A stretch of DNA of 53,043 nt from Gammaproteobacteria bacterium (lineage in GTDB: Bacteria; Pseudomonadota; Gammaproteobacteria; Steroidobacterales; Steroidobacteraceae), in contig DAIDHH010000036.1 in NCBI GenBank assembly GCA_027452045.1, forward strand, positions 1-53,043. The letters run 5' to 3'. Shown here piece by piece: positions 1-53,043 of the stretch. The position numbers and the translations under genes were made by a program. Position 1 is the first letter of the stretch, and each line of letters opens with the position of its first letter. The notes beneath the pieces were generated by a model that saw only the letters and a list, made by a program, of their open reading frames with translations, was not told where the DNA came from and did no database searches.

Positions 1-1
1 C

Positions 2-202
2 TTCTTTTCGAGCCGCGGGATCGACATCGCCGAGGTCTCGACCCGCAGCTACCCGGCGGCTCACACCGGCGCACCGATGTTCTCGGTGCAGATGATCGTC
101 AATGTCCCGAGTCGCATCCCCGTGGCGCACCTGCGCGAGGAATTCATGGATTATTGCGACGCCTTGAACCTCGATGCCATCCTCGAGCCCGTGAAATCCT
201 AG
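2..202 (+). CDS. gcvR: GcvR-like ACT-domain protein (3' end only)
   Basis: Only the last 66 codons are in the window; the gene runs off the left edge. The frame reads into an ACT-type end with the segment RGIDIAEVSTRSYPAA followed by MFSVQMIVNVPS and a short C-terminal helix, ending VKS and a TAG. This is the pattern of the second ACT domain of glycine cleavage system regulator GcvR, which in enterobacteria antagonises GcvA. A bcp-type peroxiredoxin gene starts 23 bases downstream on the same strand, a pairing seen in many gammaproteobacteria. The call rests on a short fragment, so another ACT-domain regulator remains possible. Confidence 0.6.
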   Translation, partial: FFSSRGIDIAEVSTRSYPAAHTGAPMFSVQMIVNVPSRIPVAHLREEFMDYCDALNLDAILEPVKS

Positions 203-225
203 CGACCGGTCGATCTCCTGCAACG

Positions 226-693
226 ATGCACAAAATCGCACTCGGAACCAAGGTCCCTGACTTCTCCCTGCCGGCCACCGGCGGCGGCACGTTCTCGCTG
301 AAGGAAGCCTCCGGCCGGCTGCTGGTGATCTATTTCTATCCCAAGGACCTGACCTCCGGATGCACGCGCGAGTCCCAGGACTTCCGTGACCTCAACACCG
401 CGTTTCGCAAAGCGGGCGCGGACATCGTCGGCATCTCGCGCGACAGCCTCGCCTCGCACGAGAAATTCAAGGCGAAGGAGCGGCTGCCGTTCGCGCTGCT
501 GTCGGACGAGGACGAGCGGGTCTGCAAGCTCTTCGATGTGATCCGGGAAAAGAGCCTCTATGGGCGCAAGTACCTCGGCATCGAGCGCAGCACGTTCCTG
601 ATCGACGCGAAGGGCGTGCTGCGGCAGGAATGGCGCAAGGTGAAAGTTCCCGGGCACGCGGAGGAAGTACTTGAAGCAACGCGGTCTCTCTGA
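226..693 (+). CDS. bcp: Thioredoxin-dependent peroxiredoxin, Bcp/PrxQ type
   Basis: A 155-residue thiol peroxidase that reduces peroxides in the cytoplasm. The start at ATG 226 gives the usual Bcp N-terminus (MHKIALGTKVPDFSLPA); an upstream in-frame ATG at 154 would overlap the previous gene and add 24 atypical residues. The peroxidatic cysteine is in YPKDLTSGCTRESQDF. Escherichia coli Bcp has its resolving cysteine five residues later; here that position is not cysteine, and the only other cysteine is in DERVCKLFDV, so this may be a one-Cys type or use an atypical resolving residue. The end of the gene lies 58 bases before the chosen start of the PhoH gene. Confidence 0.9.
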   Translation: MHKIALGTKVPDFSLPATGGGTFSLKEASGRLLVIYFYPKDLTSGCTRESQDFRDLNTAFRKAGADIVGISRDSLASHEKFKAKERLPFALLSDEDERVCKLFDVIREKSLYGRKYLGIERSTFLIDAKGVLRQEWRKVKVPGHAEEVLEATRSL

Positions 694-751
694 CCCCCGG
701 CCGCTCGGCGCAGCCTCGCGCGCGGGCACATCGCAACCGACCGAGAGCCCC

Positions 752-2179
752 ATGGCACACTCCGAGCCCAGGTCAAGACCACGCGGCGACCGACGCATCT
801 TCGTGCTCGATACCAACGTGTTGATGCACGATCCCGCCTGCATCTTCCGCTTCGAAGAGCACGACGTTTATCTGCCCATGGTGGTGCTGGAGGAGCTCGA
901 CGCCCACAAGAAGGGCCTCTCGGAAGCCTCGCGCAATGTCCGCCAGGTGAGCCGGTTCCTCGATGACATGATGCGCGGAGCCACCAAGGAGCAGATCGAC
1001 CGGGGCCTGCCGCTGCCCGGCATCTACAGTGGCAATCATGGCAAGAAGCCCTCCTCGGGACGGCTCTTCTTTCAGACCCGCCTCTCCCCCGCCGCACCCG
1101 ATGGCGCCCCGGGCCCGGGCAACGACAACGCCATCCTGGCGCAGACCCTCACGCTGCAGCGGGAACTCCCCGATACGCGCGTCATCCTCGTCTCCAAGGA
1201 CATCAACCTGCGCATCAAGGCAGCGGTCCTCGGGGTACACATCGAAGATTACTACAGCGACAAGACCCTGGAGGACACCGACGTCCTCTTCAGCGGCATG
1301 ACCGCCCTGGAGGGGGACTTCTGGGAGCGCCACGGGCAGGGCATGCGCTCGTGGAAGGACGGCGAGCACACCTTCTACGAGGTCTCAGGCCCCGCGGTGC
1401 GCGACTGGCAGACGAACCAGGGCCTCTACGAGGACAGCCCGCAGGGCATCGAGGGCATCGTGCGCCGGATCGAGGGCGAGACCGCGGTCATCGAGCTGCT
1501 GCGCGACCACCGGGGAGAGCGGCACGGCGTCTGGGGCATCACCGCGCGCAATCGCGAGCAGAATTTTGCCCTGAATCTGCTGATGGACCCGGAAATCGAC
1601 TTCGTGACGGTGCTGGGACCGGCGGGAACGGGCAAGACGTTGCTCGCGCTCGCCACGGGCCTCATGCAGACCCTCGAGACCAACCGGTTCGTCGAAATCA
1701 TCATGACGCGCGTCACCATTCCGCTCGGGGAGGACATTGGCTTTCTTCCCGGCACGGAAGAAGAAAAGATGGAGCCCTGGATGGGAGCCCTGATGGACAA
1801 CCTCGAGGTGCTCACCGGAGGCCAGGAGGGGGGCAATTGGGGCCGGGCGGCGACCCAGGATCTGCTGCGCAATCGCATCAAGATCCGCTCGCTCAATTTC
1901 ATGCGCGGGCGCACCTTCCTCAACCGCTTCGTGATCCTCGATGAGGCTCAGAACCTCACGCCGAAGCAGATGAAGGCGCTCATCACCCGCGCAGGCCCCG
2001 GCACCAAGCTCGTGTGCCTGGGCAATGTCGCGCAGATCGATACGCCGTACTTGACGGAAACCACCTCAGGGTTGACCTATGCGGTAAACCGTTTCCGCGG
2101 CTGGCCCCACTCCGGACACATCACCTTGAAGCGCGGAGAGCGCTCGCGCCTCGCCGACTTCGCCTCGGATCATCTCTGA
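752..2179 (+). CDS. PhoH-family ATPase with N-terminal PIN domain
   Basis: A 475-residue two-domain protein. The first part is a PIN RNase-like domain beginning VLDTNVLMHDP with further acidic positions (VVLEELD, and later LVSKDINLR). The second is a PhoH P-loop ATPase with Walker A GPAGTGKT near residues 289-296 and Walker B RFVILDEAQN. The combination is the PhoH2/YlaK-type architecture, associated with RNA unwinding and cleavage; the cellular role is unsettled. I chose ATG 752 because the PIN fold starts shortly after it. A longer frame opens at 671, inside bcp, and its extra 27 residues look like non-coding shadow. Same strand as bcp and the downstream protease but with a 158-base gap after it. 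Confidence 0.9.
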   Translation: MAHSEPRSRPRGDRRIFVLDTNVLMHDPACIFRFEEHDVYLPMVVLEELDAHKKGLSEASRNVRQVSRFLDDMMRGATKEQIDRGLPLPGIYSGNHGKKPSSGRLFFQTRLSPAAPDGAPGPGNDNAILAQTLTLQRELPDTRVILVSKDINLRIKAAVLGVHIEDYYSDKTLEDTDVLFSGMTALEGDFWERHGQGMRSWKDGEHTFYEVSGPAVRDWQTNQGLYEDSPQGIEGIVRRIEGETAVIELLRDHRGERHGVWGITARNREQNFALNLLMDPEIDFVTVLGPAGTGKTLLALATGLMQTLETNRFVEIIMTRVTIPLGEDIGFLPGTEEEKMEPWMGALMDNLEVLTGGQEGGNWGRAATQDLLRNRIKIRSLNFMRGRTFLNRFVILDEAQNLTPKQMKALITRAGPGTKLVCLGNVAQIDTPYLTETTSGLTYAVNRFRGWPHSGHITLKRGERSRLADFASDHL

Positions 2180-2337
2180 GCGTGCAGATGCGCCCGATCG
2201 CAAAGGAGCGCGAGGCGGGATCGAACCGGAGATTCTGGTAAGCTCAGGGGCGGGCCGGCGGACCGCCCTGCGCCTGAAGATTTGTAAGGTTCTGTAATAC
2301 CAGGGAAACCGATCCCCCCCGCCGAGGTCCAAGCTGC

Positions 2338-3903
2338 ATGCGCGCGTTCGTTTGGCTCCTGCTCGCCGCCTTCGTGAATGCCACGGTGGCGATGGCCGGG
2401 GCATCCCCCTTACCCCCCCCGACCCACCTCACCGCCGTGCACAAGCGCGCGGCGCGCGGCGCCGGCGCGCCCCCTCCCCTGCCGCCGATTCCACTCACCA
2501 CCGACCTGCCCTCGGCCATCGACTCGCAACTGCCGGATCTCGGCAGCGAGGCCTACGTCGCGCTCCCGGAAAACGAGCAGGTCCAGATCGGCTACGCCAT
2601 GATGCTGCAGATGCGGGCGCAGAATCAGCTGCTCGGCGACCCTGAAGTCGAGGAGTACCTCAACTGGGTCGGCAAGCGGCTCGCCTCGCAAAGCGCCCAG
2701 GGTGGAGCGCACTTCAACTATTTTTGTGTCAACACCCCGGTGGTCAACTCATTCGCCGCACCGGGCAACTTCGTGTTCATCAACTCCGGTCTCATGCTGT
2801 TCACCAAGACCGAGTCGGAGCTCGCGGCGGTCATGGCGCACGAAACCGCGCACGAGACCCAGAACCATCTGGCGCGCAAGCTCATCAATGCGCAGCACGC
2901 CAACGTCGAGTCGCTCGCGGCGATGCTGGCGACCATTCTGCTCGGAGCGGTCGGCGGCGGCGGCGGTCAGGCGATCGAGGGCGGCATCGTCGCCTCCCAG
3001 GGGCTCGCCGCACAGGAGCAGATCGACTACAGCCGCAGTGTGGAAGAGGAAGCCGACCGCGTCGGCATCGAGTACCTGGCAGCCGCCGGCTTCGACCCGG
3101 AGGCCATGGCCGATATTTTCGGCCGGATGATGGATCTGGAAGGCGTGCAGGACGCCTGGGTTCCGGCCGTGCTCCAGGGTCACCCCATCACCCGCGACCG
3201 CATCGCGGAGGCCGAGGCACGGGCCGCCCAATACCCGCACGCCTCCGACACGAGCTCGCCCGACTATTACCTCATCAAGGCCCGGGTCCGGGTGCTGACG
3301 GCGCCAGCGGACGTGGACGTTCAGCGGCACTTTGCCGAGAAAATCGCCCACGGCGATCACAGCCTCGGCACGATGTACGGTGACGCGCTGGCGCTGACGA
3401 GAAACCATCAGGCAATTCGCGCCGTTAAGATTCTCACCAGGCTGCTGCGGCAACACCCGGATCTTCACCTGCTCTACATCGCCCTCGGACAGGCGCAGGC
3501 ACAGGCGGGCGAGATGCCCCAGGCGCTTGCCACCTTCAAGCAGGCCATGCGGCTCTTCCCGCTCAACGTGCCGGTGACCGTGCGCTACGCCGAGACGCTC
3601 ATGGCTGACGGCAAGAACGCGCAGGCACACGCGCTGCTGTTCCACCTGTTCAACATTGTCGATCCGACACCGGGCGAGATCCAGCTCACCGCCCAGGCAG
3701 CCAGCGCAGCGGGTGACCTCGGCGACGCCTACTACTACATGGGCTATTACCAGCTCTCGCTCGGCAACGTGCCGCTCGCCGTCAAGCAATACCAGATCGC
3801 CCTCGGCATGCCGCATCTCAATCCGGTACAACGCGCTCGCATCACCGCGGCGCTCCAGCAGGCCATGGGCTACCTCGCGCGCATGCGGCGGCACAGCAGT
3901 TGA
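2338..3903 (+). CDS. bepA: Periplasmic M48 metalloprotease with TPR repeats (BepA-like)
   Basis: A 521-residue exported zinc protease of the BepA/YfgC group, which in E. coli degrades stalled outer-membrane proteins and assists LptD maturation. A signal peptide is visible at residues 1-22 (MRAFVWLLLAAFVNATVAMA). The zinc site HETAH lies at residues 168-172 and the third ligand is expected at Glu236 within SVEEEADRVG. The C-terminal third has TPR-like helices (for example QAQAQAGEMPQALATFKQA). The length is close to BepA plus a proline-rich N-terminal stretch. Its neighbour mlaA also acts at the outer membrane, which suits an envelope-maintenance group. An ortholog assignment to BepA rather than another M48-TPR protein is inference. 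Confidence 0.85.
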   Translation: MRAFVWLLLAAFVNATVAMAGASPLPPPTHLTAVHKRAARGAGAPPPLPPIPLTTDLPSAIDSQLPDLGSEAYVALPENEQVQIGYAMMLQMRAQNQLLGDPEVEEYLNWVGKRLASQSAQGGAHFNYFCVNTPVVNSFAAPGNFVFINSGLMLFTKTESELAAVMAHETAHETQNHLARKLINAQHANVESLAAMLATILLGAVGGGGGQAIEGGIVASQGLAAQEQIDYSRSVEEEADRVGIEYLAAAGFDPEAMADIFGRMMDLEGVQDAWVPAVLQGHPITRDRIAEAEARAAQYPHASDTSSPDYYLIKARVRVLTAPADVDVQRHFAEKIAHGDHSLGTMYGDALALTRNHQAIRAVKILTRLLRQHPDLHLLYIALGQAQAQAGEMPQALATFKQAMRLFPLNVPVTVRYAETLMADGKNAQAHALLFHLFNIVDPTPGEIQLTAQAASAAGDLGDAYYYMGYYQLSLGNVPLAVKQYQIALGMPHLNPVQRARITAALQQAMGYLARMRRHSS

Positions 3904-4014
3904 GCCCATCCTGCCGGCTCGCCAATGCCCGACCGCGCGGTCTCGTGCCAAGGGAGCGCGAAGGCCGGCGCTTCGGCTGATACAATGCAGAACCCTTTTG
4001 CGCACGGAATGGCC

Positions 4015-4764
4015 ATGTCCCACATTCGCAACAGAGTGTCCCTCGCCGCGCTGTCCCTCGCTTCCCTGGCGTTGCTCGGCTGCGCCACGGTGCCGCCCTC
4101 GAGGCGCGACCCGCGAGATCCCTGGCAAAGGATGAATCGCGCGACGTTCAGCTTCGACTACAAGTTCTACACCCATGTCGGCCAGCCCGTGGCCGAGGCC
4201 TACGTGCACCACGTGCCGCACCCGGTTCGCCAGGGCATCGCCAATTTCTTTCACAACCTGACATACCCCACCGTGATCGTGAATGATCTGCTGCAGGGAC
4301 AGGTTTCGGCCTTCGGGCGAGATACCGTGCGGCTCGTGATCGACACTACTTTCGGCATCGGAGGCCTTCTCGATCCGGCAACGGGCATGGGCCTGGCGCG
4401 CAACACGCGCGACTTCGGCCAGACCTTCGGCAAGTGGGGAATCCCGACGGGGCCTTACCTGGTGCTGCCGCTCCTCGGCCCCTCGGACGTGCGCGATGCG
4501 ATCGGCCTGGCGCCCGCGGTGTTCACCAACCCGCTTTACTACGTCAACGACGCCGCGGTGACCTACCCGGTGGGGGCGGTTGGCACCGTGAACACGGCGG
4601 CAAGCCTTCTTCCGGAATTGAAGCTGGACCAGCAGGCCTACGATCACTACGGCTTTGCGCGCGACGCCTACCTGTCGATGCGTAAGTACAAGGTCGAGGG
4701 CAACAAGCACCAGAAGGGTGCCGAGCAGGAGCTCAAGGAGCTCGAGGGTTCCGGCGGCAACTGA
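4015..4764 (+). CDS. mlaA: Outer-membrane phospholipid-trafficking lipoprotein MlaA (VacJ)
   Basis: A lipoprotein of about 249 residues that removes misplaced phospholipids from the outer leaflet of the outer membrane and hands them to MlaC. A lipobox LALLGC is near residues 17-22, so the mature protein begins at the cysteine. Family motifs are evident: DPWQRMNRATFSFDYKF, then FFHNLTYPTVIVNDLLQG, then TFGIGGLLDPATGMGL and GPYLVLPLLGPS. The start is ATG 4015, with ATG 4009 two codons earlier as an equally plausible alternative. It converges on the mlaFEDCB operon, with a hairpin between them, so the outer-membrane part of the system is encoded opposite its partners rather than in their operon. 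Confidence 0.92.
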   Translation: MSHIRNRVSLAALSLASLALLGCATVPPSRRDPRDPWQRMNRATFSFDYKFYTHVGQPVAEAYVHHVPHPVRQGIANFFHNLTYPTVIVNDLLQGQVSAFGRDTVRLVIDTTFGIGGLLDPATGMGLARNTRDFGQTFGKWGIPTGPYLVLPLLGPSDVRDAIGLAPAVFTNPLYYVNDAAVTYPVGAVGTVNTAASLLPELKLDQQAYDHYGFARDAYLSMRKYKVEGNKHQKGAEQELKELEGSGGN

Positions 4765-4777
4765 CCGCGAAACGGAT

Positions 4778-4814
4778 GGGGCGCGCGCCGCATCGGACTC
4801 TGGCGCACCGCCCC
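4778..4814. terminator. Hairpin between convergent mlaA and mlaB
   Basis: An inverted repeat pairs GGGGCG plus GCGCC on the left with GGCGC plus CGCCCC on the right, about 11 pairs with a small bulge and a loop of about a dozen bases. It sits in the 58-base gap between two convergent genes, where a bidirectional terminator would be expected. There is no clear T tract, so intrinsic termination is inferred from position and folding only. Confidence 0.5.
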
Positions 4815-4822
4815 GGCCCGGA

Positions 4823-5170
4823 TCAGATCCCCTTCAGCAGCAGCTCATCGACCGCGCTGATACGCGCGAGCCCGAGCAACCCTTCGGGAAGCTGCTCGTA
4901 GCGTAGCGAGCGGCCTGCGTGGCGCGCTGCGGCGAGCCAGTCGAGGAGCACCGCGAGACCCGCGCTGTCCACTTGCGAGATGGCGGCACAGTCGATGATG
5001 AGCCCTCCGCTCGCATTACGCAGCGCGTCGAGACCCTGCGCCCGGGCGCGCCGGGCGGTGGCGAAGGTCAGCGCCCCGCTCGCCGTCAGCCGCCCGGTGG
5101 ACGCCGCGCAGATCTCGAATGATGCGTTCCGTGACGCACCGCGGGTCTGGGCGGCCATGGCGGCGGTCAC
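4823..5170 (-). CDS. mlaB: MlaB-like STAS-domain protein
   Basis: A 115-residue STAS-domain protein, the cytoplasmic partner of the MlaFE transporter. The typical motif is LIIDCAAISQVDSAGLAVLL, with Ser69 at the conserved STAS position. The first in-frame start is GTG 5170, which overlaps the mlaC stop in a GTGA arrangement and so suggests translational coupling; ATG 5158 is a possible alternative. It is the last gene of mlaFEDCB. Sequence similarity among STAS proteins is low, so the identification leans on gene order as much as on motif. Confidence 0.85.
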   Translation of the reverse strand: MTAAMAAQTRGASRNASFEICAASTGRLTASGALTFATARRARAQGLDALRNASGGLIIDCAAISQVDSAGLAVLLDWLAAARHAGRSLRYEQLPEGLLGLARISAVDELLLKGI

Positions 5171-5919
5171 TGCTTGGCGCCGCCCGCGTGTGCGAGCTGA
5201 TTCGGCTTCTCGCCGCTCTCGAGGCGCTTGATGACCGGATCGATGCCCTGCTGCTCGATCTGGGCGCCGAAGTCCTCCCGATAGCTCTTGACGTAGCTGA
5301 CACCGTCGACATGAACATCGAACGCCTGCCAGCCGTTTGGCGTCATGTGCATGAGGTAATCCACGGAATGACGCGCGCCATTGGTCTGCGTCACCTCCGT
5401 GCGCACCGTGGCGAAGGTCGTGCCGCGCGACAGGTTGGTGGGATAGACCTTGAGCATGTTGCTGCGGAAATCCGTGAGCGCGCTGCCGTAGTTGACCATC
5501 ATCGAATGGTAGAAGGCCTTCACGAAGCGCTGCCGCTGCTCCGGGGTCGCCGTGCGCCAGTATCGGCCGAGCACGAGCCGGGCCGCGAGCTCGGTATCCA
5601 CGTGCGGCAGCACATACTTGTCGAGCAGCTGGCCCACTTTGGCCGGATCCTTGCGGTACTGCGCCCGATGCCCGTTGAGCGCATCGAGCACCTGCTGCAC
5701 GGCGGTCTCGATGACCTGCGAGGGCTGCTCCCAGGCGGGAGCGGCCTTCGCGGTGGCCGCTGGCGACTGCGGTGTGGCGGCGGCGATGACCGGCGCCTGC
5801 GCCAGGCCGGCCAGAAGCGCCACGGCGATCACGATGGCCGCATTGCGAGGCTTCGTCCCTGCGCCCCGCCCCTTGGGCCGGCTGCCGCCGACCGGAATCG
5901 CTTCAGGCAGTCTCGTCAT
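5167..5919 (-). CDS. mlaC: Periplasmic phospholipid-binding protein MlaC
   Basis: A 250-residue periplasmic carrier that shuttles phospholipid between MlaA at the outer membrane and MlaD at the inner membrane. After a basic leader a hydrophobic signal segment follows (AAIVIAVALLAGLAQAPVIAA). Tol-Ttg2 family features include ARLVLGRYWRTATPEQRQRF and VDYLMHMTPNGWQAFDVHV. ATG 5919 overlaps the mlaD stop as ATGA, so this start is preferred over a frame opening 252 bases upstream. The proline- and glycine-rich stretch before the hydrophobic segment is longer than usual; a start closer to the hydrophobic core cannot be excluded. The C-terminus (RLESGEKPNQLAHAGGAKQ) extends past the usual fold. Confidence 0.92.
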   Translation of the reverse strand: MTRLPEAIPVGGSRPKGRGAGTKPRNAAIVIAVALLAGLAQAPVIAAATPQSPAATAKAAPAWEQPSQVIETAVQQVLDALNGHRAQYRKDPAKVGQLLDKYVLPHVDTELAARLVLGRYWRTATPEQRQRFVKAFYHSMMVNYGSALTDFRSNMLKVYPTNLSRGTTFATVRTEVTQTNGARHSVDYLMHMTPNGWQAFDVHVDGVSYVKSYREDFGAQIEQQGIDPVIKRLESGEKPNQLAHAGGAKQ

Positions 5920-6428
5920 TTCTTGGGCTCCTTCGAGCCGCCCTGGCTGGCAGAGCCGCTCTTGTTGGCATAGTTGGCGAAGAACTTGTTGATCAGGTTC
6001 TCGAGCACGAGCGCAGACTGGGTCTCCTGGATCTGGCTGCCGTTCTTGAGATAAGTCGGCAGCCCGCCCGGGCTGATGCTGATGTACTGCCCGCCGAGCA
6101 GACCCTCGGTGTCGATGCTCGCGAAGCTGTCCTCCGGAATCTGGTTGAAGCGCTGGTAGATGCGCAGCCACACCTCGGCCCGCTGGCTGTTGGAGTCGAA
6201 GCCGATCTTGGTGACATCACCGATTCGCACCCCGGCCATGCTCACGGGCGCGCCGACCTTGAGCTGTCCGATGTTGCCGAATTCGGCGGTCACCGTGTAG
6301 CCCGGGGTCTGTCTGAAGCTGAACTTGAACCCGCTCGAGGGCAGCTGGGTGGTGAGAAACAGGAGCGCGGCCAGGCCGAACAGCACGAACAGGCCCGTTC
6401 CGATCTCCAGAGAGCGATTGGCGCGCAT
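5916..6428 (-). CDS. mlaD: MCE-domain protein MlaD
   Basis: A 170-residue inner-membrane anchored protein with one membrane helix near residues 10-28 (GLFVLFGLAALLFLT) and a single MCE domain (YTVTAEFGNIGQLKVGAPVSMAGVRIG). Six MlaD copies form the periplasmic ring of the MlaFEDB complex. The segment GLLGGQYISISPGG is typical of the family. It begins 31 bases after mlaE and its stop overlaps the mlaC start. The length is slightly below that of E. coli MlaD (about 183 residues) but the domain appears complete. Confidence 0.93.
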   Translation of the reverse strand: MRANRSLEIGTGLFVLFGLAALLFLTTQLPSSGFKFSFRQTPGYTVTAEFGNIGQLKVGAPVSMAGVRIGDVTKIGFDSNSQRAEVWLRIYQRFNQIPEDSFASIDTEGLLGGQYISISPGGLPTYLKNGSQIQETQSALVLENLINKFFANYANKSGSASQGGSKEPKK

Positions 6429-6459
6429 GGGCGGCTTATCCCCTTACCAAAAGTGGCAC

Positions 6460-7296
6460 TTACAAAAACACCGCGGTCAAGACGTAATCGAGCAGCAGTG
6501 TCAGCACGGAGGAGGCGACCACGGTGCGCGTGGTGGCCCTGCCGACTCCCTCGGCGGTCGGGTCGGTGTGATACCCCTCGTTGACCGCTATGAGACTCAG
6601 CACGGCGCCGAACACCAGGCTCTTGACGATTCCCTCGGTCACATCCTTCAGCGCCACCGCGCTTTGCATCTGCGACCAGAAGATGCCGCGATCGACACCC
6701 ATCATCTGCACGCCGACCAGCTGCGCCCCGAAGAGGCCGATCACGATGAAGATCGCCGTGAGCAGCGGCATCGCGATCAGCCCGCCGAGGAAGCGCGGCG
6801 CCGCAACGTAACGCAGCGGATCGACGGCCATCACCTCCATGGCGGTAAGCTGATCCGTGGCGCGCATCAGGCCGATCTCGGAGGTGAGCGCGGTGCCGGC
6901 GCGGCCGGCGAACAGCAGCGCCGTGAGCACCGGTCCCAGTTCCTTCAGCAGCGAGAGCGCCACGGCGGTGCCGAGGGCGGCCTCGGAGCCGAACCGGTGC
7001 AGCAGATCGTAACCCTGCAGCCCGAGCACCATGCCGGTGAACAGGCCCGAGAGCATGATGATGATGAGCGAGCGGGCGCCGGCATTGTAGATCTGCGCGA
7101 TGATCAGCCGCGGTTTGGAGAGCGCGGGCACGCACGCGGCCAGCAGTTGCGCGAAGAACATGGCGGTCACGCCGGCCTTGCGTATCCCCTCGAGCAGCCC
7201 TTCCTGGGATCGCCTGCGGGTCTGCCCGCCCTCGGGCTCGCCCTTGCGGGGCCGCGGCTTGCCCTCGCTCGCGATCGCTCCCACCGATTCTGTCAT
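6460..7296 (-). CDS. mlaE: Phospholipid ABC transporter permease MlaE
   Basis: A 278-residue membrane permease. The sequence has the MlaE family helices, for example SLIIIMLSGLFTGMVLGLQGY, LGPVLTALLFAGRAGTALTS and the EIGLMRATDQLTAMEVM coupling region. An N-terminal extension of about 30 polar, basic residues precedes the first helix. ATG 7296 overlaps the mlaF stop as ATGA. It forms the membrane core of MlaFEDB together with two MlaF subunits. Confidence 0.94.
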   Translation of the reverse strand: MTESVGAIASEGKPRPRKGEPEGGQTRRRSQEGLLEGIRKAGVTAMFFAQLLAACVPALSKPRLIIAQIYNAGARSLIIIMLSGLFTGMVLGLQGYDLLHRFGSEAALGTAVALSLLKELGPVLTALLFAGRAGTALTSEIGLMRATDQLTAMEVMAVDPLRYVAAPRFLGGLIAMPLLTAIFIVIGLFGAQLVGVQMMGVDRGIFWSQMQSAVALKDVTEGIVKSLVFGAVLSLIAVNEGYHTDPTAEGVGRATTRTVVASSVLTLLLDYVLTAVFL

Positions 7297-8132
7297 GCTT
7301 GCTCTCCGAGCAGTTCGCTCGCGTAGTCGGCGGCCGGATAATGAAACGGCACCGGCCCCTCGGCGCCTCCGGTCATGAACTGGCGCACCGTCGCCGAATC
7401 GCTCGCCGCAAGCTCCGCAGGCGTGCCGGCGGCGACCACCTTTCCCTCCGAGAGCAGGTAGCTGTAATCGGCGATGGTGGCGATTTCGTGCACATCGTGC
7501 GAGACGACCACGCTGGTGATGCCGAGCGCCTCGTTCATCTGTTTGATCAGGCGCAGAATGACGCCAAGGGAGATCGGATCCAGACCAACGAAGGGCTCGT
7601 CGTAGATCAGCACTTCCGGGTCCATGACGATGGCCCGGGCGAGCGCCACGCGGCGCGCCATGCCGCCGGAGAGCTCCGAGGGCATCAAGTGGGCCGCGCC
7701 GCGCAGACCCACCGCCTCGAGCTTGGTCAGCACGAGCGTACGAATCAGCGGCTCCGGCAGGTTGGTGTGCTCGCGCACGGGAAACGCCACGTTGTCGAAG
7801 ACGTCGACGTCAGTCAGCAATGCGCCGTTCTGGAAGAGCATGCCCATGCGCTTGCGCGTGGCATAGATCTCTGCGCGGCCCATTTCCCCGACCTCCCGCC
7901 CGAACACCGACACCCGGCCCCGGTCGGCGTAGATCTGGCCGGTGATGAGTCGCAGAAGGGTCGTCTTGCCCGTGCCGCTCGGGCCCATGACGGCCGTGAT
8001 CAGCCCGCGGCGGACGCGGATGTCGAGCCCGGCGAAAATCGGCCGGCCGTCGACGGCATAGTGCACGTCGCGTACGTCGATGACCGTGTCGGTCTCAGCG
8101 GAGGGCTGTGGGGTGGATTGCGGATCGGCCAC
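7293..8132 (-). CDS. mlaF: Phospholipid ABC transporter ATPase MlaF
   Basis: A 279-residue ABC ATPase that powers MlaE. Walker A is GPSGTGKT at residues 50-57, the signature is LSGGMARRVALARA, and Walker B is VLIYDEPFVGLDP. The start is GTG 8132, preceded by AAGGA at suitable spacing; the first 15 residues are a polar leader. It is the first gene of the mla operon. The aldolase gene ends 34 bases upstream on the same strand, so the two may be co-transcribed. Confidence 0.94.
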   Translation of the reverse strand: MADPQSTPQPSAETDTVIDVRDVHYAVDGRPIFAGLDIRVRRGLITAVMGPSGTGKTTLLRLITGQIYADRGRVSVFGREVGEMGRAEIYATRKRMGMLFQNGALLTDVDVFDNVAFPVREHTNLPEPLIRTLVLTKLEAVGLRGAAHLMPSELSGGMARRVALARAIVMDPEVLIYDEPFVGLDPISLGVILRLIKQMNEALGITSVVVSHDVHEIATIADYSYLLSEGKVVAAGTPAELAASDSATVRQFMTGGAEGPVPFHYPAADYASELLGEQA

Positions 8133-8166
8133 GCGGTTCCTTTCTTCCCTATCTTCCCTGCGGCCT

Positions 8167-9189
8167 TCAGGCCGCCTGTTTTTCCATATCGGGCGTATAG
8201 CGGCCCGTGGTGGCGAGCCCGTTGAGCCGGGCCCGATGGGCGAACTCCCGCTGACCTGCGGCGAAGCCGTCCGTACGGCCGCCCCATGCCTTGAGCGCCG
8301 TGTCCTGCAACGCGCGCCCGTAGCTGAAGGTGAGCGACCATGGCAGGGAGCCCAGGCGATTCATCAGGGACAGGTGCAGCGTCGCCTCGGTGGGGGACTG
8401 GCCACCGGAGAGGAAGGCAATGCCCGGTACCGCCGGGGGCACGTGGCGCTTCAAGCAGCGCACTGTCGCCTCGGCGACTACCTCGGGCGCGGCGCGATTG
8501 GTGGCCTTCTTTCCGGAGATGACCATGTTGGGCTTGAGGACCATGCCCTCGAGGTAGATGCGATGCTCGTGCAGCTGCCTGAACACGGTGCTAAGCACCG
8601 AATCGGTGACTTCCTCGCAACGCTCGATCGAGTGATCGCCGTCCATCAGCACCTCGGGCTCGACGATCGGCACGATGCCGTTCTCCTGGCAGAGCGCCGC
8701 GTAGCGCGCCAGCGCGTGGGCATTCGCCTTGACCGCGAACGAGGTCGGGATTCCGGGGGCGATGTCGATGACCGCGCGCCACTTGGCGAAGCGCGCCCCG
8801 AGCTGGCGGTACTCGATCAGCCGCTCGCGCAGGCCGTCGAGCCCCTCGGTGATCGTCTCGCCGGCAAAGCCGGCCAGAGGCTTGGCGCCCATATCGACCT
8901 TGATCCCCGGGATGATGCCCTGCTGGGTGAGGTAATCGGGGAAAGACTTGCCGTCGCGCGTCTTCTGGCGCAGCGTCTCGTCGTACAGAATCACGCCATT
9001 GATCGACTCGGCCGCCCCCGGGGCGGTGAAGAGCATCTCGCGGTAGGTGCGCCGGTGCTCCTCGGTGGACTCGAGGCGGATCGCGTCGAAGCGCTTCTTG
9101 ATGGTGCCGCTGCTCTCGTCCGCGGCCAGAATCCCCTTGCCCCGGGTGACCATGGCCTCGGCAATTCGGGCAAGCTCGGTGCGGTTCAT
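8167..9189 (-). CDS. Class I fructose-bisphosphate aldolase
   Basis: A 340-residue Schiff-base aldolase that interconverts fructose 1,6-bisphosphate and the two triose phosphates. The N-terminus GKGILAADESSGTIKKRF is characteristic of the animal-type class I enzyme, and the catalytic lysine is Lys219 in YLEGMVLKPNMV; FAKWRAV and IVPIVEPEVLMDG are also conserved. ATG 9189 follows a GGAG ribosome site; a frame opening further upstream at 9267 lacks similarity. Many gammaproteobacteria use class II enzymes, whereas class I forms occur in Xanthomonas relatives, which agrees with the suggested affiliation. Confidence 0.93.
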   Translation of the reverse strand: MNRTELARIAEAMVTRGKGILAADESSGTIKKRFDAIRLESTEEHRRTYREMLFTAPGAAESINGVILYDETLRQKTRDGKSFPDYLTQQGIIPGIKVDMGAKPLAGFAGETITEGLDGLRERLIEYRQLGARFAKWRAVIDIAPGIPTSFAVKANAHALARYAALCQENGIVPIVEPEVLMDGDHSIERCEEVTDSVLSTVFRQLHEHRIYLEGMVLKPNMVISGKKATNRAAPEVVAEATVRCLKRHVPPAVPGIAFLSGGQSPTEATLHLSLMNRLGSLPWSLTFSYGRALQDTALKAWGGRTDGFAAGQREFAHRARLNGLATTGRYTPDMEKQAA

Positions 9190-9329
9190 GACGGTTCTCC
9201 GTGCAAGGTGGATCGGCGATGGGCACTCGAGCCCGGGGTCGCATCGGTATTCGCGTCGGGGGCGCAAGGATACCTAAACTTGGCGGCGCCGCTAAGCAGA
9301 CCTTCTACGTAGCCCTTGGTTCCGACATC

Positions 9330-9354
9330 AAATAGTACTAAACTAGTCCTAGTT
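9330..9354. promoter_or_regulatory. IscR type 1-like operator upstream of the SUF operon
   Basis: A 25-bp imperfect dyad with half-sites AAATAGTACTA and TAGTCCTAGTT around a 3-base centre; the halves match at 9 of 11 positions. Length and core (ACTAAACTAGTC) resemble the type 1 IscR box, whose core as I recall it is GACTRWWWYAGTC. The next gene encodes an Rrf2 regulator with three cysteines spaced as in IscR and starts 32 bases downstream. Autoregulation of the SUF operon in response to iron-sulfur status is therefore likely, but binding is inferred. Confidence 0.65.
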
Positions 9355-9386
9355 CCAAAGACTCCCATCAGGTAGAGGACAGGCCC

Positions 9387-9869
9387 ATGGTCCGCATCAG
9401 CCGGCTCACCGACTATGCCACGGTGCTTCTGGCGGTGCTCGCGACGCAGCCCGAGCGGGTGCAAACCGCTACGGTGCTCGCTGAGCAGACGCACATCGCC
9501 GCACCGACGGTGAGCAAGCTCCTCAAGCAACTGCAGCGCGCGGGGCTCGTCACCTCGACGCGCGGACTGCACGGAGGGTACCAGCTCTCGCGGCCCGCGG
9601 CAGAGATCAGCGCGGCGGCGATCCTCGATGCCCTCGAAGGCCCGGTGGCGCTCACCGATTGCTCGGTCGGACACGGCCAGTGTGACATCGAGGAGACCTG
9701 CCGCGTGGGGCGCGTCTGGCAGCGCCTGAATCTCGCCATCCGCCGCTCTCTTTTCGATGTGAACCTGGCACAGCTGGCGGGCATCGACCCGATCGGGGTT
9801 CCCCTGCCCGCCCTGGAGCGCGATATGAAGGCGGCCGTGGCCCATGTCCCCCGTCTCCCGAGCGCCTGA
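9387..9869 (+). CDS. Rrf2/IscR-family SUF operon regulator
   Basis: A 160-residue winged-helix regulator. The DNA-binding region is [17 protein letters not shown] followed by [22 protein letters not shown] and the GGYQLSRPA wing. Three cysteines at residues 92, 99 and 105 ([15 protein letters not shown]) lie almost exactly where E. coli IscR has Cys92, Cys98 and Cys104, so it probably senses a 2Fe-2S cluster. It heads the suf genes, as in the Xanthomonas-type SUF regulator family. AGAGGA precedes the ATG. It should bind the dyad just upstream. Confidence 0.88.
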
Positions 9870-9894
9870 CCCACTTCCATCTTGGTTGACCCGC

Positions 9895-11394
<1,500 letters not shown>

Positions 11395-11409
11395 GCAAGG
11401 TCAAGATAC

Positions 11410-12159
11410 ATGTTGAAAATCGACAATCTGCACGTCACCGTCGAGGGCAAGGAGATCCTGAAGGGCCTCACCCTGGAGATTCCCACCGGCGAGGTCCACG
11501 CCGTGATGGGGCCGAACGGCTCGGGCAAGAGCACGCTCGCGCACGTGCTCTCGGGACGCCCCGGCTACCAGGTCACCGGCGGCTCGGTCACCTACCAGGG
11601 GCGCGACCTGCTGTCGCTGGCGCCCGAGGAGCGCGCGCGCGAGGGCGTGTTCCTCGGCTTCCAGTATCCCGTCGAGATTCCGGGCGTCAACAACGTGTAC
11701 CTGCTCAAGGCGGCGGTCAACGCGGCCCGCAAGCACCGGGGTCTGCCGGAAGTCGACGCCTTCGAATTCCTGAGCGTGGTGCGCGAGAAGATGCGCCTGA
11801 TGCGCATGGACGAGAGCATGCTCTCTCGCGGAGTCAACGAGGGATTCTCCGGAGGCGAGAAGAAGCGCAACGAGATTCTGCAGATGCTGGTGCTCGAACC
11901 GCGCCTTGCGGTGCTCGATGAGACCGACTCGGGCCTGGACATCGATGCGCTCAAGGTGGTGGCACACGGTGTCAACACCCTGCGCGCCGCAGACCGCTCG
12001 CTCGTGCTCGTGACGCATTACCAGCGGCTGCTCGATTACATCATTCCCGATCGGGTGCACGTCCTCGTTCAGGGCCGCATCGTGCGCAGTGGCGACAAGA
12101 CCCTGGCGCTCGAGCTCGAGCGACGAGGCTACGACTGGCTGATAGGCGAAGCGGCATGA
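11410..12159 (+). CDS. sufC: Fe-S cluster assembly ATPase SufC
   Basis: A 249-residue ABC-type ATPase of the SufBCD complex, soluble and without membrane partners. Walker A is GPNGSGKST at residues 34-42, the signature FSGGEKKRNEILQM is the SufC-specific form, and Walker B is LAVLDETDSGLDID. It starts 15 bases after sufB and its stop overlaps the sufD start as ATGA. Confidence 0.97.
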   Translation: MLKIDNLHVTVEGKEILKGLTLEIPTGEVHAVMGPNGSGKSTLAHVLSGRPGYQVTGGSVTYQGRDLLSLAPEERAREGVFLGFQYPVEIPGVNNVYLLKAAVNAARKHRGLPEVDAFEFLSVVREKMRLMRMDESMLSRGVNEGFSGGEKKRNEILQMLVLEPRLAVLDETDSGLDIDALKVVAHGVNTLRAADRSLVLVTHYQRLLDYIIPDRVHVLVQGRIVRSGDKTLALELERRGYDWLIGEAA

Positions 12160-13454
12160 GCACGGCACTGCTTGCGCGGGTCAAGGACGAGTACGGCGCT
12201 CTCTGCGAGAGGCTGCCCGCGAGCGTCGTCGGCACAGAGCGCCGGCGCTCGGCGCTGGAGAGGCTGTGCGAACAGGGTTTGCCGGCCACGCGCGAGGAAA
12301 ACTGGCGATACACCAACCTGCGGGTTCTGGAGCGGGCTCGGTTCGCTCCTGCTCTCACTCCCACCGAGGCCATTGCGGATCTGCCGGCGCCGCTCGAGGG
12401 CGTTGCGCGCTACGTCTTCGTCGATGGGATCCTTTGCGCATCGCCACAGGTCGCGCCCGATGCCGGCATCGCGGTGAGCAGTCTGCGCACGGCGCCCACG
12501 GCGGCGATGCGCGAGTGCCCGTCCGTTGCGGCCCTGCCCGAGGCCCGCCTGGCGCTGCTCAATGACGTGTTCGCCACCGATGCCGCGGCTATCCGAGTTC
12601 AATCCTCGGCCGGAACGCAGCGGGTCGAGCTGGTGTTCATCGCCTGCGCGGCGGCGCAGGTGGGTGCCTCCTACCCTCGCGTGCAGGTGACACTGGAGCC
12701 CGGGGCGCGCCTTGCCCTCGTGGAGCGCCACCTGAGCACCGGCGATGTAGCCAATCTCGTCAACTGCGCAGTACAGATCGACCTTGCCGAGGGATCGCAG
12801 CTCACGCATTACCGCTTGCAGCAGACCGGCTCGCGCACCGCCTGGTTCGATACCCTCGAGGCAACCCTGGCGAAGGATGCCCGCTACGAACTTCTCGCCG
12901 TGAGCACCGGCGGCCTCACGGCACGCTCCAGCGTGCACGTGCGCCTGGCCGGATCGGGAGCCGAGGTCGCCCTGGCGACGGCGGCGCTCGGGGATCGGCT
13001 GCAGAGCCAGGACACCTTCGCGCTGACCGAACATCTCGCTCCCCGGACACGCACGGAGCAAACCTTCCGCGGAATCGCCTCCGGGCGCGCCCGCGTGGCG
13101 TTCAACGGCAAGGTCGTGGTTCGCGAGGCTGCCCGCGCAACGGACTCGCGCCAGTCGCTGCGCGGCCTGCTCGCCGGACCCGAAGCCGAGATCGACTTGC
13201 GCCCGCAGCTCGAGATCTATACCGACGAGGTCCGCTGCGCCCACGGCGCCACCGCCGGCATGCTCGATGAGACCATGCTGTTTTACCTTCTCTCGCGCGG
13301 TCTCTCGCCCGAGGTGGCGCAGCGCCTGCTCAAATGGGCGTTCCTCGAGGACGTGGTCTCTCGCATCGAGCTGCCCGACCTGCGCCGGCGCATCGAGCTC
13401 GAGATCGCCGGTCAAATGAGCGAGGGTGCCTCGCTCAAGGAGTTGCTCGGATGA
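12156..13454 (+). CDS. sufD: Fe-S cluster assembly protein SufD
   Basis: A 432-residue partner of SufB and SufC. The N-terminal helical part contains GLPATREENWRYTNLRVLER; the beta-helix core includes FNGKVVVREAARATDSRQSL and the C-terminus carries EIYTDEVRCAHGATAGMLDE, the conserved SufD end with its Cys and His. ATG 12156 overlaps sufC and its stop overlaps sufS as ATGA, so translation of the three is probably coupled. Confidence 0.95.
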   Translation: MSTALLARVKDEYGALCERLPASVVGTERRRSALERLCEQGLPATREENWRYTNLRVLERARFAPALTPTEAIADLPAPLEGVARYVFVDGILCASPQVAPDAGIAVSSLRTAPTAAMRECPSVAALPEARLALLNDVFATDAAAIRVQSSAGTQRVELVFIACAAAQVGASYPRVQVTLEPGARLALVERHLSTGDVANLVNCAVQIDLAEGSQLTHYRLQQTGSRTAWFDTLEATLAKDARYELLAVSTGGLTARSSVHVRLAGSGAEVALATAALGDRLQSQDTFALTEHLAPRTRTEQTFRGIASGRARVAFNGKVVVREAARATDSRQSLRGLLAGPEAEIDLRPQLEIYTDEVRCAHGATAGMLDETMLFYLLSRGLSPEVAQRLLKWAFLEDVVSRIELPDLRRRIELEIAGQMSEGASLKELLG

Positions 13455-14704
13455 GCGCCATTGCCCCGCTCCCCACCCCTTCCATCGCCTACGACGCCGA
13501 GCGTGTGCGCCGTGACTTCCCCATTCTCGAGCGGCTGGTCAACGGCCGGCCGCTCGTCTATCTCGACAGCGCCGCCTCGGGTCAGCGCCCGCTGCCGGTG
13601 CTGCGCGCCGTGGAGCACTACGAGACTCACTGCCATGCCAACGTGCATCGCGGCGTGCACGCCCTGAGCCAGGCGGCCACCGAGGCCTTCGAGGGCGCGC
13701 GCGAGCGGGTGCGGCGATTCATCAATGCCGGCTCGTCCCGGGAGATCGTGTTCGTGCGCGGCACCACCGAGGCGATCAACCTGGTGGCCCAGTCCTTCGG
13801 GCGAGCGCGGCTTGGCCGCGGGGATGAGATCCTGATCACCGCGCTCGAGCACCACGCGAACATCGTGCCCTGGCAGATGCTCTGCGAGCAGACCGGCAGC
13901 ACGCTCAAGGTCGCTCCGATCGACCGGCGCGGCGAGCTCGAGCTCGATCGACTCCTCGAGTTGCTCAGCCCGCGCACCCGACTCGTCGCCGTGGCGCACG
14001 TGTCCAATGCGCTCGGCACCGTTTTGCCGGTCAAGCGGATTGCGGATGCGGCGCATGCTGTCGGCGCGGTCGTACTCATCGACGGCGCCCAGGCCATCCC
14101 CCACTCACGCGTCGACGTGCGCGAGCTCGGCTGCGACTTCTACGCCTTCTCGGGGCACAAGCTCTATGGGCCGACCGGGATCGGCGTGCTCTACGCGCGC
14201 GAGGAGTTGCTCGCGGCCATGCCGCCCTGGCAGGGAGGCGGTGACATGATCCGCACGGTCTCCTTCGAGAAGACGACCTATAACGACCTGCCATGGAAGT
14301 TCGAGGCGGGAACGCCCAACATCTCCGGGGCGGTGGGGCTTGCGGCCGCCATGGACTACATCGAGAGCCTGGGCGTCGAGGCGATCGCTGCGCACGAGCA
14401 GCGGCTGCTGAAGCTCGCAAGCGCCGAGGTGACCCGCATCGGGGGGGTCGAGATCATCGGCACCGCGGCCCACAAGGCGTCCGTCCTGTCGTTCACGATG
14501 CAAGGATGCCACCCGCACGATCTCGGCACGATCCTCGATGCGGAAGGCGTGGCCATCCGCACCGGTCATCACTGCGCGATGCCCGTAATGACCTTTTTCG
14601 ACATCCCGGCAACGGCGCGCGCCTCCTTTGGCTGCTACAACACCGAAGAGGACGTCGAGGCGCTCATTGCCGCGCTCGGCAAGGCCCGCGAGGTGTTCGG
14701 CTGA
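13451..14704 (+). CDS. sufS: Cysteine desulfurase SufS (group II)
   Basis: A 417-residue PLP enzyme that removes sulfur from cysteine to give a persulfide for cluster building. The PLP lysine is Lys237 in FSGHKLYGPTGIGVLY and the sulfur-carrying cysteine is Cys375 in RTGHHCAMPVM. The N-terminus RRDFPILERLVNGRPLVYLD is typical. ATG 13451 overlaps the sufD stop; a frame open from 13334 lies inside sufD. Its sulfur acceptor is most likely the SufU protein encoded immediately downstream. Confidence 0.96.
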   Translation: MSAIAPLPTPSIAYDAERVRRDFPILERLVNGRPLVYLDSAASGQRPLPVLRAVEHYETHCHANVHRGVHALSQAATEAFEGARERVRRFINAGSSREIVFVRGTTEAINLVAQSFGRARLGRGDEILITALEHHANIVPWQMLCEQTGSTLKVAPIDRRGELELDRLLELLSPRTRLVAVAHVSNALGTVLPVKRIADAAHAVGAVVLIDGAQAIPHSRVDVRELGCDFYAFSGHKLYGPTGIGVLYAREELLAAMPPWQGGGDMIRTVSFEKTTYNDLPWKFEAGTPNISGAVGLAAAMDYIESLGVEAIAAHEQRLLKLASAEVTRIGGVEIIGTAAHKASVLSFTMQGCHPHDLGTILDAEGVAIRTGHHCAMPVMTFFDIPATARASFGCYNTEEDVEALIAALGKAREVFG

Positions 14705-15147
14705 TGGACCTGAAGGAGCTCTATCGCGACGTGATCCTGGATCACAACAGGCAGCCGCGCAATTTCGGGCCGCTCGTGCCCTCGGATGCGCACGCCGAGG
14801 GCCACAACCCGCTCTGCGGCGACCGCCTGACCGTATGGCTGCGCATGAGCGGTGATCGGATCGAGGACATCCGCTTCGAGGGCAAGGGCTGCGCGATCTC
14901 GACTGCATCGGCTTCGCTGATGACCGAGGCGGTCAAAGGCAAGGACAAGGCGACCGTCATGGCGCTATACGGCACCATCCACGCGCTCCTCACCCGACAG
15001 GATGCGGTGCCGGATGCCTCGCTCGGCAAGCTCGCCGCCCTGTCCGGCGTGCGGGAATTCCCCGCACGGGTCAAATGCGCCAGCCTCTGCTGGCACACCC
15101 TCGGCGCCGCCCTGGAGCGCAGCGCCGATCCAGTGACCACTGAGTGA
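14704..15147 (+). CDS. sufU: Sulfur acceptor SufU
   Basis: A 147-residue IscU-like protein that takes sulfur from SufS. It has Cys38, Asp40, Cys63 and Cys125, the zinc site expected for SufU; the spacing equals the Bacillus subtilis ligands Cys41, Asp43, Cys66 and Cys128. The insertion relative to IscU (VMALYGTIHALLTRQD and around) is also SufU-like. The ATG shares a base with the sufS stop (TGATG). SufU rather than SufE is the partner here, an arrangement best known from Gram-positive bacteria but also present in some proteobacteria. Confidence 0.94.
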   Translation: MDLKELYRDVILDHNRQPRNFGPLVPSDAHAEGHNPLCGDRLTVWLRMSGDRIEDIRFEGKGCAISTASASLMTEAVKGKDKATVMALYGTIHALLTRQDAVPDASLGKLAALSGVREFPARVKCASLCWHTLGAALERSADPVTTE

Positions 15148-15156
15148 CCACACCCG

Positions 15157-15708
15157 ATGCGCAGCTACGACAACGAGCCCTTCGTCGTCAACCGTGAAGT
15201 CCGTGCGGTGATCGTGCCCGCCGGCACCGAGCTCACCCTGCAGCCCGGCACCTCCGGTTACATCACCCAGGCCCTCGGTGGCAGTTTCACCGTCTACGTG
15301 GAGGGGAACCTGTTCCGCATCAGCGGCGAGGACGCCGATGCCATCGGCAAGGAGCGGGTGGCCCCGCCGGAACTGCCTCCCAACGCCACGGAGGACGACG
15401 TGCTCAAGCTGGCGTGGGAGCAGATGCGCACCTGCTACGACCCGGAAATCCCGATCAACATCGTCGACCTCGGCCTCGTGTACGACTGCGGCGTGCAGGC
15501 CAACGAGGACGGAACGCGCTGCGTCGAAGTGAAGCTCACCCTCACCGCGCCCGGCTGCGGCATGGGTGAGATCCTGGTCGATGACGTCAGGGACAAGATC
15601 GAGCGGATCCCGACCGTGAAGGAGGTGCGCGTCGAGCTCACCTTCGATCCACCCTGGAATCAGAGCATGATGTCAGAGGCGGCGCGCCTGCAGACGGGGA
15701 TGTACTGA
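15157..15708 (+). CDS. sufT: SufT-type Fe-S assembly protein (MIP18/DUF59 family)
   Basis: A 183-residue protein. Residues 1-70 are a SufT-specific region (VPAGTELTLQPGTSGYITQ) and the rest is a MIP18/DUF59 domain with DPEIPINIVDLGLVYDCGV and LTAPGCGMGEILVDDV, including the conserved cysteine. SufT proteins help mature iron-sulfur enzymes, especially at high demand. It starts 9 bases after sufU and its stop overlaps the next gene as TGATG. Confidence 0.93.
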   Translation: MRSYDNEPFVVNREVRAVIVPAGTELTLQPGTSGYITQALGGSFTVYVEGNLFRISGEDADAIGKERVAPPELPPNATEDDVLKLAWEQMRTCYDPEIPINIVDLGLVYDCGVQANEDGTRCVEVKLTLTAPGCGMGEILVDDVRDKIERIPTVKEVRVELTFDPPWNQSMMSEAARLQTGMY

Positions 15709-16019
15709 TGGGCTGGGTCGATGTCGCGGCGGCGACGCAGCTCGCGGACAGCTCGCCCCTGCCGGTGGACCTCGACGGTCTCGCCCTGATGGTCGTGCGC
15801 TGCGGCGCGGAGATCTTCGCTGTCGATGATGTCTGCACGCACGACGGTGAGGCCCTGGAGGGCGCCGAGGTCGAGTCCTGTGAGATCGTCTGTCCGCGGC
15901 ACGGCGCACGCTTCTGCCTGCGCACCGGCGCGGCGCTCACACCGCCGGCGTACGAGCCGCTGCGCACCTATGGCGTGCGCATCGAGAACGGCCGGATCCT
16001 CATCGAGCGTCCGGACTGA
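15708..16019 (+). CDS. Small Rieske 2Fe-2S ferredoxin-like protein
   Basis: A 103-residue Rieske protein of the non-heme oxygenase ferredoxin type. The cluster ligands are Cys43 and His45 in CTHDGEAL and Cys62 and His65 in CPRHGARF. No signal peptide is seen, so it should be cytoplasmic. It is the last gene of the suf run and is translationally coupled to sufT. The role in cluster assembly is not known; it could supply electrons, or be a client whose level tracks SUF expression. No oxygenase subunit is nearby. Confidence 0.9.
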   Translation: MGWVDVAAATQLADSSPLPVDLDGLALMVVRCGAEIFAVDDVCTHDGEALEGAEVESCEIVCPRHGARFCLRTGAALTPPAYEPLRTYGVRIENGRILIERPD

Positions 16020-16130
16020 GATCACACCGTTTCCGTCCGACATGGGCGACAGGCAACCGTGGGACTGTCGCACTTTCGCGGCACGCGCGCCCGCCTCGAG
16101 GCACTGACAACCGTCGGCGCGCTGCGCCAT

Positions 16131-16158
16131 TTGACATCCATCGAACGGCGGATCTAAC
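16131..16158 (+). promoter_or_regulatory. Sigma-70-like promoter for the PsiF-like gene
   Basis: A perfect TTGACA at 16131-16136, a 16-base spacer and TCTAAC at 16153-16158. Transcription would begin near 16165, leaving an untranslated leader of about 85 bases before ATG 16251. The separation suggests this small gene is expressed independently of the suf operon. Confidence 0.5.
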
Positions 16159-16250
16159 TTCACGGCGTGGCTCGGATCGCGGCCCGCACGCACGGCCCGC
16201 CCGAGGACCCCTGAATCGCTCTGGATGGAGCGCCGAAATGGAGTGTCACG

Positions 16251-16556
16251 ATGAAAATACTCGCCCTGTCCGCCACCCTCGCCCTGTTCGCGCTCGCCGC
16301 CCCTGTAGCGACCTTCGCGAGCGCCGCCCCGCAGAATGCCGGCTCCCAGCAAATGGCGCAGCCTCAGACCGCGCAACCGCCGGGTGCTCAGCCCAGCTAC
16401 CACAGCGGGCAGATGTCATCCCATTCCATGCGGTCCAAACACTCGTGGGCGGCCAGACGGCATGAGAAGCGGGTGAAATGCATCCGCAAGGCCCGGGCCA
16501 AGAAACTGAAAGGCGCGGCCCGCAAGCGCTTCATTACACGCTGCGAGAAGATGTAG
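16251..16556 (+). CDS. Small secreted PsiF-repeat protein
   Basis: A 101-residue protein with a signal peptide (MKILALSATLALFALAAPVA) and a Gln/Pro/Ser-rich linker. Its last 26 residues (from KCIRKARAKKLKGAARKR to the final RCEKM) match one PsiF repeat: two cysteines flanking a basic KxLKGxARKxF core. PsiF of E. coli is a phosphate-starvation-inducible periplasmic protein of unknown function. Only one repeat is present where E. coli has two. Confidence 0.75.
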   Translation: MKILALSATLALFALAAPVATFASAAPQNAGSQQMAQPQTAQPPGAQPSYHSGQMSSHSMRSKHSWAARRHEKRVKCIRKARAKKLKGAARKRFITRCEKM

Positions 16557-16589
16557 CCCCCAATCTCCTGCTCGAGCGTGTGTCAGGCC

Positions 16590-16630
16590 GCCCGGGGCGG
16601 CGCCGGCGAGGGGTTCGCCGCGCCCCGGGC
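16590..16630. terminator. Strong GC hairpin between convergent genes
   Basis: GCCCGGGGC at 16590-16598 pairs perfectly with GCCCCGGGC at 16622-16630, with an inner GGCG/CGCC pair closing the loop. It lies in the 94-base gap between the PsiF-like gene and the end of the long leftward operon, a position for a two-way terminator. No T tract is present. Confidence 0.5.
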
Positions 16631-16650
16631 GGGACACGGCGCGGCGCCCG

Positions 16651-19005
16651 CTACGCCCGCCAGTCCGCGAGCTGTGTGCCGAGCGGCAGTCGGCGGATGC
16701 GCCGGCCGGTGGCCGCGAAGATGGCGTTCACGAGTGCCGGGGCGATCGGCGGCAATCCCGGCTCGCCGACCCCGCCGAGCGGCACCTCGAATCCCGCCGG
16801 CTGCATATGGATGCGGATGTCCCGCGGCGACTCCGGCAGGCGCAGCACGGGAAAATCGTTGAAGTTGGATTGCTGCACGCGCCCATCCCGGAAAGTGATC
16901 TCACCGTACCTCGCCACGGTGAGCCCCATGATGCACGAGCCCTCGAGCTGCGCTCGTACGCGGTCGGGATTGACCTGCGGACCGCAGTCGAAGGCGATAT
17001 CGACCCGCGGGATGTCAATCTTGCCGCCCGCGCCGACTTGCACCTCGATCACCGCGGCGGCATAGCTCATGAAGCTGTAGGTCGCCGCGAGACCGAGGCC
17101 GCGGCCCTTGCCGAGGGAGCGTCCCCAGCCCGCCTCGCGCGCTGCCCGCTCGATCACGGCGTGCAGCCGCCCGGTGTCGAGCGGATAGCGCTGCGGTGAT
17201 TCACCGTAATTCCATTCGTCCGAGAGCGTCCGGGGATCGATTCGCCGCGGCGGTCCGATGAGCGCGAGTTGATACTCGAGCGGATCGCGGCCCGCCGCAT
17301 GGGCAAGCTCGTCGATGAAGCTCTGGATCGCAAAGCCGTGCGCGATGTTGTATACGGAGCGGAACCATCCGATGCGCGTATAGGCCGGCACCCCGGGGAT
17401 CTCCAGGCGCACGTTCGGGATGCGAAACGGGATGTTGATCATGCCCATTCCGTATTCGCTCGAGTCCTCGCCCTCGGCCCCCGCCTCGAATGTCGCATCC
17501 TCCGTGGGTGAGGCTGAGCGATGCAGCCAGGCAACCGGCAAGCCATCGGGGCCGGCCACCGCCTCGAGGCGCTCGAGAGCGACGGCCTGATAATAGTCGT
17601 GACGGATGTCGTCCTCGCGGGTCCAGGTGACCTTGACCGGGGTTCCACCCATCGCTTTGGTGAGCACGGCCGCCTCGCCCGCGAAGTCCGCGAGCGACTT
17701 GCGACCGAAGGCGCCTCCGAGCAGCGTGACGTGAACCGTGACGTCCGATTCCTTCAACCCGAGGAGTCCGGTCACCAGATCGCGCGTACCCTGGGGATCC
17801 TGCACCGGCGCCCACACTTCGCAATGGCCGTCCACGATGCGCGCGGTCGCAGCGGGCGGCTCCATCGAGGCATGGGCGAGAAACGGCAGGTAATACTCGG
17901 CCTCGATCCGCCGTCCGGCCTCACGCAGCACTCCCATGGCATCGCCCTGATCGCGCACGACCTTGGCGGGCCTGCGCACCGCCTGCTGCAACTCGGTCTC
18001 GAAGCGCTGCGAATCGAAGTGCCGGTTCGGGCCCTCCTCCCAGCGGATCTTCAGGGCCTCCCGGCCCTTGATGGCCGCCCAGGTGTTGCGCGCGAGCACC
18101 GCCACGCCGCCGAGCGGATATGACAGTGCCGGCAGGGGATGGGAGGGAATTTCCACGACCTTCACCACGCCGGGCACGGCAAGCGCCGCCTGCGCATCAT
18201 AATGCGCGAGCTTCCCGCCGAGCACCGCGGGCCGCGCCACGACCGCGTACAACATTCCCTCGAGCCGCGTATCGATGCCATAGAGGGCGCGTCCCGCGAC
18301 GATATCCGCTCCATCGATGAGGCGGCTGCTCGACTTGCCGATGTAGCGGAACTGCTCCGGACGCTTCAGTCGCACGGCGGCCGCCTCGGGGACCGGCTCC
18401 CGCGCGGCCTGCACGGCGAGCTCACCGTAGCTGAGCTTTCTGCCGCTGCCGTGGTGCCACACCTTCTGGCGCTCGGCCACCACCTCGCTCACGGGCACCC
18501 CCCAGTGAGCCGCGGCGGCGCTCTCGAGCATCATGCGGGCGGCGGCCCCCACCCTGCGCATGGGCTCGAAGAAATGACGCATGCTGCGCGAACCGTCGGT
18601 GTCCTGGTTGCCGTAGCGCGCCTGGTCGGCCGGCGCCTGCTCGACGCGCACCTGCGGCCATTCGGCCTCGAGCTCATCGGCCACCACCAGGGCGAAGCTG
18701 GTGCGAATCCCCTGGCCCATCTCGGGCCGATGCACGGTGACGGTGACCGTGTTGTCCGGATGAATCGCGACGAACACCAATGGGTTGTCGACGACTCCGC
18801 CCGGCTCACCGGCCGCACCATATTTCTGGGCGCCGGCGAGGGCGACCCGCCCCGACTGGCGCAGGCACAGCACCAGGCCCGCGGCCGCGAGCGCTCCCTT
18901 CAGGACCTTGCGACGGGCGGGGCTCGGCAACTGCTCCGATTCCGCCGCCGCATCGCACGGCCTGGAGACTGCGCCCGGCGGAGTCGTTGCGGATGATTGG
19001 GTCAT
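16651..19005 (-). CDS. Molybdopterin subunit of an aldehyde-oxidase-type dehydrogenase
   Basis: A 784-residue large subunit of the xanthine dehydrogenase superfamily, of the isoquinoline 1-oxidoreductase beta (IorB) or membrane aldehyde dehydrogenase type. A Tat-like leader is present ([18 protein letters not shown]). Family motifs include [30 protein letters not shown], and [17 protein letters not shown], where Glu748 should be the catalytic base. The partner 2Fe-2S subunit overlaps its start by ATGA and a cytochrome c gene precedes that, the usual three-part periplasmic enzyme feeding the respiratory chain. As the last gene of an amine-oxidation operon it probably oxidises aldehydes released by the amine dehydrogenases. 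Substrate is inferred from context. Confidence 0.88.
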
Positions 19006-19472
19006 CGTGCCTCCCGCAGCTCACGCGCCGCCCGATGGATCGCCGTCCGGATGCGCGGGTAAGTGCCGCAGCGGCAGATGTTGCCCGCCATCGCGGCATC
19101 GATATCCCCATCGGTCGGCTCGGGCGTGTTGCGCAGCAGCGCCACGGCGCTCATGATCTGCCCCGCCTGACAATACCCGCACTGCGGCACCCCGAGGGCG
19201 AGCCACGCCGCCTGGACGGCGCGGCCGATGGGATCGTGCCCGGCCCCTTCGATGGTGGTGATGGATTTGCCCTCGACTGCGCCCACGGGCGTCACGCAGG
19301 TACGCACTGGCTGCCCCTCCACGTGGACGGTGCAGGCCCCGCACAGCCCCATGCCGCAGCCGAATTTCGCGCCGGTGAGCCCGAGCTCATCGCGCAACAC
19401 CCAAAGAAGCGGGGTATCGGCCGCCGCTTCCACCGCTATGGAACGTTCGTTGATGCGCAGCGTCAACGCCAT
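19002..19472 (-). CDS. 2Fe-2S subunit of the molybdenum dehydrogenase
   Basis: A 156-residue small subunit with two 2Fe-2S sites: a plant-type ferredoxin site ([14 protein letters not shown] plus a cysteine in VRTCVTPVG) and an alpha-helical site ([11 protein letters not shown] and [10 protein letters not shown]). It passes electrons from the molybdenum centre to the cytochrome. The start at ATG 19472 gives the canonical N-terminus [12 protein letters not shown]; a frame opening at 19562 overlaps the cytochrome gene. No signal peptide, as expected if it is exported together with the Tat-signal-bearing large subunit. Confidence 0.92.
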
Positions 19473-19483
19473 GGCCTCTCCGA

Positions 19484-20035
19484 TCAGCTTTTGGGCGAGG
19501 AGGAGTTTACTCCGACGGCATACGCGGCGCCGTAGACAGTGAGGCCCGCAGGCACCGCGCACCGGGTCCCGAGGTGCGCCACGACCTGCTCACGATAGGG
19601 CGTGAGCCCGGTCTGGGTCAGTGGCTCGCGACGCAGCCGCGCCACCTCCGCCACCGTGTATCGATGCGCCTCACGACCACCGGCGACAGGCGCCCCGAGA
19701 TCGAAGACCACCCAGTTCATCACCCGGGTCAGCATCCGATCCGAGAGGCTGCTCAGGGCCACATCCGGCAGGCGCACGATGAACTGCCGCCCCTGGCGCG
19801 TGCAGAGGAAACTGCCCGTCAGAGCCTTGAGCGTCGGCACTGCCTGCGGCGCCGACACGCCCTCGACGCCGTGACAGCCCCCACAGGAGGTGAGGTACGC
19901 CACCTGTACCGCGGACAGCCGGCTCACTTTGCGCCCCGGATGGGCCCGAGCCGGCGGCGCGGTGGCGGCCGCAGCGCCCGCCACCGCGACCAGCAGCCCG
20001 CAGAGGATCAGCTTCAGCGCGCGAGGAGTCTTCAT
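19484..20035 (-). CDS. Mono-heme cytochrome c, periplasmic
   Basis: A 183-residue exported protein with a signal peptide ([20 protein letters not shown]) and a single heme site, Cys51-Gly-Gly-Cys54-His55, in [17 protein letters not shown] methionine in [11 protein letters not shown] may be the second axial ligand. It probably accepts electrons from the molybdoenzyme, the TTQ amine dehydrogenase or both. ATG 20035 is followed at once by the leader, and the gene lies 20 bases after the TTQ small subunit and 11 bases before the 2Fe-2S subunit. Only one CXXCH is present, so it is not a MauG-type di-heme enzyme. Confidence 0.87.
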
Positions 20036-20055
20036 GGCGGTCCACCCCACATGAC

Positions 20056-20595
20056 CTATTCCGCCAACCCGACGAGCACCGCCATCGAGCAGTGATACTC
20101 GAAGCTCTGCGTGCCGAAGCACCAGATGATGTGGTTGTTCGCCTGCGGGCGGTAGATCGGCATGGCGTGATCGGTGTTGAGACAGCTGCACTGATTGCAC
20201 TCGTTGGGGCCGCAGCAGTCGCGATAGGCGATGAGGTAGGCGCGCTGATCATCCGGATTGATGCAGCTGCCGATCCACGAGGTGGGCGAGGGCTGCGAGC
20301 CCGGCGGGCAGGAGTGCGTGCTGCCACCGCAGCACGAGCACAGATTCCCGTCAATTCCGCAGTAGCGCCAGTAGTTGCACGCGGTATCGTCGTGCGTCTG
20401 CGCTGCGTGGCTGAAGTCGGTGCCCTTCTGCGCAGGCGCCGCGGCGTCCGCCGCGCGTGCCCGCTGCACCGGCAGCAATGGGAAAGCCGGCGCCGCGACC
20501 AGCAGCGCCCCGAGCCGTGAGAGCGCGCTGCGCCTGGAGAGACGACCGGCCAGCCGTCGCGTCACCCGTTCACCCCAGTTGTCGAGTCGGTTCAT
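20056..20595 (-). CDS. TTQ amine dehydrogenase small subunit
   Basis: A 179-residue catalytic subunit of a methylamine/aromatic amine dehydrogenase. The tryptophans expected to form tryptophan tryptophylquinone are Trp107 (PTSWIGSC) and Trp158 (IIWCFG). Asp82 (YCGIDGN) and Asp126 (YRDCCG) match the conserved catalytic acids. Fourteen cysteines (73 to 169) keep the spacing I recall for aromatic amine dehydrogenase. The leader is long and Tat-like (LSRRSALSRLGALL). The enzyme oxidises primary amines to aldehyde and ammonia in the periplasm. It lies 4 bases after the large subunit, in the order large then small without mauE and mauD between them; those two lie about 6 kb upstream in the same gene run. 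Substrate is not predictable from sequence alone. Confidence 0.93.
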   Translation of the reverse strand: MNRLDNWGERVTRRLAGRLSRRSALSRLGALLVAAPAFPLLPVQRARAADAAAPAQKGTDFSHAAQTHDDTACNYWRYCGIDGNLCSCCGGSTHSCPPGSQPSPTSWIGSCINPDDQRAYLIAYRDCCGPNECNQCSCLNTDHAMPIYRPQANNHIIWCFGTQSFEYHCSMAVLVGLAE

Positions 20596-20599
20596 GATG

Positions 20600-21796
20600 T
20601 CATTCCCCCCTTACGCCCACCAGAGCGGGTGTCACGATCTGTGTCGCCCGCAGCACCGCCCCGCTTTCGGGGCTCATCACCCACAGCCACTTGTGCGAGA
20701 GCGCAAAAAGCAGAGGATGCGCATCCTGCGTGACTGCCACGAGGTACGCCGACTCCGGCACCGCCCAACGATGGAGCAGCCGGTGGGTGCGCGCATCGAG
20801 CACCCAGATCTCGGTCCCCGCCTTCTCGAAGCTCCACGGTGGCCCCTCGTGCATCAGCACGAACAGCCGTCCTCGCGAGCGTTCGTAGGCAGCCGGCACC
20901 TGACCACCGGGCCGCCAGGTGATTTGACCCACGTGCGAGGTGGCGGGCGACAGCCCCGCGGCCTGCTCGATCGACCAGGGCTTGTCGAACTTCGGCGTAT
21001 CGGCCAGATGCACCGGGTGTACCCAGCCGTCGTAGGTGATGAACAGCGCAAGACCGCTCGCGGGGTCGCCGATGCTCTCGTCCATGACCGGGTCGGTCAT
21101 GACGTCGAAGAAGCGCTTGGTCCGGTGGACCGAGTATTTGCCCTGCGCGCTCGCATCGCTCACCGCGAGCGAGCCATCCGCGCAGAGCGAGGCGAAGCCT
21201 CGCTGCCCGAATGGAAACACCAGGCCGCAGCCGGGAATCTCCACCGAATCGACCACCTTGCGCGCACGCAGATCGACGACCGTGACCGCGGGAGCGGGCT
21301 GGAAGCTGTAGTTGTAAGCGTAATGCCCATCGGCGGAGAGCACGAAGCTGTGCGTCTTCGGATCCGAGATCAGACGTCCGGGCAGCGTGATCTCGCCCTC
21401 GTTGGCGAGCGTCGGCCCGCCGTAAATCGACAGCACATCCTCGCGCGTACCCCGGTTGCCGAGCGCCCAGTACGTCTCCGAGATGTACAGCGTCTTGCCG
21501 TCCGGCGCCCACGCGAAATTCGCATACTGCGAAGAGTAGACGCTTGCGACCAGCCCGCCGGAGTCCCCATTGATGATGCGCACTCCGCCGTCGGTGATTC
21601 CGTCCATGCCGCTGTATGCGACATCGTGGGCGGAGAGGCCCGCGAAGGGCGTCACGCCCGCCATCTCGCTTTGCAGCACGGGCGGCGTCGCCGCGCCCGC
21701 CGCCCGCGTGGCCGCACCGGGCCCCATGGCGACCAACATCGACAATGCGGCGACGCCAATGGCCGCTTTGTTCGCCTCATGCGCGATTCGCTTCAT
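20600..21796 (-). CDS. TTQ amine dehydrogenase large subunit
   Basis: A 398-residue exported beta-propeller subunit of the MauB/AauB family. After a hydrophobic leader the propeller repeats appear, for example NGDSGGLVASVYSSQYANFA, TYWALGNRGTREDVLSIYGG, LSADGHYAYNYSFQPAPAVT and VLDARTHRLLHRWAVP. It cradles the TTQ-bearing small subunit encoded immediately downstream. Its first 20 bases lie inside the end of the spermidine-dehydrogenase-like gene, which implies coupled translation of the flavoprotein and the TTQ enzyme. Confidence 0.92.
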   Translation of the reverse strand: MKRIAHEANKAAIGVAALSMLVAMGPGAATRAAGAATPPVLQSEMAGVTPFAGLSAHDVAYSGMDGITDGGVRIINGDSGGLVASVYSSQYANFAWAPDGKTLYISETYWALGNRGTREDVLSIYGGPTLANEGEITLPGRLISDPKTHSFVLSADGHYAYNYSFQPAPAVTVVDLRARKVVDSVEIPGCGLVFPFGQRGFASLCADGSLAVSDASAQGKYSVHRTKRFFDVMTDPVMDESIGDPASGLALFITYDGWVHPVHLADTPKFDKPWSIEQAAGLSPATSHVGQITWRPGGQVPAAYERSRGRLFVLMHEGPPWSFEKAGTEIWVLDARTHRLLHRWAVPESAYLVAVTQDAHPLLFALSHKWLWVMSPESGAVLRATQIVTPALVGVRGE

Positions 21797-23870
21797 ATTC
21801 CGCCCCCTTGGTATTGTGGGACACGAAAGGATACGCGAGCTTCTCCAGCGCCTGCTCCACCGCCCAGTGCGCGGTCAGGAACGCGGCATCGGTGTGCGGG
21901 CTCGCCGCCGCATCGGAGTTGGCCACCGAAATCCGCCCGAACGGCTGGCGGGCGCTGACGCAGGAGCGCTCCGGTGTTTCGGTGAACACCCAGTCCATGG
22001 GATCGTAGAGACTGCTGTAGGTGTAGGAGAACCCGTGGCACCAGCGGTTTACCATGATGCCGAGAATGTCGTTGCGCGGGTCGAACCCGCCCGGCCCGAG
22101 AATGCGCGCGAGCTGCTCGCGGATGTTGCGCTCGAAGCTCTGGAACGAGGTGCCGAGGAGCTCCGCCCGACCCATGCGGTACTGCTCCTTGCGCGCATGC
22201 CCCGGGAAATTCGGGTAACGCGTCAGCGACAGCGCGATCGGATCGCGTGGCGTGGCGGAGTGGCGCAATTCCCCGAGATCCACCGGCTCTGGCAGCCACA
22301 GCCGGTCATGGTACATGGTGGAGCTGCGGACCGCCCGCACGCCGAGCTTCTCGAACGCCTTCCAGTTCTTCAGGAACACGGTCGTGTAAGCGAGCGGCGC
22401 CTTGATGTTGTAGGCCAAGGCGTCCTTCTGCGCCTTCGGGAGCTCGGGAACGACGTACGGGATCATCATGTTCCAGTTGGCCATGATGCAGTAGCGGGCC
22501 CGCACGTCATAGAGCTTGCCGGTGGCACTCGCGGAGGGACTGTAGGATACGATGACTTCCGTGGCGCTCGACGGATCGCCGTCGTGGCGCGCGTTGAGCA
22601 CCGTACTGTCGAGGCGGATGCGCGTCGAGTTTGCCGCATGGTCGAGCCTTGAGTAATCGACCCGGGCCATGCCGACATCCTCCTGGGTCGTGCCGGGGAC
22701 GGCGTCGGGGATGAGCTTGCGCAACAACAGTCGCACCAGAGTGGCGTTACCGTCGGGAAAGTGTACATCACCGTGACCCGGCCGTTGGCGGCCGTGCATG
22801 CCGCCCGGCAGGTCCGCGAGCAGCCCGCGCGGCAGCGGCTCGAGCTTCAGCCCCTGGAATCCCGGCGCACCCATCGCCCAGGCGAACAGCGCAGGCATCA
22901 CGTCCGCACCCGTGCCGAATACGGTGCGCCCGTAGCCGCGGTAGAACCAGTACGCCTGCTTGTCGAGCCTCAAGACCTGCAGCAGATAGTCCTCGAAGCT
23001 CATGCGAGCCAGGCGCAGCAGCTTCTCGCTCTGGCTCATTCCCGCCAGGGGATCGGGCTGCGCGGCGCTCTGCAGGCGCTTCAGATCGGCTTTGGCTTGC
23101 TCGGGCAACGGCATGGCGCGCAGGAAGTCCTCGCCGAAGAGCGGCTGCGAATCCCCCGCGAATGTCGTTGGCCACTCCCCCGAATCTCGCGGCTGGATCG
23201 CCAGACGGTCGGCCCCCCAGGTCTCGCGGTCGAAGAAATATCCCAGGCGCAACCCCATCGAGTCATACAGGCGCTCGTTCGTCTCGTTCGCCTTGACATA
23301 GCGCGGCAGATCGACCCCGATGTCATCGAGCACCTCCTTCGCCCACTGGTTGTAGCGATCGGGCGACTCGATGTCGTAGGTGCCCCCGTTGACCACCAGG
23401 GTGTGGCCACCGTAGTGGAACTCGTTGCGCCGCGCATGACCGCCCACGTCGTCGTTGTTGTCGAGGATCAGCACCCGCGCGCCGCGACCGACGCCCTTGT
23501 GGAAGAAATGCGCGGCCGCGAGTCCGCTCAACCCTCCCCCGACCACCACGAGATCATAGGTCTCCCCAGTGTGCTCGGCGCCACCGAGATCCACCTTGCG
23601 CGTGTCGCGAAGGTGATGGGCCGCGGTAAACGAGCCTGGCGCGAGGCCGCGGATCCCGGTGCGCATCGGTGGATAAGGATAGGTCTCATCCGGGCTCGGG
23701 ACCGGGGCGCTCGGCGAGTCGGCGGGCTTGCCCGCGGCAAGCGCCGTATCGGGCAGAGCGAGCGAGCCGGCGACCATCGCCACGCCATTCAGAAAATCCC
23801 GGCGCGAGATGTCACGATCCATCCCGAGCGAGTGGTCGGAGTCTGAGGGCCGGTCGCTCGGCTTTTTCAT
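21777..23870 (-). CDS. Spermidine-dehydrogenase-like FAD oxidoreductase
   Basis: A 697-residue flavoprotein with a Tat signal (DISRRDFLNGVAMVAG, Arg23-Arg24) and an FAD-binding start VVVGGGLSGLAAAHFF (glycines from residue 111), followed by LDNNDDVGGHARRNEF. This N-terminal layout is that of Pseudomonas aeruginosa spermidine dehydrogenase SpdH, a heme- and FAD-containing enzyme that cleaves spermidine in the periplasm. The C-terminus (RISVANSDAAASPHTDAAFLTAHWA) closes the FAD fold. It is about 75 residues longer than SpdH as I recall it. It overlaps the TTQ large subunit by 20 bases. Spermidine or another polyamine is a reasonable but unproven substrate. Confidence 0.82.
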   Translation of the reverse strand: MKKPSDRPSDSDHSLGMDRDISRRDFLNGVAMVAGSLALPDTALAAGKPADSPSAPVPSPDETYPYPPMRTGIRGLAPGSFTAAHHLRDTRKVDLGGAEHTGETYDLVVVGGGLSGLAAAHFFHKGVGRGARVLILDNNDDVGGHARRNEFHYGGHTLVVNGGTYDIESPDRYNQWAKEVLDDIGVDLPRYVKANETNERLYDSMGLRLGYFFDRETWGADRLAIQPRDSGEWPTTFAGDSQPLFGEDFLRAMPLPEQAKADLKRLQSAAQPDPLAGMSQSEKLLRLARMSFEDYLLQVLRLDKQAYWFYRGYGRTVFGTGADVMPALFAWAMGAPGFQGLKLEPLPRGLLADLPGGMHGRQRPGHGDVHFPDGNATLVRLLLRKLIPDAVPGTTQEDVGMARVDYSRLDHAANSTRIRLDSTVLNARHDGDPSSATEVIVSYSPSASATGKLYDVRARYCIMANWNMMIPYVVPELPKAQKDALAYNIKAPLAYTTVFLKNWKAFEKLGVRAVRSSTMYHDRLWLPEPVDLGELRHSATPRDPIALSLTRYPNFPGHARKEQYRMGRAELLGTSFQSFERNIREQLARILGPGGFDPRNDILGIMVNRWCHGFSYTYSSLYDPMDWVFTETPERSCVSARQPFGRISVANSDAAASPHTDAAFLTAHWAVEQALEKLAYPFVSHNTKGAEYEANRA

Positions 23871-23874
23871 GACC

Positions 23875-24786
23875 TCACAGAACTCCGTCGCTCTTCACGT
23901 GCGGGGCGGCGGGAGTGCGCCCGGCCATACGCTCGCGGCGCGCAGAGCGCAACATCGCCACCGAGGCGTAGAGCACCACCGCCGCCACAAGCCAGCGCAG
24001 CGTGTGCAGAGGCAGCCTCTTGACGATGAACGCGGCGATCAGCACCCCGGCCACACCGGCGGTGGCGAACCCGAGCGCGGGCCCCCAGGCAAAGCGGCGG
24101 CTGCGCAGAAAGCGCACTCCGGCCACCGGCAGCATCACCCCGCCCGAGCCCATCATGATGGGGAAGGCGGCGCGCAGATTGAACCCGAGCAGCGCCAGCA
24201 CCACCATGGTCGGGGCGTACCAGCCGATGCCCACGGTGGACAGCGCTCCCAGAATGAAGTTGGTCGCCACGGCCGCGACGAACCGCCAGCCGCTCAAGGA
24301 GAGGGCCACGCCCCCGACGGGAAACGCACCGAGGTTCCCCATGACGAACGAGACCGCTGCGATCAGCAGGGCAGCGCCCATGAACAGTTGGATCGCGCGG
24401 CGGCGCATGCGGCTCACGATCCCCGCGCCGAGCCACGCACCGGCCGTGGCGCTGCCCACCATGGCGAGCAGCAGCTTCGGATCGACGGTGATGAGGGTGA
24501 CGAAAATGACGGTCTCGGCCATGCCGACCGAGACGCTGCCCACCGTGAGGGTGCCGGGGATGAGCTCATCATCCGGCCGGCCGCGAAACTTGTAGAGCGC
24601 CGTCGTCGTCGCGTAGGAGCCGATACCGAGCGCATCGCCGAAGTTGGTGAGGAACCCGATGCCGAGGTCTGACCAGCTGGGCCGCTCGCGCAGCTCGCGG
24701 CGGCGCGCCAGGGCCAGCCACTGCGCGAAGAATATCGCGCCGAGGATCGCGATCAGCGCGAACAGTCCGATCTTGGCGGGACTCAT
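23875..24786 (-). CDS. TSUP/TauE-SafE family membrane permease
   Basis: A 303-residue integral membrane protein with about eight hydrophobic helices, starting IGLFALIAILGAIFFAQWLAL and including FVTLITVDPKLLLAMVGSATAG and LSTVGIGWYAPTMVVLALLG. These are features of the TSUP (DUF81) family, whose known members move sulfite, sulfoacetate or related anions. Its ATG overlaps the stop of the PuuB-like oxidase gene and it ends 4 bases before the SpdH-like gene, so it is embedded in the amine operon. It may export or import an acid product of the pathway; that is inference. Confidence 0.85.
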   Translation of the reverse strand: MSPAKIGLFALIAILGAIFFAQWLALARRRELRERPSWSDLGIGFLTNFGDALGIGSYATTTALYKFRGRPDDELIPGTLTVGSVSVGMAETVIFVTLITVDPKLLLAMVGSATAGAWLGAGIVSRMRRRAIQLFMGAALLIAAVSFVMGNLGAFPVGGVALSLSGWRFVAAVATNFILGALSTVGIGWYAPTMVVLALLGFNLRAAFPIMMGSGGVMLPVAGVRFLRSRRFAWGPALGFATAGVAGVLIAAFIVKRLPLHTLRWLVAAVVLYASVAMLRSARRERMAGRTPAAPHVKSDGVL

Positions 24787-26096
24787 GCGCCCACCCTGGC
24801 CGGGGCTCGCCTCAAACCGCGCTCGAGCGCATCCCGTGCCTGCAGGTACTGGATGGTCGCCCGGGCGCCCACGCGGCTCAAGGCGTGCAGGCGGATCGGC
24901 TGGACGGGGGTGACTGGGAAATCGAGGCTCGCGGAGGTCTCACCGAGCGCGCGGCGTGCCAACAGGCGCCCCATGGCGGTCGCCATCGCGACCCCGCGGC
25001 CGTTGTACCCGAGCCCCGCCAGCAACCCCGGCGCGGGCTCGTGCAGGTGCGGTATGCCGTCCCGGGTCATCGCCACGAAGCCTCCCCATCGATACTCGAG
25101 CGGTACGCCTGCGAGCTCGGGGTAAAGGTCGCACACCGCCCGTTCGTGGGCGCGCGTATGAACCGGAACAGGCACATCGCCATACGAGCCGCGCGTGCCG
25201 AGGACCAGCCGCCCGCTGGCGTCGAGCCTGAAATAACGCAGTATCCGCTGCGTGTCGGAAACCGACTGTCCCTCGGGCAGGATGCGTGCGCGCAGGCTTG
25301 CCGGGAGCGGCGCGGTGGCAACCTGTATCGAGGGCACCGCGACGACGGTGCGGCGCAATGCATTGAAGGTCCGATCGGTGTACGCATCCGTGGCGACGAT
25401 CACGGTCTTTGCGGTGACGGCACCTTGCTCAGTCTCGAGGCGCCACTCATCGCCAGCGCGCGAGAACCGTCGCGCCGCGCTCGAGGTGAACAGACGTGCC
25501 CCGCACTCCTGGGCGGCCCGCGCGAGGCCGCGCAGATACGCGAGCGGCTGCACGGTTCCGCCGCGTCGGTCGATCCAGCCCCCGCAGTAACGCGCCGTGC
25601 CCGTGAGGCGCGCCGCATCGCGGTCAGACAGCACGGCCGTGTCGGCACCACGGCTGCGCCATTGGGCGGCGCGCCGCTCGAGCGGACCAACTTGCCGCTC
25701 GCTGACGGCCAGTTGTATCCAGCCGGCGCGCACCGCGTCGCACTTGATCGAATACCGGCGGATGAGATCGAACACCAGATCGGGCGCGGTGCCCGAGCAG
25801 GCGATGAGCTGTGCGCCCACGCGCTCGCCGTACAAGGATTCGAGCGTGTCGGGATCGTGCTTCAGGCCGGCGATCACCTGGCCGCCATTGAGCCCCGAGC
25901 CACCGGCGCCGATCTCCGCGGCCTCCAGCACCACGACGTCGCGGCCCCCCGAGGCCGCATGCAGGGCGGCCGAAAGGCCCGTATAGCCGGCGCCGACCAC
26001 CACCACTTCGGCGCGCGTCTCGCTCGATAGGCGCGGCAGAGCCGCCATCGGCGTGCAGGATGCAGCCCAGAGCGAACCGACCGGCTGCGACGTCAA
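24783..26096 (-). CDS. PuuB/OrdL-like FAD-dependent amine oxidase
   Basis: A 437-residue member of the DadA/DAO fold resembling gamma-glutamylputrescine oxidase. The dinucleotide motif is VVVVGAGYTGLSAALH, followed by VVLEAAEIGAGGSGLNGGQV; the end has GLGYNGRGVAMATAMGRLLA. The preceding SLWAASCTP stretch aligns with the SYYAAS lead of PuuB, so I keep the TTG start at 26096, which is the first usable start after an in-frame TAA; ATG 26048 would remove that stretch. No signal peptide, hence cytoplasmic. In this operon it may oxidise a glutamylated or free amine after uptake. Confidence 0.83.
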   Translation of the reverse strand: MTSQPVGSLWAASCTPMAALPRLSSETRAEVVVVGAGYTGLSAALHAASGGRDVVVLEAAEIGAGGSGLNGGQVIAGLKHDPDTLESLYGERVGAQLIACSGTAPDLVFDLIRRYSIKCDAVRAGWIQLAVSERQVGPLERRAAQWRSRGADTAVLSDRDAARLTGTARYCGGWIDRRGGTVQPLAYLRGLARAAQECGARLFTSSAARRFSRAGDEWRLETEQGAVTAKTVIVATDAYTDRTFNALRRTVVAVPSIQVATAPLPASLRARILPEGQSVSDTQRILRYFRLDASGRLVLGTRGSYGDVPVPVHTRAHERAVCDLYPELAGVPLEYRWGGFVAMTRDGIPHLHEPAPGLLAGLGYNGRGVAMATAMGRLLARRALGETSASLDFPVTPVQPIRLHALSRVGARATIQYLQARDALERGLRRAPARVGA

Positions 26097-26116
26097 GGAC
26101 CCACCCCGCTCATGTA

Positions 26117-26142
26117 TTGATTATCGATATTAGTTAATCGAA
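26117..26142. promoter_or_regulatory. AT-rich dyad upstream of the PuuB-like gene
   Basis: TTGATTA and TAATCGAA form an inverted repeat (GATTA/TAATC core) around an 11-base centre, within the only AT-rich patch of the 239-base gap between mauD and the PuuB-like gene. It lies 21-46 bases upstream of the TTG start, where a promoter and operator would be. No convincing -35/-10 pair could be fixed. The rest of this gap (26143-26335) holds no recognisable gene. Confidence 0.4.
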
Positions 26143-26335
26143 CTGTGTCCGAAGCATAGGACAGCTTCGAGGTAGCGTCAATGAATCGCCGGGAGCGAGT
26201 CATGACGGTGCGCAGCACCGGCCCCGAAGGGGCGACTCCCAGGATGGGACGAGCAACGAATCATTGCACCGCGCGCCCCTAACGCAGGCGCGCGCCGCCG
26301 GCGCCGATCCCGCAGGACTTTCGGGGGCGGGTGGG

Positions 26336-26929
26336 TCAGGTAGAGGGCGCGGCGCGCCGGGCGAGGTATTCCTGCACCGAGCGCAATCCCAGCTCGTGCG
26401 CGCTCACCAGGCTCTCGAGGTGCTCGCGGCTGTTGACCAGACCCTGTGCCGCGATGACACCGAGCTCGTTCACCAGCACCGCGTAGGGAAGCTTGGCGAC
26501 CTGGAACGCGCGGCCGGCTTCGGGCGCATCGGCAAAGCGCTCGGGCGCGAGGTCGAAGCGGCGCGCCATCTGTCGCTGTTGGTCGAGGTCGCCGTCCCCC
26601 ACCAGCAGCAGATCGAGCTTCTCGCTCTCGGCGAATGCTTTGACGACGGGCAGGAGGGACTTGCAGATCGGGCAGGTTGGCGAGACGAAAAAGAGCAGCC
26701 GCAGCGCACCGCCCGGTCTTGGCCCACCGATCTCGACCGCACCGTCTGCCAGGGTGCGCACCGTGAGCCGGGGCGCTGACTCCCCGGTCTGCGGTCCACG
26801 CCCCAGGGCGAGCGCCCCGACTGGAGCGATGCGCTCGTGCAGCACCCCCACCTGCCGGGCCAGGGCCAAGACCGCCACCGAGAGTGCGATGACAGCGATC
26901 CACAACATCACCTGGGAGATGAGCAACAT
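26336..26929 (-). CDS. mauD: MauD-like thioredoxin-fold protein
   Basis: A 197-residue membrane-anchored protein with one N-terminal helix (VMLWIAVIALSVAVLALA) and a thioredoxin-like domain whose active site is Cys86-Pro-Ile-Cys89 in FVSPTCPICKSLLPVV. MauD is needed to form the many disulfides of the TTQ small subunit in the periplasm. The ATG shares a base with the mauE stop (TGATG). Its presence strongly supports a functional TTQ enzyme in this operon. Confidence 0.9.
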   Translation of the reverse strand: MLLISQVMLWIAVIALSVAVLALARQVGVLHERIAPVGALALGRGPQTGESAPRLTVRTLADGAVEIGGPRPGGALRLLFFVSPTCPICKSLLPVVKAFAESEKLDLLLVGDGDLDQQRQMARRFDLAPERFADAPEAGRAFQVAKLPYAVLVNELGVIAAQGLVNSREHLESLVSAHELGLRSVQEYLARRAAPST

Positions 26930-27486
26930 CACGCGAACCTTTTTTGAAGCTCTGCCGAGGAGTGGCGCAGGGACAGCAGCTGGTCGAAGGCCCGGTAGAG
27001 CGCGTACGCGGCAAGTCCCGCTCCCACGCCGTCGATCCACTGCAGCGGCCCCACGGGCGGGCTCGTGACACCAAAGAGCGGCACCAGCGCGGCCGAGACC
27101 AGGAGGTTGCGCAACACGAGTCCGACGCTCAACCGCTGCCGCAGTCCCGACTGAAAGCACCCACAGTCGATCTCGCGCCGCCCGCGTGCGAGGTTGATCG
27201 CCATCGCAAGGGCAAAGGCGCAAAGGAGTGCGATCGCGAGCGCCGTGCCCGCCTCGAGCCGCAGGCCGCTCGCGAGCGACACTGCGGTCAGGATCTCCAG
27301 GCCCAAGATCAACCACCCCGCCGTGGCGGCCAACGGCTCGGGCAGCAACCGGTAATTGGCCACCACGCCCGCGAGTTCGTGGCGGTGCCTGAGCTTGCCC
27401 GCAGCCGCCGTGGCGAAGATCAGCGCGCCGAGCAGGCGGCAGGCGAGCGCCACGGAGGGATCGATCGTCATGGTGTCGCCCGTCAC
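26929..27486 (-). CDS. mauE: MauE-like membrane protein
   Basis: A 185-residue membrane protein of the MauE/DoxX-like family with four hydrophobic segments, including LACRLLGALIFATAAAGKL and WLILGLEILTAVSLASGL. The cysteine pair in REIDCGCFQSG is the conserved MauE feature, and with MauD it acts in maturation of the TTQ subunit. The first ATG (27486) overlaps the aminotransferase stop as ATGA; ATG 27471 is an alternative. Confidence 0.9.
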   Translation of the reverse strand: MTGDTMTIDPSVALACRLLGALIFATAAAGKLRHRHELAGVVANYRLLPEPLAATAGWLILGLEILTAVSLASGLRLEAGTALAIALLCAFALAMAINLARGRREIDCGCFQSGLRQRLSVGLVLRNLLVSAALVPLFGVTSPPVGPLQWIDGVGAGLAAYALYRAFDQLLSLRHSSAELQKRFA

Positions 27487-28802
27487 GCGATGCTGCGTAG
27501 CACTGCGCGCAGCGTCTCGATCATGTTGCGAATCTCTTCTTCGCTGGAGATGAACGGCGGCGCGACCGCGAGCGTGTCGGCCGTGAAGCGCAGCAGCAGC
27601 CCCGCCTCGACACCCCGCTCGAACGCTTCCCGCGCTCTTGCGCCAGGCTGCCCCTCGCGCGCACCGAGCTCCACCGCGGCAGCAAGACCGATGTTACGGA
27701 TGTCGATGACGTGTGGCTCGCCTTGCAACGAGTGCACTCCGTCCTCGAGTACTTTCGACAACTTCGCGGAACGTGCAACGAGGTCGTCCTTCTCGAGGGC
27801 ATCGAGCGTTGCGAGTCCCGCGGCGCAGGCCACTGGATGACCGGAATACGTGTAGCCGTGGAAGAGCTCGATGGTCTGCTCCGGCCCTCGCATCATCGCA
27901 TCATAGATGCTCCGGCGCACCACGGTGCCTCCCATGGGGATCACTCCGTTGGTGACGGCTTTGGCGAATACGATGATGTCCGGTGTGACCCCGAGCCTCT
28001 GCGCGGCGAAGTTCGCGCCCAAGCGGCCGAAACCGGTTATCACCTCGTCGAAAATCAACAGGATCCCGTGCCGTGTGCAGATCTCGCGCAAACGCTCGAG
28101 ATACCCCACGGGCGGAACGATGACCCCCGTGGAACCCTGCATCGGCTCAACGATCACTGCGGCGATGGTCGAGGCATCGTGCAGCGCCACCAACCTCTCG
28201 AGTGTATCAGCCAGGTGAGCGCCCCAGGTGGGTTGACCCCGGCTGAAGCGCATCTGTCCCGGATCATAGGTGTGAGGCAGATGATCGACGAATGGGGCGC
28301 TGAGTGCGCCGAATGCGCGGCGATTGGCCGCAATGCCTCCGGCCGAGATTCCGCCGATCCCGACGCCATGATATGCACGCTCTCGTCCGATGATGCGCAC
28401 CCGGCCCGCCTCGCCGCGCGCCTGGTGGTAGGCCAGCGCAATCTTCAGGGCGCTGTCCACCGCTTCGGAGCCGGAATTCGTGAAGAACACCCGGTCGAGT
28501 CCCTCCGGTGCCCAGCTCGCGATCCGCGCGGCCAGCTCGAATACCTTGGGGTGACCCACCTGGAAAGTCGGGGCGAAGTCGAGCTCACCGACCTGTTCGC
28601 GCACCGCCGCGACGATCTCCCGCCGCCCGTGCCCGAGCGGGGTGCACCACAGCCCCGAGAGACAGTCGAAGACCTTCCGGCCGTCGGCCAACGTGAAGTA
28701 GGCCCCTTCGGCGCCGCGCACCAGTGTCGGGTGGCGCTTGAAATAGCGGTTGGCCGTGAAGGGCATCCAGAAAGCGGAAAGATTGGGAGCGCTCGTGTTC
28801 AT
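27483..28802 (-). CDS. Omega-amino acid:pyruvate aminotransferase (class III)
   Basis: A 439-residue PLP enzyme closely patterned on beta-alanine:pyruvate aminotransferase of Pseudomonas: FWMPFTANRYFKRHPTLV, DGRKVFDCLSGLW, GRERAYHGVGIGGISAGG, LLIFDEVITGFGRLG and the PLP lysine Lys281 in VFAKAVTNGVIPMG. Such enzymes move the terminal amino group of beta-alanine, gamma-aminobutyrate, diamines or amines to pyruvate. It is the first gene of the leftward amine operon and overlaps mauE. Omega-amino acids would be expected products of polyamine breakdown, so it may finish the pathway in the cytoplasm. A taurine or putrescine aminotransferase role cannot be excluded. Confidence 0.88.
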   Translation of the reverse strand: MNTSAPNLSAFWMPFTANRYFKRHPTLVRGAEGAYFTLADGRKVFDCLSGLWCTPLGHGRREIVAAVREQVGELDFAPTFQVGHPKVFELAARIASWAPEGLDRVFFTNSGSEAVDSALKIALAYHQARGEAGRVRIIGRERAYHGVGIGGISAGGIAANRRAFGALSAPFVDHLPHTYDPGQMRFSRGQPTWGAHLADTLERLVALHDASTIAAVIVEPMQGSTGVIVPPVGYLERLREICTRHGILLIFDEVITGFGRLGANFAAQRLGVTPDIIVFAKAVTNGVIPMGGTVVRRSIYDAMMRGPEQTIELFHGYTYSGHPVACAAGLATLDALEKDDLVARSAKLSKVLEDGVHSLQGEPHVIDIRNIGLAAAVELGAREGQPGARAREAFERGVEAGLLLRFTADTLAVAPPFISSEEEIRNMIETLRAVLRSIA

Positions 28803-28865
28803 GGGCCGAATATGGGCTCCGCGAAGCCGGCCACCGAGCTACACTCATGCAGATAGGTCACCTCA

Positions 28866-28891
28866 CTGTACTGGCTCGATCGACTATACAG
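28866..28891. promoter_or_regulatory. Dyad in the divergent MocR/aminotransferase promoter region
   Basis: CTGTA at 28866-28870 and TACAG at 28887-28891 form an inverted repeat spanning 26 bases, directly in front of the MocR start codon and 64 bases upstream of the aminotransferase start. The position suits an autoregulatory operator shared by the divergent genes. MocR regulators often bind direct repeats, so this is only a candidate. Confidence 0.35.
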
Positions 28892-28893
28892 AG

Positions 28894-30267
28894 ATGAGCG
28901 CCAAGCCTGCCGACATCCCGAGCCGGGTCGAGGCCCTCGCCGCGGATCTGCGTGGGCGCATCGTCGCCGGCCAGTTAAGTCCGGGCGATCGCCTGCCGTC
29001 GGTGCGCACCCTGGCACGCTCAAAGAGCGTCAGCGCCTTCACAGCCGCACGCGTGTACGAGCTGCTGGTAGCCGAGGGCCTCATCGAGGCGCGTCGCGGC
29101 TCGGGTTACTACGTGGCACGAGATGCGGATGTCTTCGGCGCACGCGGCCTCGCGGCGTCCGAGCCGGTTGTCGACTCGATCTGGGAGCTTCGCCGGGATT
29201 ACGACAGCCGCGTGCTGCGGGTCGATGCGGGTTGCGGATGGCTGCCTCCGGAGTGGCTGTTCGGCGAGGGCGTGCGCGCGGCGCTCACTCAGGTCGCGCG
29301 CCGGCCTGCCGCTTACGCCAGCCGGTACGGAAGCGCATACGGCCTGCGCGCCCTGCGGCATCACCTCGCCCGTCAGCTCACCCTGCGCGGCATGGAATGC
29401 TCCGAGGAGCAGATCGTTCTCACCCACGGTGCAAGTCAGGCGCTCGAGCTCACCATCGGGGCGCTCACCCGTCCGGGGGAAGTGGTGCTCGTCGACGATC
29501 CGGGCTATCCCTACATCCTGTCGATGCTGCGCGCTCGCGGCGTGTCTCCCGTGGGCGTGCCGCGAACGGCCAGTGGCCCGGACGCCGATGCGTTGGATGC
29601 CATCGCCGCGAAAACCCGCGCAAAGCTCTTCTTCACCAATACGACCTATCAGAACCCCACCGGGACGAGCACCTCCGCGCAAACCGCGCATGCGGTGCTG
29701 CGCGTGGCGGAAAAGCACGGACTCACCCTCTGCGAGGATGAGATCTTCGCCGAGCTCTCGCCCGATCCGGTCACCTCGCTCGCCTCCCTCGATCGTCTGG
29801 AGCGGGTCATCTACATCGGCAGCTTCTCCAAGACCATCGCCCCGGGCCTGCGCGTGGGCTACCTGGTCGCCCGCCCCGAGCGCTCGAGACAGCTCGCGGC
29901 GCTGAAGAACCTGACCTCGCTGTCTTCCTCGGAGCTGATGGAGCACATCGTGCTCGCCATTTTGACTGCCGGCCGGCACCGCACGCATCTCGAGCGGCTG
30001 CGCCGCCGGATCGCGGAGGCACGCGCGCGACTCACCCGAAGATTCCGCGAGGCGGGCATCGAAGTGACGCCGCACGGCGGCGGGATGTTCCTGTGGGCAA
30101 AGCTCGGCGGCGATCCGGCGACGCTGCTGCAGCGCGCCAAGGCGCTTGGCATTCTGCTCGCCCCCGGGGAGATCTTCCATCCGGACGGTCAGCCGAGCGG
30201 CCATTGGCGATTCAACGTGGCGTACGCCGACGATGAGCGGCTGTATGCTTTCCTTCGTGACTTGTGA
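28894..30267 (+). CDS. MocR-type GntR/aminotransferase fusion regulator
   Basis: A 457-residue regulator. Residues about 10-75 are a GntR winged helix (LSPGDRLPSVRTLARSKSVS, then YELLVAEGLIEARRGSGYYV); the rest is a fold-type I aminotransferase-like effector domain with LTHGASQALELTIGAL, FFTNTTYQNPTGTS and the PLP lysine Lys313 in IGSFSKTIAPGLRVGYL. Relatives such as GabR and TauR sense amino compounds through PLP. It is divergent from the omega-aminotransferase and so is the best candidate regulator of the amine operon. The ATG at 28894 starts just before the DNA-binding domain. Confidence 0.9.
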   Translation: MSAKPADIPSRVEALAADLRGRIVAGQLSPGDRLPSVRTLARSKSVSAFTAARVYELLVAEGLIEARRGSGYYVARDADVFGARGLAASEPVVDSIWELRRDYDSRVLRVDAGCGWLPPEWLFGEGVRAALTQVARRPAAYASRYGSAYGLRALRHHLARQLTLRGMECSEEQIVLTHGASQALELTIGALTRPGEVVLVDDPGYPYILSMLRARGVSPVGVPRTASGPDADALDAIAAKTRAKLFFTNTTYQNPTGTSTSAQTAHAVLRVAEKHGLTLCEDEIFAELSPDPVTSLASLDRLERVIYIGSFSKTIAPGLRVGYLVARPERSRQLAALKNLTSLSSSELMEHIVLAILTAGRHRTHLERLRRRIAEARARLTRRFREAGIEVTPHGGGMFLWAKLGGDPATLLQRAKALGILLAPGEIFHPDGQPSGHWRFNVAYADDERLYAFLRDL

Positions 30268-30286
30268 CCATCCACGGAGTCTCTCC

Positions 30287-31867
30287 ATGAGCATCCGGAC
30301 CACCCTCGGCGCGGGCGTTCTGTGCCTGATGATCTCGGCGATCGCCTGCGGCCGAGATCTCGCCACCGAATCCGCATCCGCCCTGTCGGGCGATCTCGCC
30401 GCGCACCGCGTGACCTCGCAACAGCTCGTCGAGGGCTACGAGGCGCGGATCGCGCGGCTGAACGCCGCGCTTCATGCCGTCATCGCCCTGAACCCGAGAG
30501 CAATGGCCGAGGCGCGCGCCTCGGATGCGCGTCGCGCCGCGGGACACGCCCTGGGCCCGCTCGACGGGCTCCCCATCCTGGTCAAGGACAACATCGGCAT
30601 CGCGGGCCTGCCCACCACCGCAGGCTCGCTCGCGCTCTTGAAGAACGTGCGGCCGACCGACTCCACGGTGGTGCGCAACCTGCGGCGCGCAGGAGTGGTC
30701 ATCCTGGGGCGTACCAACCTGTCGGAATGGGCGAACATCCGCTCGGAGCACTCCACCAGCGGCTGGAGCGCGGTGGGTGGACTCACGCGCAACCCCTACA
30801 TGCTCGATCGCACCGCCTGCGGATCGAGCTCAGGCTCCGCGGCAGCGGTCGCGGCCGGGCTCGCTGCGGCGGCCATCGGCACCGAGACCGACGGCTCGAT
30901 CAGCTGTCCGTCCTCGATGAACGGCGTGGTGGGCCTGAAGCCGACGGTCGGACTGGTCTCGCGCACCGGCATCGTCCCGATCAGCCATACCCAGGACACG
31001 GCGGGCCCCATCGCCCGCACGGTGCGTGACGCGGCGCTGTTGCTCGGCGCGATGGCGGGCAGTGATCCTGCGGACCCGGCCACGGCGGGCGCCGATGCCC
31101 ACCGGGCCAACTATCTCGCAGCGCTCGATCCGCACGCACTCGCGGGCGTGCGCCTCGGTGTCGCGCGCTTTCTGCTGAAGAACTTCACCCCGAAGACCCT
31201 CGCCGTGTTCAATCGGGCCCTGTCACGGCTCAAGGCGCAGGGCGCGATCCTCGTCGAGGTCGACGACCACCACATGGCGCCGATCGAGAAGCACGAGAAT
31301 CTCGTGCTGCTGACGGAGCTCAAGGCCGACCTCAATGCCTATCTGGCGGGCTCACCGCCCGCGGTGCGTACGCGCACGCTCGCGCAGCTCATCACGTTCG
31401 ACGACACCCACCCGCAGGAGATGACCTGGTTCGGACAGAGCTTGTTTCTGCGGGCCGAGCGCACCAAGGGTCTGACGGACCCCGCCTATCTCGCGGCGCG
31501 CGCGCGCAACCTGCGGCTCGCGGGCCCTGAGGGCATCGATCGACTGTTGAGCGAGCACAAGGTCGCAGCCCTGATCTCCCCGGCACAGAATCCCGCCGCC
31601 GTGATCGACCTCGTGAATGGCGACGCCGGGCTCGCAGCCGGCGACAGCAGCCTGCCGGCGATCGCCGGCTACCCCTACATCACCGTGCCCATGGGCGAGG
31701 TCCAGGGTCTTCCGGTCGGGCTGTCGTTCATCGGGCCGAAATGGTCGGAAGCGCGTCTGCTCGGATATGCCTACGCGTACGAGCATGCCGCGCACGCCTT
31801 TCGCGCTCCGACCTGCGCGCCCGACGTGCTGCACTGGCATCCGGGCCGAGCTGCTTGTGGAGGCTGA
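30287..31867 (+). CDS. Secreted amidase-signature hydrolase
   Basis: A 526-residue amidase-signature enzyme with an N-terminal export signal ([18 protein letters not shown]). The catalytic lysine is Lys100 ([12 protein letters not shown]), the cis-serine lies in [11 protein letters not shown] (residue 180 or 181), and the nucleophile is Ser204 in TDGSISCPS. Such enzymes hydrolyse amide bonds. It follows the MocR gene by 19 bases with GGAG before the ATG, and is probably co-expressed with it. Release of amines from amides outside the cytoplasm would feed the neighbouring amine operon; that link is inference. Confidence 0.87.
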
Positions 31868-31896
31868 GCGAAGGCCCGGTACAATCCATATTAATC

Positions 31897-31913
31897 ATAT
31901 CAATCGGACATAT
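31897..31913. promoter_or_regulatory. AATCGGA motif in a convergent gap
   Basis: The stretch ATATCAATCGGACATAT lies between the ends of the amidase and FadR-type regulator genes. It resembles the CGGA-containing motifs found before the FadR-type regulator and the lactonase. No gene starts here, so function is unclear; the surrounding 90-base gap is unusually AT-rich. Confidence 0.3.
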
Positions 31914-31957
31914 TCAGGCAAGCCCAGGCTGTTTCCGGGCCGGGGAAGGCGGAGGAT

Positions 31958-32704
31958 TCAGGAGATCTTGCGCGCGCCCCTGCGCGCGGAACCGCTCGCC
32001 GCGGCGGAGGCGGCGGAGATGAGATCGAGCACCTCGGTGATGAGCGAGCGCATGGCGCCCGCGGCCCGCGTGGCCTCCCCAGCCAGGATGGCGTTGAGCA
32101 CCTCCTCGTGCTGGGCGATATCCGCCGCCCTGCCCTTGATGCGGTTGGTGAAGCGGATCGAGATCCTGAGCGCGGTGTTGATCAGCGGATCGAGTTGGGC
32201 GAAGAACCGGTTGTCGGTGGCCGCGAGCACGGCCGTGTGGAAGGCGATGTCCGCGGCCACCGGCTCATCCTCGCCCCTCGCGGCGGCCCTCATGCGCTGA
32301 AACCCCGCGCGCATGTTCGCAAACCCGCGGGCATCGGCGCGGCTCGCTGCGAGAGCGGCTGCGGCCGGCTCGATGGCGAGACGCATTTCGGTGAATTCCG
32401 CGAGCAATTTCAGGGAAAACTTGCGCTCGAGCAGCCAGCGCAGCACATCCGGGTCGAGCAGATTCCAGTGCTCCTCGGGCGTGACGCTCGTGCCCTGGCG
32501 CGGCCTCGCCTGCAGCAGCCCCTTCGCCGTCAGCATCTTCACCGCCTCGCGCGTCACCGATCGGCTGGTTCCGTGCTGGCTCGACAGCTGCGCCTCGGTC
32601 GGGAAGGACTTGGCGTCGAACTCGCCGGTGACGATCAGTTGACCCAACGATTCCACCAGGCCGTAGGTGAGGCTGCGATCGCGCGGAATGCTGGGGTTGG
32701 CCAC
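31958..32704 (-). CDS. FadR-subfamily GntR regulator (DgoR-like)
   Basis: A 248-residue regulator. The winged helix contains FPTEAQLSSQHGTSRSVTRE and LTAKGLLQARPRQGTSVTP; the FCD ligand domain has EMRLAIEPAAAALAASRA, AADIAFHTAVLAATDN and IAQHEEVLNAI, with the histidines that bind metal and sugar acids. The start is GTG 32704, since the frame upstream to 32902 shows no homology. It is divergent from the sugar-acid dehydratase. The locus makes it the likely repressor for galactonate-type metabolism. Confidence 0.87.
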   Translation of the reverse strand: MANPSIPRDRSLTYGLVESLGQLIVTGEFDAKSFPTEAQLSSQHGTSRSVTREAVKMLTAKGLLQARPRQGTSVTPEEHWNLLDPDVLRWLLERKFSLKLLAEFTEMRLAIEPAAAALAASRADARGFANMRAGFQRMRAAARGEDEPVAADIAFHTAVLAATDNRFFAQLDPLINTALRISIRFTNRIKGRAADIAQHEEVLNAILAGEATRAAGAMRSLITEVLDLISAASAAASGSARRGARKIS

Positions 32705-32747
32705 GGTGTGTCTTTCTGTCGATCGTCGGGGTCGATGCCGCGATGAG

Positions 32748-32762
32748 TATATCTGATCGGAC
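32748..32762. promoter_or_regulatory. Candidate operator upstream of the FadR-type regulator
   Basis: TATATCTGATCGGAC lies 44 bases upstream of the regulator GTG in the divergent gap with the dehydratase gene. The inner TCTGATCGGA is nearly its own reverse complement (TCYGATCRGA). Similar CGGA-centred sequences occur at 31897-31913 and, on the other strand, at 41455-41480. Regulator binding is inference. Confidence 0.4.
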
Positions 32763-32890
32763 GAAGCTGACTTTCCGCAAAACACCACCTCATGAGAGGC
32801 CGCGGCGGCCTGCTCATCGGGCGGACGGCCCGCGGCGCGGTGACATCGTCCCGCCCGGTCCCTCTCGCCCGCGACCGTCGGAAATCGCGT

Positions 32891-32920
32891 TTGCCGGCGC
32901 ACAATTAATCATATTATTAT
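32891..32920 (+). promoter_or_regulatory. Candidate promoter for the IlvD/Edd dehydratase
   Basis: TTGCCG at 32891-32896, an 18-base spacer and TATTAT at 32915-32920; a second TATTAT begins at 32912. The spacer contains ATTAATCATAT, an 11-base string also found at 31890-31900 in the convergent gap upstream. The start codon follows 33 bases downstream. Confidence 0.45.
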
Positions 32921-32953
32921 GCCCCACCCCCTGTTTCAGCCACGACCAAGTCC

Positions 32954-34765
32954 ATGAGTCCCATCGACGGAAAATCTCGCCCCACACGGACACTGCGCTC
33001 GCGTGCCTGGTTCGACAATCCCGCGGATCCGGGCATGACGGCGCTTTACCTGGAGCGCTATCTGAACTATGGCCTCACGCTGGAGGAGCTGCAGTCCGGC
33101 AAGCCCATCATCGGCATCGCCCAGACCGGGTCTGACCTCTCCCCCTGCAACCGCCATCACCTGGTGCTCGCCGAGCGCGTGGCAGCGGGGATCCGGGCTG
33201 CGGGAGGGGTCCCGATCGAGTTTCCCGTGCATCCCATCCAGGAGACCGGCCGGCGACCAACGGCGACGCTCGACCGTAACCTCGCCTATCTCGGACTGGT
33301 CGAAATTCTGCACGGCTATCCCATCGACGGTGTCGTGCTCACCATCGGCTGCGACAAGACGACTCCGGCGTGTCTGATGGCTGCGGCGGCGCTCGACATC
33401 CCGGCAATCGCCCTGTCGGTCGGACCGATGCTGAATGGCTGGTACCGGGGCGAGCGGGTGGGCTCGGGCACCATCGTGTGGAAGGCCCGGCAAATGCTTG
33501 CCGCGGGGCAGATCGACTATGCGGGCTTCATGGAGCGGGTCGCCGCCTCCACGCCCTCCACCGGCTACTGCAACACCATGGGCACGGCGACCACGATGAA
33601 CTCCCTTGCCGAAGCCCTCGGCATGCAGCTGCCTGGCTCGGCCTCAATCCCCGCTCCCTATCGTGAGCGAGGCCAGATGGCCTACCACACCGGCACGCGC
33701 ATCGTGGAAATGGTCCACGAGGATCTCAGGCCCTCGGCCATCATGACGCGGGATGCGTTCCTCAACGCCATCGTGGTCAACTCCGCCATCGGCGGATCGA
33801 CAAATGCGCCGATTCATCTGGTGGCCATCGCGCGCCATCTTGGGGTCGAGCTCACGCTCGAGGACTGGCAGACCCATGGCTATGAGGTGCCGCTGCTCGT
33901 CAATCTGCAGCCCGCCGGCACTTACCTTGGCGAGGACTACCATCACGCCGGCGGCGTGCCCGCCGTGGTGAATGAGCTGCTCAAGCGCGGCCTGATCCGC
34001 GAGCACACCCTCACCGTCAACGGTCGCACGCTCGCCGAGAACTGCCGCGGGAGCGAGATCATCGACACCGAGGTCATCCGCCCCATCGACCGGCCCCTCA
34101 AGGCGAACGCCGGCTTCCTGGTCTTGAGCGGCAACCTGTTCGACTCGGCCATCATGAAGACGAGCGTCATCTCGGAGGACTTCAGGCAACGCTATCTGAG
34201 CGACCCGGCGGACCCTGAGGCCTTCGAGGGACGCGCCGTGGTGTTCGACGGCCCGGAGGACTATCACGCGCGCATCGACGATCCTTCGCTCGGGATCGAT
34301 GCGCATACCTTGCTCGTGATGCGCGGCACCGGCCCCATCGGTTACCCGGGCGCGGCCGAGGTGGTCAACATGCGCCCGCCCAACTACCTCATCAAACAGG
34401 GCATCGATGCCCTGCCGTGCATCGGCGACGGCCGCCAATCCGGCACTTCCGGCTCGCCGTCGATCCTCAACGCCTCGCCCGAGGCGGCCGCCGGAGGTGG
34501 ACTGGCGCTACTGAAGACCGGCGACCGGCTGCGCGTCGACCTGCGCAAGCGCAAGGTCAACATGCTGGTCGGGGAGCGCGAGCTCGCCGAGCGGCGCGCG
34601 GCGCTCGAGGCTTCGGGAGGTTACCGCTATCCACCCTCGCAGACGCCTTGGCAGGAAATCCAGCGCGGGATGGTCGATCAGCTCTCCGAGGGCATGGTGC
34701 TCAAGGGTGCGCCGGAGTATCAGCGGATCGACGAGCGCTTCGGCATACCGCGGGACAATCACTAG
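32954..34765 (+). CDS. IlvD/Edd-family sugar-acid dehydratase
   Basis: A 603-residue iron-sulfur dehydratase closely patterned on Caulobacter xylonate dehydratase and the arabinonate/galactonate dehydratases: [57 protein letters not shown] and [15 protein letters not shown], whose cysteines should bind the cluster. It converts an aldonate to its 2-keto-3-deoxy form. With dgoA and dgoK nearby the substrate is probably D-galactonate, possibly with L-arabinonate or D-fuconate, which share stereochemistry. Cluster supply could come from the SUF system encoded in this window. Xylonate is a real alternative. Confidence 0.88.
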
Positions 34766-34813
34766 AGTCCACCCATCGCCTCGCGAGCCGTTGCCGCGCA
34801 GGCCGAGGAGGCG

Positions 34814-36052
34814 TCACTTCCCCGAGGTCGGACACTTGGGGAGTGCGCTTCTCGCCTGCTTCCGGGGCTCGATCTTCCAGTCGGCCGGGATTTGGAACTC
34901 ATCCGGGGGGATGCTCGACGTATCGATCGATGTCGTCTCGGTAGTGAGAGATATGACGCGAAGCAGCGCTCCCGGCGCCGGTGCTGCCGCCGGGCTTGCC
35001 GGGGAGGACTGCGCCGTCACGGAGTTCGCCGCCGCGGCAGCGGCGGGCTGCGCCGCCTCGTTCGCCGCTCCGGCTGCCGCAGCCCCGCCGGCCGAACCGG
35101 TGGGTATTGCGGCCGCCCCGCGATGGAAGAGCCCCGCAAAGCCACCGGCCAGTGCATGCGACACGATGCTGTGCATGCTGAACGGATGGCCGCTGCTCGC
35201 CTGCTGCTGCTGCGCGGCCTGCTTCGCCCGGGCGCAGTGAGGACCCCCGAAAGCCATGTAGAAGGTCGTTCGCAGCGGATAGCCCTTCAGGTCTGCTGCC
35301 TTGCCTTGCAACTGCTTGAGCTCGCCCGCATAGGGCGCCATGAACCGCTCGACGGTGTGCTGCAGCTGCGGACTGTTTGGATCGAGCCCCTCGGCCGCCA
35401 GATATTTCCGTGTGAACGCGCTGCGCTCGTCGGTCCCCGCAATCGCATCTGAGGTGAGCCAGACCTCGAATCCGTAGTTGATCTCGCACACGTCCCCCGT
35501 CTGCCGGTCCGTGCAGGTTTGCGACAGCACCACGTCCGTCTTGCGGGCATCGTGCCCGATGATGGTGGCGTGCTCACCGGTTGCAGTCACCTTGAGCACG
35601 GGTGAGCTCAGCTGGCAATGCGAGGTATCGGGAGCTTGCGGCGAGGCGCCCGCCGACTGTGGCATCGGACAGTTCTTCATGGCCTTCAACGCGGCTTGGA
35701 ACTCCTTCTGCGCCGCGGCACGCTGCCCGGGTGTCGGGAACGGGTGCACGCTGTAGAGCTTCTTCTTCGGGTCGAGCCGCCATTCGAGCCGCCTGTCGAG
35801 GCGGATGATCCGGCCGCCCTCGATGTCGTGACAGAAGAACGACAGGAAGCCGTGACACTGCGCGCTCGTGTCGTAGCGCTGCTTGTCTGCGCTCGTTCGC
35901 TCTATCGAGTTGATGTCGATGTCGAGACCCGCGAAGCTCATCGACATTCTCTGCCCGATGGTCACATCGGCGCGCGCGGTCGCGGGCAACAACGTCAGAA
36001 TCGCGGCGGCGGACAGGACCGGGGACAGGATCGGCCGGGCTCGGATGCTCAT
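34814..36052 (-). CDS. Secreted protein of unknown function, DUF4412-like N-terminus
   Basis: A 412-residue protein with a signal peptide ending near ATARADV. The first 110 residues (VTIGQRMSMSFAGLDIDINS, then GGRIIRLDRRLEWRLDPKKK and LYSVHPF) resemble DUF4412-type periplasmic domains. Several cysteines (HGFLSFFCHD, KNCPM, SQTCTDRQTGDVCE) could form disulfides. Residues about 300-360 are Ala/Pro-rich low complexity, followed by a compact end (IPADWKIEPRKQARSALPKC). It sits inside the sugar-acid locus but I see no link to that pathway. Function is not recognised. Confidence 0.7.
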   Translation of the reverse strand: MSIRARPILSPVLSAAAILTLLPATARADVTIGQRMSMSFAGLDIDINSIERTSADKQRYDTSAQCHGFLSFFCHDIEGGRIIRLDRRLEWRLDPKKKLYSVHPFPTPGQRAAAQKEFQAALKAMKNCPMPQSAGASPQAPDTSHCQLSSPVLKVTATGEHATIIGHDARKTDVVLSQTCTDRQTGDVCEINYGFEVWLTSDAIAGTDERSAFTRKYLAAEGLDPNSPQLQHTVERFMAPYAGELKQLQGKAADLKGYPLRTTFYMAFGGPHCARAKQAAQQQQASSGHPFSMHSIVSHALAGGFAGLFHRGAAAIPTGSAGGAAAAGAANEAAQPAAAAAANSVTAQSSPASPAAAPAPGALLRVISLTTETTSIDTSSIPPDEFQIPADWKIEPRKQARSALPKCPTSGK

Positions 36053-36273
36053 ATGGCATACTCCCCTGAATCGATGTTGGTCATCGCCTATTGCAGCTGC
36101 CGCCCGGGATTTTCCTCCTTTATTTGAGACGATGCGCGTTCACGATCATCCTGGCGTCACCCTTGGCTTCACCTTCGACGGTAACATGGCAAAGCTCCCG
36201 GCAACGCCCGCGCCCTCTCGAGCGCAGGCGCGCGCCCGGCGGTCCGCCTGCAATCCCCTGCCCGGGCAAGGAC

Positions 36274-36492
36274 TCAGTCGCCTCTTGCCGGCGTCCTGCC
36301 GCGCGCACGCCAGGCGAGCGACAACATCAGTGCGCCGAAGGCGAACATGATCGCCCCCCACCACAGATCGATATTGATGCCGAGCGAGCGCTGTGAAAGC
36401 GCGGTCCCGTCGAACAGCCCATAACCGGCAAGCAACGCGCCGAGGAGCGCGAACATGCTGCCCACGGGGATACGGATATCAAGTCCCATCAT
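36274..36492 (-). CDS. Small two-helix membrane protein next to the symporter
   Basis: A 72-residue protein with two hydrophobic helices (VGSMFALLGALLAGYGLF and WWGAIMFAFGALMLSLAW) and short polar ends. It starts 1 base after the stop of the SSS symporter gene, so it is almost certainly translated from the same message. The intimate spacing suggests an accessory subunit, though none is established for this family. The 221-base gap after its stop up to the secreted unknown holds nothing recognisable. Confidence 0.7.
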   Translation of the reverse strand: MMGLDIRIPVGSMFALLGALLAGYGLFDGTALSQRSLGINIDLWWGAIMFAFGALMLSLAWRARGRTPARGD

Positions 36493-36493
36493 C

Positions 36494-38197
36494 TCACCAG
36501 AACATCAGATTGAGGATGAGCGCGCCCAGGAGCACGCCCGCTCCGAGCACCGCCGGACGCGCGAACCAGGCACGGCTCGCCGAGCGCGGCCGCTCGGTGA
36601 GCGAGTAGACGAGACCCACGAGCTCGCGCTCCTCCCGCGGCCGCGTCGCGAGGCTCACGAGGACGGTGACCGCGAAGCAGGCGGCAAACGCCCAGATCGC
36701 CGTCCAGAAGTTCTGCGCCATCTGGCTCGGGTAGTGATGCAGCACCGCGATCCAGCCGCCCTTGATTCCAGGCAGGGCCGTCCCCGGGATAGTGAGTCCA
36801 TGGTGAGCGGCAGCGGCAGCCGTGCCGGCCAAGAGGCCGATGAAGGCGCCGTGTCCGGTCGAGCGTTTCCAGAACATACCGAGCAGGAACGTCGCAAACA
36901 GCGGCGCATTCACGAACGCGAACAGCAGCTGCAGCAGGTCCATGATGTTGTTGAACCTGTTGGCGACGTAGGCCGCGGCCACCGAGAGGCCGATCCCGGC
37001 GACGGTCGCGATGCGCCCGACGTTGAGATAGTGATGATCGCCCGCGCGCGGGCGGATGTGCGTCTGGTAGATGTCATAGGTCCACACGGTGTTGAAGGCG
37101 GTGACATTGCCCGCCATTCCCGTCATGAAGCTCGCCATCAGCGCGGTGAGTCCAAGACCCAGCATGCCGTTCGGGAAGTAGTGGCCGAGCATCAGCGGGA
37201 TCACCATGTCGTAATTGAGCGAGCCGTCGGCTTTGTGCGGCAGCGCGAAGCCGCTCGCGCCACCATGCACCGTGGAGGCGATCGCGATCATGCCGGGCAG
37301 GATCACGAGAAACGGGAACAGCATCTTCGGGATCGCCGCGATGAGTGGCGTGCGGCGCGCCGCTTGCATCGACTCGGCGGCCAGCGCCCGCTGCACCACC
37401 AGGAAGTCCGTGCACCAGTAGCCGAAGGACAGCACGAACCCGAGCCCCATCGCCATGCCGAACCACTCGACTCCCATGGGATTGTCCTTCGGGCTTCCCA
37501 TGACGCTCCAGGTGCTGAGCCAGGCGTGCGGCGCGAAGCCGCGCGAGACCGCCATCGTTTTCAAGCCCTCGGTGAGCCCGTGCCAGCCGCCGATGTCCTT
37601 CAGACCGAGCAGCACGAGCGGTGCGAAGCCGAAGACGATGAGGAAGAACTGCAGCACCTCGTTGTAGATCGCCGAGGTCAGCCCGCCGAGGAGGATGTAC
37701 ACGAGCACGATCACCGCGGAAAGCATCACGCTGGTGCCGAACCCCCATCCGAGGAGGAGCTTCAGCAGCAGCGCCATCGCATACATCGAGATCCCCGAGG
37801 AGAACACCGTCATCACGGCGAAGGTGATGGCATTCAGCGTGCGGGTCTTCTCATCGAAGCGCAGCTTCAGGTACTCCGGCACCGAGCGGGCGCGCGAGCC
37901 GTAGTAGAACGGCATCATGAAGACCCCGAGGAACACCATCGCCGGGATCGCCCCCACCCAGTAGAACTGGCTGGTCGCCATGCCGTACTTCGCCCCGGAG
38001 GCGGCCATGCCGATCACCTCCTGCGCGCCGAGGTTCGCCGAGATGAAGGCGAGCCCCGTGATCCATGCGGGAATGGATCGGCCCGAGAGGAAGAAGTCGG
38101 TGCTGGTGCGCATCGCGCGCTTCAGCGCCGCGCCGATGCCGAGCACGAACGCGAAGTACACCGACATGATGACCCAATCAATCGCCCTCGGATGCAT
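36494..38197 (-). CDS. Sodium:solute symporter (SSS/SGLT family)
   Basis: A 567-residue transporter with about 14 hydrophobic helices. SGLT-type features are FFLSGRSIPAWITGLAFIS, ANLGAQEVIGMAASGAKYGM and VPEYLKLRFDEKTRTLNA. Bacterial relatives take up galactose or glucose with sodium. It lies 12 bases after dgoA on the same strand with GAGGGG before the ATG, so it is probably the importer for the sugar handled by this locus. Sugar specificity is inferred from context. Confidence 0.9.
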   Translation of the reverse strand: MHPRAIDWVIMSVYFAFVLGIGAALKRAMRTSTDFFLSGRSIPAWITGLAFISANLGAQEVIGMAASGAKYGMATSQFYWVGAIPAMVFLGVFMMPFYYGSRARSVPEYLKLRFDEKTRTLNAITFAVMTVFSSGISMYAMALLLKLLLGWGFGTSVMLSAVIVLVYILLGGLTSAIYNEVLQFFLIVFGFAPLVLLGLKDIGGWHGLTEGLKTMAVSRGFAPHAWLSTWSVMGSPKDNPMGVEWFGMAMGLGFVLSFGYWCTDFLVVQRALAAESMQAARRTPLIAAIPKMLFPFLVILPGMIAIASTVHGGASGFALPHKADGSLNYDMVIPLMLGHYFPNGMLGLGLTALMASFMTGMAGNVTAFNTVWTYDIYQTHIRPRAGDHHYLNVGRIATVAGIGLSVAAAYVANRFNNIMDLLQLLFAFVNAPLFATFLLGMFWKRSTGHGAFIGLLAGTAAAAAHHGLTIPGTALPGIKGGWIAVLHHYPSQMAQNFWTAIWAFAACFAVTVLVSLATRPREERELVGLVYSLTERPRSASRAWFARPAVLGAGVLLGALILNLMFW

Positions 38198-38209
38198 TCG
38201 ACCCCTCGT

Positions 38210-38851
38210 TCAGCCTTGTTTTGGATTCGAGCCGCTCCAGGCCGCGCGCAGCTCGAGTGCGCGAGCGAGCACCTGTTGCGGCGTATCGCCCGCCTTGTAG
38301 AGCGAGCCGCCCACTCCGATCCCACCGGCCCCGGCGGTAAGCCAGGCGGAAAGATCGTGTGCGCCCGTTCCCCCGACCGCCCAGATGCGGATCCGGCGCG
38401 GCAGCACCTCGCGCAGCGCCTTCAGATGACCCGGGCCCAGGGTGCTCGCTGGAAACAGTTTCAACTCCGCGGCGCCCGCGGCGATGGCCGAGAAGGCGTC
38501 GGTCGGGGTCATGAACCCCGGCAGGCACTCGAGTCCGAGCGCGACGGCGCGCCTGATGACCGCGGGGTCAGAGTGAGGAGAGACGATGAGCCGCCCGCCG
38601 GCGCCCGCAACGCTCTCGACATCCGCCGCCGATAGCACGGTGCCCGCGCCGACCAGGACCTGCGGGCCGAGAGCGCCCGCGAGGCGCTCGATGCTCTCCA
38701 GAGGGTCGGGGGAGTTCAGCGGCACCTCGAGGATGCGCACGCCTCCCTCGAGCAGCGCCTCCCCGACACTCAGGGCCTCAGCCGGACGCAGACCCCGCAG
38801 GATCGCGATCACCGGCATGGCGCCGCCGTGCAGGATCTGATCGATCGTCAT
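38210..38851 (-). CDS. dgoA: 2-dehydro-3-deoxy-6-phosphogalactonate aldolase
   Basis: A 213-residue class I aldolase of the KDPG/KDPGal family that splits the phosphorylated keto-deoxy acid into pyruvate and glyceraldehyde 3-phosphate. The Schiff-base lysine is Lys131 in AAELKLFPAS and the acid is Glu42 in RILEVPLNSPDP; the start VIAILRGLRPAEA is typical of DgoA. ATG 38851 follows the dgoK stop by one base. KDPG aldolase (Eda) shares the fold, but the LNSP motif and the adjacent kinase favour DgoA. Confidence 0.92.
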   Translation of the reverse strand: MTIDQILHGGAMPVIAILRGLRPAEALSVGEALLEGGVRILEVPLNSPDPLESIERLAGALGPQVLVGAGTVLSAADVESVAGAGGRLIVSPHSDPAVIRRAVALGLECLPGFMTPTDAFSAIAAGAAELKLFPASTLGPGHLKALREVLPRRIRIWAVGGTGAHDLSAWLTAGAGGIGVGGSLYKAGDTPQQVLARALELRAAWSGSNPKQG

Positions 38852-38852
38852 G

Positions 38853-39797
38853 TCAGCCCTCCTCCTGCGCATCGGCGAGCGCGCGCAGCCCCGCAAGCAC
38901 GCAGCGCTCGCCGTCGAGCGCCTCGGCGTCGATGTGATTGAGCGCGAGCGCGCACCGATAGCGAGCCGTGAGGCGAGGCTCTCCGATCAGCGTGAGCCGC
39001 TCGGCGCCGAGCGCCCGCATCCCGAGCATGCTGTCGAGCTCCGCTCCGATCAGCAAACCCGAGAGGAACGCCCTGGCCCAACCCGCCGTGCGCCCTTCGA
39101 TGAGCTGCGCCGTGCGCGTTTCGAACAGACTCGCGGCGAGATCTGCGCGGGCGGCGGCCCGCACACCCGCCTCGAATCCCTCCTCGTCCATCCCGGGATC
39201 CGTTGCGACGCGCAAGAGCGATGAATGGCGACTGAGAAGATCGAACAGCTCTCCGGTGAAATACGTCTGCACGCGCGTGATGGCGCCATTGCACACCTCG
39301 ACCCATTTGCTGTGTGTGCCGGGCAGCACCATCAGGCGGGTATCCGTGGCGAGCTGCTGCTCGAGCGAGAGGGCGCCGAAGATCTGGGTCTCCTCTCCGC
39401 GCATCACGTCGGCGACCTCGTGGAAGTTCTGTGCCAGGATCCCGGGTGCGATGCAAGCCTCGAACCCCTCGACACGCACGGGCAGGGCGCCTTCCTGCCA
39501 CATCTGCGCGGTCGCGGGGGCCCGCACATAGGGCACTTCCGCCAGGCCATTGCGCGAGCCTGCCATACCGCACAGGAACACCCGCGGACGATGTGCGTCC
39601 GGCCATGCGGCCAACATTCCCGCGAGCGCCCGCGCCGGCGACTCGGCGCCGAGCAGGTTGATGCCAGGCCCGTCGCCCCTGGCGGCGATCTCGCCCCCGA
39701 TCTCGAGGAAGGCGCGCAAGCGGCTGCTGCCCCAATCACAGAGGACTCGCGCCGCAGAGCTCACCTCGACCACCGAGACCCTAAGCCCATCCGCCAT
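38853..39797 (-). CDS. dgoK: 2-dehydro-3-deoxygalactonokinase
   Basis: A 314-residue sugar-acid kinase. The N-terminal phosphate loop is LCDWGSSRLRAFL and a central motif reads LVMLPGTHSKWVEVCNGAI; both are DgoK signatures. It phosphorylates 2-keto-3-deoxygalactonate before the aldolase step. Its start at 39797 lies 17 bases inside the end of the SDR gene, and it is separated from dgoA by one base. The first dozen residues before the phosphate loop are longer than in E. coli, so an internal start is possible. Confidence 0.9.
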   Translation of the reverse strand: MADGLRVSVVEVSSAARVLCDWGSSRLRAFLEIGGEIAARGDGPGINLLGAESPARALAGMLAAWPDAHRPRVFLCGMAGSRNGLAEVPYVRAPATAQMWQEGALPVRVEGFEACIAPGILAQNFHEVADVMRGEETQIFGALSLEQQLATDTRLMVLPGTHSKWVEVCNGAITRVQTYFTGELFDLLSRHSSLLRVATDPGMDEEGFEAGVRAAARADLAASLFETRTAQLIEGRTAGWARAFLSGLLIGAELDSMLGMRALGAERLTLIGEPRLTARYRCALALNHIDAEALDGERCVLAGLRALADAQEEG

Positions 39798-40536
39798 CCA
39801 CCACGTAGTGCTGTCCGGTGCAGGCGCTCGCTTCCTCGGAGGCGAGGAAGACGACGAACTTCGCCACCTCGTCCGGCTGGAGCCTTCGTTTGAGGCACTG
39901 GGCCGCCATGGCCTGGCGCTCGGCCTCGGGGGTGAACCATTTCTCGAGCTGACGCTGAGTCATGATCCAGCCCGGGGCGACGGCGTTGACGCGCACGCCG
40001 TGGACCCCAAAGTCGCGCGCCAGCGAGCGCGTCAGGCCAAGGACGCCCGACTTCGATGCGGTGTATCCGGCCATGCCGCCCACCCCCGTCATCCAGGAAA
40101 TGGACCCCAGGTTGATGATGGCGCCGCGGCCGGCGGCCTTCATGTCGGGCAACACCGCCTGGGCGCAGAAGAACTGATGTTTGAGGTTGACTGCGATCCG
40201 CTCATCCCAGATGGCTTCGGTTACCTCTTCAGTGGCGTGACGCTCGTCGTTGGCAGCGTTGTTGACCAGCACCTGGATGGGTCCGAGGCGGGCGCGAATG
40301 ACGCCTATGGCGCGCCGCAACGCCGCTATGTCGGTGAGATCGCACGCCTCGAAGTGAACCGGCGTTCCCGCGGCCTCGAGATCCCGGACCAGCGCGCGCG
40401 AAGGCTCGACTGCGATGTCGAGGAAGGCGACGTTGGCGCGCTGCGCCGCGAACTGACGCACGATGGCTTCGCCTATCCCGCCGCCCCCGCCGGTGACCAA
40501 AATGACCTGGCCATTCAAATCAGGATAAATCGCCAT
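39781..40536 (-). CDS. SDR-family sugar dehydrogenase
   Basis: A 251-residue short-chain dehydrogenase. The NAD(P) motif is TGGGGGIG at residues 15-22 and the catalytic residues are Ser145 (LGSIS), Tyr158 and Lys162 (GYTASKSG). ATG 40536 gives a normal SDR N-terminus. It lies 14 bases after the lactonase gene, and with the lactonase it would oxidise galactose (or arabinose/fucose) to the aldonic acid used by the IlvD/Edd dehydratase. Exact sugar is inferred. Confidence 0.88.
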   Translation of the reverse strand: MAIYPDLNGQVILVTGGGGGIGEAIVRQFAAQRANVAFLDIAVEPSRALVRDLEAAGTPVHFEACDLTDIAALRRAIGVIRARLGPIQVLVNNAANDERHATEEVTEAIWDERIAVNLKHQFFCAQAVLPDMKAAGRGAIINLGSISWMTGVGGMAGYTASKSGVLGLTRSLARDFGVHGVRVNAVAPGWIMTQRQLEKWFTPEAERQAMAAQCLKRRLQPDEVAKFVVFLASEEASACTGQHYVVDGGWA

Positions 40537-40550
40537 GGGGACTCCGCTGC

Positions 40551-41432
40551 TCAAACGCTCGCCACGCTGGCCTCCATCGGAGGCACCCCCGGCACCGGCG
40601 CGGTGAAACTGAAGAGATCTCCCGCGAGCGGCTGGCCGGCACGCTCCGCGGCCGTCAACCCCTGGCGTGCGGTCGTGACATAGGCGGTGCGCAGATCGCG
40701 ATCCCCGAAGGCGATCTTGGTCACATGGGCGCACGGCACTCGCACCGTAGCCAGCAGCTCCCCGGCCGGTGAATAGCGGCGGACGCACCACCCCCCCCAG
40801 AGTGCGACCCAGAGGCACCCTTGCGCATCGACGGCAGTGCCGTCGGGGAACCCTGCTCCCTCTTCGATCTGCGCGAAGACGCGCTTGCGCGTCAGTGTGC
40901 GGGCGTCGGGCCGGTCGAAGGCATAGATCATCCGCCGGGCGCTGTCGCAGTGGTAGAAAACCCGCCCATCGGGACTGAACGCCGGGCCGTTGGTGACGAT
41001 GTAGTCCTCGTCGAGTCTCGTACAGCGGCCTTGCTCATCGAGACGGTACAGCGCTCCTGTGGGTTCGCGCTCGGGGTCGTGCATGGATCCAAACCACAGC
41101 GTCCCCTCCGGGCTGACGCATCCGTCGTTCAAGCGGTTATCCGGCAGATGCGGCTCGACGCGCGCCAGCAGGGAGAGCGCACCGGTATCGGGATCGAAGC
41201 GATGCAGGCCGGATTTCATGCCGACGATGAAGCCTCCAGCGGACTCCGGGACCAGGAACCCGGGCGGCGCATCGACGGTCCAGCTATGACGCTCCCCGGT
41301 ATGAGGACGCCAGCGGTGCAATCGGCAGCCCTTGATGTCGACGAACCAGAGCGCGGACTCCCGCCCGACCCACACCGGCCCTTCGCCGAGCTCGGCGCCC
41401 ACCTCGCATACTCGGCGAACCTGCACACTCAC
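40551..41432 (-). CDS. SMP-30/gluconolactonase-family sugar lactonase
   Basis: A 293-residue six-bladed propeller lactonase. Metal-binding positions are Glu17 (LGEGPVW), the asparagine in PDNRLNDG, the asparagine in TNGPAFSPDG and an aspartate in FPDGTAVDAQG. It opens the aldonolactone made by the SDR enzyme. It is the first gene of the leftward sugar operon (lactonase, SDR, dgoK, dgoA, symporter, small membrane protein), all within a few bases of each other. Confidence 0.9.
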   Translation of the reverse strand: MSVQVRRVCEVGAELGEGPVWVGRESALWFVDIKGCRLHRWRPHTGERHSWTVDAPPGFLVPESAGGFIVGMKSGLHRFDPDTGALSLLARVEPHLPDNRLNDGCVSPEGTLWFGSMHDPEREPTGALYRLDEQGRCTRLDEDYIVTNGPAFSPDGRVFYHCDSARRMIYAFDRPDARTLTRKRVFAQIEEGAGFPDGTAVDAQGCLWVALWGGWCVRRYSPAGELLATVRVPCAHVTKIAFGDRDLRTAYVTTARQGLTAAERAGQPLAGDLFSFTAPVPGVPPMEASVASV

Positions 41433-41454
41433 CCGCCCCCACCTCGCGGCATCG

Positions 41455-41480
41455 ATATATCCGATTAGTCTGATAAATTA
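41455..41480. promoter_or_regulatory. Candidate operator/promoter of the sugar operon
   Basis: An AT-rich island begins 23 bases upstream of the lactonase ATG. On the minus strand it contains CTAATCGGATATAT, sharing AATCGGA-ATAT with 31897-31913 and ATCGGA with 32748-32762. TATATC could serve as a -10 element. Control by the FadR-type regulator is inferred from the shared motif. Confidence 0.4.
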
Positions 41481-41526
41481 CCCGGGGGCCGTCAAGGTCT
41501 GCCGATGGGTCCCTCGCGATCCACGC

Positions 41527-42546
41527 TCAGCGGCGATAACCGTAATACTCGCAGAACCACTCGACGAAGCGGCGCACGCCCACCTCGACTTCAGTGCTGG
41601 GCTTGTACTCGACGTCGTGCACCAGGTCTTCGACGTCAGCGCAGGTCTCGGGCACGTCCCCGAGCTGCAGCGGCAGAAAGCGCTTTTCGGCCTTGCGCCC
41701 CAGACACTCTTCGATGACCTCGATGTAGCGCATCAGCTCGACGGGCCGGCGATTGCCGATGTTGTACAGACGAAACGGCGCGCGGCTGCGGGCGGGATCC
41801 GGAGCATCCCCGCTCCAGGCGGGATCTGCCTGCGCCACGCGCTCACACACCCTCACCACACCCTCGGCGATGTCCTCGACGTAGGTGAAATCACGCTTGT
41901 GCCGCCCGTTGTTGAACACGTCGATGGGCTTGCCTTCGAGGATGTTGCGCGTGAACAGAAACAGCGCCATGTCCGGCCGCCCCCAGGGCCCGTAGACGGT
42001 GAAGAAGCGCAGCCCCGTGGTGGGCAGAGCGAACAGCGAGGAATAGCTGTGCGCCATCAGCTCGTCGGCGCGCTTGGTGGCCGCGTAGATGGAGAGCGGA
42101 TGGTCGGCGACCCGGTGCGGGGAAAACGGCATGTCGGTATTGGCACCGTAGACGGAGCTCGTCGAGGCATAAACGAGGTGCTCCACGCCGTTGTGCCGGC
42201 AGCCCTCGAGCACGGTGAGAGTCCCCGTGACGTTGCTGCGGACATAGCTGAAGGGATCCTTGAGCGAGTGACGCACTCCGGCCTGCGCGGCAAGGTGGAT
42301 GACCCGCTGGAACTTCTCCCGCGCGAACAGCTCCGCCATGCCGGCCTCGTCTGCGAGGTCGAGCCGCACGAATCGGAATCCCTCGCGGCCGGTGAGCCGA
42401 TCGAGCCGCGCCTGCTTCAGGGCGACGTCGTAGTAATCGTTCAGATTGTCGAGACCGACTACCTCAAGACCCCGGGCGAGCAGCTTCTGCGCGGTGTGGT
42501 AGCCGATGAACCCGGCCGCGCCGGTCAATAGGATTTTCATGGACAT
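41527..42546 (-). CDS. UDP-glucuronate 4-epimerase-like NAD-dependent epimerase
   Basis: A 339-residue extended SDR. Motifs: [16 protein letters not shown] (NAD binding), [36 protein letters not shown], the catalytic YAATK, and [16 protein letters not shown], all characteristic of UDP-glucuronate/UDP-galacturonate 4-epimerases used for surface polysaccharide precursors. GAGG lies at good spacing before ATG 42546; ATG 42540 is also possible. No polysaccharide genes adjoin it. The 174-base gap upstream of it (42547-42720) shows no feature. Confidence 0.9.
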
Positions 42547-42720
42547 TCGTTCGCCTCGGTGGTGCGCTCATGCGTGCCGGCTCGGGATCTTATCGGAAGC
42601 ATGCCAGGGCGCGCAGGGCGGAGCCACGAATGTGCGATGCCACACCGCTTCCGTCGCGATTCTGCGGCGCCCGCCTCCCGATACGCCGCGCGCGCCCTCC
42701 CCGCCCGGCGCCGCAGGCGC

Positions 42721-43662
42721 TCACGGCTGCTCGGCCGTAAGATCCGACCCCGCATCGGCACGAGACTTTGTCCTGATCGTCCTGGCGGTCGTGATGATGA
42801 GCACGCTCACGATGATGAGCACGGTGCCGAGCACGGTGCGCAGATTCAACGCCTCGCCTCCGAGGAGATACCCGACCACCACGGCAACCACCGGATTGAC
42901 GTAGGCATAGGTGCCCACCTTGGTGGGCGATTCGTGGTGGATCAGCCAGGTATAGGCGGTGAATGCGACGATGGAGCCGGCCACGATCAGGTAAAGCAGC
43001 GCGAGCCACGCTCCGGTGGAGACCGCCTGCGCACGGAAGTGATGCCCCTCGCCGAGCACGCCGGCGGCAACGCCGAGGAGCAGCCCGCCCGCCAGCATTT
43101 GCGTACCGGCGCTCATCACCTTGGAGTCCGGCAAGGGCAGCAGGCGCGTCAGTACCGATCCGGTGGACCAGCTCAGCGCGCCGACGATGAGACCGGCGGC
43201 TCCGAGGAGATACACCGGCCGGCCGCCGACGCCGAGCGAGGGGTCCACGAGCACCACCACGCCCGCAAGACCTATCAGCAGCGCCGTGCCCAGGCGCATC
43301 GTCAGGCGCTGCGTACGCAGCCAGAGAATCTCCGAAATCGCGGTGAAAGCGGGAATCGTCGCGAGAATCACCGCCGCCATGCCGGAGGGAACGCGCTGCT
43401 CCGCCCAGAAGAGGAATCCGTAATCCACCAGGAAGAAGAGGAACCCCAGCAGGGCGGTCGCGGCCCACTGCCTTCCGCTGGGCAGCCGCTCGCCGCGCGC
43501 CAGCCCCCACGCGGTCAGCGCGAGCCCTGCCACCGTGAACCGGATGGCCGCCATCAGCAGGGGAGGCATTTGCGCCACGCCCACACGAATGGCGAAGTAT
43601 GTCGATCCCCAGACGAAGTAGATGATCCCGAAGGCGATCAGGGTCTTCCATTGGGTCCGCAA
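42721..43662 (-). CDS. EamA/DMT-family transporter
   Basis: A 313-residue inner-membrane protein with ten predicted helices in two EamA repeats. The start FGIIYFVWGSTYFAIRVGV and the later AGSIVAFTAYTWLIHHESPT and VGTYAYVNPVVAVVVGYLLG are typical of the YedA-like drug/metabolite group. Substrate is unknown. The broken AraC-type regulator lies just upstream on the same strand; such pairs are common for small exporters. Confidence 0.88.
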   Translation of the reverse strand: MRTQWKTLIAFGIIYFVWGSTYFAIRVGVAQMPPLLMAAIRFTVAGLALTAWGLARGERLPSGRQWAATALLGFLFFLVDYGFLFWAEQRVPSGMAAVILATIPAFTAISEILWLRTQRLTMRLGTALLIGLAGVVVLVDPSLGVGGRPVYLLGAAGLIVGALSWSTGSVLTRLLPLPDSKVMSAGTQMLAGGLLLGVAAGVLGEGHHFRAQAVSTGAWLALLYLIVAGSIVAFTAYTWLIHHESPTKVGTYAYVNPVVAVVVGYLLGGEALNLRTVLGTVLIIVSVLIITTARTIRTKSRADAGSDLTAEQP

Positions 43663-43705
43663 GGTGGCGCTCCGGAAACCGGCTCGTGAGGAGGAGACGG
43701 GTCGA

Positions 43706-44393
43706 TCATACCGATACCGGGCGGCGCCTGGCGTCCCCCCACAAGCCCGCGAGGCGCCGCTGCACCATGTAGGCGTGAGGCGTCAGTCCGTACGAACGGG
43801 CGAAACCGCGCAGCAGCTGATAGCGGCTCACGCCCGCCTCACGCGCCAGCTCGGCGAGAGTGACCGAAGGGATCGTCCTCATCGATACGCGCCTTCGCCC
43901 GGGCCACCGTTGGCGGAGCGCTGATCCGCGCCGTCCGCGGCCGAAGGAGCCGCGCCAAGAGTCCGATCAGGCACTCCTCTGCCCGCGCGGGCGCGGACGC
44001 CGGGTGGGTCAGAGCCCCGTATGCGCCCTCGAATGCCTGCGCGAGCAGAGCGCTCGCCATGACCGGCTCCGTGAACTCGAAGTCCCCGCAGCCCCCGTCG
44101 CGGATGTCCGAAACCGCTGCAGCGACGCGGTAGGGCTTCAGATAGAGCATCTTCCATTGGCGGGCGCCGCCGATCGGCAGGCCATCGTGCACCTCGCCCG
44201 GGTTGCAGGTGATGAGGCTCCCCGGCGCTGCCTCCACCATGCCCCGACGGCTCCAGGATTTCTGGGCACCGCCGAGGATCCGTCCGATGCCGAACTCCTC
44301 ATGGGAATGGCGCGGGAATGCCTCATCCGAGCACGCCTCGACCGCTAGGATCTGCTGGAGCGCACACGGGCGGGAGGTGAAGGATCCTCGCAT
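43706..44393 (-). pseudogene. AraC-family regulator, frameshifted and truncated
   Basis: The first open frame (44393 to 43839) encodes an AraC-type cupin sensor (FPRHSHEEFGIGRIL, then GSLITCNPGEVHDGLPIGG) and stops after DEDDPFGHSRRAGA. Shifting by one base near 43867-43871, at a CCC run on the minus strand, restores VTLAELAREAGVSRYQLL and GFARSYGLTPHAYMVQRRL, the first helix-turn-helix of the AraC domain. That frame ends at 43706 after LAGLWGDARRRPVSV, so the second helix-turn-helix is missing. One frameshift might be a sequencing error, but the truncation is independent of it. Probably non-functional. Confidence 0.75.
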
Positions 44394-44610
44394 ATCAGGG
44401 TTCGCCAGACCGTGAACGCCAGAATATCACCGGCGGGGACCGCAAGAGCACTCTCGCGGATGAGGGGACTTCGGCGGTGCGCGATGGACTGATCCGTTGG
44501 GCGCGCATCACGACTCCTCTCTGGCAGTGTGCGCCAATTGCAACGGCTCTGTGGTAGAAGCCATTCACCGTGGCGCGCCGCGCAACGCCCCCCTGCTCAG
44601 GAGACGCTTG

Positions 44611-45363
44611 ATGCATCGAGACACCCGTGCGGCCCCGTCCCTAGCTTTCCTGCTCCTCGCCCTGATTGCCGCCGCCGGCGCAGGAGCGGCGTCCCTGAGG
44701 CCCGCGCGGCACGGGAGCTTTGGGCACTACACGTTTGCGCTCACCTGGCAACCCGGATTCTGCAGCACCTATGACGGTTGCCTGCGCGAGCAGCCGCGCA
44801 AGCCTCTCATCGGACTGCACGGACTTTGGGCCTCCCGACCGCGGTCATTGATCGCGCGCGGCGTAAGCGCGCCCAAGTGGTGGCGTCGCGGCTGCGATTA
44901 TTTCCACCACAGTAACCGTGCTCCGCGCCTCTCGGCCAAGACCCTCGAACAGCTGCGCAGCTCGATGCCCCACCTGAGGCACGATCTGCTCAGGCACGAG
45001 TATGACAAGCACGTGCAGTGCTTCGGCTTCGACGCCGAGTCCTTCTTCGACACCGAGCTTCGCATGCGTCACCGTGTGGTGAGGAGCAGATTCGGTCAAT
45101 ACCTGATGTCCATCGCCCGTGGCCACGAGGTTCGGCGCCAAGAGGTGATCAAGGCTTTCGCGCGCGCCTTCGACACGACCCGATGGACAGCCCTGCAGCT
45201 GCGCTGCGGCCACAACCGCCGCGGCCGGGTCGTCCTCACCCAGATCTGGATCACGCTCCACACCGATGCGTTGGCGCGCTTCCCGGGAAATGGCGCGCTC
45301 ATGAACGCGCCCATCGCGCAGAGCAATTGCCCGCGTACCTTCCGCGTTCCGGACTGGAGATAG
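44611..45363 (+). CDS. Secreted ribonuclease T2-family enzyme
   Basis: A 250-residue exported RNase. The leader is LAFLLLALIAAAGAGAA. The two catalytic segments are present: IGLHGLWAS with His70, and RHEYDKHVQC with His129, Glu130, Lys133 and His134. LTWQPGFC is the usual T2 start. The second segment has Val-Gln where most members have Gly-Thr, a variation outside the catalytic residues. ATG 44611 follows AGGAG; a longer frame from 44497 adds unrelated residues. It would degrade RNA in the periplasm or outside the cell. Confidence 0.9.
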   Translation: MHRDTRAAPSLAFLLLALIAAAGAGAASLRPARHGSFGHYTFALTWQPGFCSTYDGCLREQPRKPLIGLHGLWASRPRSLIARGVSAPKWWRRGCDYFHHSNRAPRLSAKTLEQLRSSMPHLRHDLLRHEYDKHVQCFGFDAESFFDTELRMRHRVVRSRFGQYLMSIARGHEVRRQEVIKAFARAFDTTRWTALQLRCGHNRRGRVVLTQIWITLHTDALARFPGNGALMNAPIAQSNCPRTFRVPDWR

Positions 45364-45381
45364 GGGGCTCGCCCGCCGCGC

Positions 45382-47481
45382 TCAAATCCCCTGCTTGTCC
45401 GTTGCCGACCCCGAGCGGATCGCGGAATGCAGCTCCCGCGGTTGGGTTCGTGACCCGGGTGGCTTGACAAGCGCCTCTCGGCCGAGGGGCACGAGCCAGC
45501 TTTGCGCCGAGGGCGCGGTTCCATCCGCGAGCCAGCTGAACACGACGCTGTGCCAGAGCACCCGCTCCACGTACTCGCGCGTCTCGGTGTAGGGGATGTT
45601 CTCGATCCAGATGTCCCCCGGCACGGCCTTGACCGGCAGCCAGCGCCGGACCGCGCGCGATCCGGCGTTGTATGCGGCCACCGCGAGGGCGACCCGCCCT
45701 GCGAATCGGTCGAGGAGCATGCCCAGGTGCGCGCTGCCGAGCGCTATGTTGACCGATGGGTCGATCAGTTGAGCCTCATCGGGATCGGGCAGCCGCCAAT
45801 AGCGCGCGGTGCGAGCAGCCGTCTCGGGCATCAACTGCATCAAGCCGAGCGCACCGACCGGCGAGACCGCATCGACCTGGTAGAGACTCTCCTGGCGGAT
45901 GACGCCGAGCACGAGAGCCGGCGAAAGCCCATTACGAGCAACGGCCGCGCGGATCTCGGAGTGAAATGGCCTCGGATAGAGAATCGGGTAGTCATCGAAC
46001 TGGTGCTGATCGGCGGCCGTCTCGATGGCCTGGGTGTACCAGCCCCACTTCGCGGCGAGCGCGATCGCCGCGATCCGCTCCTTGGCATCGAGCGAACCGT
46101 ACGCGTAACGCCATTCGGCATCCGCCTGCCGCTCGAGACCGCAGAAGAACAGCTCCCGGGCTCGCACGACCGCCGGGATGCCATCGAGCGAGGCCATCAC
46201 CTGGGGTTCGACGGGCAGCAATTTCGGATCCGGCTCGATGCCGCGCCGCAGGCGCGCGGCGGCGAGCGCGGCGTAATAGTCGTCACTCTTCAAGAGCGCG
46301 CGGTAGATGCGGCGGGCACGCTTACGATGGTGCAGCGCTTCCTCGGCGCGCGCCCTCCAGTAGCGCCAGCGGGATGAGCGCCGCTCGCTGCGCGACAACG
46401 CCTCGATGGATCCCAGCGCGAGCCGCCAGTGCCCGGACCAAAGAGCGGCGCGGACCTGCCACTTGCGTGCCGCAGCGTTGAAATCGCGGGGCTCCACGCG
46501 GCGAAAGAATCCGAGCGCGGCCGGGTCACGATCCCAGGCGAGCCCCAGGGCGAGGGCAAGCGCATACGGACTTGCGCTCTGGCGGCTCAAGTGACGCGAG
46601 GCGACGAGCCGCCAATACCGTGCCCGCGCCGCATGGGGGTGTCTGCGCGCGAGCATGGTCCAACCCGCGAGCAGCGCCTGTTTCTCGACGGGCGTCCCGG
46701 GCGTGCGCAGCAGCGCGTCGATCTCCCGCCTTGGCCGCTCGAGGAGCGATGCCCAAAGTCCAAGCGCCCTTGCCGCACGGCCCTTTGGAAGCTGCGCGAC
46801 GATCTGCCGCGCGAATTCGGCGTCGGAAGCCTCGAGGGCAAGACGAGCACGCTGCTCGATGAGGCCAGGAGAAAGGGCGCCGCGCTCCTTCAGCCAGGCG
46901 AATGCCGGATCGCACTCGGGAAGGCTATGTGGCGTGAGCCACGCCTCCTGGATGGCGGTCTCGAGACCGGAGGTTTTGCCGAGCGCGATCTGGGCGGTGA
47001 ATCGCTGACAGCGCAATGCCGAAGTCGCATCTTTGGCCGAATACGCCTGCAGAAACGCATCCCATTGCGAACGCTCGGCGAGGCTCGAGAGCCAGTCCCT
47101 GCGCAGCTCCCGTGCGACCGGCTCACCCGCATGACGCGAGATAAGCGCAGCAGCCTGCTGGTCTGCGGGGCCGAGCGAGTCCGCAGTGTTGAGCAACGCC
47201 TGCTCGATGCGTGCCGCTTCGAGGTACGGATAGAGTGGATAGGCTTTGAGGATCGCAGCATCATGCCCCGCGGCATCCGGCCCGGCAGTCTCGACCTCGT
47301 CATACGCCTTCTCAAAGGCGAGGCGCGCGCGCGCGTCGGCCGAATCGGCACCCGGTATCCCGGTCGAATAGGCGGCGACTTGCGCACGAGAGAGCGGGCC
47401 GCTCGAGAGCTGAGCCCGGAGGGCGATCGGGCAAGCCAAGAACGCGGCAATCCAGCCGACCTTGCGAATCCACTGTGGCAT
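45382..47481 (-). CDS. slt: Soluble lytic murein transglycosylase (Slt70-type)
   Basis: A 699-residue periplasmic peptidoglycan-cleaving enzyme. After a signal segment (VGWIAAFLACPIALRAQ) comes a long superhelical region of paired helices, then the SLT catalytic domain with Glu531 in GVIRQESLYQ, followed by PVGALGLMQLMPETA and ALAVAAYNAGSRAVRRW. The length agrees with E. coli Slt. It converges on the RNase T2 gene with an 18-base gap. Confidence 0.93.
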   Translation of the reverse strand: MPQWIRKVGWIAAFLACPIALRAQLSSGPLSRAQVAAYSTGIPGADSADARARLAFEKAYDEVETAGPDAAGHDAAILKAYPLYPYLEAARIEQALLNTADSLGPADQQAAALISRHAGEPVARELRRDWLSSLAERSQWDAFLQAYSAKDATSALRCQRFTAQIALGKTSGLETAIQEAWLTPHSLPECDPAFAWLKERGALSPGLIEQRARLALEASDAEFARQIVAQLPKGRAARALGLWASLLERPRREIDALLRTPGTPVEKQALLAGWTMLARRHPHAARARYWRLVASRHLSRQSASPYALALALGLAWDRDPAALGFFRRVEPRDFNAAARKWQVRAALWSGHWRLALGSIEALSRSERRSSRWRYWRARAEEALHHRKRARRIYRALLKSDDYYAALAAARLRRGIEPDPKLLPVEPQVMASLDGIPAVVRARELFFCGLERQADAEWRYAYGSLDAKERIAAIALAAKWGWYTQAIETAADQHQFDDYPILYPRPFHSEIRAAVARNGLSPALVLGVIRQESLYQVDAVSPVGALGLMQLMPETAARTARYWRLPDPDEAQLIDPSVNIALGSAHLGMLLDRFAGRVALAVAAYNAGSRAVRRWLPVKAVPGDIWIENIPYTETREYVERVLWHSVVFSWLADGTAPSAQSWLVPLGREALVKPPGSRTQPRELHSAIRSGSATDKQGI

Positions 47482-47518
47482 GAGCGTAGGTTAACGGGAC
47501 GCGCGCGCAGGGACCAGC

Positions 47519-47544
47519 GGCAGGCAGCGCGCAGGCTGCCTGCC
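47519..47544. repeat. Perfect 10-bp inverted repeat upstream of slt
   Basis: GGCAGGCAGC and GCTGCCTGCC flank a 6-base loop, 38 bases before the slt start in the 195-base divergent gap shared with the small lipoprotein gene. It could fold in the slt leader RNA or be a protein site. No promoter could be fixed in this gap and nothing else is recognisable there. Confidence 0.6.
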
Positions 47545-47676
47545 AGGGAGCGATGAGGTAGCCTTGGCCGTGCGCAAGGGAGGCAGTCTTGAGCGGGTCG
47601 CATCGAGCGCTGCGAGCGGGGCGCGCCGCAGGCGGCTCTCTCACCCTGGCACGCCGAATACTTTGGGAGACACTGC

Positions 47677-47970
47677 ATGCATCGACAGGATAAAAATCCT
47701 CATCACCGCATTGCTCGCACGGCAACCGTGCTGCTGACGGTGGCGGTCGCCGCTCTGGGCGGATGCGCCTCCACGCGAACCTACTCGCTGCCCAACGGCG
47801 CCACCGCGTACGAAGTGCAGTGCACGCTCTGGTATCAGTGCACCCGGAAGGCGCGCGAGATGTGTCCACGAGGATACCGGCTCGTCAAGGGACCCCTTCG
47901 TCCGCGCTTGCCCTCGCCTACCGGGGCCCCCATGCAGAAGCCGAGCCGGATCGATTTCGTGTGCCGATAG
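47677..47970 (+). CDS. Small predicted lipoprotein of unknown function
   Basis: A 97-residue protein with a lipobox LGGC after a hydrophobic segment (TATVLLTVAVAALGGC). The mature part is short and has paired cysteines (VQCTLWYQCTRKAREMCPRGYRL), suggesting disulfides in the periplasm. No family function is recognised. It is divergent from slt and converges on metC. Confidence 0.7.
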   Translation: MHRQDKNPHHRIARTATVLLTVAVAALGGCASTRTYSLPNGATAYEVQCTLWYQCTRKAREMCPRGYRLVKGPLRPRLPSPTGAPMQKPSRIDFVCR

Positions 47971-47992
47971 CGGCGCGACTGATGTCGCCGCT
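47969..47992. terminator. Hairpin between the lipoprotein gene and metC
   Basis: AGCGGCG and CGCCGCT pair perfectly around a 10-base loop, starting within the lipoprotein stop codon and lying in the 45-base convergent gap. Termination is inferred; there is no T tract. Confidence 0.4.
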
Positions 47993-48015
47993 CACGGCCG
48001 GCGGCCGCTCACGCG

Positions 48016-49197
48016 CTATGCTTTGCCACTCGAGAGCCTGTCCAGGCCCGAGCGCAGATCCGCCTTCAGATCCTGCGGATCCTCGAGCCCGATCTGAAGC
48101 CGCAGGGCGAATCCGCCGGGGCTCCATTGCGTCGCCGTTCGGTATTGGCGGCAATCGAACGGGATGATGAGACTCTCGAATCCGCCCCACGAATAACCCA
48201 TGCCGAACAGGGACAGATGGTCGAGCATATTCGCGAGTGCCTGGCGACTCGGGCCCGGGCGAAGAATGATCGTGAAGACCCCTGTCGAACCCTTGAAATC
48301 GCGCTTCCACAACTCATGGCCGGGGCAGGATGGAAACGCCGGGTGCAGGATGCTCAGCACCTCCGGCTGTGACTGCAGCCAGCGCGCCATCTCGAGACCC
48401 CTCGCCTCGGCCTCCCGGAGTCTGATGTGCAGGGTGCGCATGCCCCTCAGCGCGAGAAAGCAGTCCTCGGGTCCCGGCACCATGGCCATGCTCTGATGGG
48501 TCCTCTTGAGCGCCGGCCAGGTCTCGGCATTGGCGCTCACCAGGCCGAGCAGCAGATCGGCGTGCCCGCCGAGATACTTGGTCCCCGCCTCCACCGACAG
48601 GTCGCAGCCGTGCTCGTGTGCGCGGAAATAGAGCGGTGTCGCCCAGGTATTGTCGAGGATCGTCTTGATGCCGCGCCTTCGCGCGAATCCGGTGATCGCC
48701 GGCACGTCCTGGATCTCGAAGGTCTGCGAGCCCGGGGACTCGAGGAAGATGGTCGAGGTATTGTCCTTGACGAGCGACTCGAGCCGCCCGCCGAGCAGCG
48801 GATCGTAGTAGCTCGTCTCGATCCCGAAACGCTCGAGAAGCGTGCCGCACAACGAGCGCGTGGGCAAATACACGCTGTCGGGCACCAACAGGTGATCACC
48901 GCTCCTGAGCGTCGCCATGAGCGCCAACGCCACCGCGCCGAGCCCTGAAGGACACAGGACCGTGCCTGCCGCCCCGCTGAGCGTGGTCCATGCGCTTTCC
49001 AGACTCTCAACGGTCGGTGTGCCGGCGGTACCGTAGGTATAGCGCGCCCGCCCGTGCTCGAGGTCATCCAGGGTCTTGAACAGGACCGTGGAACCCCGGT
49101 AAATCGGGGTGTTGACGAAACCGTGGTGCGCATCGGACATCCTGCCGAGCTGGGCGAGCCGCGTGCCGACGCCCAACGGTTTGCCATCATCTTTCAT
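48016..49197 (-). CDS. metC: Cystathionine beta-lyase
   Basis: A 393-residue PLP enzyme of the Cys/Met metabolism family that splits cystathionine into homocysteine, pyruvate and ammonia. The PLP lysine is Lys207 in SVEAGTKYLGGHADLLLG; FVNTPIYRGSTVLF, YTYGTAGTPTVESLE and FGMGYSWGGFESLIIPFDC match MetC in particular, the last being the beta-lyase-type end. It has its own promoter upstream. A broader C-S lyase role is possible. Confidence 0.88.
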   Translation of the reverse strand: MKDDGKPLGVGTRLAQLGRMSDAHHGFVNTPIYRGSTVLFKTLDDLEHGRARYTYGTAGTPTVESLESAWTTLSGAAGTVLCPSGLGAVALALMATLRSGDHLLVPDSVYLPTRSLCGTLLERFGIETSYYDPLLGGRLESLVKDNTSTIFLESPGSQTFEIQDVPAITGFARRRGIKTILDNTWATPLYFRAHEHGCDLSVEAGTKYLGGHADLLLGLVSANAETWPALKRTHQSMAMVPGPEDCFLALRGMRTLHIRLREAEARGLEMARWLQSQPEVLSILHPAFPSCPGHELWKRDFKGSTGVFTIILRPGPSRQALANMLDHLSLFGMGYSWGGFESLIIPFDCRQYRTATQWSPGGFALRLQIGLEDPQDLKADLRSGLDRLSSGKA

Positions 49198-49240
49198 CGT
49201 CAGGTTGCCTCACTGCGGGGCGCCACACCGCTCTTCGCGC

Positions 49241-49269
49241 TGTATACAGGGGAGCCTGTTGACAGTCAA
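49241..49269 (-). promoter_or_regulatory. Sigma-70-like promoter of metC
   Basis: On the minus strand TTGACT (49269-49264) and TATACA (49246-49241) are separated by exactly 17 bases. Transcription should start near 49234, leaving about 37 bases before the metC ATG. The -10 lies in a perfect TGTATACA palindrome and the -35 in TTGACNGTCAA, either of which could also bind a regulator. Confidence 0.6.
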
Positions 49270-49417
49270 TGGCGTCTCTTTCATCCGCGCCACTGATTTC
49301 ATCCGGATGGCAGCGACGAGCGCGATGTTGACTGGATGTCGCGCGGCTGTTATTTCTGCGCAGCAGCATCGCGAATTCCGCCCCCCCTTGCCTCGTTCGG
49401 GCATCCTCTCGCTCTCC

Positions 49418-49972
49418 ATGAAATTCCGCCAGCCACTGCCCGCCCTGCTGATCCTGCTCACCCTGCCGGCGCTCGCACTCGCATGGACCCGGCATGGCAC
49501 GCCCTCGAGCGCGCGCAGCGCCCTGCCGGATCCCAGGCTCACCCCGGGAGCGCTCAACCCATCGGTGAGGCAATCCGACATCTACCGGACCATCTGCGTG
49601 CGCGGCTGGACGCGGAGAGTGCGGCCACCTGAACGGTACACCGAGAGACTCAAGCGCCGCCAGATTCGTGAGTACGGCTATCGGGACCGGTGGCTGCGGG
49701 ATTACGAGGAAGACCACCTCATCCCGCTCGAGCTCGGAGGATCACCCGCATCGCCTGCAAACCTCTGGCCCGAGCCGCACCACGCGCCGGGCGGATGGGG
49801 AAGTTATGCGAAGGACCGGCTGGAAAACCGGCTCAACCATCTGGTCTGCCGCGGCAGACTGTCACTCGCGAGCGCCCGGCGAATCATCGCCGCGAACTGG
49901 GTGGCGGCCTACAGGCGCTTCCTCGGCCCGGTGCCGGACAACCGCCGGCCGCGCAACCTCTGGTCGCGATGA
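49418..49972 (+). CDS. Secreted HNH-like nuclease domain protein
   Basis: A 184-residue exported protein with a signal peptide (PALLILLTLPALALA). The core EEDHLIPLELGGSPASPANL (Asp99-His100, Asn115) followed by WPEPHH and KDRLENRLNHLVCRGRLSL resembles the HNH-like family common as small hypothetical proteins in proteobacteria and actinobacteria, where D-H, N and a later H or N bind metal. ATG 49418 begins directly before the leader. Nuclease activity is inferred. It is rightward, after the metC promoter region. Confidence 0.75.
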   Translation: MKFRQPLPALLILLTLPALALAWTRHGTPSSARSALPDPRLTPGALNPSVRQSDIYRTICVRGWTRRVRPPERYTERLKRRQIREYGYRDRWLRDYEEDHLIPLELGGSPASPANLWPEPHHAPGGWGSYAKDRLENRLNHLVCRGRLSLASARRIIAANWVAAYRRFLGPVPDNRRPRNLWSR

Positions 49973-50102
49973 TCCCGGGCGGATGGACGGTCCGCAGACC
50001 GCAGCCGGAGCGTCGTCACGGGGCGGCGCGCCAGCGGCGCGCAACCCGTACCGTGAAGCGATGATAAAGTGGCTGTCGAGTCACGCAGTGGGAGCATGAA
50101 AA

Positions 50103-50810
50103 GTGGGAAAAGAACTCCGCGCGTGGAGGATTTATGGTGCGATCTCCACGCTTGCATTCGTGGTCCTGGCCGTTTCGGCATTCGCGCTGAGGCGCCAGAG
50201 AACCGCATTCGACACCATCGACGTCCAGCGCATCAACGTGGTCGAGCCCAATGGCACGCTGCGCATGGTCATCTCGAACACGGCGCGATTCCCGGGGGCG
50301 ATCATCAAGGGCCGCCAGTACCCGTTCTCCCGGCACACCGCCGGCATTCTCTTCTACAACAATGAGGGCACCGAGAACGGCGGCCTCATCTTCGGCGGTC
50401 GCAAACACGCCGATGGCACGGTTTCCAGCTACGGCCATCTCAGCTTTGACCGTTACGAGCAGGATCAGGCGTTCAGCCTCGACGCCATCCAGAGCAAAAC
50501 CGGAAACACCACCGGCATCGCGTTCATTGACCGTCCGAAATGGCCCATCACCGATCTGCTCAAACGGCCGCAGAAGCAGTGGCGCCAATTTCTCGCGACG
50601 CATCCGCGCGCCGCGCCGCGGCTGACCATGCAGAGGGCTGCGGACGGTTCGGTATCCCTGGCGGTGAGGGACAGACAGGGGCATACCCGCATCCTGATCA
50701 AGGTCGGCTCGCACGGCTCGCCCGTCATTCAGCTGCTCGACGCCAGCGGCAAGGTGATCACTCAATTACCACGTCCGCGCCGCTCGAGGGGATTCGCGCC
50801 GGCGCACTGA
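50103..50810 (+). CDS. Membrane-anchored protein of unknown function
   Basis: A 235-residue protein starting at a GTG with GGGAG upstream. One N-terminal helix (YGAISTLAFVVLAVSAFAL) is followed by a soluble domain with IDVQRINVVEPNGTLRMVIS, TAGILFYNNEGTENGGLIFG and TMQRAADGSVSLAVRDRQGH. The ...VEPNGTLR and ...DASGKV patterns suggest beta-rich repeats found in widespread unnamed proteins. No function is recognised. The 200-base gap after it, up to 51010, holds nothing identifiable. Confidence 0.65.
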   Translation: MGKELRAWRIYGAISTLAFVVLAVSAFALRRQRTAFDTIDVQRINVVEPNGTLRMVISNTARFPGAIIKGRQYPFSRHTAGILFYNNEGTENGGLIFGGRKHADGTVSSYGHLSFDRYEQDQAFSLDAIQSKTGNTTGIAFIDRPKWPITDLLKRPQKQWRQFLATHPRAAPRLTMQRAADGSVSLAVRDRQGHTRILIKVGSHGSPVIQLLDASGKVITQLPRPRRSRGFAPAH

Positions 50811-51010
50811 ATGCCTCCATGGCGGATATCACAGTCGGCTCTCGATGAGCGTGACACCCACCTGGAATTGCGGGAGCCGCGTCTCGCGCATATGAGACGC
50901 CCCGGTCTCACCGTCGAGCGCCCGATCCGCAGACTCGATGTCGTGCGCCGCCGAGCTCGCCTTGATCAGGCTTGGCTCTGTGACGCGCGCTGGCGCATCG
51001 GAATCGCCCT

Positions 51011-51508
51011 TCAGAAGATTCCGAGCGCGAGACCGGCGGCGAGGGTAGCGCCGAGCTCGGCGCAGCGTGAGAGATCTGCCGGGCCGATCGTCTTGCGCGT
51101 CAGGATCTCCTCGGGTGTCTGCGCGTGCGTACAAACGATGAGCGTCGGGGCGACCATGCGCAGCCGCCACCCCGTGGCAATGCGCTCGATCTGTCGGGCG
51201 GCATTGGCGCCATCGCTCCCCGCACAGATGAGGCTCGCGTAGGGCCGACCCTCGATGCGTCCGAGGACCTCGTAGTAACAGCGATCGAAGAAGTCCTTCA
51301 TGAGCCCGGAGACCGCCGCGAGATTCTCGGGGCACGCGAACAGATATCCGTCCGACTCGAGGAGCGATTGCGGGCCGCTCTCGGTGGCGGCCTCGAGGCG
51401 CACGCGAACTGTGGATTCACGCGCGGCGCCGGCCGCGGCCGCGCGCGCCATCTGGAGGGAACCTCCCGTCAGGGAGTGATACACGATCAGCAGTGTCTTC
51501 ATGGTCAT
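51011..51508 (-). CDS. Flavodoxin-like NAD(P)H-dependent oxidoreductase
   Basis: A 165-residue flavodoxin-fold protein. The FMN phosphate loop is LLIVYHSLTGGSLQMARA, then LFACPENLAAVSGLMKDFFDRCYY, which matches NADPH-dependent FMN reductase-type proteins, and YASLICAGSDGANAARQIER. ATG 51508 or the third codon could start it. Partner and substrate are unknown; no operon partner is visible. Confidence 0.82.
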   Translation of the reverse strand: MTMKTLLIVYHSLTGGSLQMARAAAAGAARESTVRVRLEAATESGPQSLLESDGYLFACPENLAAVSGLMKDFFDRCYYEVLGRIEGRPYASLICAGSDGANAARQIERIATGWRLRMVAPTLIVCTHAQTPEEILTRKTIGPADLSRCAELGATLAAGLALGIF

Positions 51509-52058
51509 GGAAGATGATCGCCGATGAATTGCCGGGCGCCCAGAACTGTGCGGATGAATCAGGCCCGCTCATCGCCCCCTCCCGGATGAGCCCTGGCTCG
51601 GACCAGGGGGAATACGATCCTGGCGCGCCAGTTCAACCAATTGATTTTATTGCACCCGCGACGGGTTTTCCGGCCCAATCCGGTGCTCGTCGCTCGTACG
51701 GCCCGCGCCTCGCCCGAGCTTCGCGCCAGCATCGATCCGCGATGGGTCGACCTGCGGGCTGCCGGCATCGTTGCTCACGGTATGGTGACCCGTGCATTGG
51801 GCAACACGATCCTCGCCAAGCGGCCCAACCTGAAATTCAACGAGTTGCCTGCGGCTCGGGCGGTCTGCGGGTGCTGGCGGATTCTCGGTGGCGCGAGGGG
51901 GCCGGACCTGGCGCTCTTGACGGTGACCCATTGATTGAGGCATGCGTCGGCACAGGCCCTGAGCGAGAGCGGCGCCGGTGCGCATCGCCGTCTCCCTCGC
52001 GGTAAGATGGACACGCAGTCCCTCGAGAGATTGTGCCCGAACCCCCGAGGTGCCGACC
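51509..52058. other. Gap without a convincing gene
   Basis: A 550-base stretch between the divergent flavodoxin-like and universal stress protein genes. A 97-codon rightward frame (51641-51934) is open, with LGNTILAKRPNLKFNELPAA near its end, but it has no ribosome site, no recognisable domain and no codon pattern that sets it apart. The short AT-rich patch at 51634-51651 (CAACCAATTGATTTTATT) may hold a promoter. I see no RNA gene. Confidence 0.4.
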
Positions 52059-52865
52059 ATGGAATCGAAATTCATTCTGGTGCTGCTCGCCTCCACGACC
52101 GGGGCGACGCAGTGCCTGCGCATCGCTTCGGTGATGAGCGAGCGTCTCGGCCAGAAGCTGCGGCTTGCGCATGTCGAGATCGGGCCGCGGTCGATCCTTT
52201 TGCCGTCGCAGGAACAGCTCTCGGAATACGAGGTCGAGCAACTGGCCGATCGCGAGCGCAGTGAAACCGAGAAACTGCACGACATCGTGTCCGCGTGGAC
52301 ACGGGAAACCGGCTCGTCCGCCGAATTCGATCTCTACAAGGGCGACGAATGGCGGGTGATGCGGCACTATCGCAAGACAGCGAGCATGGTGGTGCTCACC
52401 GCGCCGCACTCCCAGCCCATCGGACATCGCGAGGCGCTGCGAGCGGCACTGGTGCGCACGCGCCATCCAGTGGTGATGGTGCCGCCCGCCTGGGAGGGTG
52501 GCTTCGGTCGACGGCTGATGGTCGGCTGGTGGGATGTCCCCCCTCTGCGCCGCGCCCTGGCCGCGTTTCGGCCCTTCCTCGCCACGGCCGAGCAGGTCGA
52601 GGCGGTGACGGTGAGCCAGGAAGAGAGTGCCCTGGAGGGCGCGCGTGCCGCCATTTCACCGATCGCCAGCGCAGCCAGCTACCGCGTGGTCAGCCCCGAA
52701 GGACGTCGGACGGCGGACGTACTGCTTGACGCTGTCGCCGCGTACCGTGCGGACGGACTCGTCATGGGTGCGTTCCGGCGGGGCGAGATCCTGAATTGGT
52801 TGGTGCGAGGCACCTCGACCCGGCTGATACAATCGAGTCCTGTGCCGCTGTTGATGCATCCCTGA
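52059..52865 (+). CDS. Universal stress protein, tandem UspA-type
   Basis: A 268-residue protein with two UspA-like halves. The first starts FILVLLASTTGATQCLRIAS and ends VRTRHPVVMVPPAWE; the second starts RRLMVGWWDVPPLRRALAAF and ends with the segment GLVMGAFRRGEILNWLVRGT and PVPLLMHP. The latter carries the usual (G-2x-G-9x) nucleotide-binding area in altered form. ATG 52059 follows GAGG. Role in stress tolerance is by family only. Confidence 0.85.
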   Translation: MESKFILVLLASTTGATQCLRIASVMSERLGQKLRLAHVEIGPRSILLPSQEQLSEYEVEQLADRERSETEKLHDIVSAWTRETGSSAEFDLYKGDEWRVMRHYRKTASMVVLTAPHSQPIGHREALRAALVRTRHPVVMVPPAWEGGFGRRLMVGWWDVPPLRRALAAFRPFLATAEQVEAVTVSQEESALEGARAAISPIASAASYRVVSPEGRRTADVLLDAVAAYRADGLVMGAFRRGEILNWLVRGTSTRLIQSSPVPLLMHP

Positions 52866-52866
52866 A

Positions 52867-52888
52867 GCGCCGCGGCTCGCCGCAGCGC
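52867..52888. terminator. Hairpin between usp and the TSUP gene
   Basis: GCGC-C-GCGGC pairs with GCCGC-A-GCGC around a tiny loop in the 43-base gap between convergent genes. A terminator is plausible from position; there is no T tract. Confidence 0.4.
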
Positions 52889-52908
52889 CTATCGGCCGAG
52901 GTCTGCCG

Positions 52909-53043
52909 CTACAGCCAGCCGAGGCCGCGGGCGAGCATGCTGAGCGCGACGAGCACGATCATGGGCACGAACACCTTCTTCAGGTGCACGTTGGACATGC
53001 GGTTGAGAGTCTTGGCACCGAACATGGAGCCCCCGAGCACGCC
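52909..53043 (-). CDS. TSUP-family permease (3' end only)
   Basis: The last 44 codons of a leftward gene that continues past the right edge. The frame GGSMFGAKTLNRMSNVHLKK then VFVPMIVLVALSMLARGLGWL ends in TAG, the usual C-terminal pair of a TauE/SafE (DUF81) permease. It is not the same gene as the permease in the amine operon. Confidence 0.75.
   Translation of the reverse strand, partial: GVLGGSMFGAKTLNRMSNVHLKKVFVPMIVLVALSMLARGLGWL

Follow-up and report, generated by a model that had tools for sequence, protein, structure and literature searches.

The eleven genes at positions 16651-28802 of the window, i.e., the 53,043-nt stretch of DNA that was analysed, seem, by slightly better than an even chance, to encode the periplasmic part of a regulon for amine oxidation under IclR control, with polyamines as the most likely substrates. 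Polyamine catabolism was favoured because of a shared 15-bp site, an aminobutyraldehyde dehydrogenase, a SpdH-type flavoprotein with its haem ligands, and a transaminase of the beta-alanine type. The preliminary description had proposed one pathway for a polyamine or similar amine; its functional linkage and polyamine reading gained support from the shared site, the transaminase type and the SpdH haem ligands, while the single transcript and SpdH as a core member were not supported.

Gene identities and transcription units

All eleven ORFs were found on the minus strand with the spacing described before, and the only large gap was that of 239 bases; the spacings are those of the ORF coordinates, with some start codons read separately. 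The gene at 27483-28802 encodes a class-III omega-aminotransferase of the beta-alanine:pyruvate type, which scored 675.9 bits with the AptA equivalog model NF052567 (cut-off 500) and matched the beta-alanine--pyruvate transaminase 4b98 in the PDB (E 1.9e-143). It overlaps by 4 bases with mauE (26929-27486, start GTG at 27486; PF07291, E 1.8e-24), encoding a membrane protein of TTQ enzyme maturation, and mauE overlaps by 1 base with mauD (26336-26929), encoding a thioredoxin-like maturation protein just below the cut-off of TIGR02661 (184.6 bits, cut-off 188.6). After the 239-base gap come a DAO-family FAD amine oxidoreductase (24783-26096; PF01266, E 9.3e-63), in which no signal peptide was seen, and, overlapping it by 4 bases, a TSUP (TauE/SafE) permease (23875-24786; PF01925, E 1.9e-14), for which a PADLOC scan gave nothing. 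The earlier statement that each family oxidises amines or aldehydes, or matures such enzymes, fails for this permease.

A gap of 4 bases separates the TSUP gene from that of the SpdH-type spermidine dehydrogenase (21777-23870), an NAD_binding_8 flavoprotein with a Tat-like signal, which overlaps by 20 bases with the TTQ amine dehydrogenase large subunit (20600-21796; PF06433, E 2.3e-36). The small subunit follows after 4 bases (20056-20595; PF02975, E 1.1e-51; Tat-like signal), and a mono-haem cytochrome c of 183 aa after another 20 (19484-20035; one CxxCH motif, CGGCH), whose PF00034 score was sub-threshold (18.5 bits, cut-off 21.3). The [2Fe-2S] subunit of a Mo aldehyde dehydrogenase lies 11 bases further on (19002-19472; PF01799 (Fer2_2) and PF00111 (Fer2)) and overlaps by 4 bases with the Mo-binding subunit (16651-19005; MoCoBD, Tat-like signal). 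Divergent from the operon, on the plus strand (28894-30267), is a MocR-type regulator (GntR plus aminotransferase-like, PF00392 and PF00155), whose nearest NCBIfam was PdxR (263 bits, cut-off 320) and which adjoined the aminotransferase in all seven type A loci having the aminotransferase there.

The 239-base gap contained a sigma70-like promoter, TTGACG-N17-TATGCT (26153-26181, minus strand). All 11 type A loci whose upstream region was in view had TTGACG, a spacer of 17 (18 in L188) and TATGCT or TATCCT, and the pattern was found in none of 20 other DAO loci. Since a consensus scan of the region performed at chance (1 found, 1.1 expected as the shuffle mean), the case for the promoter rests on its conservation. 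A 15-bp near-palindrome, TATCGATAATCAATA (26115-26129, minus strand), was located 18 bases before the DAO start and is proposed as an IclR operator; a site of this type, agreeing at at least 13 of 14 positions, occurred in 22 of 31 DAO loci, a scoring that took in L041 although its upstream region is out of view. The general form of the proposed IclR target is TATCGATnATCRATA, and TATCGGTAACCGATA is a further candidate site. In one relative, about 3.2 kb of DNA that includes a match to an IS1-like transposase lies inside the gap, and promoter and operator are intact. Because the gap holds the conserved promoter and the near-palindrome, the genes probably form two transcription units, aminotransferase-mauE-mauD and DAO-TSUP-(SpdH)-TTQ-cytochrome c-FeS-Mo. 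This speaks against the one transcript assumed before, although read-through could occur.

The TTQ enzyme and its maturation

TTQ enzymes are known as methylamine (MADH) and aromatic amine (AADH) dehydrogenases. The small subunit passed the MADH light-chain model TIGR02659 (205.1 bits, cut-off 196.85) and kept both TTQ tryptophans, W107 and W158, which aligned to the MADH tryptophans, were invariant in 14 sequences, and presumably have the TTQ role of W57 and W108 of MADH. Its core contained 14 Cys, as in AADH. The large subunit matched the MADH heavy chain in the PDB (E 4.3e-30) and was far under the equivalog cut-off of TIGR02658 (127.9 versus 454.45). Judged by the small-subunit fold and the large-subunit match, the pair belongs to the TTQ amine dehydrogenase (MADH/AADH) family.

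Within that family, the window small subunit was nearer to MADH (3c75, 1.9e-57; 1.4e-41 over 2bbk-type mature chains) than to AADH (4.7e-37), and the small-subunit tree placed it on the MADH side, so that neither alignment scores nor tree indicated a closer relation to AADH. The tree, of 139 rows, covered loci L031-L176, two PDB segments and the window, using distinct cores that had an identifiable start motif, contained no stop and were 95 residues or longer; it has few columns and long branches, some of which meet. Sister species carried TTQ enzymes of two deep lineages, one MADH-like and one AADH-like, with overlapping partner sets: the type B small subunits grouped with AADH, and AADH was the best match of L034. 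Substrates may therefore differ between them. The pocket residues of the window small subunit look MADH-like; prediction of the substrate from the pocket was dropped, since the type B enzymes with overlapping partners look AADH-like.

These sisters, together with the match to the MADH light-chain model, the frequent loss of SpdH and the sometimes unlinked aminotransferase, would suit catabolism of aromatic or other monoamines (phenethylamine, tyramine, histamine, methylamine) as in AADH/MADH clusters, with SpdH, aminotransferase and aminobutyraldehyde dehydrogenase as passengers. We consider this improbable, because a beta-alanine-type transaminase and a putatively co-regulated aminobutyraldehyde dehydrogenase fit neither aromatic amines nor methylamine; an aromatic or methylamine pathway was disfavoured as the sole reading and kept as a rival.

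MauG (TIGR03791) was above the cut-off in none of 22 genomes searched, 18 of them TTQ-positive, in a search of chosen genomes out of 148 that had no MauG-bearing genome as positive control; the mauG expected of methylamine dehydrogenase proper was thus not found. Sub-cut-off matches occurred in 15 of the 22, TTQ-less genomes included (best 175.9 versus 443.85), and no match at all in seven, including G000 (75% complete), G031 (97%) and G045 (96%).

The DAO protein has itself been weighed as a TTQ-biogenesis factor replacing MauG, by analogy with QhpG for CTQ, rather than as a catabolic enzyme. Its close homologs are nearly confined to TTQ genomes (TTQ in 35 of 38 DAO genomes versus 50 of 148 overall), and 30 of 42 close matches have a TTQ small subunit no more than 15 kb away; the MauG result points the same way, and a flavoprotein likewise serves another tryptophylquinone according to PMC7876137. 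Such a role is nonetheless very improbable, given the protein's match to the DAO amine-oxidase family and the lack of a DAO homolog in 72 of 74 TTQ loci outside the genus (many cut by contig ends). Its earlier label as a PuuB-like oxidase held as far as the DAO family and no finer: the best NCBIfam, pipecolate oxidase AmaA, scored 356.5 bits against a cut-off of 600, and no close solved relative was found (best E 1.6e-8). A PuuB acting with a ligase of the regulon's own was rejected, as no regulon-specific PuuA was found, though the PuuB role itself could still apply. Two glutamine-synthetase-family genes were present in seven of eight genomes and three in G006, TTQ-less genomes included; the second copy in the window's genome scored 181 versus 650 for gamma-glutamylputrescine synthetase and adjoins PuuD-like and PotF-like genes.

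Conservation of the locus and the shared site

In the uncultured genus, the conserved core consisted of mauE, mauD, DAO, TSUP, both TTQ subunits, cytochrome c, 2Fe-2S and Mo genes. Relatives show this gene order of the core again, with their proteins mostly 65-98% identical, so the arrangement is more than chance. SpdH is an optional member: among 12 window-type loci it was intact beside the large subunit in three, after Mo in one, a remnant in three, without trace in four and out of view in one. Since most of these loci lack it or have it decayed or relocated, spermidine cannot be an obligate substrate. The aminotransferase preceded mauE in 7 of 10 loci reaching upstream of mauE (not in L044, L058 and L188), and G006, G013 and G036 carried it on a different contig. 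Among 17 chosen genomes of 148, it was also found in five of six TTQ-less ones, four times at 78-80% identity. Its presence there and its unlinked position in some loci indicate a general enzyme of the genus.

What follows Mo differed between loci: some had no further enzyme, others SpdH, a gene of a PQQ-dehydrogenase cluster, or an aminobutyraldehyde dehydrogenase with such a gene. This variable content, and the multiple TTQ loci in several relatives (six in G010), would accord with broad periplasmic scavenging, in which TTQ, SpdH and Mo enzymes, with PQQ-type dehydrogenases in relatives, feed cytochrome c from mixed amines, alcohols and aldehydes without a single substrate. We regard that as unlikely, because a defined substrate class is what one would expect from a proposed operator that the locus has in common with an IclR/TonB-receptor pair and aminobutyraldehyde dehydrogenase.

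Outside the genus, 74 TTQ loci were compared, many of them cut by contig ends and with L097-L102, of the window's genus, left out. A cytochrome c homolog occurred in 72, SpdH in 3, DAO in 2, and TSUP or the IclR ortholog in none; FeS and Mo genes lay within about 10 kb of TTQ in 27 (sphingomonads, acetic acid bacteria). SpdH beside TTQ is optional within the genus and rare elsewhere. Of the combination of TTQ, SpdH and Mo enzymes presented as undescribed, TTQ near FeS-Mo proved widespread, and SpdH, DAO-TSUP and the shared operator are what is rare. In Novosphingobium, Acetobacter, Asaia and Gluconobacter, which share FeS and Mo near TTQ with the window, the order is mostly large subunit-mauE-mauD-small subunit-cytochrome c, and FeS-Mo is often divergent. 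The aauBEDA (AADH, Alcaligenes faecalis) and mau (MADH, Paracoccus) clusters have mauE-mauD between the subunits. They resemble the window in TTQ subunits, MauE, MauD, cytochrome c and both TTQ tryptophans, whereas the window has mauE-mauD in a separate upstream unit, extra DAO, TSUP, SpdH and Mo genes, and no MauG over the cut-off.

The 15-bp site recurred elsewhere in the window's genome (C27:9133, 9203 and 12155), flanking an IclR/TonB-receptor pair and standing 25 bases before an aminobutyraldehyde dehydrogenase gene (779.5 bits, cut-off 615). An ortholog of the latter, 87% identical, lies directly 3' of Mo in one locus (L058/L101). Among 14 chosen genomes of 148, this enzyme was tied to the putative regulon only in G000 and G049 (site before the gene) and G034 (inside the operon); it was away from any site in G003, G031 and G045 and present in five of six TTQ-less genomes. 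The IclR ortholog was found in 16 of 19 TTQ-positive versus 0 of 9 TTQ-negative genomes, the site and ortholog searches covering 29 chosen genomes of 148. The IclR protein may bind the site. One point against the polyamine reading was the TonB receptor, an odd feature where the substrates are small polyamines.

Proposed polyamine oxidation

The window flavoprotein resembles P. aeruginosa SpdH 7d9i (E 2.5e-125, residues 21-670) and keeps both haem-ligand histidines in a full-length alignment (His54 and His562, numbered as in PMC12564564), which marks it as a likely SpdH. According to PMC9397018, SpdH converts spermidine to 1,3-diaminopropane and aminobutyraldehyde, and spermine-derived 3-aminopropanal gives beta-alanine via KauB. 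The window shares with this P. aeruginosa pathway the SpdH with both haem ligands, the beta-alanine-type transaminase and a putatively co-regulated aminobutyraldehyde dehydrogenase, and differs in adding a TTQ enzyme, a Mo aldehyde dehydrogenase and a proposed IclR-type regulon.

The Mo subunit matched the large subunit of 8gy3 (E 4.5e-76, residues 40-775), the Gluconobacter membrane-bound aldehyde dehydrogenase; the alignment was nearly full length, and both have a small 2Fe-2S partner, so the two subunits are predicted to form a Mo aldehyde dehydrogenase of the acetic-acid-bacteria type. That enzyme has a multi-haem cytochrome c subunit, whereas no gene for one was found in the window operon, only the mono-haem protein encoded upstream.

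The substrate, the direction of flow and export, like any roles of the DAO protein and permease, are inferred, and the proposed course is as follows. With MauE and MauD for its maturation, the TTQ dehydrogenase would oxidatively deaminate the terminal primary amine of a diamine (1,3-diaminopropane, putrescine). The exported Mo/2Fe-2S enzyme would oxidise the aminoaldehydes to beta-alanine or GABA, as might the putatively co-regulated cytoplasmic aminobutyraldehyde dehydrogenase in the window's genome; the AptA-like transaminase would pass amino groups to pyruvate, and electrons from the periplasmic enzymes would go to cytochrome c. The aminotransferase-mauE-mauD unit would stand next to its MocR regulator, and the gap promoter and operator would drive the DAO to Mo unit, under an operator common to the TonB receptor, the IclR gene and the aminobutyraldehyde dehydrogenase. 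DAO and TSUP have no step in this scheme, which was counted against it, as was the PuuD-/glutamine-synthetase-/PotF-like cluster of the window's genome, by which the cell may already have an intracellular route for polyamines.

More tentatively, and with the odds somewhat against it, the whole may be an IclR regulon for periplasmic polyamine respiration, comprising a TonB receptor, a MauG-free TTQ diamine dehydrogenase, an optional SpdH, and Mo and aminobutyraldehyde dehydrogenases, in which the TTQ enzyme was exchanged between the two deep lineages and the regulator, the operator, DAO and TSUP were retained. No such TTQ-polyamine or IclR-polyamine system appeared in the titles and abstract openings of the open-licence papers that were listed. 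The analysis supplies a short putative operator open to testing and a candidate regulator. Near-complete genomes with the TTQ set, MauE and MauD and no MauG-like match offer a route to the question of MauG-free TTQ completion, for which mauE, mauD and the mono-haem cytochrome c are candidates because they are common to most such loci. If the proposal is true, TTQ enzymes would gain a place in polyamine catabolism through their conserved association with SpdH, aminobutyraldehyde dehydrogenase and a beta-alanine-type transaminase.

Gene content and conservation of the operon

The window, contig 36, belongs to a metagenome-assembled genome of 3.7 Mb and 75% completeness. Open reading frames, family models and start codons bore out the eleven minus-strand genes (16651-28802) and their spacing as given in the preliminary description. 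A MocR-type regulator gene (28894-30267), with an amidase gene behind it, diverges from the aminotransferase gene. The aminotransferase passed the AptA equivalog model in the profile search (675.9; cut-off, 500), and its nearest solved relative was beta-alanine:pyruvate transaminase 4b98, while that of the Mo subunit was the aldehyde dehydrogenase large subunit 8gy3. The TTQ small subunit matched the MADH light chain 3c75 best (1.9e-57) and AADH second (4.7e-37). Both TTQ tryptophans were invariant across the small-subunit alignment (14 relatives), and the core contained 14 cysteines, equal to the AADH segment (14; MADH segment, 12). The spermidine dehydrogenase-type protein (SpdH) aligned with P. 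aeruginosa SpdH over residues 21-670 (2.5e-125), and histidines, counted by hand in the alignment, occupied both positions named as the haem-b ligands of SpdH in an excerpt of PMC12564564. Twin-arginine, Tat-like motifs were seen by eye in the translations of SpdH, the TTQ small subunit and the Mo subunit, and these three proteins are predicted to be exported.

PF02975 gave 67 matches among 148 genomes, 50 of which, including that of the window, had at least one; the window proteins were mapped onto the stretches around all 66 other matches. Twelve loci were window-like (type A: the window, L039, L041, L044, L045, L047, L050, L051, L057, L058, L069 and L075), with the order mauE-mauD-DAO-TSUP-(SpdH)-TTQL-TTQS-cytc-FeS-Mo as far as the contigs extend, where DAO is a flavoprotein and TSUP a TauE/SafE permease. 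A thirteenth locus, L188 in genome G036, ran mauE-mauD-DAO-TSUP to the contig end. The expectation that the genes are conserved together in relatives thus held for this core, but SpdH was optional and the aminotransferase was loosely linked. SpdH was intact next to TTQL in three type A loci (window, L044, L045), 3' of Mo in one (L075), a remnant in three (L041, L047, L058) and without trace in four (L050, L051, L057, L069); in L039 its position lay outside the visible sequence. In the more distant locus L071, SpdH was also immediately 5' of TTQL. SpdH looks ancestral in these loci, with several apparent losses. Of the 10 loci with the region upstream of mauE in view, 7 had the aminotransferase and MocR genes there (the exceptions were L044, L058 and L188). 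An aminotransferase ortholog lay on a separate contig in G006, G013 and G036, and homologs occurred in 5 of 6 TTQ-less genomes tested, four of them at 78-80% identity.

The slot after Mo varied (L044, L058, L075), holding a PQQ-dehydrogenase-cluster gene, an aminobutyraldehyde dehydrogenase gene or SpdH. Genes named by eye at the Mo end were suf-like Fe-S assembly genes in the window (13334-16019) and L047, and cytochrome c, IclR and TonB receptor genes in several other type A relatives. Genome G010 carried six TTQ small-subunit loci (L042, L048, L071, L080, L083, L087), three within ~30 kb, some surrounded by SpdH copies, IclR, gamma-glutamyltranspeptidase and TonB receptor genes.

The mauD-DAO gap and the proposed regulon

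Alignment of the 239-base gap in eight relatives showed TTGACG-N17-TATGCT, followed by TATCGATAATCAATA, a proposed IclR operator, directly before DAO; L050 had a weaker version of this site. The promoter-like element was present in all 11 type A loci with the upstream region in view, counting the TATCCT variants of L051, L057 and L188 (spacer 18 in L188), and in none of 20 other DAO loci. Conservation is the evidence for the promoter, since a consensus scan of the region found one against 1.1 expected. Operator-like sites matching at least 13 of 14 positions occurred in 22 of 31 DAO loci, type B (described below) among them, against 23 of 2000 random stretches from the same loci, in which real sites are possibly included. 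In L057, ~3.2 kb of extra DNA separated mauD from the DAO promoter; it holds a P63C-domain gene and a match to an IS1-like transposase, which scored 26.6 bits (cut-off, 24.1). Promoter and operator-like site are intact there. These conserved elements speak against the single transcript proposed earlier, and two transcription units are probable. A second conserved block, GTACAGT..GG.G..CTATC....GAGTGTAGC, in the regulator-aminotransferase intergenic region (~28803-28893) is a candidate MocR site.

The operator-like pattern was scanned through 29 chosen genomes, 20 of them TTQ- or DAO-bearing. With one mismatch allowed it occurred in 27 of 29, far above the reversed control, including 7 of 9 TTQ-less genomes; exact matches occurred in 15 of the 20 and in none of the other nine. 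The window's own genome has further sites at C27:9133, C27:9203 (one mismatch) and C27:12155. They fall in the interval separating a TonB receptor gene from an IclR gene, and 25 bases upstream of an aldehyde dehydrogenase gene; this layout recurs in G049. The IclR ortholog was found in 16 of the 29 genomes (16/19 TTQ-positive, 0/9 TTQ-negative, 0/1 DAO-only). The aldehyde dehydrogenase passed an aminobutyraldehyde dehydrogenase model (779.5; cut-off, 615) and fell below the stricter ABALDH equivalog cut-off (734.6 vs 909.3); its ortholog, 87% identical, follows Mo within the operon at L058/L101, a single locus. Homologs occurred in 11 of 14 genomes tested. Presence in 5 of 6 TTQ-less genomes, and distance from every site found in G003, G031 and G045, count against its membership of the regulon.

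Two TTQ lineages and their maturation

In sister species, AADH-like loci (type B) typically had the layout DAO< | TTQL> TTQS>, frequently with SpdH or Mo nearby. In a 139-row small-subunit tree, type A formed one group on the MADH side (support 100/99), and type B clustered with AADH plus four ungrouped rows (100/95). The tool flagged this tree for its small number of columns and its long branches, which include MADH and AADH. The window small subunit was 56-68% identical to sphingomonad and 44-49% to type B small subunits; identities between types were 52-62% for DAO (window vs type B) and 59-65% for IclR. No type B locus was found among the mapped TTQ loci of type A genomes. These comparisons are most simply read as a replacement of the TTQ enzyme within a retained regulon, although the partner genes may instead have been acquired twice.

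All 13 TTQ genomes tested had MauD, and none of the 3 TTQ-less ones did; in some type B genomes (G001, G033, G043) the best MauD gene shared a contig with the TTQ subunits but lay 20-42 kb away from them. Scored against the model's own cut-off, MauG (TIGR03791) was called in none of the 22 genomes searched, a set that included 18 TTQ-positive ones. Sub-cut-off matches occurred in 15, and none at E 0.001 in seven, including type A G031 (97% complete) and G045 (96%), which have the TTQ enzyme and MauD despite zero matches. In MADH, according to an excerpt of PMC7876137, MauG acts on mono-hydroxylated Trp, the formation of which is thought to be autocatalytic.

Specificity of the partner genes and proposed pathway

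Close DAO homologs (E <= 1e-70) gave 42 matches in 38 genomes, 30 at <=15 kb from a TTQ small subunit, and TTQ was present in 35 of the 38 (Fisher p 1e-18, relatedness of genomes ignored). SpdH homologs (E <= 1e-40) gave 90 matches in 55 genomes, 15 at <=15 kb; every one of the five most similar (>=65% identity) was near TTQ, and most of the remainder were unlinked. In an outside-genus set of 74 TTQ loci (L103-L176, from 80 retained matches), a cytochrome homolog occurred in 72 and an aminotransferase homolog in 11. TTQ with FeS-Mo was common (27/74) and TTQ with SpdH rare (3/74). With DAO in two and TSUP in none of the 74, this pair is near-private to the window's group; the IclR ortholog was likewise found in none. 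The pairing of TTQ genes with SpdH, put forward for a search across genomes, occurred in type A loci, where it is optional, and in L071, and was rare outside the genus.

On contig C155 of the window's genome (L198:26-3243), PuuD-like, glutamine-synthetase-like and PotF-like genes stand in a row, all under equivalog cut-offs, possibly representing an intracellular gamma-glutamyl polyamine route.

The gene set is real and conserved, and there is more to the locus than was first described. In the SpdH chemistry given in PMC9397018, spermidine yields 1,3-diaminopropane and aminobutyraldehyde, and the 3-aminopropanal from spermine is converted to beta-alanine by KauB; the window genes and the proposed regulon fit this polyamine scheme. 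We infer every step past gene identity: the TTQ enzyme would deaminate a diamine, and the Mo enzyme would oxidise aminoaldehydes.
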